DNA from: a virus
Strand: one strand, 5' to 3'
DNA length: 40,118 nucleotides
Virus record (IMG/VR): IMGVR_UViG_3300022223_000013
Coordinates: 1-40,118 of that record
Position numbers and translations under genes: made by a program. Shown here one piece after another: positions 1 through 40,118 of the stretch. Under the pieces are notes generated by a model. It had not been told where the DNA came from, searched no databases, and worked only from the letters and a program-made list of their open reading frames with translations. Within the stretch, counting starts at the first letter, position 1. The number at the start of each line of letters is the position of its first letter.

Positions 1-578
1 ACTGCGTTTGCTGCCATGAATCCCGACCAGTCGGAATGATCATGTGTGTGCTCGATCAACTGCGCCATCTCCCCATTCTTCTTGGCGTACAGGGAGAACA
101 ACCGCTTCGACTCCCCATACCCATCCAACCGCTTGTAGGCGTGAAGCTGCACCGAATGCACAGGCCTCGGGAGTCCGGTCTTGAGATCGATCAAGCAGAC
201 CTCACTATCTAGGAGGCATTCGGTATCCGGTTGGCCGGCTGTCCGGATCTTCACGTTGAGTGACTTCTGTTCGACCTTGCGCGGCTGCGGCTTCCGACTC
301 TCTACCCACCGCGCCATGCTGTCGAAGTAGAGCCCTAACATCCCTGGCGGTCGCGTCGGCCAGAGGCACCCGTCGAGTCCAGCCACATGAAACAACATCT
401 GCGCAAAGTACAAATGGAGCTTCTCCCCCCGCATCCCCGCTGCGGCCAGGACCGCAGGCGGAACCCCAGAGAACGCGAATGGATCAAGGATTGCCAGGTG
501 TTCCGACACCGAAAAGAACCGATTGCGGTTCTCGTCTTCATACTCCCCGGTGCGGCCTCTGGTGACCGTCAGCTTCAC
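1..578 (-). CDS. PD-(D/E)XK (RecB/Cas4-like) exonuclease, 3' end outside the window
   Basis: The predicted protein (192 codons visible, truncated by the left edge) has the motif series of the RecB/lambda-exonuclease/Cas4 nuclease superfamily. These are an R50-G-E-K-L-H helix (RGxxxH type), E103, G115-Q-P-D118, the core D131-L-K133-T-G and Q144-x3-Y148. E103, D118, D131 and K133 would form the metal-binding centre. The start is a GTG at 578-576 that overlaps the TGA of the upstream coiled-coil gene (GTGA), with GGGAGG a few bases upstream, so translation is probably coupled. With the coiled-coil protein in the same operon it likely acts in phage recombination or DNA-end processing. Family assignment is firm; the exact substrate is inferred. 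Confidence 0.82.
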   Translation of the reverse strand, partial: MKLTVTRGRTGEYEDENRNRFFSVSEHLAILDPFAFSGVPPAVLAAAGMRGEKLHLYFAQMLFHVAGLDGCLWPTRPPGMLGLYFDSMARWVESRKPQPRKVEQKSLNVKIRTAGQPDTECLLDSEVCLIDLKTGLPRPVHSVQLHAYKRLDGYGESKRLFSLYAKKNGEMAQLIEHTHDHSDWSGFMAANA

Positions 579-1723
579 GCCCGTTTCCCTCCCACCGTCT
601 TCTTCGCCTCTCGCGCAGAGAGTCCAGGCACGATATGATTGCCCTTCACATCCCGCACCGCTGCCGCAATATCGAAGACCCAGTATTTATCGAACTCCGG
701 CTTCTTGAGTTCTTCGGGGATACATTTATCGGTCCGCATGAACTCGTCATACTTCCGCTTGATGGGATCTTTATACACCGGCGTGCCATTCTCCCAGCAG
801 GTCACTTCTTGCACGGTTCGGGTGCTCACCTTGGCCCCACTCGCCAGGGTGCGGACAGTGGAGAGGGTGTTGAATTGAATCTCAGGAGAAACAACGGACG
901 CTTCGGAGGCCACCAGATCAGCTTTCACTTCGAGCCGATTGGCTTGGCTTTCGAGCTTCGCTTGCGCGGCCAATGACGCCTTCCGGTCCTCTTCTTCTTT
1001 TTGGATTCGAGCGGCTTCCTCGGCTTTTGCTTGCTCCGCCTTCTGCCTGGCCTCCTCTTCGGCTCGCTTTGATTCTTCGGCCAGCCGCTTCGCCTTCTCC
1101 GCTTCGCGCACATGGCCCTCTCGAATCGCCCTTTGTGCGGCTTCTGCATCGGCAATGGCCTTGAGCCGTGCGGCTTCAATCGCGGCTTCAGCTTCGCGCC
1201 GTTTCCGCTCGGCCTCTTGCTTCTCCATCTCCGCCTTGATTTCCCGCTCAATCCGCTCCGTCTCTAACCGTTCCGCCTCCTGCCTCGCTCGCTCCGCTGC
1301 TTCGCGTTGTTCCCGTTCCTTCCGTTCCTTCTCGGCCCGAATCCGCTCGGCCTCGGCTGCGGCTTTACGATTGGCTTCCTCAATCTGCCGTTGTTTCTCT
1401 AGAAGGTACTGGCTCCGCCTTCCATCCATCGCCGAGACGAGTTGCGAGGCTAGCGTGCTGATGTTCCGCACCGAATCATTCACCTTTCGCACAAACGTGT
1501 TATGAGGCCGCACGAGCCCATCACGGTAGTCGTCTAAGTCTTTGGAGACTTGCTTGATGCCGGCAATGAAGATCACCGCCGCGCCTTCACCGACATCATC
1601 GGTTACGGTGATTTCGTGCGATTTCTGCTCTAGTTCTTTCACGTGCTGATCGAACTCCGCCAGCTTGACCTGGATGCCTGGATCAAGCGGGATCTCGTCT
1701 ATGAGGATCTCTGTCTCCATCAT
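575..1723 (-). CDS. Coiled-coil protein upstream of the phage exonuclease
   Basis: A 382-residue protein. Residues about 105-275 are an uninterrupted, extremely charged Glu/Lys/Arg/Ala helix, almost certainly a long coiled coil. A short N-terminal domain (1-100) and a C-terminal domain of about 100 residues flank it. It is reminiscent of the DUF1351-like proteins that often precede RecB-type exonucleases or RecT annealing proteins in phage recombination modules, but this is recollection by context, not a motif match. It begins ATGATG overlapping the stop of the upstream 83-residue gene, and its TGA overlaps the GTG of the exonuclease. A scaffold or partner role for the nuclease is an inference. 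Confidence 0.8.
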   Translation of the reverse strand: MMETEILIDEIPLDPGIQVKLAEFDQHVKELEQKSHEITVTDDVGEGAAVIFIAGIKQVSKDLDDYRDGLVRPHNTFVRKVNDSVRNISTLASQLVSAMDGRRSQYLLEKQRQIEEANRKAAAEAERIRAEKERKEREQREAAERARQEAERLETERIEREIKAEMEKQEAERKRREAEAAIEAARLKAIADAEAAQRAIREGHVREAEKAKRLAEESKRAEEEARQKAEQAKAEEAARIQKEEEDRKASLAAQAKLESQANRLEVKADLVASEASVVSPEIQFNTLSTVRTLASGAKVSTRTVQEVTCWENGTPVYKDPIKRKYDEFMRTDKCIPEELKKPEFDKYWVFDIAAAVRDVKGNHIVPGLSAREAKKTVGGKRA

Positions 1724-1971
1724 GCCTTTCTCCTCTCAATAATAAAAGCCGGTCCGTTGTGCATGCCGTCGATCTTGCGGATATGGCATTCTCGCTCCAT
1801 CAAGAACACATTCGCCCCGGCCACGTTAAGGAAGACTACGCTACGATCACGGGTTACTACTGCCGTGCATTTCTCTGTGATGTCTTCCGGATGCTCCGGC
1901 GCCTCTGCTGCTCGCCGCCGCCGTTCGAGCTGCATCGCCGCCACGTCTGAGACACGGACGTTTCTACGCAT
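1720..1971 (-). CDS. Small hypothetical protein, early operon
   Basis: An 83-residue protein of unknown function. The first half is basic and helical; the second half (roughly 45-80) alternates hydrophobic residues in a way that suggests a small beta sheet. It overlaps the ribbon-helix-helix gene upstream by 8 bases and the coiled-coil gene downstream by 4 bases, with a GGGAGGTGA-type ribosome site just before its ATG. Tight coupling says it belongs to the same operon. I do not recognise the family. Confidence 0.7.
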   Translation of the reverse strand: MRRNVRVSDVAAMQLERRRRAAEAPEHPEDITEKCTAVVTRDRSVVFLNVAGANVFLMERECHIRKIDGMHNGPAFIIERRKA

Positions 1972-2125
1972 GTGTCACCTCCCGATGTGCGTTGAGCCAT
2001 CGGCGAATCTCTTCGCTCAAGCTCACGCCATTGCGTGCCGCCGACTCCTTGAGCCGATTCAATAGTGGCCCCTCGATCTTGACGCCAACATGCGTCTTCT
2101 TCGGTCGCTTCTTAGTGTGTGCCAT
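1964..2125 (-). CDS. Arc/CopG-type ribbon-helix-helix regulator
   Basis: A 53-residue protein with the ribbon-helix-helix layout. A short basic strand (THVGVKIEGPL) is followed by a helix with the family's LKESAARNGVSLSEEIRRWL pattern, ending in a few polar residues. Such proteins bind DNA as dimers and commonly repress their own promoter. The start at 2125 is chosen because AAGGAGGG lies about 6 bases upstream; a start at 2173 would add 16 residues and place the coding region over the promoter. It is the first gene of the 2.1-0 kb operon, so it probably autoregulates the recombination genes. Confidence 0.85.
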   Translation of the reverse strand: MAHTKKRPKKTHVGVKIEGPLLNRLKESAARNGVSLSEEIRRWLNAHREVTHA

Positions 2126-2151
2126 GACAGCCCTCCTTGTGAATGGCTCGC

Positions 2152-2180
2152 ATGATACATCATCGTGCAACACTTGTCAA
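2152..2180 (-). promoter_or_regulatory. Near-consensus sigma70-type promoter for the ribbon-helix-helix/exonuclease operon
   Basis: On the minus strand a perfect TTGACA (2175-2180) is followed by a 17-base spacer and TATCAT (2152-2157), about 27 bases before the ATG at 2125. This is the strongest promoter seen in the window. It lies in the gap after the giant gene, so the left operon can be expressed separately, presumably early and by host RNA polymerase. The encoded ribbon-helix-helix protein is the obvious candidate to act here, though I could not define a convincing operator repeat. Confidence 0.8.
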
Positions 2181-2223
2181 ACTCGTGTAGCACTATGAAT
2201 TGGCGCGCACGGGGATAGCGAGG

Positions 2224-5200
2224 TTAGGGTTCGAGGTCGGCGAGGAGAGAGGGCTCGTGTTTCGTGAGCCACCCTTGCGAGGTTAGCTTACGCTTGAGTC
2301 CTGAACGACGCACTTCAGGGAGGATCTGCATTATCACGTCTTTGTAGTAGTCTTCGGCCCGATGGAGCGTGCGGAGCTCCTCGGCGTCGAGTTGCGCGAG
2401 GATCTTGTCCCGTTCTGCCCTGGTCATACCGGACAGCGGAGCTTTCGAGCGAAGCGATCGCTCAATGTCTTTATACATGAGGGTTTCACTATACCGCTTG
2501 CCATATTTCTCTTTCTCCATCTCGACGTACCGCTCGCGCCACGCGGCTTCCGCATCAGCGTCTTTATGCCGTAACGCCAACGACCAGTTATGGAGGGCTT
2601 CCCCGCGAGGGCTCCGCCAGAAGACAGCGTTCGAATCTTTGCCCATTCGCTCCAAGTACTTCCGCTCCGTCGTTTGCCACGAGTAGTAGGCCGCGCTCTT
2701 GGGGTCGGTCTTTTGCACGATGAGCCCAGAGAGGTCTTCGACGCCATAGAGGGGCTTCCCTGGCTTGCCCATCAACGCCTTAATTTCCGGCCCGAGGGTT
2801 GTTTGATAGCCCAGGTATTCCGCCCGGTCCTGGATTGGGCGCCAATGAAAGACGTCCGGATACGACGTTTCTCGCATGAACATCTCAGGGGGCATCTTTA
2901 CCAGTGGCGTGAGCCCTTGCCAGAGACGATTGACCGGGGCTTTCGCTGCGTTCTTCACCGCTTCCCCAATGGTGAGCCGATCGTGCATGATGTCGCCCAC
3001 CAGGCCAGGAAACTCATCCAACCCAAACCAGGAGAGCAGATCGCCCAAGGCGCCGATCCCCGCCAAGTACATGATCTTGCCTTCGGCATCCCGCCCAAAG
3101 AGGATATGCGGACGATTCGCGACTGTGGGGTTCGTCTGCTGTAATTCATCCTCGTCGTCTCCGAACATCAGATAGTTCCACGCTTGGAGCGTCGACCAGA
3201 AGAAGGCCAGCCGGATCATAAACGACGCACCATTTTTCCCTGTAATCAAGGCCCCTTTTGCCAGCGCCGTCCCGCCATGTCCCCCGTCTAAGGCGTTGCC
3301 GACGAGGCGCCCGTAACGGGTCGCGTTGACTTCCATCCACGAGAAGAAGGGGATCCAGAAGGCCCGGACGGTCTGCCCCGCTTCACTGATTCGGTCATAG
3401 GCCCCCAACAGTTCGTTGGAGAGCTTAAACGCCCGGTCGCGAACGTCTGGGATTGCGAGTACGGTTTCCTTCTTCGACGCGCCGAAGTTCTTGGGCACCC
3501 CGTTGTTCTCCTGCATCTGCTCCAAGTAAGAGAGATAGGCCGCATACCGCATGAGCCCTTCCCGGTAGTCCGTCGATAGCCGAGCGGCCTTCCAGTAGGT
3601 ATTCCAGGCTTTGGCCGGCAGGCCCAGCACCCCACCCTTACTCGCCCGATCAAGCGAGAGCTTGAAGGCTTTCAGTTCGTTCAAGTCGCCGAGTTCCTGA
3701 TACTGCATCGTGGTCCCGTAGCCCCCACGCTTCACCCATTCCTTCGCCTCGCCGGTCAAAACCTCCTCGCTGAACATGACCGGGAGCAGATCGCTCGCCG
3801 CTCGGCGGAGCTTCTTAAAGGCGCCAGGGTTCCCGACAAACATCGCGTCGGCGTCTCCCGTGAAGTTCCGAATGTTGTACCGTCCCCACTTCCGAGGCGC
3901 GATGAGCATCAACTGCTTCCAATGCCCTAGAAATTGTCGGTTCATGTCGACAAACCAGGAATGCTCTTTATGGGAGAGATCGTCGAGGGTCTCCTTCGCG
4001 TCAATGGGAATGACGTACTGCTCGCGTGGAGCCCCCATCGCTAAGACCTTCCGGAGCTTGTCCGCCAAGAGCCCAGCATCTTCGAGCATCGACTCCTGGA
4101 GCGCCTTCGCGAGTTGGGCCGGGATGGAGTCCGCCATATAAAAGACGTTCCCCTCACGTGGTTGCCAGAGGTCGTGCGTGTCGGGGATAAGCTGTTCCCA
4201 CGTGACTTTCTTTTTCCCGAGGAGTTGGTCGACGAAGACCTTCCGCTCATTGATCACCTTGAACACCCCTCGCGCTGAGAGGTGCGCGTCGTTCTCCACG
4301 TCTTCGGCAATCTCCGCAATCTCCGGGAGTGAGAGCCGATCGTCCTGGCTCAACTGCATGGCTTTCCGAATGCGGCTCATGTGCATCCCGAGCCGTTTCC
4401 GAAAGTCTTTCAAGGTAGCCGCCACGATCGCGGATCGGTCGCTCCCTTCATCGATGATCGCCTGAATTGCCTTATTGTTCTGGTCTTTGGCTTGGGCTTC
4501 GAGCGACTTTCGGATATTTAAGGTCTGGTCGACGCCCTTGATCACCTTCGCCACTTGGGTGTCGTAGACCATCTGCGCCATGACTTCGAACTCCGCTTGC
4601 ACATAGTTCGCGTTGATATCGGCGCTCGAGCCGTGCCGGGTCTGCAAGAACCCGCGCCCGGTCGGAGTGCGGATCTTCGATCCGGTCCCTTTCATCGCCC
4701 GTTCTCGGGCATGGTCTAAGACTTGGTGCCGAAAGTAGTCTTCTTTGGTCAGCTTCTTCGTGACATCAAACCCGATGTCGTTCATCGCGCCCTGGTACTC
4801 CTTCTTGAGCCGCTTCCAGAGCTGCTGCCGTTTCTCCCATGACTTTTGGACGGTCTGATCTAGGGAGATCGCCGCATCGAGGCTTTCCAGGTCGTCAGCC
4901 ACTTTCTCCGCCGTATACCCAAACGGCAGTTTTCGCCCGGCGTCCGCCTCGCGCTGGAGGTCAGCTAAGAGCGCCTTCCATTCGAGCTGGTCATACTGCT
5001 TGCGATTCAAGGGCTTCACGATTGCCGCCAGCTCCCGCTGAATCTCGTCAGCGGCAATTCCCTTGTACTTCTGGAGCTTCAACAGATCCGTCCGGAGCCG
5101 CGCAAACTGCGCCGTATCGGGAAGATTGGCAAACTCCCGCGAGATCAACCGCCACACATGGCCTAGATGTTCCTTGAGCTTGCCGGAGAGGGAGTCTTTC

Positions 5201-8200
5201 TGAATCCCGCGCTTCGCCGCCCGAACGCGCCGATCAATCTCGGGGTCCGCCGATTGAAAGCCGATGTCCTCGCGTGCCCGTTGCTGCCGGTAGGCCTCCG
5301 CGTCCTTGGCCGTCCCGGCTCCTCCTGCCAAGAGGGAAGCCGGAATGCTCCCGCGCTCGCTCTTGAGGATGTCGAGCGGCCCCTCGTCGTCCTTGCCAGC
5401 GGCTTCAGCAATCACGCCTTCGTCCCGCTTGGTGAGGTCGAGGGCCGTGTCGATCTGCTTAATCCGTGATTCGAGGGCCAGAATCTTCGCCTCGTGCTCG
5501 AAGGGCTTCTTCTGCTCTTCCAGCATGTCTTGCCGTTTCTTCTCCCAAATAAGGATATTTTTCTTGCCCTTGGCCATCAGGCTATCGAGCGCAGCAATCG
5601 CGTTCTCGAACCGTACCATGACGTTCTCAGGCTTCACCTCGTCAAGCATAAAACTGGTTGTGGTGAGGAGCCGATTCTCTCCCACGTAGAAATAGGCCGA
5701 GTTGTCGATATGGACGTTAAGGTGGAGCGAAAACCCTCTGTATGTGCCAATGCCAGGGTATCGGAGAATGTCTGATCGGCTCTTCGGGTTCGCGTCTAGC
5801 GCGTCTTGGATCATCCGAAGAACTGCTTGCCCAGCTTCGGTTTTGTCGGTATAGGCCGTTTTGTTAAGCGTGACCGTGAACGGATCTGCGGGATGTGCGT
5901 CCGCAATCTCCTCGGCCTTCTCAAACCGTGCAATCGAATCTTTCTCAAACTTGATCTGGTCTGGAATGGTGCGGAGTTCGTAGGCAATGCGTCGCTGTGT
6001 GTCTTGGTGTGCCGCACGCAGAAGCGAGAGCTTCCGCAATTCAATATCCTTATTGGCCTTTTCGAGCACCATGGGATTGCCTGACGCCACCGCCTTCATT
6101 TCCGCAAACGACATCACCGCCGTGTCCACGTCTTGAATCGTGCGGATGTTGGGATCGCCCTTCATGATCTGTGTAATCGTGCGGGCTTTGGCTTCCAGCG
6201 TGCCCCACATAAAGACATCGAAGCTCGGCGCCTCCGTGGCATAGTTGAAGACGGCAAACTCAAACCCGTCCGGATCCGCCCGATAGAGTTCGTTCCCCTG
6301 GCGAATGCCCCGTCCGTTCCGCTGGTGGATGTCACGCGGACGCCAGGGGGCATCCAGGTTATGCAGCGCCACCATCTTCTTCTGGACGTTCGTACCAGCG
6401 CCCATCTTCTCGGTGCTGCCGATCAAGACGCGGATCGTGCCAGCGTTGACATCCTCGAAGAGCTTCGTCTTCTTCTCATCCGTCTTCGCATCGTGGATAA
6501 ACGCGATTTCCTTTTCGGGAATCCCGCCACGGATCAACTTCTTCTTAATGTCTTGGTAGACGCTCCCGCGCAGCTGCTGCTCTTCCGCGAGCTCCACCTC
6601 CTCGTCCTGTGCCGCGCCGTCCTCAGTCTCTTTCTTATCCTTGGTGTCTTTCGCTTTAGGAGTCGAGAGATCCAGAAAGATCAACTGTGTTCCCTTCACC
6701 GTGGCCGAGTCCTTGTATTCCTGGACGACCTGCTTGACCATCGCTGCGACTTTCCCGTGTTTGTCTTCCGGTGCTCCTGGCACCCGGAGCCGCACATCGA
6801 GCGCCGCGTTCCGCCCGTCTCCGGTAATCTTAAGCATGTTGTCTTTGCGGGGATCGACGCGCCCGGTTTTCAAGGCCTCCGCTCGCGTAATCAGCGAGGC
6901 CACATAGGTCTTCAAGGCCTCGCTCGGGGGCACCGTCACATTGATCGGCTTGCCTGTCCGCAGTTTTGGCACGGGGAGTTTGAGGTCTTCGCCTGTCTTC
7001 ACGTCCATCACGCGCCGGAACATCTGCGTGAGCTCTGGGACATTCACGAATTCTGCAAAGCGGGTCTTCGGTCGGTAGCCGCTCCCGTCGGGGGACAACT
7101 CCAACGATGTGACGGTATTGCCGAATTGCCTCGCCCACGCATCGAAATGGGAGAGCCCTGCTTGTTCCAGTTCTCGCGGCTGGAGATAGCGTTGCATCGT
7201 AAAGACTTCCGCCATGCTGTTGCTGATCGGCGTCGCCGTGCCAAAGATCACCGCTCGCTGGTTCGTGAGCTTATTGAGATAGTTGGTTTTCAAGAACATA
7301 TCGTAGGAGCGTTGGCTTTCCGTGTTCGGCAAGCCGGCCACTCGCGTCATGCGCGTGGGGAACCACAGGTTCTTAAAGAGATCGGCTTCGTCGACGAGGA
7401 TCATGTCTACGCCGGTCTCTTCAAACGTGACTCCTTTATCCGCATTCTCTTCGATCTGAGCCTTCCGGGATTTCAGTTTCCCCTCGAAGCGTGCCTTCGC
7501 CTTCTCAATCTCCTTGATTATGTTCCGATTGCCTTGCTTATCGGCCTTCAGCTCGTGCAAATACTCGTCGAGAAGATCGATCTGTTCCTTCGCAAACGCT
7601 TCGAACGATTCATAGCTCATTGGGATTCTCGACATTTGCGAATGGGCAATGACCACGGCATCCCAGTCGCCAGTTGCAATCCGCCCCACGAGCCGACGCC
7701 GGTTCTCCGCCTTAAAGTCTTCCTTCGTCGCGGCCAACACCTTCGCCGCTGGGTAGAGTTCCAGGAACGCACCCCGCCAGTACTCCACGAGATGGTTCGG
7801 CACGGTAATCAGCGGCTTATTCGCCATACGGAGCCGACGAAACTCCATCGCAATCGCGATTTTCGTATAGGTCTTCCCGGCGCCTACTTCATGCGCCAAT
7901 AGTGTATTGCCTTCCTGGAGGGCTCTCCATACTCCGTTCTTCTGGTGCGGACGCAAAACAATCAACGGGTTACTGCCAGGGAGGGATAAGTGCGAGCCAT
8001 CGTGCTCGCGCACTCGGATATTGTTGTACTCGTCGTTATACTTCCGTGCCAGCCGATCCGCCCGGTTCTGATCCGCCCAAAGCCATTTCTGGAACTCGTC
8101 TTGAATAGCCTGCAGCTTCTCCCGTGCGGCGATGGTTTCCTTCTCGTTCACAATCCGTTTATCATCGGGCAGTGCGTCGTAAACCGTGGGCAATTTGGAG

Positions 8201-11200
8201 GCCAGCGCATCCTCAAGGAGACTGGTCGCCGTGGCTCGATCAGTCCCAAAGGTCTTCGTGTTCTTGACGTTCTGCATCCCGGCTGATGCCTTCACGGAAA
8301 ACGCGCCGACTACTGCGGAGTAATTCACCTTGACGTTATAGGTATTGATATCCAGGAGGTGTGCGATAAAGTCTCGGTAATCGTTGGCTGGAATCCAACC
8401 ATGGCCGAGCTTGACGGCAATCTGCTCAGGCTTGAGGTCTTCCGGAATGGCGAGCTTTAAAGACTCCACGTTCTCATTAAACCGCTTATCTGTCTTCGCT
8501 GCTTCCTCGGCCACGCGGAGCTTCTGCCGCACGTTCCCGCTCAGGTATTGATCGGCTGGCTCCCAGGTCAATCCTTCAGGGTTCTGATACACCAGCCCTT
8601 TCAGGTCTCGAATGAGTTCATGCTGTGGGCGCCCGGTCAAAGCTTGCATCTTATCCAGATCGATCCGCCCAGTTTCGTTCAGGCTGATGAGCATGGCCTC
8701 TTTCGGGGTGTCCGCCTTAGTCGCCGATGGCCGATACTCGATAATGCGCTTTGAGAAGATGTCGGCTTTGTTGGCCGTGTTCGCCTTTTTGTCGTAGTCC
8801 CGCTCCAGGGATTGCAGCGTTCCGTAGTCCGGATCGTCCCGGAACAAGGCTTTATTGGCGCGGCTATTTATAAAGCCAAACTTCTTCTGAAACCGGTCAT
8901 AGACTTTATTCAACTCTTTCCGCTGTGCCGCCATGAACGGAGCGCCAGTATCTTCGAGTTGTGATTTCAGCACGCTCTTGACTTGTTCACGAATGGCAAT
9001 CAAGCCCCTTGCCCGTTCGATGTCGGTCGCGGTCGCATCCTCGACTGGGACAAACTGCGTACTTCGCCGCACATACAGCGCATTGTTCTGGATCGTATAG
9101 GCCCCTTCCTTCACATCGTCGCTCGCCTCCAAGGCTTCCAGGAGACCGCGAGGCGTCGTGCTGACCGGTCGCGTTCTCGCCTGGTAGATGTCGGCCGGCA
9201 TCTTCCGAAAGGCGTCCGCCATTGCTGACGGCACGTTCCGCCCGTCTGGCTTGACCGTGACTTCCTTACTTCGATACATCGTACCTTCAAGTGAGAGCGT
9301 GCCCATGATGTGCTCAGGGTGCCGCACGAAGTATTCATTGATCGAGGCATCCCCGTCAGGCGTTGCCTGTGTCTCCGTCGTGGCCCACGCCTCTCCACCA
9401 GGGTCTTCGCCCTCCTGGCGTCGACGCAACACAATCACGTCGGTGGTGACATCCGTGTTCGCAATCGCTTTGAATTGGGTATTCGGAAGTCGGATTGCTC
9501 CAACAAGATCGGCACGTTTGGCGAGATAGTCTCGCAACTTCCCGTTGAGCTTGTCCATGGTGAACCGTGACGTAATGAAGGCCACGAGCCCCCCAGGCCT
9601 TACTTGGCTGATCGCTTTCGCAAAGTAGTAGTCATGGAGGGACAAATGCAGTTTATTGAGGTCTTGATTGTGCGCGTCGTGAGGCCGCACGTCGGCGAAC
9701 GGGACATTGCCCACGGCCACATCGAAGAACTCATTCGGGAGGGCCTGCTGTTCGTAGGCGCCTTCACGGACGTTCGCTCGTTGATAGAGTTGTGCGGCAA
9801 TCCGCGCACTGATCGAATCCTTTTCAATCGCCGTGCGCTGAGAGCGGCTTGCCATCTTGGCTGGCATCACGCCGAAGAAATGGCCGATCCCCGCACCAGG
9901 CTCGAGTACTCGCCCATGTGTAAATCCTAAATGCTCCAGGCCGGTATAGATCGATCGAATCGTGTCCGGATCGGTATAGTGCGCGTTGGGTGTGGAGGCG
10001 CGTGCTGAAGCGTACTCTTCATCGGTCAAGAGGTCTTCGAGTTCGCGGTATTCCTTCTGCCACTCGTGAGACCACTGGAAGGCTTGCGGGAGTCCACCCC
10101 AGCCAGTGTATTGCGCGAGCACCGCCTGTTCGGCAGGACTCGCTAGACGGCCTTCAGTTTCGAGTTGCTTGAGGAGCTTGATCGCGGAGACGTTGGCCTT
10201 GTACTTGGTCTTTTGCCCTGACGGGATGGTGTAGTCAGCGCCGATGGTGAAGTCGGTTCCAGCTGGCTGATCTGATCCTGATACGGCCTCATCGTCCCGC
10301 CCAGCGTCTTCACGTCCTCCTCGCTCGGCGGATAGATCTCGTTCTGAAGCATCTCTCTTGCCTCGCGGGGCTGCATCCCCTGTTCCTCGAGAAACGTCAG
10401 TTCCTCGTTGATCTCGGTCTGCTTGCTTAGGAGATACTTGTTGAGTTGCCCCTGGCTCTTCAAGGCTTGAAACTGGGTCGGTCGGTGCTCTTTCAGGTGG
10501 TCGTGGAGCGTCCACCCGAGGCTGTTGAGTCCTTTCATTGGCCACCTCCTCCGGTGTGGGGGGTACTGTCAGTGTATCACGTTTCGGTTCTTGTGCAAGT
10601 GCCTCGGGCGTAGTGGGTTGGGGTTCCGATTGTGGCAATAGACTCACCCCGATCGGCTTGCCGTCCTCGAGGGCTTGGTGCATCTTCGAGAGGATATTGT
10701 CGAAGAATCGTAGCCTCTTGGCGTAAGCTTCTCCCCCAACGAGGCCAGGTCCATCTGTGAAATGCTTCTTGAGTAGCCGAACCTTCTCGGCCCATTTCGA
10801 TTTCTCTTTGATCGTCTTCGCCTGATTAAAGGCTTTCTGTGCGTCTACGGCAGAGGAGCGGAGATCGTCAAAGTTGACTCCTGCTGGCGCCACAACCCCT
10901 GCCTTCTCTGCTGGCGCCTCCAGGGAGGGATGGGTGGGTTTGGCTGCCTCGACATTGCGAAGGTTGCGAAGGGTTGGATCGGACGGCTTCAGGATGACGG
11001 TCTGCCCGTTGGTCCGTGCGACTTCGATATTGCCGCCGCTGGACACGGTTCGCACAATGCCAGTGAGCTTCTTCCTGTCGTGCATCCACTCGACACGATC
11101 GTGCTTCGCGAAGTCTGAAGACGCAGGTTTCGCTACAGCTTCCTCTGGTGTAGGCTGAGCAGAAGCCTTCGGTGGTGTCTCAGCCTTCTCAGGAAACTGC

Positions 11201-14200
11201 TCTTCTGTCACGTTCTTGGCAACCCACTGGATCCGCCCATCCGGTCCACGAGTCGGGACCAATTCAGCCGACGTGACCGTGTAGGCTGGCGTCTTCTTCG
11301 TGACCTCTTCCGGTGTGTCTGCCTTTGGTTGTGGTTGCTTCTCTTCTGTCTTTCCCTTTCTGAGCTTGGCGATATAGTTCCCGTAGACGCCTTTTAAGAA
11401 ATTTCGGCTCTTCTCACGGAAGTTGCCTGCTGTCGAATCGTCCTTGAGAATGACCCGTTCGCCGCCTGGGACTTGCGCGTTCTTGGTCTTCCCAGAGCGA
11501 TAGAAGCGGGTTTGCTGGAGGAAGTCTTCGAACGAGAGTTCGCCAGGCTGGAGCGGACCAACCATGGGATCACGTTGGCTGACTTGCTCCGTGGCCGTGA
11601 CCGTCTCTGGCGTTGGGACCTGCTCTTTCTCTGGCTGCTTGCTGGCCTGCTTCGGCGCCTGCATAATTTCAAGCGCAATCGCAAGCTCTTCAAGCATGTC
11701 CGGGGAGAGCTCGTCGAGGTGCCGTTTCCCAGTCTTCTCTTCCGTGAAATCCATGAAGGCAGGGTTGTTGTCCCATGGAATCCCCTTCTCGTCGGCCAAC
11801 TTGTGAATGTCGGCCACAGTTCGAGTAGGCTTCGTGCCTTCAACGGTGACCTCTGGCACCTCAAGCACTTCGTCATGGTCGGCCATCTGAATCGGGTCGT
11901 CCGGTGCCGGGAGCGCCGGCTGCTGCTGCTTCGGCTTCTTCGGTTTAACATCAATGGTTTGCTCAAGCGCGGCCCTCGCTTTGGCTTCTGTCTTGAATTC
12001 ATTCCCGCCCGTTGCTGGGTTCGTCAGATACGTGCCGTCTGGCCGTTGCACCTGGAATCGGCCATCTCGCGTCGGAATGATACGCGGTTCTGATGGTAGT
12101 TCTTCCGTCACGGGCTCGTCGGGAAGCGCATAGGTCGCGTCGACGGGCTCCGGTTCTACCTGTGGCACAGGCTCAGGAAGGCCTGGAGTCTGTCCAGGGG
12201 ATTCCTCAAGGAAGTCAAGATCCTGGTCAAGCGCCTCGCGCATGTCGTCGTCGATTGGATCAGGGGCTATCGTGGGCGTAACAGGAGGTTGTTCCGCCAC
12301 GAGCGGCTCGCTCGGCGTGGCTATGGGTTCCTGCGTTATCGCTGCCTCTGGCGTCTGAAGAGGGCGACCACTAACTTCTTGATTAGGTGACACCGCCATC
12401 TCCGGGGGTGGGACCGAAGACGGGGGCGCCGAAGGAGCTTGTGGCTGCTTCATCAAGAAGGGTGGCCGCTGTCCCGGTTGGGTAACCTGCATCTCATCAG
12501 GGAGACTCGACACGTGACTCTGGACGGAGACCGGCTCCGGCTCGGTGAAGAGCGGACTTTCGGTTTGTGGTTGCTCCTGCTGCCGTCGTGCCTTCCTGGA
12601 TTGTAAGACGCCAGACAGAAAGCCAACAATCGCCCCACTGCCTCCCCCTGCAGCTCCACCCATCCCAGCCCCTTCAAACCAGGAGCGGTTTTCGTCGTAG
12701 AGCTGCTGCGCAACGATATTCGAGCCGGTCTGTTGGAAATACTCTTGGATAAATTCTTGTGCGGCGGTCACTCCTGATTCTTTCAGGACTGTCACAAATC
12801 GTCCGCCCGTAGCTTTATTGAACCGGTTGATAATCCCAGCAATCGGCAAGGCTTCGCTGGAGCCTACGGCAGACCCTAACCAAAAGGCTTTCTCTTGCAC
12901 GTCCGGAGAGGCGGTCTTCTCTTTGGCGTCTTCGTACTGCTCTACTCCACCGACACCAGCCCCGAGCACGGCGGTTGTGGCAAGTGGAGCCTTCGCGGCC
13001 AGACCTGCGACCCCTCCAGCCATGAACCCAACCATGCTGCCCACGGCTCTCGGGAGCACACCAGCCACAAAATTCTTCTGCATGGCGGGATCGGCGGGGA
13101 AGAGCCGCTTCGCCATTTTGTCGATGGTCACGCCGAGTTGATAACTCCCCCGCTGTTCAATCGGACGATCATCACGGAGACTTTCTGGCAGGATTCGATC
13201 CAGGCTCTTCGAGGCCACGGCAATGGACTTGAGCGCGTCCGCTGGAATCTGCGCAAGCCCCTGCATGAAATTATATGCGGCCTCTTCCACTCCTTGCCGT
13301 ACACTCTGGATTGGCGGAGCGTCTTGGATGTCTTGCCCGGTCTGCTTGATATCGGCAGTAAACTGGCCTGCGAGTTCTTCGGCGGTCGGCACCTTACCGG
13401 AGACATGGACCTCGGGCACGTCTAGGACGTCTTCCTCTGTAGCCGTTGGTTCATCGGGCAGGGGGATTGCCTCACCGTCCATACCGATGATGGAGTGTCC
13501 GGGCTGCGGTTTGTTTACGATCTTACCTGTGATGGTGTTCAGTCGCCCGTCCGGAGTGTCTACGAACTCACGGGGATGTCCAGGGAGCTTATATTTCGAA
13601 CTGCCGTGGAGCCGTGGCCGGCCTTGCTCGTCCAGGTCGGTTGGATCAGGCACCAACTGCATATTGTCAGCAAACGCTCGCCGGTAGTCATAGAAATGGT
13701 TCGGGTTGTCTGGATCGGGGTTCAACCCACGATCGGCGAAGTTCTGCTTGTACCAACGCTGAAACCGCGCTTCTTGCTTCGGATCTGTAAACCCTGGCCC
13801 CTTCGGCGGAATTAACGACTTGGCCCCAGGCCGCTGCGCCTCCATTAAGGTCTTAGCGTTCCGCTGTTCGGTCAGGTTCGCAATCTCACCCATCCCCGGC
13901 ATCTGCTTATAGAGATCAAGGACGCTGGGCTCTGGGAGGTCGAACGACTGCCCCGCCTCGACCATCTGCCGTTCTATCTGGTCACGGCTGAGCGGTTTCG
14001 TGGCCTTGAGCGTGCGCGGCTTGACCTGTGGCGCGTCTACGGGGAGTTGGTCGAGCGTTGGAACGTCTACACTGGGTTGCGTCTTACTGGGGGCAGTTGT
14101 GGCAGCGGGAGCGGCTGTCTTAGGTCGGTCTCGCGGCTTGGGGACCGCCTCATCAGGGGCAAAGAGCCCCTTAACAAACCGCTTCGCCCGGTTGAAGGGG

Positions 14201-14442
14201 GTGTATTGCTCCTCAAGATCCTTCTTGAACTGCTGCGCGGCATGAACATTGCCTATGACTTCGCGCCGTTTCCCTGTCTCTCTGTCGAAGTCTTCGCGCT
14301 TGGCCTTCCGAAAGGGGGTCGGATCGTCACCAGGGTACTTGCCGACTTCCAGCGTAGCGATTGCCTCATCGCGTTCCTCTTCAGGAACGGAGAACTGATC
14401 GTCGAGGGAGCGGTGGAAATCTTCTAGTTCCTCTAAGGTCAT
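2224..14442 (-). CDS. Giant DarB-like polyvalent protein: N6-adenine methyltransferase plus SF2/SNF2 helicase, probably ejected with the DNA
   Basis: One 4072-codon ORF. Residues 1-1300 are Pro/Glu/Gln-rich linker with a compact motif block at about 230-330 (FYDYR, PGHPREFVD) and glycine/alanine-rich hydrophobic stretches near 467-496 and 591-614. A methyltransferase follows, with motif I LEPGAGIGHFFG near 1511 and a divergent catalytic motif GNVPF near 1578. The helicase has Walker A AHEVGAGKT near 2182, DEAD-box-like VDEAD near 2347, FGTATP near 2400 and HQRNGRGIRQ near 2705. The last 1300 residues are mostly helical, with a hydrophobic segment near 3750. P1 DarB and related 'polyvalent' proteins combine such domains and enter the cell with phage DNA to block restriction. 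The gene occupies the T7 gp16 position, consistent with ejection. ATG 14442 has only a weak ribosome site. Residues about 1302-1395 look like an out-of-frame reading (see the nested ORF). Confidence 0.85.
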   Translation of the reverse strand: MTLEELEDFHRSLDDQFSVPEEERDEAIATLEVGKYPGDDPTPFRKAKREDFDRETGKRREVIGNVHAAQQFKKDLEEQYTPFNRAKRFVKGLFAPDEAVPKPRDRPKTAAPAATTAPSKTQPSVDVPTLDQLPVDAPQVKPRTLKATKPLSRDQIERQMVEAGQSFDLPEPSVLDLYKQMPGMGEIANLTEQRNAKTLMEAQRPGAKSLIPPKGPGFTDPKQEARFQRWYKQNFADRGLNPDPDNPNHFYDYRRAFADNMQLVPDPTDLDEQGRPRLHGSSKYKLPGHPREFVDTPDGRLNTITGKIVNKPQPGHSIIGMDGEAIPLPDEPTATEEDVLDVPEVHVSGKVPTAEELAGQFTADIKQTGQDIQDAPPIQSVRQGVEEAAYNFMQGLAQIPADALKSIAVASKSLDRILPESLRDDRPIEQRGSYQLGVTIDKMAKRLFPADPAMQKNFVAGVLPRAVGSMVGFMAGGVAGLAAKAPLATTAVLGAGVGGVEQYEDAKEKTASPDVQEKAFWLGSAVGSSEALPIAGIINRFNKATGGRFVTVLKESGVTAAQEFIQEYFQQTGSNIVAQQLYDENRSWFEGAGMGGAAGGGSGAIVGFLSGVLQSRKARRQQEQPQTESPLFTEPEPVSVQSHVSSLPDEMQVTQPGQRPPFLMKQPQAPSAPPSSVPPPEMAVSPNQEVSGRPLQTPEAAITQEPIATPSEPLVAEQPPVTPTIAPDPIDDDMREALDQDLDFLEESPGQTPGLPEPVPQVEPEPVDATYALPDEPVTEELPSEPRIIPTRDGRFQVQRPDGTYLTNPATGGNEFKTEAKARAALEQTIDVKPKKPKQQQPALPAPDDPIQMADHDEVLEVPEVTVEGTKPTRTVADIHKLADEKGIPWDNNPAFMDFTEEKTGKRHLDELSPDMLEELAIALEIMQAPKQASKQPEKEQVPTPETVTATEQVSQRDPMVGPLQPGELSFEDFLQQTRFYRSGKTKNAQVPGGERVILKDDSTAGNFREKSRNFLKGVYGNYIAKLRKGKTEEKQPQPKADTPEEVTKKTPAYTVTSAELVPTRGPDGRIQWVAKNVTEEQFPEKAETPPKASAQPTPEEAVAKPASSDFAKHDRVEWMHDRKKLTGIVRTVSSGGNIEVARTNGQTVILKPSDPTLRNLRNVEAAKPTHPSLEAPAEKAGVVAPAGVNFDDLRSSAVDAQKAFNQAKTIKEKSKWAEKVRLLKKHFTDGPGLVGGEAYAKRLRFFDNILSKMHQALEDGKPIGVSLLPQSEPQPTTPEALAQEPKRDTLTVPPTPEEVANERTQQPRVDAPRPPERAPTDPVSSLEEPGATQQVSPKQADRDQRGTDVSRGTGDAAPRGKRDASERDLSAERGGREDAGRDDEAVSGSDQPAGTDFTIGADYTIPSGQKTKYKANVSAIKLLKQLETEGRLASPAEQAVLAQYTGWGGLPQAFQWSHEWQKEYRELEDLLTDEEYASARASTPNAHYTDPDTIRSIYTGLEHLGFTHGRVLEPGAGIGHFFGVMPAKMASRSQRTAIEKDSISARIAAQLYQRANVREGAYEQQALPNEFFDVAVGNVPFADVRPHDAHNQDLNKLHLSLHDYYFAKAISQVRPGGLVAFITSRFTMDKLNGKLRDYLAKRADLVGAIRLPNTQFKAIANTDVTTDVIVLRRRQEGEDPGGEAWATTETQATPDGDASINEYFVRHPEHIMGTLSLEGTMYRSKEVTVKPDGRNVPSAMADAFRKMPADIYQARTRPVSTTPRGLLEALEASDDVKEGAYTIQNNALYVRRSTQFVPVEDATATDIERARGLIAIREQVKSVLKSQLEDTGAPFMAAQRKELNKVYDRFQKKFGFINSRANKALFRDDPDYGTLQSLERDYDKKANTANKADIFSKRIIEYRPSATKADTPKEAMLISLNETGRIDLDKMQALTGRPQHELIRDLKGLVYQNPEGLTWEPADQYLSGNVRQKLRVAEEAAKTDKRFNENVESLKLAIPEDLKPEQIAVKLGHGWIPANDYRDFIAHLLDINTYNVKVNYSAVVGAFSVKASAGMQNVKNTKTFGTDRATATSLLEDALASKLPTVYDALPDDKRIVNEKETIAAREKLQAIQDEFQKWLWADQNRADRLARKYNDEYNNIRVREHDGSHLSLPGSNPLIVLRPHQKNGVWRALQEGNTLLAHEVGAGKTYTKIAIAMEFRRLRMANKPLITVPNHLVEYWRGAFLELYPAAKVLAATKEDFKAENRRRLVGRIATGDWDAVVIAHSQMSRIPMSYESFEAFAKEQIDLLDEYLHELKADKQGNRNIIKEIEKAKARFEGKLKSRKAQIEENADKGVTFEETGVDMILVDEADLFKNLWFPTRMTRVAGLPNTESQRSYDMFLKTNYLNKLTNQRAVIFGTATPISNSMAEVFTMQRYLQPRELEQAGLSHFDAWARQFGNTVTSLELSPDGSGYRPKTRFAEFVNVPELTQMFRRVMDVKTGEDLKLPVPKLRTGKPINVTVPPSEALKTYVASLITRAEALKTGRVDPRKDNMLKITGDGRNAALDVRLRVPGAPEDKHGKVAAMVKQVVQEYKDSATVKGTQLIFLDLSTPKAKDTKDKKETEDGAAQDEEVELAEEQQLRGSVYQDIKKKLIRGGIPEKEIAFIHDAKTDEKKTKLFEDVNAGTIRVLIGSTEKMGAGTNVQKKMVALHNLDAPWRPRDIHQRNGRGIRQGNELYRADPDGFEFAVFNYATEAPSFDVFMWGTLEAKARTITQIMKGDPNIRTIQDVDTAVMSFAEMKAVASGNPMVLEKANKDIELRKLSLLRAAHQDTQRRIAYELRTIPDQIKFEKDSIARFEKAEEIADAHPADPFTVTLNKTAYTDKTEAGQAVLRMIQDALDANPKSRSDILRYPGIGTYRGFSLHLNVHIDNSAYFYVGENRLLTTTSFMLDEVKPENVMVRFENAIAALDSLMAKGKKNILIWEKKRQDMLEEQKKPFEHEAKILALESRIKQIDTALDLTKRDEGVIAEAAGKDDEGPLDILKSERGSIPASLLAGGAGTAKDAEAYRQQRAREDIGFQSADPEIDRRVRAAKRGIQKDSLSGKLKEHLGHVWRLISREFANLPDTAQFARLRTDLLKLQKYKGIAADEIQRELAAIVKPLNRKQYDQLEWKALLADLQREADAGRKLPFGYTAEKVADDLESLDAAISLDQTVQKSWEKRQQLWKRLKKEYQGAMNDIGFDVTKKLTKEDYFRHQVLDHARERAMKGTGSKIRTPTGRGFLQTRHGSSADINANYVQAEFEVMAQMVYDTQVAKVIKGVDQTLNIRKSLEAQAKDQNNKAIQAIIDEGSDRSAIVAATLKDFRKRLGMHMSRIRKAMQLSQDDRLSLPEIAEIAEDVENDAHLSARGVFKVINERKVFVDQLLGKKKVTWEQLIPDTHDLWQPREGNVFYMADSIPAQLAKALQESMLEDAGLLADKLRKVLAMGAPREQYVIPIDAKETLDDLSHKEHSWFVDMNRQFLGHWKQLMLIAPRKWGRYNIRNFTGDADAMFVGNPGAFKKLRRAASDLLPVMFSEEVLTGEAKEWVKRGGYGTTMQYQELGDLNELKAFKLSLDRASKGGVLGLPAKAWNTYWKAARLSTDYREGLMRYAAYLSYLEQMQENNGVPKNFGASKKETVLAIPDVRDRAFKLSNELLGAYDRISEAGQTVRAFWIPFFSWMEVNATRYGRLVGNALDGGHGGTALAKGALITGKNGASFMIRLAFFWSTLQAWNYLMFGDDEDELQQTNPTVANRPHILFGRDAEGKIMYLAGIGALGDLLSWFGLDEFPGLVGDIMHDRLTIGEAVKNAAKAPVNRLWQGLTPLVKMPPEMFMRETSYPDVFHWRPIQDRAEYLGYQTTLGPEIKALMGKPGKPLYGVEDLSGLIVQKTDPKSAAYYSWQTTERKYLERMGKDSNAVFWRSPRGEALHNWSLALRHKDADAEAAWRERYVEMEKEKYGKRYSETLMYKDIERSLRSKAPLSGMTRAERDKILAQLDAEELRTLHRAEDYYKDVIMQILPEVRRSGLKRKLTSQGWLTKHEPSLLADLEP
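10143..10538 (-). CDS. Overprinted or frameshifted small helical protein inside the giant ORF (+1 frame)
   Basis: A 131-codon ORF in the +1 frame relative to the giant gene. Its ATG is preceded by AGGAGG with 6 bases spacing, one of the best ribosome sites in the window. Residues 1-95 look like a real helical protein (HLKEHRPTQFQALKSQGQL, then EEQGMQPREAREML and YPPSEED). This resembles a short protein family I associate with phages and mobile elements (TnpV-like), recalled rather than searched. Third codon positions are strongly G/C here from 10538 to about 10260, while the giant frame is poor in third-position G/C there and encodes R/D/G-rich low-complexity sequence. The last 35 residues overlap the methyltransferase start and look like shadow. 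It is either a nested gene or a domain of the giant protein displaced by compensating indels. Confidence 0.6.
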   Translation of the reverse strand: MKGLNSLGWTLHDHLKEHRPTQFQALKSQGQLNKYLLSKQTEINEELTFLEEQGMQPREAREMLQNEIYPPSEEDVKTLGGTMRPYQDQISQLEPTSPSALTTPSRQGKRPSTRPTSPRSSSSSNSKLKAV

Positions 14443-14451
14443 AGTTTTCAG

Positions 14452-14480
14452 TTGCCTGAAGTTATATTGTTTTGTAAAAT
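14452..14480 (+). promoter_or_regulatory. Possible promoter for the HNH gene
   Basis: TTGCCT (14452-14457), a 17-base spacer and TAAAAT (14475-14480) precede the plus-strand HNH gene. The -10 box ends only 6 bases before the ATG, so a transcript from here would be close to leaderless. The region is AT-richer than its surroundings, which makes chance promoter-like matches more likely. Confidence 0.4.
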
Positions 14481-14486
14481 AATCAC

Positions 14487-14972
14487 ATGGACAGAGTTAC
14501 ACGTAGCAGGAATTACTACAAGGACAACCGCGAACGATTGTTGCTTAAGTTTAAGGAGCGATACAAGAAACACAGAGATAAAGTGTTGGCCGCACAACGC
14601 ATGCGACTTCGCAATAATCCTGAAAAAGTAAGAGAGCAACGAAGAAAAAGCAGGAGAAAGTATAGACTGAAAATACTTGCAGCTCACAAGATAAGAGTCG
14701 CCATACTGAGAAATAAGGCTATCGCCATTCTTGGCGGAAAATGTGCGCATTGCGGATATGATAAAGATTTTCGAGCTATCCAAGTCGATCATATTAATGG
14801 AGATGGGTGGACTGAACGTAGGGCTGTCGGTAACTACAGAATTTATCGATCTATTGTGACTCTTGGACATCAAGATAAGTACCAGCCTCTTTGCGCTAAC
14901 TGCAACGTCATAAAACGGATGGACTTCGGAGAACATCAACAGAAATTCAGGATCGCGCCAAAGCTTTCATAG
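14487..14972 (+). CDS. HNH endonuclease, antisense insertion
   Basis: A 161-residue protein with a very basic N-terminal helix (1-80, Lys/Arg-rich, likely DNA-binding). The C-terminal HNH core has C86-A-H-C89, D101-H102-I-N104-G-D and C136-A-N-C139-N140: two CxxC pairs for structural zinc around a beta-beta-alpha metal site with catalytic H102. It is AT-richer than the surrounding genes and lies on the opposite strand between two late genes, ending 2 bases from the convergent stop of the 255-residue gene. That fits a free-standing homing-type endonuclease acquired after the late operon formed. A terminase-associated HNH is less likely given the location. Confidence 0.85.
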   Translation: MDRVTRSRNYYKDNRERLLLKFKERYKKHRDKVLAAQRMRLRNNPEKVREQRRKSRRKYRLKILAAHKIRVAILRNKAIAILGGKCAHCGYDKDFRAIQVDHINGDGWTERRAVGNYRIYRSIVTLGHQDKYQPLCANCNVIKRMDFGEHQQKFRIAPKLS

Positions 14973-14974
14973 AT

Positions 14975-15742
14975 TCACTCCTCATCACCATAGTCCATCA
15001 GATCGGTGTCGTCGTCCTCCATCTGCATCGACTTCGGATCACCGGAGGCGAGCGAGCGCATAAACTCGTGCATGGTCACCGGGTTGGAAATATCGCTCTC
15101 CTTGACCCCGAGCTTGTTCAGGAGTTGCATATGTTGCTTGACCTTCTCCCGGCGCTTCTGCACTTTGAGCCGTGCGGCGTCGAGCTGGTCTTTGTAGGGG
15201 GCAAACCCTGGGTCCATGGTGCCGTCTGGGCGCAAGAACTCGGATTTCCTCGACTTGAGTTTTTCCCCCAGCATTTGATACTGCATCTCAGCCGCATCTT
15301 TCTTGGCCAGCTCCGACATATACCGCGAGAAGGGCTTCGTGAGTTCCTTAGAGCGTTGCGCGGCCATCCGCCCCCGCTGCTTCGCAATACCGTACTGCAC
15401 GTGCATCTCAAAGTCTTTCTCGTCCATGTCAGGGAACTGTTGACGCATCGCTCGACGATAGGCGCGTTCCTGATCTTGAAACGACATCTGCTTCGGCGCT
15501 TGCGGCTTCAGCTGCGGAGGATTCGGCATCATGCCAGGATGCACCGGTTGCGCTGGGATCACCGCATTCGGCCTCGGCATGCCGCCCATAGGAGGCGGCG
15601 CGGACGGTGGGCCAGGATTACCAGCCAGCATGGCACCCGGAGGCGGAGCGGTCACTTGTCCTGGCCGCACCGGAGGCTCAGCCAAGGCCGTGCCTCCTGC
15701 CATCCCAGGCCGTTGTCGTTCATTCGGAAGCATGTACGCCAT
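14975..15742 (-). CDS. Putative internal virion/ejection protein, proline-rich N-terminus
   Basis: A 255-residue protein. Residues 1-85 are rich in Pro, Gly, Met and Gln; residues 86-220 are strongly helical and charged; the C-terminus is an acidic tail (DDDTDLMDYGDEE). AAGGAGG lies about 7 bases upstream of the ATG. No family is recognised. Its place between the gp13-like gene and the giant gene matches the T7 gp14/gp15 region, so an internal core or ejection protein is the best contextual guess. Confidence 0.72.
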   Translation of the reverse strand: MAYMLPNERQRPGMAGGTALAEPPVRPGQVTAPPPGAMLAGNPGPPSAPPPMGGMPRPNAVIPAQPVHPGMMPNPPQLKPQAPKQMSFQDQERAYRRAMRQQFPDMDEKDFEMHVQYGIAKQRGRMAAQRSKELTKPFSRYMSELAKKDAAEMQYQMLGEKLKSRKSEFLRPDGTMDPGFAPYKDQLDAARLKVQKRREKVKQHMQLLNKLGVKESDISNPVTMHEFMRSLASGDPKSMQMEDDDTDLMDYGDEE

Positions 15743-15754
15743 GATCGATCCTCC

Positions 15755-16237
15755 TTACCGTGCGAGAAATCTACCGGGAGACGGGAATTCTTTCATGATC
15801 TTGTCCGTATTCATCATGCGGGGTGCCGACATCCCTACCCGAGGGGCAAGATTCGGCGAACCCATCCCCATACGTTCCATCTGCATGTTTGGCTTTGGTG
15901 CCGTGTGCCCATCGGTCCTGAACTGCCCTCCGCCTGGAGAGTAGGCGCGGATCCCGCCATGTGGCGATGGCTGAGCCGTGGGCACGTTGGCTGTAAGCTG
16001 CGGCACTTCCATTCCGAGTCGTTGCGCTTGCATCGGTTGCGGACCTTCTGGCTGGTAGTAGTTCATTAGGACGTGCGGATCCCAGCCCTCAGCACCGGCA
16101 AAGGCGGATAACGACTGCCTCTTTTTGTAGGCGTCGATGTAGTCTTGCCGTTGTTTCATCTGGCCCATCTGCATCGTGGCTCCGAGGACCGTTTGCCCTG
16201 CCTGCGCCAAGCCTTGTCCAATGCCATAGCTGCTCAT
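15755..16237 (-). CDS. Putative small virion protein, Gly/Gln/Met/Pro-rich
   Basis: A 160-residue protein with a helical Gln/Met-rich N-terminus (1-45), then a disordered Pro/Gly/Met-rich middle and end. AGGGGG sits 5 bases upstream of the ATG. Composition and position resemble the adjacent 255-residue protein, and the two may work together in the virion. No conserved domain is recognised. The promoter-proximal side is interrupted by the plus-strand secreted-protein gene. Confidence 0.7.
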   Translation of the reverse strand: MSSYGIGQGLAQAGQTVLGATMQMGQMKQRQDYIDAYKKRQSLSAFAGAEGWDPHVLMNYYQPEGPQPMQAQRLGMEVPQLTANVPTAQPSPHGGIRAYSPGGGQFRTDGHTAPKPNMQMERMGMGSPNLAPRVGMSAPRMMNTDKIMKEFPSPGRFLAR

Positions 16238-16282
16238 CGTGACCCCCTTGACTCTCTCCCTAGTGGGAGGTAGGCTGAACCT

Positions 16283-16579
16283 ATGAAAACCCTACTCGCC
16301 ATTCTGCTTCTCATTCCATCACTCGCGCTCGCTGAGTCGATGACTGCTGCGGAATTCGAGGCCTGCCTCAATAACATCCCGTGCCTCACCGCCTATACCA
16401 GAGGCCAAGCGTTCCATGAGGAACAACCCACGAATACCGTCCAAGAAGAACTCGACGCTCGATTGTTAGGCGTCCATCCATTGTCGTTGCCTACAACGCG
16501 AGGGCCATTCCTGGGGCTATCTCCACTGATTCCTCTTTATCCACAAACTTTTTATCCAGAGCCCGTACAGCACTGGTGA
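16283..16579 (+). CDS. Small secreted protein on the opposite strand
   Basis: A 98-residue protein starting with a classic Sec signal peptide (MKTLLAILLLIPSLALAES, cleavage predicted after ALA). The mature part is about 80 residues with two cysteines at about 28 and 35. A GGGAGG lies 12 bases upstream, rather far. Third codon positions look coding. Its last 89 bases overlap, antisense, the 3' end of the S74-domain gene. A lone secreted gene facing against the late operon is typical of a moron-type insertion; possible roles such as superinfection exclusion are speculation. Confidence 0.6.
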   Translation: MKTLLAILLLIPSLALAESMTAAEFEACLNNIPCLTAYTRGQAFHEEQPTNTVQEELDARLLGVHPLSLPTTRGPFLGLSPLIPLYPQTFYPEPVQHW

Positions 16580-17510
16580 GCATCCCCAAGTAACTAATCA
16601 CATCGACCTTCCGCCCATCTGACACAATCTCCGGCATGGTGTCCGCCATCCCGCCGATATGGGACTCCGCCTCGCCTTTGTAGCGCCATTTCTTCACAGG
16701 GATACCCCGCACCGCCGCCAGCATTTCCCCGTCTGAAATCGGTTCAACGTCTTCCTTCATGGCAGGATCGGAGAACATCATCCCGGCTGCCAGCCCGGAC
16801 ATCCCCAACGACGCCCCGCCGCTGATATAACCAGCCCGTTCTCGTCCCTTCTCCTTTTCACTGTCAAACTGCATGCTTCGAGTGAATTGATCGCCTTGCA
16901 TCGCGTTGTTGAGCGTATTCTGATACGGGCTATAGGCCCGGGCTTGTGCGGCAAAGGGGTTTTCCATCTGGCTCTGCGTCGTTGATCGGCTACTCTGGCG
17001 GTTCAATGCCAAGGCCTCCGCCGTGGTCAACATGTCGCGCTGCTCGCCTTCCTTGAGCGAGGTCGCCATGGTTTGATATTCCCGCATGGCCTGTTGTCCT
17101 GGCGTCGAGAGCTCCCACCCTGGCCCGAGCTGGCGGTAGAGATTTTCCTTCATCTTATTTTCGCCCAGCTCCAATTCCTTCTTGAGGGTTTCGCTCACTG
17201 GAAGTTCGCCCTTGAGGGCTTTCAAGCTGCGTTCGGTCTGGAGGCGTTCGATTTCCTGCTTGTTCGCCTGCTGGCCAGGGTTGAGATATTCATAAGCCTT
17301 CGTCTCAGGGTTGTACTTGAGCCCGGATTCTGCCAGCATGAGGGGTTCGAGTTGCTGAAACCGCTTGGCTTGATCCATCTGAAAATCAAGCATCTCGTTC
17401 TGACGCCTCACCAATCCAGGATCGGGAGGAGGCACGTCCGGCCCATCGCCGCCGCGTAGCTCTGGAAGCCAGGACCCATCAGGCAGTTGATAGAGCTTAA
17501 GCGCGTCCAT
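16491..17510 (-). CDS. Virion protein with C-terminal S74-like intramolecular chaperone domain
   Basis: A 339-residue protein. Residues 25-215 are mainly helical and Gln/Glu-rich, followed by a short Gly/Ala hydrophobic segment. The C-terminal 75 residues match the Peptidase_S74 autoprocessing chaperone pattern: S-D-P-A-M-K-E-D-V-E-P, where Ser and Lys five apart are the catalytic dyad of endosialidase-type domains, then KKWRYKG, HIGGMAD and a final ISYLGMLTSAVRALDKK helix. S74 domains normally trimerise tail spikes and then cleave themselves off; here the N-terminal part is not a beta-helix. The start at 17510 is preferred because GGAGGG lies 6 bases upstream; that sequence overlaps the alternative ATG at 17525. 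Confidence 0.78.
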   Translation of the reverse strand: MDALKLYQLPDGSWLPELRGGDGPDVPPPDPGLVRRQNEMLDFQMDQAKRFQQLEPLMLAESGLKYNPETKAYEYLNPGQQANKQEIERLQTERSLKALKGELPVSETLKKELELGENKMKENLYRQLGPGWELSTPGQQAMREYQTMATSLKEGEQRDMLTTAEALALNRQSSRSTTQSQMENPFAAQARAYSPYQNTLNNAMQGDQFTRSMQFDSEKEKGRERAGYISGGASLGMSGLAAGMMFSDPAMKEDVEPISDGEMLAAVRGIPVKKWRYKGEAESHIGGMADTMPEIVSDGRKVDVISYLGMLTSAVRALDKKFVDKEESVEIAPGMALAL

Positions 17511-17919
17511 AGTGATGCCCTCCATGATAGCGTGAGACGGCTTCCTTCACCGTTGCGGGGAGACTAGCCAGACCTGCTTCTTTCTTGAGATACCAAAAGT
17601 CGTCATCTTCCGCATAGATTTCCGCGCCGATCATCTCGGCCCATTGGCACATCGATCGATTCTCTCGTCTGATCGCCTGCAACCATCCGGCGATACCTTC
17701 CGATTCACACCGATACTCGAGCCGTCGGATCTCTCCCAGCAAGCGTCGAAGTCCGTCCCGATGTCCGTCAAGCGGTGGCAAGCTCGTCAGCCAGACCCAT
17801 ACATTTCCATCCGACGGAGAGATACGCTTTTCGATCCCAAACAACGGCCATTCTTCATGCGGCTGGAGCCCATACCGATCAAGCCGGTCCCGCTTGATCT
17901 GATAGATATCCAGTCTCAT
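17497..17919 (-). CDS. T7 gp13-like (GNAT-fold) internal virion protein
   Basis: A 140-residue protein. Its arrangement of a hydrophobic strand (NVWVWLTSLP), a helix-rich middle, and a C-terminal W-A-E-M-I-G-A-E block followed by DDFWYLKKE resembles the DUF2833/T7 gp13 family, which has an acetyltransferase-like fold. It overlaps the nozzle gene by ATGA, exactly where T7 places gp13 after gp12. The function of gp13 is not fully settled; it is needed for proper ejection-core formation. The match is by pattern and synteny, not by alignment. Confidence 0.6.
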   Translation of the reverse strand: MRLDIYQIKRDRLDRYGLQPHEEWPLFGIEKRISPSDGNVWVWLTSLPPLDGHRDGLRRLLGEIRRLEYRCESEGIAGWLQAIRRENRSMCQWAEMIGAEIYAEDDDFWYLKKEAGLASLPATVKEAVSRYHGGHHYGRA

Positions 17920-19727
17920 CGGCGATTCCCCGGTTGAAACCGCACCAAGATCGTGGCAACCGAAAAGGAGCTATTATTCGTATCGTTTTCCCCTACAATA
18001 TAGAACTTTCTGCAATCCCCGTAAAGTCGCATCCTTCGGTCTGCGTCGGTCAAGGTCTTGCTGGTCGAGAGCGTCCCGTCTTGGTAGATCTTTATCACAA
18101 TGCTGTTATTCGAACTCCCTGGCGCAAAGGTCACTTGCAGCTCGCGCATGCTCGCGAGTTTATCGTCGGCATAGGGAAAGAACTCTTTCGTCGTGAAGGT
18201 GCCCATGTACCCCGCCGCGTCTTTTGTTCTGGCGGTTTGATCGAGTCTATAGATAAACCCGTTCGAGGCTCCGGCTAAGAGATCAAATTGCCCGGTCGTG
18301 GAGTTCCGATAGAGCGCCAGCGATTCGCATTCATCGCGTGTCGAGACGAATGCTTGCACATCACGAATCCCACTTGACGGATCGGAGCGATGGAGATCAA
18401 GTCCAATGATCGTTTTATTGGTCGGGAGCGACTGCCCGGAAATGACATTCGGATTCGGCGAAAACGCGAACAGCACCTTTTTCTTCCTGGGGTAGTAGAC
18501 GCTTTGGACATTCGGATATTGGAGCCATGCGCTGAGTTGATCGACCGGCAGTTTAGCGAAGTCTGTGTTACTCCTGATATATTCTCCAAGTTCCAACCCC
18601 TTCACCGCAGACGAGCGAACATCGCCGCTCTCCTGTACGGCCGAGAGTGCATGGAAATAGCCGTTCGGCGAGACAAAAAAGACCTCATCATCGGCTTCCA
18701 CAATCGCGCCTGGAGAGATCGCCCCAACATACTTGGATACACGCCGCCATCCCCAGGTAGAGGTATCCGAATCGCTATCGTCAAGCACGTACACTCCGCT
18801 CGGGTATTTGAACAAGTACGCCTTATTGCGCCAGGAAACACCGCCGATCGTAATATCCCCTTCACCGGGATAGACTTGAAAGAAAAGATTTCCACTGTTG
18901 ATGAAATCGCTATGATTATTCAGCACGCTAACGTAGACGCCATGTGGCCGGTTACTATTGCCCCCTGCAAACATCCTCCCTAAATGCAGGAACCCCCAGC
19001 GAGGCCCTACTGGTGAGGAATTCCAGTCAGTCGCTCTCGTGTTGCGGTACACGGTAATAGTCCCTGAGCCATTACTCGTAAAATTTTCAACTGACCCGCC
19101 GATGGTTAATGAGGCTTGGAAGGTGTTGGCTGCGGTATTGACTACATATAGCGGGTTGCCCAATACGGCAAGCCCGGTTGGCAATGATCCAGTACTGGTA
19201 AAGTGGACAGCCGTGCCGTTTGCGAGGCCGTGCGATGTCCTTGTCCATGTGTCCGTGGTATGATCAAATGTGACGGTTCCAACGCTCGCCCCTAGCGGTC
19301 TAGCAATGGCTCCGCCGGTATAGACATACGGGCTTGCATTCGCAAACCCAGCGAAGTAGTAGATCGCCTTGCTGGTCCCGTCAAACCCCTCCACAAATGG
19401 GGCATGGGAGTGAGTCACGTCTGGGCCTAGCAGCGACTTCACAAGTCCGCCTGTTCCCACCGTAATGATACGTGTTGGCGTCTTGCAGACAAGTTCTTCT
19501 GTTCCGTCATCCATCCGAAAATGGTGCATGGCGCGAATCTCCGGATCCGCCCCTGTGACCGCTGAGCTATTAAACTTCGTTGCCCCGCCACCCTTCTTCC
19601 AGGTGTCATCCTCGAACGTGATAGAGTTCATGGCCGTGAGATCCGTATCCCTCACGAGATCCGGGCTTTTCGACGCATTAAGCCCCCCTTGACCACAGGT
19701 AACCGTAAGAGTGTCGAACTGCCGCAT
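17916..19727 (-). CDS. Tail nozzle/hub protein (T7 gp12 or P22 gp10-like)
   Basis: A 603-residue, beta-rich protein with many alternating hydrophobic strands and W-G-F/W-R-N type repeats, as in beta-propeller tail hubs. The N-terminus (GGLNASKSPDLVRDTDLTAM, followed by a KKGGGATKFN segment) resembles the opening of podophage nozzle/stabilisation proteins, which begin by describing bound loops and 'G' turns. It would form the hexameric tip that closes the packaged DNA channel. The ATG at 19727 overlaps the TAA of the adaptor gene (TAATG), with GGGG about 8 bases upstream; a GTG at 19736 is an alternative. Order adaptor-nozzle-gp13-like matches T7. Confidence 0.72.
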   Translation of the reverse strand: MRQFDTLTVTCGQGGLNASKSPDLVRDTDLTAMNSITFEDDTWKKGGGATKFNSSAVTGADPEIRAMHHFRMDDGTEELVCKTPTRIITVGTGGLVKSLLGPDVTHSHAPFVEGFDGTSKAIYYFAGFANASPYVYTGGAIARPLGASVGTVTFDHTTDTWTRTSHGLANGTAVHFTSTGSLPTGLAVLGNPLYVVNTAANTFQASLTIGGSVENFTSNGSGTITVYRNTRATDWNSSPVGPRWGFLHLGRMFAGGNSNRPHGVYVSVLNNHSDFINSGNLFFQVYPGEGDITIGGVSWRNKAYLFKYPSGVYVLDDSDSDTSTWGWRRVSKYVGAISPGAIVEADDEVFFVSPNGYFHALSAVQESGDVRSSAVKGLELGEYIRSNTDFAKLPVDQLSAWLQYPNVQSVYYPRKKKVLFAFSPNPNVISGQSLPTNKTIIGLDLHRSDPSSGIRDVQAFVSTRDECESLALYRNSTTGQFDLLAGASNGFIYRLDQTARTKDAAGYMGTFTTKEFFPYADDKLASMRELQVTFAPGSSNNSIVIKIYQDGTLSTSKTLTDADRRMRLYGDCRKFYIVGENDTNNSSFSVATILVRFQPGNRR

Positions 19728-20656
19728 TAGGTACACCCCAAGGCAGCGGAATGTTTCGCCTGGACGTGAAACTGCCCGCCGCGGTTCGGGATATAGAGAT
19801 CGATCATGGTACCGATTTGCTGAACCGCTTTGGTCATGGCTTGATCCGCCTTCGAGTCATCCTTGTTCACGAAGAGTTCATAGGCGGCAAGATGGACTAA
19901 GACGCTCCGATGCTCACGTGGGATTCGTGGTGTATCGGCATCGCCAGACCCGGAGAAGTCTAGGTTGTGGAAGACCGCATAATCGTACTCGATGTTGAGG
20001 GCATCTTCCGACCATGGCGCCAGCCTCAGCTTTCGAAGAATCCCGTTATCTGAGGCGGAGTAGGCCGAAGGCGCCACTTCACACGCCGCTTCAATCGGTC
20101 CAAACCCGAGCGACCAGGACCCGCGCCCATAGCGTTGTTCGAACAGCTTCTTATCGATAATCCTAATTTCTCCATACCACGATCCTCGGACAAAGAGAGG
20201 ATCCCAGATTTTCAACACGCTCCCCGGTGTGGTGTATTCATCTTGGAAGATCACCGCCGACCCGGACGTCTCAAGTTCGACGTAGGGCGCATCAAGGGTG
20301 AGGTTTTCTGTCCCACCGGTATGCGCCGTAATGCGATAGACGGATTGATTGCCTTCCACATAGAACTTAGCACCGGCTTGGCTGGCGGTAATCGTGGCCG
20401 AGAGGGTGACTACGGCAGGCGAGGCAGCGGAAATGGTCGATACTGACACTGACTGCTTTGCCGCCGTTGTGATTACGCCAGGAGTTGGGGAGAGTGCCCA
20501 GGGCCACGGCGCCCAGCCTAAGAGCCTCCAATAGGCTTGCCTGACATATCGCTTCACGTCGGAGCCATATTCGCCGCTCACATTCTCGGCCTCGCTACAG
20601 TCGGACTGCACCGCATGGAGAATATCAAGCCCGGTAATTAAGTCTGCAGAAGCCAT
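19727..20656 (-). CDS. Head-to-tail adaptor (T7 gp11-like tail tubular A)
   Basis: A 309-residue protein. The N-terminal helical segment (SEYGSDVKRYVRQAYWRLL-type pattern at about 28-48) and a C-terminal helical segment (residues about 255-305, with HLAAYELFVNKDD) flank a beta-rich insertion. This is the layout of T7 gp11/tail tubular A adaptors that dock on the portal and receive the nozzle. AAGGAGGAG lies 5 bases upstream of the ATG and overlaps the stop of the SNase gene. The order adaptor-nozzle supports the call; the sequence match itself is moderate. Confidence 0.7.
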   Translation of the reverse strand: MASADLITGLDILHAVQSDCSEAENVSGEYGSDVKRYVRQAYWRLLGWAPWPWALSPTPGVITTAAKQSVSVSTISAASPAVVTLSATITASQAGAKFYVEGNQSVYRITAHTGGTENLTLDAPYVELETSGSAVIFQDEYTTPGSVLKIWDPLFVRGSWYGEIRIIDKKLFEQRYGRGSWSLGFGPIEAACEVAPSAYSASDNGILRKLRLAPWSEDALNIEYDYAVFHNLDFSGSGDADTPRIPREHRSVLVHLAAYELFVNKDDSKADQAMTKAVQQIGTMIDLYIPNRGGQFHVQAKHSAALGCT

Positions 20657-20658
20657 CG

Positions 20659-21087
20659 CTACTCCTCCTTGGCCATCCCGGCCTGTATTAACGCAGCAGC
20701 CAGCGTCTTTCCGTCTCTACTCACTACGCCCTCGATCCGTTCAAATGTATGTTTCCCGCACGTCTCTATCGTGAATGGACGCTGAGCGAGCCAATCTGCA
20801 GTAAACTGTCGAGCCTCCTTGAACCCTAGCGTGTTCCGCTCCGGAGCGTTGACTCCTTGCACGCGGATCTTCACGTATCCAGGCGGGAACAGATTGAACA
20901 CGGCAAAGGTATCACCATCCATCACGCCCACGACCACTTGAGGCGGGATGTCGACCGTGAGGCACGACGCGCCAAACGAGGCGACGGGGATGAGGAAGGT
21001 GACGCAGATCAAGCCCACGATCCCAACGGCCACAATGAGAATGGCGGCAAGATCCAGCGTCGTCCCGTATCGGCCATGCCACTTCAT
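20659..21087 (-). CDS. Membrane-anchored staphylococcal-nuclease-like (SNase) protein
   Basis: A 142-residue protein with a long hydrophobic N-terminal segment (about 12-37) followed by an SNase fold. The calcium-binding D57-G-D59-T is present, as are R75 and E83 with the canonical eight-residue spacing (I-R-V-Q-G-V-N-A-P-E) and R117 in the position of the second active-site arginine. SNases cut DNA and RNA in a calcium-dependent way. The N-terminus would place the domain in the periplasm, tethered or released. It follows the spanins and protease, so degradation of host or extracellular DNA at lysis is plausible. An entry-exclusion nuclease acting on incoming DNA is another option. Confidence 0.8.
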   Translation of the reverse strand: MKWHGRYGTTLDLAAILIVAVGIVGLICVTFLIPVASFGASCLTVDIPPQVVVGVMDGDTFAVFNLFPPGYVKIRVQGVNAPERNTLGFKEARQFTADWLAQRPFTIETCGKHTFERIEGVVSRDGKTLAAALIQAGMAKEE

Positions 21088-21090
21088 CGG

Positions 21091-21720
21091 TTACTCCGTT
21101 GGTGAACACGCTTCGCCGTCTTCTCGAATCAGCCGGTCAAGATCGTCGTACCTGATCCAGGCTCGACCATTGAGAGCCCACGGGAGCCCCCAGGAATTTT
21201 GAATCAAACCACACTCTTTCCGGTCGTCATACCCAATCAGTTCGTAGGCATGACCACCAATGCGCCGACCTGTCACGCGCAAGATCCCGTGCTTATCCGG
21301 CGTCATCATCCCAGAATACCAGTGTGTCCCGAGTACCACCGGCCCACGGAGTCCGACCCATTGAATCGCGTCCTCGACCGTAAAGGCCCAGCCGTAGGAA
21401 GCAATCTTGCCGGCCAACTGTAAGGCTTTGGCACCTCCACGTACCGATGAGCCGTCATAGTCTTCCCCGTCCCATTCGTCGTTCCGTTGCGCGAGGGCGT
21501 AGATAATCTCTGGCGATGGATCGCGCTGGAGTTTCGGCAGTGCGCGGAGGAGCGCATGCCATGCGTAACCCACGCACATCGGCGTATTCCCTTGATCCCC
21601 CTTCCACCAGATCCGCCAGGTCTTTCGAACCGGACGAGGCTCGATCGGCGCCGCCTTCCGTAGGAGGAATTTCCTATCTCTAGTATCTGGTGCGAACCGT
21701 CGACCGAATTGGATGGTCAT
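21091..21720 (-). CDS. Papain-like (C1 family) cysteine protease
   Basis: A 209-residue protein with a complete papain triad. The oxyanion Q43 is six residues before catalytic C49, as in papain; H157 lies in GGHAYELIGY and N175 in QNSWG. There is no propeptide-like inhibitor domain: the catalytic domain begins within about 40 residues of the start. No signal peptide is seen. The ATG at 21720 overlaps the TGA of the i-spanin gene (ATGA), so it is translationally coupled to lysis genes. Its substrate is unknown; it may act on host proteins, process virion proteins, or act during lysis. C1 peptidases are uncommon in phage lysis regions. Confidence 0.85.
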   Translation of the reverse strand: MTIQFGRRFAPDTRDRKFLLRKAAPIEPRPVRKTWRIWWKGDQGNTPMCVGYAWHALLRALPKLQRDPSPEIIYALAQRNDEWDGEDYDGSSVRGGAKALQLAGKIASYGWAFTVEDAIQWVGLRGPVVLGTHWYSGMMTPDKHGILRVTGRRIGGHAYELIGYDDRKECGLIQNSWGLPWALNGRAWIRYDDLDRLIREDGEACSPTE

Positions 21721-22319
21721 TCCTTTTCTATCCATTTCATTTCGCTCTGGTAGCGGGCGTTGTCAAAGGTAACCATCCGCTGTCTCAGTAGCCGTTCGTC
21801 CAACAACTTTTCAACCGCCAGATCGTAGGCTTGTAATGCCTCGTCGGTGGTTACGGTGATGGATTCTTCCGGTACGAGCTCAACGGCGGGAGGGTCAACG
21901 GCTCCATCGTCGTCAGCTCCTCTGGCAACTTCGTCGGCGTGGGGCATGCTCGTTTCTGATAGCTGGGGCACCCGGCTAAGAGCATCGAACTGAGTAACAA
22001 ACCCAGGAGGCAACACACACGGCTGTTCAGTGGATTTAACATAGCGAATCGTCTCCTTATGGATCGGCGCGGCCTGCTCTTTGACTGTGCGAGCACGTTC
22101 CGCAGCCTGTTGCATCGCCACTTGGAGGGCTTTCTTGGCGTGGCGTTCATGCTGGGCCAGCTCTAAGAGCTCTTGAATGTGCGCTTCGTGGACCCGCTCT
22201 CGCTCAGCCCAGACCCCTTTCAGGTAGATCCACCCAACAAAGGCCAGTACGAGCCCAGAGATAACGCCCCACTTCATGAGCGGGGAGGCGGTTCGGATCG
22301 CAGTCAGTACCGGCACCAT
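21717..22319 (-). CDS. Rz: Rz-like inner-membrane spanin (i-spanin)
   Basis: A 200-residue protein with one N-terminal transmembrane segment (about 17-35, GVISGLVLAFVGWIYLKGVW) and then a charged coiled coil (about 38-85), the i-spanin layout. The C-terminal half is acidic and longer than usual, then helical again. A second gene, an Rz1-type lipoprotein, is nested in another frame, which is the diagnostic arrangement for Rz/Rz1. i-spanins pair with o-spanins across the periplasm and fuse inner and outer membranes after endolysin action. The ATG directly follows the stop of the 34-residue TM peptide gene. Confidence 0.8.
   Translation of the reverse strand: MVPVLTAIRTASPLMKWGVISGLVLAFVGWIYLKGVWAERERVHEAHIQELLELAQHERHAKKALQVAMQQAAERARTVKEQAAPIHKETIRYVKSTEQPCVLPPGFVTQFDALSRVPQLSETSMPHADEVARGADDDGAVDPPAVELVPEESITVTTDEALQAYDLAVEKLLDERLLRQRMVTFDNARYQSEMKWIEKE
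21851..22042 (-). CDS. Rz1: Rz1-like outer-membrane lipoprotein spanin (o-spanin), nested in Rz
   Basis: A 63-residue lipoprotein fully embedded in another frame of the Rz-like gene. It has a hydrophobic signal (CLLGLLLSSMLLAGC) ending in a lipobox L22-A-G-C25. The mature part is a 39-residue proline-rich peptide (PSYQKRACPTPTKLPEELTT), typical of Rz1. AAGGAG lies 10 bases upstream of the ATG, so it has its own ribosome site. The nested arrangement, lipobox and Pro-rich tail together make this call strong. It predicts an outer membrane, hence a Gram-negative host. Confidence 0.88.
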   Translation of the reverse strand: MLNPLNSRVCCLLGLLLSSMLLAGCPSYQKRACPTPTKLPEELTTMEPLTLPPLSSYRKNPSP

Positions 22320-22424
22320 TTAGCACCTCACTAAGCACAGTAGATAGAGCAGCCAGGACGTCACGGAGATGATGAACACTAGACAGCCTCGTGCAATCCA
22401 GTCCAGCAGCTCATCATGGCTCAT
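22320..22424 (-). CDS. 34-residue single-TM peptide
   Basis: A tiny gene encoding one hydrophobic helix (CLVFIISVTSWLLYLLCLV) after an acidic amphipathic start (MSHDELLDWIARG). AAGGAG is 7 bases upstream of the ATG, sharing bases with the TAA of the Tad2-like gene. Its own TAA is immediately followed by the ATG of Rz. The initiation region is identical over 20 bases to that of the 33-residue TM peptide 390 bases upstream. It could be a small holin, antiholin or lysis regulator; nothing in the sequence decides this. Confidence 0.72.
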   Translation of the reverse strand: MSHDELLDWIARGCLVFIISVTSWLLYLLCLVRC

Positions 22425-22437
22425 GGCGCTACTCCTT
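22418..22437 (-). repeat. 20-bp repeated translation-initiation region, copy 1
   Basis: Twenty identical bases (AAGGAGTAGCGCCATGAGCC on the minus strand) cover the ribosome site, start codon and second codon of the 34-residue TM peptide gene. The second copy is at 22810-22829, ahead of the other tiny TM peptide. The match extends across coding and non-coding bases, so it is better explained by duplication or shared regulation than by protein similarity. Confidence 0.85.
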
Positions 22438-22699
22438 ATTCAACTTCCCCCCAGTCTTCTGCGAGCAAATCAGTTTGGCTAACAAGCCAAGGCACAATTT
22501 CGCCAGTTGCAGTTCGCATATCGACATGTGCGTGATAGTCTATCTCTGTGCCTTCAGGGTAGATTCCGAGCAATGGAGCACGATTGACTTTGAATCTGCT
22601 TCCAGGAACAAGGAATACAAACATGTTCTTCCCATTCCATCCAGAACGACTTACTTTCTTGCCGACCTTAATTGATTCTAGTGCTTGAGAAAAGTTCAT
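22436..22699 (-). CDS. tad2: Tad2-like (DUF2829) anti-Thoeris protein
   Basis: An 87-residue protein with the diagnostic DUF2829 layout: an N-terminal helix (MNFSQALESIKVGKKVSRSG), then W-N-G-K-N-M-F, FLVPGSRFKVNRAPLLGIYP, and a C-terminal IVPWLVSQTDLLAEDW. DUF2829 is the Tad2 family, small tetrameric proteins that bind and sequester the cyclic ADP-ribose-type signal of the Thoeris defence system. GGAGGT lies 5 bases upstream of the ATG. Base composition is more AT-rich than its neighbours, suggesting recent arrival. It sits between two tiny membrane-peptide genes in the lysis cassette. Family assignment is strong; activity against a particular Thoeris type is inferred. Confidence 0.88.
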   Translation of the reverse strand: MNFSQALESIKVGKKVSRSGWNGKNMFVFLVPGSRFKVNRAPLLGIYPEGTEIDYHAHVDMRTATGEIVPWLVSQTDLLAEDWGEVE

Positions 22700-22714
22700 A
22701 AAACCTCCATACAG

Positions 22715-22816
22715 TTACTCTACAATCACCACATAAATCGCGCCAGCCAGAGCAATCAACACGGCCAGAGCAACCCCGTACAGAATCCACGCAAACACGC
22801 CGTTCCATGGGCTCAT
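22715..22816 (-). CDS. 33-residue single-TM peptide
   Basis: Encodes MSPWNGVFAWILYGVALAVL followed by IALAGAIYVVIVE: almost entirely one transmembrane helix. AAAGGAG lies 7 bases before the ATG. It directly follows the 88-residue two-TM gene and precedes the Tad2-like gene. Its initiation region duplicates that of the 34-residue peptide. Size and context suggest a lysis accessory such as a pinholin or antiholin, but this is unproven. Confidence 0.72.
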   Translation of the reverse strand: MSPWNGVFAWILYGVALAVLIALAGAIYVVIVE

Positions 22817-22829
22817 GGCGCTACTCCTT
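22810..22829 (-). repeat. 20-bp repeated translation-initiation region, copy 2
   Basis: Identical to 22418-22437 over 20 bases. It covers the ribosome site and start of the 33-residue TM peptide gene. Sequence diverges immediately after the second codon and upstream of the ribosome site. Confidence 0.85.
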
Positions 22830-23087
22830 TACTGGGCCAGCCTTCGACAATAGCTCGGTCTTGAGCCCGCCCTGATGTGTTGTGCCAACCCAAAATAGGA
22901 TGCATGCACTTGTAAACCCTGAGAGCTGCCCCAGCATATATACCAGCGTCTCTCTGTTGCCGGGAGGGATTTCAAAAAAGAACAGCAATGCCGATGAGGC
23001 GACAAAACTCGCCAAGAGCGCGACAGTCAGCGCACCGACAAACCAGAGCATACGCTTCACGCTCGGTTTCTGTGGCTCGTCACTCAT
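22821..23087 (-). CDS. Two-TM holin-like membrane protein
   Basis: An 88-residue protein with two hydrophobic helices (about 13-38 and 47-68), a charged N-terminus (MSDEPQKPSVKR) and a charged C-terminal tail. Both size and topology fit class II holins, which open the inner membrane to release endolysin. It lies just downstream of the SleB hydrolase and an XhlA-like membrane protein and upstream of the spanins. Two candidates in the same cassette means either could be the holin and the other an antiholin. Confidence 0.65.
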   Translation of the reverse strand: MSDEPQKPSVKRMLWFVGALTVALLASFVASSALLFFFEIPPGNRETLVYMLGQLSGFTSACILFWVGTTHQGGLKTELLSKAGPVKE

Positions 23088-23102
23088 GGATGCACCTTCC
23101 TT

Positions 23103-23417
23103 TCAGCGCTCTTTTTCATTCCACGGGTCTCTCGGTATCCGGTCAAGGATTTTGTCAAGCTTCTTGTCAATGCTCTCAAGCCTGCGCTGGTCGTCTTCTC
23201 GATGTGCCCGAAGCCCCGTAATCTCCTGAGCGTTACCCGTGATACGGATATGTACAGCTTCGACTTTCACATTCATATCATTTCTTAGGGCATCCGCCTC
23301 TGCTTCAATTTTAGCAAACTTTGGCGCGAGCCATCCCAGCATGGAAATGACGGACGCCATCACGCCAGCAATGACACCAAAAACCGTGTCCACCCATTCC
23401 CATTTCGAATCATACAT
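23103..23417 (-). CDS. XhlA-like membrane/coiled-coil lysis protein
   Basis: A 104-residue protein with one N-terminal transmembrane helix (about 11-31) followed by a long charged coiled coil (about 35-95, with the heptad run RRLESIDKKLDKIL). This resembles hemolysin-XhlA and similar holin-partner proteins, although XhlA itself has its TM helix at the C-terminus. It stops 15 bases before the 88-residue holin-like gene. A role in holin timing or peptidoglycan contact is inferred from context. Confidence 0.62.
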   Translation of the reverse strand: MYDSKWEWVDTVFGVIAGVMASVISMLGWLAPKFAKIEAEADALRNDMNVKVEAVHIRITGNAQEITGLRAHREDDQRRLESIDKKLDKILDRIPRDPWNEKER

Positions 23418-23455
23418 AGCGCCTAAATAGTACCCAAAACAACTACCTATAACTA

Positions 23456-23471
23456 CTGGCTATTCAGCCAG
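23456..23471 (-). other. Small perfect hairpin between the hydrolase and XhlA-like genes
   Basis: CTGGCT-GAAT-AGCCAG on the minus strand gives a 6-bp stem with a 4-base loop in the only sizeable gap of the lysis cassette. No T-run follows, so it is not a convincing terminator; it may be an mRNA processing or stability element. Confidence 0.45.
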
Positions 23472-23511
23472 GTTGCCGCGCTCGCTCGAACAGGCCGACA
23501 CACATACCACC

Positions 23512-23961
23512 TCATACTTCAGACGTTCCACCGGTCCCGCGCATCACACGAGGGACAAAGAAGACATGATGCCCGACTTCCGCTACCTGGACCGCGCTGT
23601 GTGCCTTGGCCCAATCCGGTGTCACTGGCACCAGCCGAGGATCTGGGTTGTAATAGAGCACCGCGCCTTTCACCGTGTCGGAGCCATGCCGCGCCTCTTC
23701 CCATGCTCGCATACATTCCTGAACAACCGGATCATCGGTATCGATCCTGATATTGCGAATGCGGCCAAGGTCTTTCGAGTTCCACCCGGAGAACTGCAAC
23801 GGCCTCAAGACGGTCCCGGACACCGTGCCATCGCTGGAGTACTTGCGCTCCATCCGGTTGCGGATTACTTCAGCCACGGCTACCTTACCGACATATGGCT
23901 CGCCGGCGGCTTCCTGCATGATCGTCACGATTGCCAGTGCATCTTCGCCTATGAGTCGCAT
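23512..23961 (-). CDS. SleB/CwlJ-type cell-wall hydrolase (endolysin)
   Basis: A 149-residue protein with the Hydrolase_2 (SleB) pattern: the helix EAAGEPYVGKVAVAEVIRNR, an internal TVSGTVLRPLQFSGWN region and a C-terminal G-H-H-V-F-F strand. SleB enzymes are lytic transglycosylase-like muramidases that cut peptidoglycan. AAGGAG lies 8 bases before the ATG at 23961. A start at 24072 in the same frame would add a signal-anchor-like hydrophobic stretch (ALCAGGVVLCLWLAWVS) but has no ribosome site and overlaps the zinc-ribbon gene in another frame. If used, the enzyme would be secreted by Sec rather than through a holin. Confidence 0.82.
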   Translation of the reverse strand: MRLIGEDALAIVTIMQEAAGEPYVGKVAVAEVIRNRMERKYSSDGTVSGTVLRPLQFSGWNSKDLGRIRNIRIDTDDPVVQECMRAWEEARHGSDTVKGAVLYYNPDPRLVPVTPDWAKAHSAVQVAEVGHHVFFVPRVMRGTGGTSEV

Positions 23962-24092
23962 ATCGTCTTCTCCTTCGGCTGCTCGATCGGTGGACACCCA
24001 CGCCAGCCACAGGCACAAAACCACTCCTCCCGCGCATAGTGCTTTTGCACATGTCGTTGGCATGCTGGGCATCGGTAGTTCCACGCCATCAT
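23949..24092 (-). CDS. Small zinc-ribbon protein overlapping the endolysin start
   Basis: A 47-residue protein (MMAWNYRCPACQRHVQ, then EEWFCACGWRGCPP) with C-P-A-C and C-A-C knuckles typical of a small zinc ribbon. Its ATG overlaps the TGA of the beta-helix gene (ATGA), and it overlaps the endolysin start by 13 bases, so it fits neatly into the operon. The ribosome site is weak. The same DNA in another frame gives a possible signal anchor for the SleB protein; the two readings compete, and I favour the zinc ribbon because of its cysteine pattern and ATGA junction. Confidence 0.6.
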   Translation of the reverse strand: MMAWNYRCPACQRHVQKHYAREEWFCACGWRGCPPIEQPKEKTICDS

Positions 24093-26827
24093 TGAATCCC
24101 CGCCTGCATCCCACCCACTGTCACACACGCCCCGCCACTCGGCGTGTAGGACGCCAGGGGTTGACCACCTTGGTCATAGAGTTTAAAGCATATAGTCTTG
24201 CCAGCCGCAGCCGCAGCGAAGCGGAACGCACCGCGAATGGTTCGAGAATTATTATCCGCCATCTCAACGGTGGGGATGCCTAATGAATTCGTCAGAGTGA
24301 TCCCGTTGGTGTGAGTCAGGGCTCCTGTCAACGCCCCAGAACCGGCCATACCATCGTTAAAATGTGGATGAGTGTCTTCGCCCCAATACGCCACGCCATC
24401 AGCGGTAGCGGTATCCGGAACAGGGTTGATAAATTCCCCGCCGTTCACATTGTAGCGAAAACGTGGTTGGATAACGGTAGATCCGCCGCTCTCATTATTG
24501 TATTGTACGACCAACGCCGCCCCGCCCGGGGAAGCTGACATGATCGCTGCACTCTGGGCCCCCACGGTCTGCGCAATGCCATTCAGATAATGCGTGTGTT
24601 CCCACTGGTGCGCGACCTGCGTGACGGTGGGAGAAGACGTAGGCGGCTGATCGGCCTCGAATAAGTCTGCGCAACTGGCATCTGTCGTGTAGACGGAAGA
24701 CCGATCGAAAATGTGGTTACCTGATAAGGTAGAAGCAAACCCGGACGGCAGACCGAAGCGGAGAGTACTAGCAAAGGTATAGGAGCTATAACTGATGACT
24801 GATGCCCCGGCCACGGTTCCAGCTTGACCATTGATGTACAATGTCATGACATCTGTGGATGGGTTACCCTTCACGCACACGTGAGTCCATCCAGACGAGA
24901 CTGAAAACTCCGTCGCTGGGCCAGAGGTTGCGCCAGCCCCCATGCGCCACGTGTTAGCGGAATCACGAAACACAAAAAACCTCTGATCTGTCCCGATGGC
25001 TGTTCCGAAAATGTCCGCAGTATCCCCCATCGCGGTGGGATCAATATAGATCCAGGTGGCGACGACAAGATGGTTCGTCGACGGATTGTGACCGCTCAGC
25101 AGTCCCGTGTCGGCGTAGTCCGCCTCGTTCTGGTTAGTTTGGAGCCCTTTCACAAATTTACCAGTCACAAAAGACGTGCCGCTGCAGGTCGCATGGTTGG
25201 CGTTCCCTGATGAATCGTTGCAATCATCTTCCCACTCGTAAAGTGCGGTATCTCCAGTTGGTGGGGGCGTGGGTCCGCCACCATCACACGCCGAGCTATC
25301 GACTGGAAAATTGGGCGTGGTGTGGAGCGGTTGATTGAGGGTATTGCCAATGAGGGCTGAATCAGTATTCCCCGAACCTGAGCTGACTGTCCAGGTTTGC
25401 CCTGCGGCACAATTGCCGCCCGTAATCCCACCGACATCCACGCGCACAATCCCGCCGCCAATCAGCGAGGTACTGGCCGTAACAGGTGTTCCGCAACCTG
25501 TGCCGGTGCATCCTGGTGTCCACGTACCGAGGCGGATAGGGGGCTCGTTGGTGCAGATTGTCACATCGATGAAATGCCCGCCGGTCATTACAGCACTCAG
25601 TACTTTCGGCACTTCGAGTGCACCAATCTCTGGGGCAGTGTCGCAGAATGCCAGCCCGGTTGCACTCGTGCCCGCGTTGATCGCGGTACTCCCCGATGCT
25701 AGGGATAAATCGCCGGTCCCCGCGCTCGTAAATGATGGGTTGGCCGTCTGTGTATTGCTAAAGGTACCGTTCGCAAATCCCCCTGTCACAACGGCCTTAG
25801 CGAGATAGACAATGTTGTTGCGGACGAGCAACGACCCTGGCGAGAATTCACGCGCATACCGAATGCTGTTCGCGCTCCCAGAAATGTGGTTGTAAATTGT
25901 ATTGTTGTATACCTTGATCGTCTGTGTGGCGGTCTGCGCAGAGCGTGGACTAATAAGGATCCCATCACATGTTGACAGATCGCAGGAATCGCGAATTACG
26001 TTATTGTAGATCTCGTGCCCTCCACCACCAGTCGAGACGTGAATGACCTTTGATCCGGTGACGCCCTGTTGCCAGGTGTCTGTATTCGAGCGTCCAATCT
26101 GGTGGAACAAGTTGTTACGGATGATGATGTTTTGCAGTGGCGAGCTTCCCGGCCATATCCCAATGCCGTGCGTCAAGTTGTGAAAATAATTGTTCTGTAT
26201 GACTGTGCGGTTACCCGGATTATAAATATTGTTTACACCTGGCCCGTAACCGGGATTCAGAATACCATTGTAGGCAAATTCGTTGCCTTCAATCAGGTTG
26301 TCACCACCCAAGAACCCGGAGGCTGAGGAGGCAATCTGAAATGCAGTACCAGCGTTGTCATGCACGTAGTTGTTGATGAACCGAATGTGATGCGAATACC
26401 CGTTTGTATCTGTTCCGTCCATCCGCAGGCCTTGGTGGGCGTTCGTAATTTCGAGATGTCGGAACTCCATGTAACTACAGGTTTCACCACGGGAACAGTA
26501 GATACCGCGCTGCGTGGCGGTATAGTCCGCACGGATCACAGGGCGAGCCAATGCAGGATCACCGCTGATGATGGTGTAGGCACTGGCACTGCCACCCGGA
26601 GGATTCAGAATGCCCTGATTGGTGTAGGTCCCAGGTTTGATAATGAGCGTGTCGCCACCAGCGAGACACGCAACCCCAGCAGCAATCGTCAGCTTCGGCG
26701 TGGATTCAGTCTGTGCAGCACTACAGGAATTGCTGTTATTGCCAGTTGTGGCAGTGTAATAGGTTGCAGCCTGCCCAATCGCGGGGAATGCAAGCATAAT
26801 AACCAGCGAGAGAATTACTGAAACCAT
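24089..26827 (-). CDS. Exported beta-helix plus LamG-like protein (tail spike or secreted adhesin/depolymerase)
   Basis: A 912-residue protein. Residues 1-21 are a Sec signal peptide (LSLVIMLAFPAIGQAA). Residues about 25-400 form a right-handed parallel beta-helix, with a DUF1565-like start (AGGDTLIIKPGTYTNQG) and repeated N-N-x-hydrophobic-H ladders. A Cys-rich beta region follows (400-520). Residues about 530-700 form a LamG/concanavalin-like domain with YEWEDDCND, VVATWIYIDP and MTLYINGQAG signatures. The C-terminal 190 residues are beta-rich. I count 18 cysteines, an even number, consistent with disulfides outside the cytoplasm. Such domains bind or cut polysaccharide. The start overlaps the upstream stop by 13 bases. 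Confidence 0.78.
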   Translation of the reverse strand: MVSVILSLVIMLAFPAIGQAATYYTATTGNNSNSCSAAQTESTPKLTIAAGVACLAGGDTLIIKPGTYTNQGILNPPGGSASAYTIISGDPALARPVIRADYTATQRGIYCSRGETCSYMEFRHLEITNAHQGLRMDGTDTNGYSHHIRFINNYVHDNAGTAFQIASSASGFLGGDNLIEGNEFAYNGILNPGYGPGVNNIYNPGNRTVIQNNYFHNLTHGIGIWPGSSPLQNIIIRNNLFHQIGRSNTDTWQQGVTGSKVIHVSTGGGGHEIYNNVIRDSCDLSTCDGILISPRSAQTATQTIKVYNNTIYNHISGSANSIRYAREFSPGSLLVRNNIVYLAKAVVTGGFANGTFSNTQTANPSFTSAGTGDLSLASGSTAINAGTSATGLAFCDTAPEIGALEVPKVLSAVMTGGHFIDVTICTNEPPIRLGTWTPGCTGTGCGTPVTASTSLIGGGIVRVDVGGITGGNCAAGQTWTVSSGSGNTDSALIGNTLNQPLHTTPNFPVDSSACDGGGPTPPPTGDTALYEWEDDCNDSSGNANHATCSGTSFVTGKFVKGLQTNQNEADYADTGLLSGHNPSTNHLVVATWIYIDPTAMGDTADIFGTAIGTDQRFFVFRDSANTWRMGAGATSGPATEFSVSSGWTHVCVKGNPSTDVMTLYINGQAGTVAGASVISYSSYTFASTLRFGLPSGFASTLSGNHIFDRSSVYTTDASCADLFEADQPPTSSPTVTQVAHQWEHTHYLNGIAQTVGAQSAAIMSASPGGAALVVQYNNESGGSTVIQPRFRYNVNGGEFINPVPDTATADGVAYWGEDTHPHFNDGMAGSGALTGALTHTNGITLTNSLGIPTVEMADNNSRTIRGAFRFAAAAAGKTICFKLYDQGGQPLASYTPSGGACVTVGGMQAGIQ

Positions 26828-27525
26828 AACGGTTGCCCCCCCTCGTCAGACGCGGCTGGTTTCACCACGTACGTAAAGATCACCCAGTCATCAGAGGCAA
26901 TCGTCCAGCTCATCACCCCACCATCCGCACCGGCTTGATAGGAAGCCCCCCCGTTTGTCGAGGCTGTGGTGCCTTCGTGAATGACGGTTTGATTGGCTCC
27001 TACTGATGGTGCCCCAGCGTCATCAGACGAAAAGAAGTCGACAACAATATCCCCGGCTGCAACCGTCCCCGCTGTCACAGATGGGGTTGTGCTGACGCCG
27101 CTTGCTTGGTTTGTGGAACGGAACTCGGTGAGATCCGAGTCGAGACAGGTCCAGATGATGATGTCCGCTTGGGAGACTGCCCCTGACCATGTGACCACCA
27201 CATCATTAGTCCCGCTTGGTGGATTGCGCAGCCGATACAGGTTCCCGCCAAGGATGGTACTCACATATTGGAAAGTGGTATCGGCGGTCATCGCATTGCC
27301 GCCTTGCGTCACACTCGAAATCGTGACGCCAACGCCGTTGCGGAAGCCGACCCCGGCAAAGGTAATTCTGTTATTGCCAGCAGGAGTGGTATATGAGATC
27401 GTACGAGGATTGGCGGGGCTTGACTCATGGACCTCTACCGTACCTGCGTCAACACAGGTAAATGCTGCCTGCGCCTGGAGAGGAAATAGAAGGAATACTG
27501 AAAGAAGCCAAGCAATGAGAAGCAT
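26815..27525 (-). CDS. Exported beta-sandwich protein
   Basis: A 236-residue protein starting with a signal peptide (WLLSVFLLFPLQAQAA, cleavage after AQA). The mature part is all-beta with Thr/Ser/Gly-rich strands and two cysteines at about 24 and 127. It has no named domain that I recognise; the pattern fits an Ig-like or jelly-roll fold. Its ATG overlaps the TAA of the upstream gene (TAATG) and its stop lies within the start of the beta-helix gene, so the cassette is translationally coupled. Confidence 0.72.
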   Translation of the reverse strand: MLLIAWLLSVFLLFPLQAQAAFTCVDAGTVEVHESSPANPRTISYTTPAGNNRITFAGVGFRNGVGVTISSVTQGGNAMTADTTFQYVSTILGGNLYRLRNPPSGTNDVVVTWSGAVSQADIIIWTCLDSDLTEFRSTNQASGVSTTPSVTAGTVAAGDIVVDFFSSDDAGAPSVGANQTVIHEGTTASTNGGASYQAGADGGVMSWTIASDDWVIFTYVVKPAASDEGGQPLWFQ

Positions 27526-28004
27526 TATTCCATCTCCGCGATGCAGCCTGCCGTGTAGTTCGCGTTGACCCAGTTGCGTAGGGTGGTGAGTTCAGAAAGC
27601 ACGGTGGAATTGGTCAGTCCGTGGCCGTCAAATTGGCGCAAAAGCCGATAGCGTACTTGCCATAAGCTGCATCCCGCTGCCGTAACGGTTGGTTTAGACA
27701 ATGGCGTAATCTTTTGCCCCGCTTGGACAGCCGCAGCGGTTCCTGCTGTGTGCTGGATGTCTAACTCATTCATGACCCCGCCTGCCCAGATGCGCAGCTC
27801 TGCATAGGCGTCCGCAGCGGTACCGCGAGAGACCACGGTATAGGTGCGCGTGACTACCGACTCCCCGGCATTGCCACGGAATTGCACCTGAACCTCACGG
27901 GCTCCGCTGTCGTTGGTGCGGTTCGAGGCAATGGTTGCGTCGGTATAGGCTGCCTGCGCTGCCGTTGGCATCAGCAGTAGAATGAGCAATAGCATGTAAT
28001 GCAT
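27525..28004 (-). CDS. Exported small protein
   Basis: A 159-residue protein with a signal peptide (MLLLILLLMPTAAQAA), then a beta-rich first half and a helical C-terminal half, with two cysteines (about 112 and 155). The start at 28004 is chosen because TAAGGAG, which includes the upstream stop codon, lies 6 bases before it; ATG 28010 would be too close. The C-terminal LTTLRNWVNANYTAGC segment resembles ends of phage proteins that count host residues, but I recognise no family. Confidence 0.7.
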   Translation of the reverse strand: MHYMLLLILLLMPTAAQAAYTDATIASNRTNDSGAREVQVQFRGNAGESVVTRTYTVVSRGTAADAYAELRIWAGGVMNELDIQHTAGTAAAVQAGQKITPLSKPTVTAAGCSLWQVRYRLLRQFDGHGLTNSTVLSELTTLRNWVNANYTAGCIAEME

Positions 28005-28014
28005 GGGCATCTCC

Positions 28015-29076
28015 TTAGTGGCTGAGCGATGATTCGCTGTACAGCAAATCGGTACCAATAAAATGTAGTGTCGCTGCCGCTGTCGTTGGGTCATCGGTGG
28101 CGTCCACATCGATATAGCCAAAGAGCCAATCCCCCGCCGCGCAGGTGCCGTTCGGGGTCACAGCCGCACTGAGCGTCGCTTCGATAGCTCCACTCCCAGC
28201 TAGCACAGCATCATCAACTTCCACCTCGGTTCCATAGGTGCCGTTAAAAGCAGTACCAGGGGCGCGACACGCTGCCGCGACTTCAAGCGCAACGGAGCCA
28301 GTATCATCCGCCGTTTGTGAATAATAGGGCCTGATGTAGATCACCCCGGCATCCCAGTTAGAGCGCATGGGGATGGCAAACCGGAGGCGGGAGGAATTGT
28401 TTTCCGTGCAGATGAAGGTGGGCACCACCACGTTGGAGATCGTGACCACGGTTGGTCGCGCTGGGCAGTTTGTGCCGTCACCTTCAAGGGCGCGGGCACT
28501 AAGATAAACAGATTTCAGTGGTTTGAGCGCGCCAACGGCGTAGCGTTCCTTGGGGGTGGCGGCGTTCGGCTCAAAATTGATCATAGCCACGTCCGAGGCA
28601 TCCGTGATCTGAAACTTCTTCCCGGCGATGACCTTGATGACCTTGTGGCAGTTGTGCAGGGTACCGCTAATTTTGCAGGTGGCAATCGTAATGCCGCTGG
28701 TTGAATCGTAAAACGTCACAGCGTAACTGTCAGCAGCGGCACTGCCAGTAGTAAATGCTGTAGACTCGTTGATTGCATCGCCATCAATTCGGTCTACGGC
28801 AAGTACTGAGGAGAGTCCCGGTGTTGTGGATAACAACAGGACAAAATTGTCTGTCGTGTCGCAGAAGTAAAACGCGCCGTCATCGGTGTCAAGAAAAAGA
28901 CCATTTGCCGAGAGATCCCCAGGCGTACACGTTGAGGGGAGTTCGTCTCCTGTTCCTATCGTTGTGACCCCACCACTACCACTACTGCCACCCTGGATCA
29001 ATTGGGCATAGCTCGGTGAGACGCCGGTGAGAAAGGCTAGGATTATCGCGCTAGAGAGGATCTTCTTCATGGGCAT
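28015..29076 (-). CDS. Exported protein with four cysteine pairs
   Basis: A protein of about 353 residues with a signal peptide (MKKILSSAIILAFLTGVSPS, cleavage near SYA-Q). The mature part starts with a Gly/Ser-rich linker and then a short module with the 'DLSANGLFLDTDDGAFYFC' pattern that reads like a tail-fibre/peptidase-type repeat. All eight cysteines fall in four close pairs along the chain, suggesting local disulfides. The start is uncertain: GTG 29082, ATG 29076 and ATG 29070 are all in frame after the upstream stop, and ATG 29076 is used here. No known domain is recognised with confidence. Confidence 0.7.
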   Translation of the reverse strand: MPMKKILSSAIILAFLTGVSPSYAQLIQGGSSGSGGVTTIGTGDELPSTCTPGDLSANGLFLDTDDGAFYFCDTTDNFVLLLSTTPGLSSVLAVDRIDGDAINESTAFTTGSAAADSYAVTFYDSTSGITIATCKISGTLHNCHKVIKVIAGKKFQITDASDVAMINFEPNAATPKERYAVGALKPLKSVYLSARALEGDGTNCPARPTVVTISNVVVPTFICTENNSSRLRFAIPMRSNWDAGVIYIRPYYSQTADDTGSVALEVAAACRAPGTAFNGTYGTEVEVDDAVLAGSGAIEATLSAAVTPNGTCAAGDWLFGYIDVDATDDPTTAAATLHFIGTDLLYSESSLSH

Positions 29077-29078
29077 AC

Positions 29079-29312
29079 TCACTCTTGGTTAGGGTGGACC
29101 AGGCTAGGCATCCCGTAGAGACGGCATGCCTGATAACTCGTACAGTCCCAGACCTCGAGACTGCCTTCTCCTGCCGTCAGAAGCGAGCCTCCCAGGATCA
29201 TCGACGTTTGGCGGAAGACCTCTCCCGCGCTTGGTACCGGAACAATGACAACCGTAGACTCGCCGATAAGCCCTGCTAGCCAGTTGTGGACACGTGCAAA
29301 GAATGCGTTCAT
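29079..29312 (-). CDS. Small hypothetical protein, structural region
   Basis: A 77-residue protein with an amphipathic N-terminal helix, a hydrophobic Val/Ile-rich stretch at about 20-28 and a C-terminal half with two cysteines close together (WDCTSYQACRL). Its stop overlaps or abuts the possible starts of the exported 353-residue protein. No family is recognised; composition suggests a small virion or connector component. Confidence 0.6.
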   Translation of the reverse strand: MNAFFARVHNWLAGLIGESTVVIVPVPSAGEVFRQTSMILGGSLLTAGEGSLEVWDCTSYQACRLYGMPSLVHPNQE

Positions 29313-29316
29313 GTAC

Positions 29317-30180
29317 TTACCCTGAATACCGCCACTTCATATCGCACCGGTTCTGCACGTTCGCCGTACTGATCGCCGCGCAGACCGCATCGCACGCCGC
29401 AGGAAGATGGATTTCCGCTCCGCCGATATTCGTGAGGGTTTGGTTCGTCAACACATTGGCTTGCGTCATCACGATATTCCCGAGCATGGCTTGCGTGATT
29501 TGCCCTCGCGTGGTGTCTGGCGCCGTGGTGGATTTCACGACGAGCAGATATTCCCCTGGTGCGCTGTAGCCAAGCGCCTGTTTATCGCTTCGGCCATGCC
29601 GGTTGATGATGGCCGAGGAAGAGGTCACGCGATGCCAGTCCGGAGGCGCGTCGAACCAGATCAACTGTTCTCCGGTTTTCCCAGTCCCAAAGGAAGGCGC
29701 CACATGCAGGTTCGTAAGGGCCGTGAAGTTGTTCGAGAATCCGGTTCCTGCCGAAACCACCGAATAATAGACGGCCCAGACGGTGCTGGCATCGCTAATC
29801 TGTGAGACATTGAGGGAGACGATATTAAACGGCGCATCACAGCCGATCGCAAACCCGTCGTTATTCGTGCCGACCGTATCGAGATTCACGTCTCCAGCCG
29901 CCGTAGATTGCGCATCGGTCGTATCATCGATCAAAGCACTCCCGGCTGCGTATTCCGATTCGTCCCAGAAGTAGAACCGCCACAAGCTCGGTTGAATCCG
30001 CCCCCCGACACCAGCTGTCACGGTGGATCCGGATCGGTTATGGACGCTGAATTCGCCAATCACAAAATGCGTACCATAACTGTTGCTTGGTCGGACCCCC
30101 ATCGTAATGAGGTCGGAATTCGAGTAGAGAAACTTTGAGGGCCAGGACTTACTGGCCGATTCATAGCGATAGCCGTGCAT
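29317..30180 (-). CDS. Hypothetical beta-rich virion protein
   Basis: A 287-residue protein with many short beta strands, aromatic residues and several cysteines, and no signal peptide. AAAGGAG lies 7 bases upstream of the ATG. Location between the head genes and the exported cassette suggests a capsid-associated or tail-fibre-type protein. No domain is recognised. Confidence 0.7.
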   Translation of the reverse strand: MHGYRYESASKSWPSKFLYSNSDLITMGVRPSNSYGTHFVIGEFSVHNRSGSTVTAGVGGRIQPSLWRFYFWDESEYAAGSALIDDTTDAQSTAAGDVNLDTVGTNNDGFAIGCDAPFNIVSLNVSQISDASTVWAVYYSVVSAGTGFSNNFTALTNLHVAPSFGTGKTGEQLIWFDAPPDWHRVTSSSAIINRHGRSDKQALGYSAPGEYLLVVKSTTAPDTTRGQITQAMLGNIVMTQANVLTNQTLTNIGGAEIHLPAACDAVCAAISTANVQNRCDMKWRYSG

Positions 30181-30201
30181 GATGGGCTCCTTTGTCTAGA
30201 C

Positions 30202-30987
30202 TTACCGACGTCGAGACGTGCGCCTGCCGCCTGCCCCGACGAGTTCTCTTGATCGTTCTTCCTTCAACTCTTCTTCCGCATCTTTCCCTTGATAGATCGC
30301 AGGTTCATGCGCATCGATCTCCGACGCTGGTTCCGGCATGGACAACAACTTTTCAAAGGCCGGTCCTGGGTTCCAGTGCTTCGTGGGATTGCCTTTCGCG
30401 TCTCTGGCGACTTGATGCTCGATAATCTCCCCCGCCGCATTCCGAACGATCACATAAGGGGTGTAGTACCCGGACGCATGGTTATTCGGATCGACCCACT
30501 GGGCTTCAGGAGGCAACACAAACGGCTGATGCTGGGGCATCCCACCAGGAGTCGCAAACGTCTGATCCTGCCCGAACCCGTCCCCGTGATGGTTCGTCTG
30601 GCCGTGCTGGGTGACCGAATCGGCAATCGGTCCCATGGTTTGGGTAATCGCCAAGAGAATCCGATTGACCGCCTCTTCCGGCATATTGGCAATGGCATGG
30701 CTCAACTGGTCTCGCGTACTGTGGCCGGCCAAGACCGGCGCTGGGCCTTCAACCACCGCTTTCACCGAGACGTGCTTGGTCTTCTCGACCCATCGCGTGA
30801 TATCGGCAAGGGCTGAAGAATCAGACACCCCACCGACTTGATCAAGGCTCGTCACCACCGTGGCGTCCTTGCCTCGGCCAATCTGCCATTGGCCGCTGGG
30901 TAGCTCGTAGAGTTCTGCCATTCCCCCACCAGAGAACGACATCGGAATCATGCGCTTGACTAAAAACCCATCGCCTAGACGTTGCAT
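30202..30987 (-). CDS. Hypothetical virion-region protein
   Basis: A 261-residue protein. The first 55 residues hold a small beta unit (ELPSGQWQIGRG), the middle is helical, a His/Gly/Gln/Pro-rich linker follows at about 140-165, and the C-terminus is very charged and ends RRTSRRR. The ATG at 30987 is chosen because AAAGGA lies about 6 bases upstream; longer readings run into the hairpin and the upstream gene. The basic tail could contact packaged DNA or capsid. No family is recognised. Confidence 0.68.
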   Translation of the reverse strand: MQRLGDGFLVKRMIPMSFSGGGMAELYELPSGQWQIGRGKDATVVTSLDQVGGVSDSSALADITRWVEKTKHVSVKAVVEGPAPVLAGHSTRDQLSHAIANMPEEAVNRILLAITQTMGPIADSVTQHGQTNHHGDGFGQDQTFATPGGMPQHQPFVLPPEAQWVDPNNHASGYYTPYVIVRNAAGEIIEHQVARDAKGNPTKHWNPGPAFEKLLSMPEPASEIDAHEPAIYQGKDAEEELKEERSRELVGAGGRRTSRRR

Positions 30988-31008
30988 AACGGTCCTTTCT
31001 AGTTGGAT

Positions 31009-31036
31009 GGGAGAGGCCACAAGGCCGACCCCTCCC
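31009..31036 (-). other. Intergenic hairpin after the beta-helix gene
   Basis: On the minus strand GGGAGGGGTCGGCC pairs with GGCCTCTCCC around a TTGT loop, with a small bulge on the left arm. It lies between the stop of the beta-helix protein and the ribosome site of the 261-residue gene. No T-run follows, so mRNA stabilisation or processing is more likely than termination. Confidence 0.55.
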
Positions 31037-31046
31037 ATCGCGGTGA

Positions 31047-32003
31047 TTAGGTAACGACGGTCACGAGCGTGCTGCCCGTCCCGCCTCCGACTGTCGCGGT
31101 ATAGTTGTTCACGAGCTCTGCATGGGATGTGGTTCCAAATCCGTCCACCAACAAGGTGACTAGAACGCCTTTCCGACAATCCCGGAAGACGGCTCCAGCG
31201 ATGACCGTGGTACCTGAACCAGTGAAACAGGCCGTCATAGCCGTCCCACCACAGGTCGCCAGGTCGTTCTCAACGACAATCCCATCGATATCGATGAGGT
31301 TGACCGCCGAGGCCCACGTACCGGTATCGACGTGGTAGTGGTTGTTCTCGAGCTTTCCGTTCATGTTGTTCCCGGTCAGCTCGAGCACAGGGCCTTGGGC
31401 ACCGTCCGACCACGCGACATTCCCCTTGAAGAGAAGATTGTCGATGGCTGCGGATCCGGTAAAGCCTTCGGTCGCAATGTTGACGACCGGAGTGACCATA
31501 TCGAAATAACAGTTTTCGACCGTCAACCCATCCGCCGCGCCGGTAAAGGTCGCAAAGCTCAAGGCGGTAATCGGCACACAGGTCAACCCCTGGAACGACA
31601 CATCGGCCCCGGTAATCGCAAAGGCCGCAGACCCTGCAATGCCCTTCACGATGGAGGTCGGCTTGCGCACCTTCCGGCCTGCCCAGGCATCCGCCCCCCA
31701 GAACGAGAGGTTGGATTTCGCTACGGCGAGATTGGCCGTCAGGGTATGGGTCCCTGGCAAGAGCACGATCGCATCCCCACGCCCATCGACCACATCCGCA
31801 TAGGCGAGATTGATCGTGTCATAGACGAACTGGTTGTTCTCTCGCGCCCACGATCTGGCCTCTGCTACGGTAAACCCTGCAACGTAGGCCGTATTGGGCG
31901 CTACATAGAGCGGCTTACCGGGGATTTGGTTTTCAACTCCGTTCCACTTCGCGTTCCTGGAACGCCTGTAGAGATAGGCGTCTCGAATATACATGCCACT
32001 CAT
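31047..32003 (-). CDS. Parallel beta-helix protein next to the capsid genes (candidate head decoration/fibre)
   Basis: A 318-residue protein. Residues 1-75 form an N-terminal module with a helix and short strands (YVAPNTAYVAGFTVAEARSW). From about 75 onwards the sequence is a right-handed beta-helix of 20-25-residue coils (LTVENCYFDM, NLLFKGNVAW, GKLENNHYHV, GIVVENDLAT). AAGGAG lies 5 bases before the ATG. It has no signal peptide, unlike the cassette downstream, so it likely assembles in the cytoplasm. Its place two genes after the major capsid protein suggests a head fibre or decoration protein. A tail-spike role is possible but less expected there. Confidence 0.72.
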   Translation of the reverse strand: MSGMYIRDAYLYRRSRNAKWNGVENQIPGKPLYVAPNTAYVAGFTVAEARSWARENNQFVYDTINLAYADVVDGRGDAIVLLPGTHTLTANLAVAKSNLSFWGADAWAGRKVRKPTSIVKGIAGSAAFAITGADVSFQGLTCVPITALSFATFTGAADGLTVENCYFDMVTPVVNIATEGFTGSAAIDNLLFKGNVAWSDGAQGPVLELTGNNMNGKLENNHYHVDTGTWASAVNLIDIDGIVVENDLATCGGTAMTACFTGSGTTVIAGAVFRDCRKGVLVTLLVDGFGTTSHAELVNNYTATVGGGTGSTLVTVVT

Positions 32004-32024
32004 AACGACTCCTTCCCATGAATC

Positions 32025-32047
32025 AGGAGGCGGATAAGCCGCCCCCT
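32025..32047 (-). other. Strong intergenic hairpin
   Basis: AGGGGGCGG-CTTAT-CCGCCTCCT on the minus strand forms a 9-bp stem (one G-T pair) with a 5-base loop, between the stop of the 222-residue virion gene and the start of the beta-helix gene. There is no T-run. Placement after highly expressed head genes suggests protection from 3' decay. Confidence 0.65.
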
Positions 32048-32067
32048 GTCATGCCAAGGTTACAAGG

Positions 32068-32736
32068 TTAGGTTCCCGCGTAGTACAGATCGACGGTCCG
32101 TGCCGCTGTGAACTCTTCCGGCTTCGGGGAGCCCAGCACAAAGGCCAGGGCCGAGGAGCCAGCGGTACACGCGGTTGCGACATCGACATCGATCGAGTTG
32201 CCTGGTCGGCAAAGCACTGGGCCTGTATCGGCCAAGCTCTTGTAGACCACGGCCCCAATCGCCTGTGCGGTCGTGGCGTTCGGTGCCGTCACCGTGCCAT
32301 TCGTTCCGTCCAGGTTGGCAGAAATGATCGTCCCGAGCCCATTGATCGCCGGGTACAGATCGAAATCGATCTTGGCCGGTGTTGTGGTTCCCGCGATGCC
32401 AAAGGCAAACCCAATGGTATCGACTAGGAACCAATCGAAGATGTTGAACTGGCCTTCTGAACCGGTCCCGCTAAAGTCCATGACTCCAGCAATGTCCGGA
32501 TTGAGCCAGCGCCGGCTTTCATAGCCGTAGAGTCCGCCCTTCAAGACGGGGAGCGGCTTCGTCAACAGGCCTCGCCCGACTGCCTCCGCCATGGACGGCG
32601 CCCACTGGACCCGATTGATCACCCGATGGATGTCACAGGCCAGGGGAATGTCTGCTTCATGCTGCACCAACTTGGTGAGCGGAGCCGCTGCCCAATGCAG
32701 GAAGCTCCATAACTTGTTGAAATTATAGCGAATCAT
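32068..32736 (-). CDS. Putative head/decoration protein downstream of the capsid gene
   Basis: A 222-residue protein, helical in the first 60 residues and beta-rich after. It contains four cysteines including a C-terminal LCRPGNSIDVDVATACTAG segment. GGAGGG lies 6 bases before the ATG at 32736; longer readings would start inside the capsid gene. Position directly after the major capsid gene suggests a minor capsid or decoration protein. No family match is recognised. Confidence 0.68.
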   Translation of the reverse strand: MIRYNFNKLWSFLHWAAAPLTKLVQHEADIPLACDIHRVINRVQWAPSMAEAVGRGLLTKPLPVLKGGLYGYESRRWLNPDIAGVMDFSGTGSEGQFNIFDWFLVDTIGFAFGIAGTTTPAKIDFDLYPAINGLGTIISANLDGTNGTVTAPNATTAQAIGAVVYKSLADTGPVLCRPGNSIDVDVATACTAGSSALAFVLGSPKPEEFTAARTVDLYYAGT

Positions 32737-32795
32737 GATCGACCCTCCGTGAAAGATGAAATGACCATTCCTCCGTGTCTTCAGTCGCCTACCGA

Positions 32796-33752
32796 CTAGG
32801 AGCTCGTGAAGTAGACGCTCCGGGCTTCTCCGTCTGAGGCTGAATCGCCCCAGGTATTGGCAAAGCCCAGCAACCCATACCACGCCACGGCATGCTGCCG
32901 ACCAAAGTCTGCGGCAATAGCTGCACGCAGCTCAGGAGCTTCGACTTCCGCGAGCGCGAGAATGTCGTCACCGAAGAACACCGCTTCACCGACAGCACTG
33001 TTGGTGCCGCGCTCGGTGAGCACGTTGTCATGGTCGATTTCGACGAACCGGCACTTCTCGATCTCTCCAACCTCGGCATTGAAAAACACATCGCCAGGGC
33101 GGAGATACTGCCGCCAGGAATGGAACTCCGGATCGTCCTTGACGCCACGGCACGCCTTCGTCGACGCCAAGACCATGTAGACCTGGCCCTGGTACGGATC
33201 GACATGCAGCGTCTTCCGCATGTAGTCCCGGATCAACTTGACGTGGGCAACGGTCATATTGTGCGTCCCGGTGACGCTGGTGACGCCTGCGTCCGTGGTA
33301 AACGTGCCGGCAATGGCACTGGTCGGACCAAACCGGATCTGCCCGTTCTTGACCGCCGCGCCGGCCACGGTATCGATGGTAGACTTCATTTGCTTCTTGA
33401 GCGTCTTCTGAATCGCGTTCTCCGGATCGAACTTATTCAGCAGTTGCACCTTCTGCGTGTACCCAATGCCGCGCCCGAACTCGTTGACCGTAATGGAACG
33501 AGTCGACATGGCGAGGGGATCGATTGGCACCTTCCCCGCTTGGCTGAGGATGGCCGATGTGGGCTCTGCGGTATTGCGAATGCGCTGAATCGTAACGGTA
33601 TCGCCTTGATGCGGCCCAAACCCTGGCTCCGGTTTCGCAAACTGCACCACCAATGTTTCGGCAATGCTCGCAAAGCGCAACTCGCTGCTCAGGGCGTGAT
33701 TCCGAGACACACCAGCACTAATGTCTGGCGTCCATTGAAAATTGCCTGCCAT
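32796..33752 (-). CDS. Major capsid protein, N4-gp56-like family
   Basis: A 318-residue protein with the layout of N4-gp56-type HK97-fold capsids: an N-terminal arm (HALSSELRFASIAETLVVQF), a Q-G-D-T-V-T-I strand, an E-F-G-R-G-I-G-Y-T segment, a central helix, and a C-terminal domain with F-F-N-A-E-V-G-E-I-E-K-C-R-F-V-E then G-E-A-V-F-F-G-D-D. It follows a scaffold gene and has an AAGGAG site 8 bases upstream. It would form the icosahedral shell. A short AGTCG/CGACT hairpin overlaps its stop codon. The family call is by pattern; the capsid role is supported by context as well. Confidence 0.78.
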   Translation of the reverse strand: MAGNFQWTPDISAGVSRNHALSSELRFASIAETLVVQFAKPEPGFGPHQGDTVTIQRIRNTAEPTSAILSQAGKVPIDPLAMSTRSITVNEFGRGIGYTQKVQLLNKFDPENAIQKTLKKQMKSTIDTVAGAAVKNGQIRFGPTSAIAGTFTTDAGVTSVTGTHNMTVAHVKLIRDYMRKTLHVDPYQGQVYMVLASTKACRGVKDDPEFHSWRQYLRPGDVFFNAEVGEIEKCRFVEIDHDNVLTERGTNSAVGEAVFFGDDILALAEVEAPELRAAIAADFGRQHAVAWYGLLGFANTWGDSASDGEARSVYFTSS

Positions 33753-33806
33753 GGTCCATCTCCTTCTGTAGGGCCGAGGGAGACGACAAGCGTTACGATT
33801 CAGGCT

Positions 33807-34790
33807 CTACCGATCACGGTTCCGCATCATCAAGCCGGTGTTCTTGGCTTGGAGGTCGCGCAGTCGCTTCCAGTCCGCCAACATCGAGCCTGGACCATCT
33901 CGGTCCTCGCCCTCGTCGTCGTCCCGTCCACGCCGCGCTCTCGTGCGGTCTGAGCCTCGCTCGATAACCCCGTCCATCGCTTCCCGATGGCGGTCCTTGT
34001 CCTCTCGAAATTCTCGGCTACTGCGTTTACTGCCTCGTAACATGGTCGCTGCTTCCTCCACGAGTAAACTGACCTGCTCCTCTGACGGCGTACTGCGAAA
34101 CCAGGACTCGTCCTTCTCGCGTGCTACCATCTTCACGAGTCGGAGATCCTCTTTCCGCAACCCTTGTCGATCCAGCTCTTTCAAGGCTTCGGTCTCCGCC
34201 GCCTGCCGCCGCTCTTCCCGAGACCGGATCTCTTGCGAGACCTCCATGGACATATTCCGGCTGATGTCCTGAGCCGATAAGTCCTGATCTTGGTAAATGC
34301 GCGTAACCAGAGCTTCGTACACCTTGGCCGAACGATCCGGATCGTCAGCCGGGATTTTCTTGATCTCGGCTAAGATCGCCTCTTTCGCCAGTCGCGCCCG
34401 CTCAATCGCGGCATTCGTCCGCGCCGAGACTTCTTGGCGCGTCTCCTGCCGGCTTTCGAGACTGGCTAACCGGGCTTGCAGTTCAGCATTCTCGCGTTCC
34501 TGTCTCTCGAGTCTCGCTTGCGTCTTATCCCGTTCTGATTTCAACTCGTCGTAGGCCCGTTCCGCCTTCTCCGAGCGTTTGCCTCTTGGCCGGTCGTCGT
34601 CCAGGTCTTCGTCCTCAAAGTCCTGGCCGTCGACGATGTTCTGCTCGTCCTCGCCCTTCTCGTCTTTCTCATCAGCGACAGCGGACCCGCCTCCAGGCGA
34701 ATCATTCCCGCTGATGCTCAACACCCGAACAGCATGAGCTGGGACCAGCTCAGCGGCGTATCCGGTTATGGCTCGTAACATTTGACTCAT
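33807..34790 (-). CDS. Capsid scaffold protein
   Basis: A 327-residue, highly charged, mostly helical protein. The first 30 residues are hydrophobic, then comes an acidic stretch (about 40-70), long Glu/Arg/Gln-rich helices (75-270) and a basic arginine-rich C-terminus. Scaffold proteins have exactly this profile: helical, charged and with a basic capsid-binding end. It lies between the portal and the major capsid gene, the usual place. No protease domain is visible, so a P22-like reusable scaffold is likelier than a fused protease-scaffold. Confidence 0.75.
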   Translation of the reverse strand: MSQMLRAITGYAAELVPAHAVRVLSISGNDSPGGGSAVADEKDEKGEDEQNIVDGQDFEDEDLDDDRPRGKRSEKAERAYDELKSERDKTQARLERQERENAELQARLASLESRQETRQEVSARTNAAIERARLAKEAILAEIKKIPADDPDRSAKVYEALVTRIYQDQDLSAQDISRNMSMEVSQEIRSREERRQAAETEALKELDRQGLRKEDLRLVKMVAREKDESWFRSTPSEEQVSLLVEEAATMLRGSKRSSREFREDKDRHREAMDGVIERGSDRTRARRGRDDDEGEDRDGPGSMLADWKRLRDLQAKNTGLMMRNRDR

Positions 34791-34808
34791 ATACAGAAAT
34801 CCCCTGTG

Positions 34809-34851
34809 TCACCGTGGAAGCGGCCCCTATATGGGGCAATCACACGGGTGA
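34809..34851 (-). other. Nested hairpin ahead of the scaffold gene
   Basis: An inner perfect stem GCCCC-ATATA-GGGGC (34823-34837) sits inside an outer stem TCACCCGTG/CACGGTGA (about 8 bp with one bulge), giving a two-part cruciform-like structure in the leader of the scaffold gene. No T-run follows. It could stabilise the mRNA or modulate translation of the scaffold relative to the portal. Confidence 0.6.
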
Positions 34852-34855
34852 ATGG

Positions 34856-35014
34856 TTAACAGTCCCCTTTCATCTTCTTCTTCGTCCAGAACGCACTCTT
34901 GATCGGATGCTTCTCGATGACCTTCACGCCAGGATCTTTCCCGCCGTTCGAGTTCTTCGAGGCTTTCGGCATTGGATAGGCCGATTTGTTCATCTTCATA
35001 TCGTCGTACTTCAT
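34856..35014 (-). CDS. Small basic protein between portal and scaffold genes
   Basis: A 52-residue protein rich in Lys and Met (MKYDDMKMNKSAYPMPKASK, ending in a Lys-rich tail), positively charged throughout. The start at 35014 is chosen because AAAGGAG lies 8 bases upstream; another frame over the same bases gives a longer reading without a good ribosome site. Tiny basic proteins here are common in phages and may help DNA packaging, but the family is not recognised. Confidence 0.65.
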   Translation of the reverse strand: MKYDDMKMNKSAYPMPKASKNSNGGKDPGVKVIEKHPIKSAFWTKKKMKGDC

Positions 35015-35051
35015 AATGGCTCTCCTTTCCCCTGCCGTCATGCGGCAAGCC

Positions 35052-35354
35052 TTAAATACCCAAGCTCACACGCGCTTTCTGCTGTGCGGCTTTCGCGGCA
35101 ACCTCGTTCACCTGATCCATCGTCTGCCCCATCGCCGTGAGTGTCTCAATGACACCCATCGCCTTGGCTCTGGCCCACAAGACTTCATGATCGCCCGTAT
35201 CCTGAGCCAGGATGAGCTCAATGTACTCTCGGAGCTGATCGCCAAAGGCTTCGACCAACGCCTTTCGACGCGGATCGGTCGGATCATGGAACAACGCACT
35301 CAAGTCCATCCCTTGCCGCTTCTTCGCTAAGCTCTGCACACGCTCGTCGGTCAT
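35052..35354 (-). CDS. Small helical protein coupled to the portal gene
   Basis: A 100-residue, largely helical, charged protein. Its ATG overlaps the portal stop by the ATGA junction. It may be a minor head protein, packaging factor or chaperone. No family is recognised. Confidence 0.7.
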   Translation of the reverse strand: MTDERVQSLAKKRQGMDLSALFHDPTDPRRKALVEAFGDQLREYIELILAQDTGDHEVLWARAKAMGVIETLTAMGQTMDQVNEVAAKAAQQKARVSLGI

Positions 35355-37252
35355 GCTTCCCCTCCCCCACCTAATCCTGCCGCAGCCATGGCTTGCTCGG
35401 CCATTCCTTCCCCTGATCCCGGCGGCATCTCTCCACCTTCCCCACTCATCACTTGACCTGACGGATTCATGCCTTGCCCCTGCATCATCGCCATTTCAGC
35501 TTGCTGTTGAGCCATTTCGGCCTGCATTTCCTCATCGGTCTTAATCGCATCGCTCACGTCCATCGCGGCACCCAGCTTCCGAATCATCACGTTGTCTTTC
35601 GCAAACGGCTGAAACCGTGGCGAATCGGTCAGTTTTACGAGGTTGATGAGCCGATCGACTAACGCCGACTTCGCAAACAAGAGCGAGACCCCTCTGATTT
35701 CAATGTCCGTATCAGCGCGGACGGCCTTCATCCGCTCTTCAGGTGATAGCATGGCAATCTGTTGCAACAACTGTTCGTGCTTCGGTCCCAGCACTTGGAG
35801 ATAGCTGGGGGTATCGTTTGGATCCCAGTAGGTCGTCAGAATGTCTTGCGCCATTTCGATCCAGCCCTCAGCGCCGTGCTCCACATCCCGGCCAATGCCT
35901 TCAAACACGCCCATCGCTTGTTGGGTCTTGAGTTCAACTTCACCCTTCGTGATATTCTTCCGGTCGCCCAGCTCACCCTTGAGGAGCTCCGTGACGAACA
36001 CGCCGTTCTGGTAGAGGTTTCCACTCTCGCCCATCATCTTGTCGAAGACGGCCAGGAAGTCGCCGCCCATTTGGATCTCGGAATACGCCGACCCTTGCGC
36101 CCCTGACCTCTTCTTCTTAACGCAGCCAGGGTAGAGCTCTGTATCGTTCGGGTCCAAGAGCTTCGAGGTGTCGACTTCCATCGCTCCGTTCATAATGAAA
36201 TTCAGCTTGTCTACCGTCATCGAGAGTAGGTTGTTCCGAAACTTCCACATCTTGAGCATGCCTTCGATCAGCGAGTACCCATGGAAGTTCCGAAGGTGCG
36301 GCAAGGCCGCAAATTGATAGATCGGCCAGCGAATCCTGGCAAACTTGGTCGGGACCGGACGTTTAATCACTGTCCGATTCGCCACGGTAAAACGCACGTT
36401 CGGATAGATGAGCTCCCCGTTATGATCGAGCACCCCGCCCCAGAACTCCTTGACAAACACCTGCGGGTTGAATCGGTGGGAGTAGTCGACCAATCCGCGC
36501 TTCCGCTGATCACTCCGTCTGTCCCAGGTCCCTTCATCGCCTTTATCTCGGAGACTCCCTCGGACGTTGGTGTAGAACCCCTTCTTCTCCCCTTCTAAGA
36601 GCGTGTGATACGGCACATAGTCTTGATGAATGCAGAAGAGGCCGGATTGGGCATCGCGAGACATTGCCTCGGGATCGCGCCGAATCTGCCACGGCATGAG
36701 CCGGCTCCAACGTAAGCCTTCGTTCCCATCGGCATCGACGCCCCAAATGCCTTTCATCGCCATGCTGGACCCGATTGAAAAGCTCATTTCCGTCATATCG
36801 GGGAAGTGATGCGTGGCCTTGGTGCGTTTCATCCAGAACCGGAGCGCGTCTTGCCAGAAGTTCGCCTTCGCCATGGCATAGGGGTTATCTTTCTGGTCTG
36901 TGGTCGCATTGATCCATTCCGGCTGATCGACAATAGCCTTCCTGACCAGCATCTTCGCTTGTATCACGGTTTGAAATGGCTCGTTCGTGGTCACCTTGGC
37001 CTGCCAGTCCTCTTTTTGGTTCAGCTCAGGCATTTCCCCTTCGTGAGCACTCCAGAGCTGTTCATCGAGCTTCATGCGCTTCTCTTCGACACGCTCACAA
37101 TGCTTGACCGATTCTTCAAGATATTCGACCAAATGCCCATCGGAGAGTTCATTCGTCTGCTCGTCAAAGAGCTGATCGATCTCTTCATCAGGCAGATCAC
37201 GCAGCTCTTCAATCTGCGCCATTAACTCCGCATCGGTAATGCCAAAGCTCAT
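35351..37252 (-). CDS. Portal protein
   Basis: A 633-residue protein of the size of podovirus portals (P22 gp1 is about 725). It opens with a helical charged N-terminus. An alpha/beta wing-like domain follows (about 100-330, with RWSRLMPWQIRRDPEAM and YTN-type turns). A long helical C-terminal region contains the M-T-V-D-K-L-N-F-I-M-N-G stem-type stretch and a Gln/Met/Gly-rich tail that is probably disordered. It would form the dodecameric ring that admits DNA and anchors the tail adaptor. ATGA overlaps the next upstream gene. It is followed by scaffold and capsid genes, as expected. Confidence 0.82.
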   Translation of the reverse strand: MSFGITDAELMAQIEELRDLPDEEIDQLFDEQTNELSDGHLVEYLEESVKHCERVEEKRMKLDEQLWSAHEGEMPELNQKEDWQAKVTTNEPFQTVIQAKMLVRKAIVDQPEWINATTDQKDNPYAMAKANFWQDALRFWMKRTKATHHFPDMTEMSFSIGSSMAMKGIWGVDADGNEGLRWSRLMPWQIRRDPEAMSRDAQSGLFCIHQDYVPYHTLLEGEKKGFYTNVRGSLRDKGDEGTWDRRSDQRKRGLVDYSHRFNPQVFVKEFWGGVLDHNGELIYPNVRFTVANRTVIKRPVPTKFARIRWPIYQFAALPHLRNFHGYSLIEGMLKMWKFRNNLLSMTVDKLNFIMNGAMEVDTSKLLDPNDTELYPGCVKKKRSGAQGSAYSEIQMGGDFLAVFDKMMGESGNLYQNGVFVTELLKGELGDRKNITKGEVELKTQQAMGVFEGIGRDVEHGAEGWIEMAQDILTTYWDPNDTPSYLQVLGPKHEQLLQQIAMLSPEERMKAVRADTDIEIRGVSLLFAKSALVDRLINLVKLTDSPRFQPFAKDNVMIRKLGAAMDVSDAIKTDEEMQAEMAQQQAEMAMMQGQGMNPSGQVMSGEGGEMPPGSGEGMAEQAMAAAGLGGGGEA

Positions 37253-37494
37253 GCCCGGTAGAGCCCTCCCTTGAAATCGCGGTCTAGCTGATCGGCTTGA
37301 GCCGCCTGCCCCAGCTTCCCGAGGTCGATATCGCTAAAACATCCAGTGACAGGGGGATCACCGGCCTGGGATGCGTAATGCACCTTGGCGCAGTTCCGGC
37401 ACTTCACCACTTCCCGACGATCGCCAATGCCACGGACCTCGATATAGCCCTGAATCCACACATGTCGCCCAAGTTCTCGTCGAATCGCTGCCAT
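37249..37494 (-). CDS. Small protein with putative zinc-binding cysteines
   Basis: An 81-residue protein; residues 30-55 contain C-R-N-C and a third Cys (TGCFSD), plus His, forming a possible zinc knuckle. Its stop overlaps the portal ATG, and its own ATG directly follows the upstream TAA. Function unknown; a packaging or head-assembly helper is possible from position. Confidence 0.65.
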   Translation of the reverse strand: MAAIRRELGRHVWIQGYIEVRGIGDRREVVKCRNCAKVHYASQAGDPPVTGCFSDIDLGKLGQAAQADQLDRDFKGGLYRA

Positions 37495-37899
37495 TTAGAC
37501 CGCCTTGACGTTAAAAGGCCGAATCATTGGATCGTCCAGCTTGCCCAAGGTCACGAGGAGCCGACGCCGTAGCACCTCCGGTTGATAGCCCAGCATGTGG
37601 CAGATCCATTCGAAGCTCATCGCTTTTTGTGGGTTACGTTCATCGAGCAGCCATGTCATCGCTTGGCTTTTCTGTAACGAGTACGATTGTCGGGCATGCT
37701 GCCGATACCAGGCCGTCTCCCGCGAGACTGGCTTCTCTAACGGCTTGAATGTTGGCCGCACGAGGATGTCTTTTAAGGCTTGCAGCACCATCGCCGCGAG
37801 TAACAATCGTTCTGGCTCCACTTCCTTTTGTGGATTGCCATAGAAGCACTCACCGAGTTCGGAATCGATCTGAAGCATGTCAACGACATCCTTCTTCAT
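37495..37899 (-). CDS. Hypothetical helical protein upstream of the portal
   Basis: A 134-residue protein, helical, with a C-terminal part (SFEWICHMLGYQPEVLRRRL) that resembles a helix-turn-helix. The middle is basic (RQHARQSYSLQKSQAMTWLL). It could be a small regulator or a small-terminase-like protein; small terminase subunits also carry a helix-turn-helix, but nothing else supports that. No clear ribosome site precedes the ATG. Confidence 0.6.
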   Translation of the reverse strand: MKKDVVDMLQIDSELGECFYGNPQKEVEPERLLLAAMVLQALKDILVRPTFKPLEKPVSRETAWYRQHARQSYSLQKSQAMTWLLDERNPQKAMSFEWICHMLGYQPEVLRRRLLVTLGKLDDPMIRPFNVKAV

Positions 37900-37905
37900 C
37901 GTGGT

Positions 37906-38196
37906 CTAGTCGGTCGGTGGAGCAGGACGCACGCCGCCATACCGCGGCTCTGTCTTAGCTACCTCGACCCGTTCCTTGCGGACCGGGGGAATCTCAACCT
38001 CGAACTCGACGGCTTTCGCCTTCGTGACAATACGTGTAACTGGTTTGCGCTTCTTAGGAGCAGTCTGCGTCGGTGCCTGAACCGCCTTCACTGGCCTTTT
38101 TGGCGCGGCTTTCGTGGCAACTGGCACAGATCGGCTGAATTGAGTAATCTTGATCTTGTGCGGTTTGGCTTTGGCTGGTACGGCTTTCTTCTTCAT
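37906..38196 (-). CDS. Lys/Ala/Pro-rich basic protein
   Basis: A 96-residue protein, almost entirely Lys, Ala, Pro, Thr and Val, like histone-tail or packaging-protein repeats (KAKPHKIK, APKRPVKAV, APKKRKPVT). The start at 38196 is used because an earlier in-frame ATG (38250) lies inside the terminator hairpin. Such proteins often bind DNA non-specifically. It is the first gene after the terminator, so it needs its own promoter or read-through. Confidence 0.6.
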   Translation of the reverse strand: MKKKAVPAKAKPHKIKITQFSRSVPVATKAAPKRPVKAVQAPTQTAPKKRKPVTRIVTKAKAVEFEVEIPPVRKERVEVAKTEPRYGGVRPAPPTD

Positions 38197-38214
38197 CAAC
38201 AACCCCATAAACGC

Positions 38215-38258
38215 AAAAACGACCTGCCAGATTCCCCGAAGGGAACCCAACAGGCCGT
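38215..38258 (-). terminator. Intrinsic terminator with UUCG tetraloop
   Basis: On the minus strand ACGGCCTG (38251-38258) pairs with CAGGTCGT (38219-38226). An inner 7-bp stem GGTTCCC/GGGAATC is capped by TTCG, the stable UUCG tetraloop, and the structure runs directly into TTTTT (38215-38219). It follows the 11-codon micro-ORF and precedes the Lys/Ala/Pro-rich gene, so it likely separates or attenuates the right-hand transcription unit from the portal/head unit. Confidence 0.8.
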
Positions 38259-38289
38259 TCCTAGAACAATACGTCTGGATTAGGCTAGC

Positions 38290-38325
38290 TTAGTATTTGG
38301 GCTTTTTGCCTGATTTCTTTTTCAT
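38290..38325 (-). CDS. 11-residue lysine-rich micro-ORF
   Basis: Encodes MKKKSGKKPKY. Its ATG overlaps the TAA of the upstream 56-residue gene (TAATG), and GAGGAG lies 5 bases upstream inside that gene. It ends about 30 bases before the terminator hairpin. Six of eleven residues are lysine. It may be a real peptide, a leader or simply chance; the well-placed ribosome site is the reason to list it. Confidence 0.45.
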   Translation of the reverse strand: MKKKSGKKPKY

Positions 38326-38495
38326 TATCGCTCCTCATCTTCCGTGAACCGCTTGACTTTGAACGTATTTACAATCCCACCTGTACCACAACTGATTTCA
38401 AACGTCAATATGACCTTGCCTTGAACGAGCGGGATCATAGCGAATTCCCGCTGAACGCGCTTCAAGAATCGCTCTGGGACTGAGGCGGTAGTCAT
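38325..38495 (-). CDS. 56-residue hypothetical protein
   Basis: A protein with a helical, basic N-terminus (VPERFLKRVQREFAMIP) and a beta-type C-terminal half (KVILTFEISCGTGGIVNTFK). GAGGAAG lies 6 bases upstream of the ATG, just after the stop of the 137-residue gene. Its stop overlaps the micro-ORF start. Function unknown; the reading frame and codon choice look genuine. Confidence 0.72.
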   Translation of the reverse strand: MTTASVPERFLKRVQREFAMIPLVQGKVILTFEISCGTGGIVNTFKVKRFTEDEER

Positions 38496-38497
38496 AA

Positions 38498-38911
38498 CTA
38501 CTTCCTCATCGGCTTAAACCGGTTATCCGCCACCCACACCGTTGAGCCCTTGTGCATCACGGTATTGGAGAGGAGCCGATTGGTGGGGACTCCAGAGGTA
38601 AACGTCGTGACAAGGAACGATCCCGCATCAGAGACGTAGTAGACATACACCGTGCCGTTCGGAGCTGGCATCAGCATGTATTCGTGCGTGCCGTACTGGA
38701 CAGGCAACTGTTGCTGCACAAAGCTGCTCCCGTTCCACTGCCAGCGATAGGCCCCGACCTTATTCGTGGTGAGGAAGACCGGATCGTCCACAATTTCATG
38801 GCCCGTTAGGTGAGAGGGAATCGCAAAGCTAGAGAGAATCGACCCGGCATTGTTTGCGTAGATGTAGACATAGGGCCGGTTAGCTGCTTTAGAGATCGCT
38901 CGAAACGCCAT
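38498..38911 (-). CDS. Beta-rich protein with two internal repeats
   Basis: A 137-residue all-beta protein with two related units about 65-70 residues apart: RPYVYIYANNAGSILSSFAI near the start and GTVYVYYVSDAGSFLVTTFT later, each followed by a loop and a Trp or Val-rich strand. This pattern fits two blades or a small beta-sandwich of a virion or fibre-associated protein. It is followed downstream by short genes and then the terminator. No family is recognised. Confidence 0.68.
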   Translation of the reverse strand: MAFRAISKAANRPYVYIYANNAGSILSSFAIPSHLTGHEIVDDPVFLTTNKVGAYRWQWNGSSFVQQQLPVQYGTHEYMLMPAPNGTVYVYYVSDAGSFLVTTFTSGVPTNRLLSNTVMHKGSTVWVADNRFKPMRK

Positions 38912-38918
38912 GGCATCC

Positions 38919-39344
38919 TCACGCTACAGGGATATGCTTCCATTCGCAGGCATACACATGCCCTCTCTTCTTATACACGCGAATCTCACGGGGGTCTAGG
39001 CCGACGATGACCATTGCTAGGTCTTTCCCACATCGTTCCAAATCATCTAGTAGCCGACAGTCTTTCACTGACGACGTAGCCCCTTTGGTCGGATGCGAGT
39101 GCACGAGCGCCAACGGTTCGCGATTCTGAATGCCGCAGAGAAAGATGTACTCATGGATGTTGATATGGAACTCATGACAGGGATCGCCAGCGGTATTCGA
39201 TGTTTGATAGAACTTATCTCCACTGAACAACACGCCGCACATTTCCTGCGGAGATGCGTACTCGCTGCGCTGGAAGAGCAGATCAATGAGCGGTTGGCTC
39301 AACTCAACTGACGCAATAGCTCTTGGCTCGCCGCTTGGCGTCAT
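38919..39344 (-). CDS. JAB/MPN (JAMM) metallopeptidase
   Basis: A 141-residue protein with a complete JAMM zinc site: E34 (PQEMCG), H82-S-H84-P and D95 exactly ten residues after H84 (HxHx10D), plus S91/S92. The fold is the JAB/MPN protease seen in deubiquitinases and, in phages, in the N-terminal part of lambda gpK. Here it is alone, without an NlpC/P60 partner. The start at 39344 is selected because AGGAGAGG lies a few bases upstream; longer readings overlap the preceding gene. It might process virion proteins, or cleave ubiquitin-like conjugates made by host antiphage systems; neither is shown. Confidence 0.85.
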   Translation of the reverse strand: MTPSGEPRAIASVELSQPLIDLLFQRSEYASPQEMCGVLFSGDKFYQTSNTAGDPCHEFHINIHEYIFLCGIQNREPLALVHSHPTKGATSSVKDCRLLDDLERCGKDLAMVIVGLDPREIRVYKKRGHVYACEWKHIPVA

Positions 39345-39498
39345 GGTCCTCTCCTGGTATCTCCATTGGACGGCATTCATGCTCCGGGTCGAGCGTACTA
39401 TCTCGCCAGGCCCCACAGGCCGAACAGATACTCAAGGCCCGCTCCTGAGTCAAGGGCTCTAGCGCGAGACGGATGGCTTGCTCAAGATCGTTGTTCAT
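39304..39498 (-). CDS. Small cysteine-containing protein
   Basis: A 64-residue protein with a helical N-terminus and the cysteine series C-S-A-C, H-E-C and a terminal C, arranged like a small zinc-binding unit. The start at 39498 is preferred because GGAAG lies 4 bases upstream and the upstream gene stops at 39482; it overlaps the JAMM start downstream. Function unknown. Confidence 0.6.
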   Translation of the reverse strand: MNNDLEQAIRLALEPLTQERALSICSACGAWRDSTLDPEHECRPMEIPGEDHDAKRRAKSYCVS

Positions 39499-39646
39499 TC
39501 TGCTTCCGCTCGTCAATCTCCTTGAGACGCACCAGGATGGCGAGCTGATGATACTCCGGGTACCCTTGCACCGCTTCGGCAAAGACCTCTAAGGCGTATA
39601 ACTTCCCCTCATCGAACCCTTGCTTATAGGAAGGGACTTGGTTCAC
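39482..39646 (-). CDS. 54-residue helical protein
   Basis: Starts with GTG at 39646 overlapping the TGA of the preceding frame (GTGA), with GGAAGGGAAG upstream. The product (VNQVPSYKQGFDEGKLYALE, then LAILVRLKEIDERKQ) is helical and charged. Codon third positions are coding-like. The same bases can be read as the end of a longer 118-codon ORF from 39838, but that frame looks non-coding over its middle part. No family is recognised. Confidence 0.6.
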   Translation of the reverse strand: MNQVPSYKQGFDEGKLYALEVFAEAVQGYPEYHQLAILVRLKEIDERKQNEQRS

Positions 39647-39838
39647 GACTTCCCTTCCGGTCCCCTCCACGGTGGGACAACCAACCCTGGCGGAGGCGCG
39701 ACAATCGTCGACGTCTTCTTGACCCCATCCTGGATATGCAGCACCGCTCGCTGCGTCTCCTTGGGCCTCTTGTGCCCGATTGAGGTAGATTTGAATGACC
39801 CTTCGCTTCTGCTTGGTGCCGAGACGGATCTTGAACAT
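39643..39838 (-). CDS. Small basic protein with apparent +1 frameshift
   Basis: From ATG 39838 the first 20 codons (MFKIRLGTKQKRRVIQIYLN) show coding-type third positions. They then lose this bias, while the +1 frame gains it (KRPKETQRAVLHIQDGVKK, then APPPGLVVPPWRGPEGKS) and runs to a TGA that overlaps the next GTG. No good start codon exists for the second part alone; a GTG inside it lies 12 bases from AAGGAG, which is far. The likely switch point is near 39775-39790. It is a real frameshift, a programmed one, or a sequence error. Function unknown. Confidence 0.42.
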
Positions 39839-39841
39839 CGG

Positions 39842-39982
39842 TTAACACCCCATGAATACATGCCAAATGCCAATAATGACGAGGATCGGAGGCCCCACCA
39901 CCGCCAGGACACCCATCCCTAGGATCCACAAGACGGCGATAGCCGCGAGCACCCATTGAATCGCGTCAGGGACGTGCGGCAT
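39842..39982 (-). CDS. 46-residue small membrane protein
   Basis: Encodes two hydrophobic segments (about 9-24 and 24-43) with almost no polar residues in the middle, so one or two membrane helices. It begins right after the stop of the Fn3-like gene and is followed 3 bases later by the ATG at 39838. Such short hydrophobic peptides are common in phages; no function can be assigned. Confidence 0.65.
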   Translation of the reverse strand: MPHVPDAIQWVLAAIAVLWILGMGVLAVVGPPILVIIGIWHVFMGC

Positions 39983-39987
39983 GGTCG

Positions 39988-40118
39988 CTAGCCCACATAG
40001 ACTGACGTGAGCATGGTTTGCGTCGATTCGTTCCCGGCTACGTCGTAGGAGGCCACGGTTACCCCGTAGACCGTCTTCCGCCGCACGCTCATCACCAACA
40101 TCATCGACGTTGTTCCAC
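39988..40118 (-). CDS. C-terminal end of a protein with an Fn3/Ig-like domain (5' part outside the window)
   Basis: The last 43 residues before TAG at 39988-39990 read as a beta-sandwich end: Y-G-V-T-V-A-S-Y-D-V-A-G-N-E-S-T, the typical final strands of fibronectin type III or Ig-like repeats ('Y.VTV.A.D.AGNES'). Phage virion proteins often end in such domains that stick to cell surfaces. The start and remaining domains lie to the right of the window. Confidence 0.68.
   Translation of the reverse strand, partial: GTTSMMLVMSVRRKTVYGVTVASYDVAGNESTQTMLTSVYVG

Follow-up and report, generated by a model that had tools for sequence, protein, structure and literature searches.

An open reading frame (ORF) of 131 codons at 10538-10143, minus strand, is very probably a genuine gene nested in the +1 frame of a DarB-like giant gene, so that the DNA shared by the two is dual coding. 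This reading is based on codon bias in the window and on the comparison of homologous loci. Giants of the DarB type, which rank with the largest genes of phages, have been investigated as antirestriction machines delivered by the capsid. DarB of P1 is packaged in the virion and protects the DNA on entry (PMC9024508), and the DarB-like protein of JC1 is also virion-associated (PMC9144972). A second conserved gene inside such giants seems to have remained unannotated so far. No mention of it was found in the survey of polyvalent proteins (PMC5512222), in the JC1 and Parlo papers or in a wider text search, which covered open-licence papers and is no proof of absence from the literature.

The nested gene and its host gene

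The window, the whole stretch of 40,118 nucleotides analysed here, is a 40-kb phage-like contig of a 4.1-Mb draft assembly. Its gene content is phage-like, with a major head protein and other head genes, and the giant ORF (14442-2224) is its largest gene. The following features were located.

2224..14442, minus: giant ORF of 4072 aa, DarB-like polyvalent antirestriction protein (phrog_10089, E=0, residues 1320-3069)
9196..10239, minus: N6-type DNA methyltransferase (MTase) part of the giant protein (profile A3, E=8e-147)
7534..8085, minus: N-terminal part of the SNF2-type helicase of the giant protein, residues 2120-2303 (PF00176)
6295..6516, minus: C-terminal helicase domain of the giant protein, residues 2643-2716 (PF00271)
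10143..10538, minus: TnpV-like gene nested in frame +1 of the giant ORF, with 131 codons and a stop (ORF, Pfam, codon score, homologues in the same frame at 115 other MTase loci)
10545..10550, minus: AGGAGG, the Shine-Dalgarno (SD) sequence that belongs to the nested gene, at 6 nt from its ATG (sequence; family-wide SD enrichment)
10254..10538, minus: residues 1-95 of the nested protein, its conserved core, with predicted helices at 6-18, 20-28, 32-52 and 57-63 (codon-frame score, AlphaFold2)
10146..10253, minus: residues 96-131 of the nested ORF, a C-terminal tail that is not conserved and extends over the beginning of the MTase region (codon bias as in the giant frame)
10254..10539, minus: R/D/G/E-rich linker, residues 1302-1396 of the giant frame, which overlies the nested core and is predicted to be disordered (sequence, codon score, pLDDT below 50 throughout)
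32796..33752: major head protein

The core of MTase and SNF2/DEAD helicase, typical of DarB-like polyvalent proteins, was found in the giant ORF with phrog_10089 (E=0) and with PF00176, PF04851 and PF00271, all three above their cut-offs. P1 DarB, phrog_10089 and the proteins of Bcep22-like and PEp14-like phages share this core and have variable N-terminal modules. P1 darB differs in that it begins at the MTase, and it was checked to be without a nested small ORF. Elsewhere in the window, a weak papain-type peptidase match (21091-21735, minus; PF00112, 22.0 bits) and a JAB-domain match (38919-39416, minus; PF14464, 26.7 bits) were observed.

Codon-frame scores were calculated per codon and referred to the giant ORF's own codon usage. 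The nested frame was favoured for residues 1-50 (+0.78 per codon vs. -0.68 for the giant frame) and for residues 51-95 (+0.57 vs. -0.42), and over residues 96-131 the preference was back with the giant frame (+0.64 vs. -0.72). The GC content by codon position flips in parallel. A preceding sequence-only reading of the window had described this +1-frame ORF with its AGGAGG-6-ATG start, a frame preference for it from 10538 to about 10260 and low-complexity R/D/G-rich sequence in the giant frame, and had suggested a per-frame codon-bias plot. All of this was borne out, with the switch of frame falling after residue 95 and the giant frame being R/D/G/E-rich. Selection was measured on homologues because no close relative of the window is available, and codon bias is the measure taken from the window itself.

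Homologues in the same frame and position

Using tblastn with the nested product against annotated phages, matches were obtained in the middle of the coding sequences (CDSs) of DarB-like genes in six phages, namely the Erwinia phages PEp14, Pavtok and Stean, the Klebsiella phages LASTA and SopranoGao and the Pseudomonas phage Itty13. Each match lay in the +1 frame of the giant, never in the giant frame itself. With a better query, the match in 21/21 significant annotated records was covered by a long CDS, named as DarB-type, as methylase or otherwise, and none of these records lists the nested gene as a gene of its own; a 22nd record was a weak, apparently unrelated match. Gene callers that forbid long overlaps on the same strand systematically miss such nested genes. 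In the record of Itty13 (L004) the DarB-like giant ORF (3984-16320) is itself unannotated, and three long antisense hypothetical CDSs are listed instead.

Loci were gathered by two independent profiles, one of the small protein and one of the MTase (A3). Nested ORFs were then called by an iterated model of the small protein across 125 DarB-type MTase loci, and 116 were found. Without exception (116/116) they were in +1 relative to the MTase, within the open MTase frame and ahead of the MTase. A drift of the iterated model is possible, but is argued against by the result that no matches in other frames or on the opposite strand occurred in the 125 loci. One further match in these loci was a second standalone copy after the giant (L091). 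The Burkholderia phage JC1 is among the members found by the iterated model only and has no Pfam family match. In the unbiased subset, selected by the MTase only, 75 of the 80 viral contigs carried the nested ORF (these 80 were the ones read out of 498 MTase loci found). An unmatched +1 ORF was present at the same place in the other five, which were not counted. Single-sequence queries of the window against the viral contigs gave no matches, alignments being required, and a search of a plasmid collection gave no match either.

The distance from the nested ORF to the MTase was 74 nt in the median, with 17 cases of 300-700 nt and five above 1 kb. Judged from this varying distance, extra in-frame modules therefore sit between the two in some lineages, with the +1 relation intact. 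The distances of small proteins and MTases were correlated with r=0.29 (0/2000 permutations), both being saturated; this lends weak support to a co-inheritance of the small gene and the MTase.

Relatives of the nested gene also exist alone. Free-standing ones were found in Corticibacter (L048) and in a Marinimicrobia bin (L049). Furthermore, two decayed standalone relatives lie outside any DarB gene in genomes of the window's own genus (L046, 7591-7863, reverse strand; L047, 6762-7072), the latter with close similarity to the window protein.

Selection on both reading frames

Substitutions were classed by their effect in both frames. For 20 independent pairs of distinct homologous sequences, dN/dS was 0.39 in the nested frame (95% interval 0.30-0.48) and 1.16 (0.98-1.34) in the giant frame over the same bases; these pairs, like the 74 clusters used below, are related by descent and in this respect not fully independent. 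In close pairs the differences within the overlap were mostly at the nested third position, and the MTase just downstream showed the usual third-position excess of the giant frame. Between PEp14 and Pavtok 10, 10 and 16 differences were counted at nested positions 1, 2 and 3, vs. 3, 4 and 63 at giant positions 1, 2 and 3 downstream. When the whole giant gene was scanned for PEp14 vs. LASTA, the lowest third-position divergence was located at the nested gene (0.39/0.28/0.17), which is also the clearest case of a third position below the first and second.

The giant frame is open across the nested gene in 74/74 clusters, vs. 4.0 expected after synonymous recoding of the nested gene with the giant's codon usage as background. 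By the same recoding 313.6 giant-frame stops were expected over the nested gene, and none was observed. In the standalone copies, 2, 3 and 6 stops are present in the corresponding giant frame. The overlapping pair thus shows purifying selection in the nested frame, and both frames are held open by selection. Since dN/dS is 1.16 in the giant frame and yet all 74 clusters are open, the giant frame is, as judged from these comparisons, selected for read-through and hardly for its residues. The sequence-only reading had named homologues with a conserved giant frame and a +1 frame broken by stops as evidence against its proposal; the opposite was found.

Evidence for initiation at the nested start codon

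The chosen nested start was ATG in 107 of the 116 ORFs. A strong SD was present at the ATG nearest to the start of the homologous region in 57% of the clusters, compared with 3.6% of the control ATGs, and a 4-base SD in 69% compared with 8.9%. The controls were 5,771 out-of-frame ATGs of the same giants. Four phages (PEp14, LASTA, Pavtok and Stean) have a stop in the nested frame only two codons ahead of the ATG, a position that favours internal initiation over frameshifting. At the level of sequence analysis, the nested gene, its start site, the purifying selection on it and the selection for an open giant frame can be regarded as established, and we infer that both proteins are made from the shared DNA.

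An alternative is that two compensating frameshifts, of evolutionary origin or introduced by assembly, shifted a domain of the giant that was once in frame out of its register. The codon bias does change frame at about 10540 and about 10254, and the upstream CDS of the Sinorhizobium phage PBC5 shares its frame with the small domain. However, the +1 relation was constant over the 116 loci, which come from independent assemblies and isolate genomes, the nested gene has its own SD and start codon, the upstream stop is present in the four phages mentioned, and standalone copies exist. The family-wide constancy of the frame rules out compensating frameshifts or an assembly error. Hence, of the two options left by the sequence-only reading, a gene embedded in a linker was retained and the frameshifts were discarded.

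Programmed frameshifting from the giant frame, leading to a fusion of the N-terminal half with the TnpV-like protein, is very improbable as well. PBC5 directly encodes such a fusion, but the strong SD at the nested ATG speaks against this mechanism, and the stop two codons upstream of it in PEp14, LASTA, Pavtok and Stean leaves almost no room for a shift.

The arrangement in PBC5 (L005, 2773-9315) departs from the common pattern. The upstream polyvalent CDS is in frame with the small domain and then reaches a stop, and the MTase frame overlaps the small domain in the usual +1 relation. The PBC5 record is an old one, and the departure reflects either a sequence error in it or a variant that is genuinely split.

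Relationship to TnpV and predicted structure

A likeness to TnpV had been suggested by the sequence-only reading. The nested protein of the window matched the Pfam family PF14198 (TnpV) with E=1.9e-4; its score of 21.8 bits falls short of the curated cut-off, 27 bits. The likeness nevertheless exceeds chance, and homologues are found family-wide at this position and in this frame. The cut-off was surpassed, with 57-150 bits, by nested ORFs from gut-type elements (L037, L040, L064, L091, L099, L102). Profiles of phage-type and TnpV-type nested proteins were aligned by hhalign with 96.1% probability (E=3.7e-9, 58 columns), with no above-cut-off TnpV knowingly included in the query set. These profile comparisons place the nested product, a small helical protein, in the TnpV superfamily. 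It shares with the TnpV family of Tn4451/Tn6104-type elements the helical build of a 90-120-aa protein and the motif L.E..P..Y..L...G.L. In contrast to TnpV, the window protein has no N-terminal lead segment, the match starting at profile position 26. TnpV has also been described as a separate gene, whereas the gene of the window protein is nested in another. TnpV proper belongs to transposons with a large serine recombinase, and the window is a phage-like contig.

With AlphaFold2 a confident helical fold was predicted for the nested protein (pLDDT 86.9 overall, 90-97 over residues 1-70). The linker that the giant frame encodes on this DNA was predicted to be completely disordered (pLDDT about 40) and to be followed by folded helices leading into the MTase. 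According to these models, one DNA stretch encodes a folded helical protein and a disordered linker.

It could be argued that the +1 ORF is spurious, opened by the R/D/G/E-rich composition of the linker and giving no product. Given the giant's amino acids, composition alone would open the +1 frame in about 47% of the clusters. Against this stand the homology at protein level, which crosses phyla and includes TnpV and the standalone genes, the dN/dS of 0.39 with unconstrained residues in the giant frame, the SD enrichment at nested starts and the confident predicted fold. A spurious ORF is excluded by homology, selection and SD.

A search of the PDB with the nested protein gave low-complexity helical matches only and no convincing relative of solved structure. 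The match to 2apl was weak (E=1.2, TM 0.54) and was not relied on. NCBIfam and PADLOC gave no useful match for the nested protein. The best viral model match was Q8W6J4 (E=0.011), unnamed in the tables, which we suspect from the style of the accession to be the PBC5 protein itself. The label 'endolysin' of phrog_938 was rejected as an artefact of the 2185-aa ORF of PBC5 that ends in the small domain.

Origin of the arrangement

In the usual view, overprinting creates new small genes. The sequence-only reading had likewise offered, as one of its two options, a gene overprinted in a linker, but the direction was probably the reverse, the small gene being structured, conserved and widespread and the giant-frame linker disordered. 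It is likely that the small gene is the older of the two and that the giant arose by fusion across it, given that the small protein has a fold, is widely distributed and also occurs by itself, and that the linker is disordered with no detectable selection on its residues. We propose that a tnpV-like gene already stood between an upstream gene and the methyltransferase gene, and that these two were joined by reading it out of frame. Ribosomes starting at the internal SD and ATG would produce the small protein, and others would translate this RNA without a break in the giant frame. The resulting unstructured linker would connect the variable N-terminal modules to the methyltransferase-helicase core. 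By such a route, opposite to the usual one, a fusion that passes through an existing gene in a different frame could give rise to multi-domain proteins, in which only the linker is a de novo reading.

Same-strand embedded phage genes are known, as Rz1 inside Rz, where a small gene also lies wholly within a larger one in another frame. The nested TnpV-like gene differs from this pair: it is located in the middle of a 12-kb gene and recurs in many lineages of phages and elements. Moreover, in the DarB case the small folded protein appears to be the older partner.

Possible function

To judge tentatively from its near-obligate pairing with DarB-type cores, the small protein may serve the DarB-like protein as a dedicated partner. 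It might act, for example, in keeping the giant inactive, in its unfolding, in capsid loading or in its action after entry, and nesting would tie its production and inheritance to the giant. This functional link is drawn from genomic arrangement, and TnpV-like genes are also found without DarB. A working model is Ulx of P1, a small accessory protein that aids the localisation of DarB to the capsid (PMC9024508). Ulx is also a small protein encoded beside darB, but its gene is separate and no sequence relation exists; a homology of the nested protein to Ulx was discarded (hhalign probability 0.1%). As a DarB partner, the nested protein could be a missing small factor of these phage systems, and the TnpV family, so far without a function, would gain a testable role.

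The main functional rival is a recombination role. In this case the nested gene is real, its product is an excisionase-like or recombination factor, and the giant gene serves only as a safe harbour, with no role in DarB function. Only the functional step of our explanation is contested by it. For TnpV of Tn4451 an excisionase-like role was postulated from its similarity to lambda Xis (PMC3158075). Free-standing TnpV-like genes outside DarB loci, and a TnpV-like ORF adjoining the SNF2 gene in a Streptococcus element, would suit such a role. We consider it unlikely, though to be taken seriously, in view of the near-obligate association with DarB-type MTases in phages (75/80 MTase-selected viral loci).

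The most far-reaching reading combines partnership and fusion. A protein of the TnpV superfamily would be an obligate and ancient DarB partner in phages and conjugative elements of several phyla, and the giants would have been built by fusion across a small gene that was never lost, the overprinted product being a mere disordered linker. Taken as a whole, we regard this combination as a serious possibility that falls just short of an even prospect.

Other small ORFs next to the methyltransferase

TnpV-like ORFs were also observed right after the MTase-helicase gene (L091, 8977-9357; L150, 10168-10547), in addition to the nested one or in its place. In the Streptococcus SNF2 elements L150 and L151 no nested gene was found ahead of the MTase, and in L150 TnpV-like ORFs follow the MTase. 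In the Bacteroides phage BKO1-TP3 (L149) a +1 ORF at 4630-4962, just ahead of the MTase in a giant DarB-like gene, was unmatched by the TnpV-like model. A nested gene of another kind may occupy this position. Similar unmatched +1 ORFs were seen in L068, L077, L103, L115 and L117.
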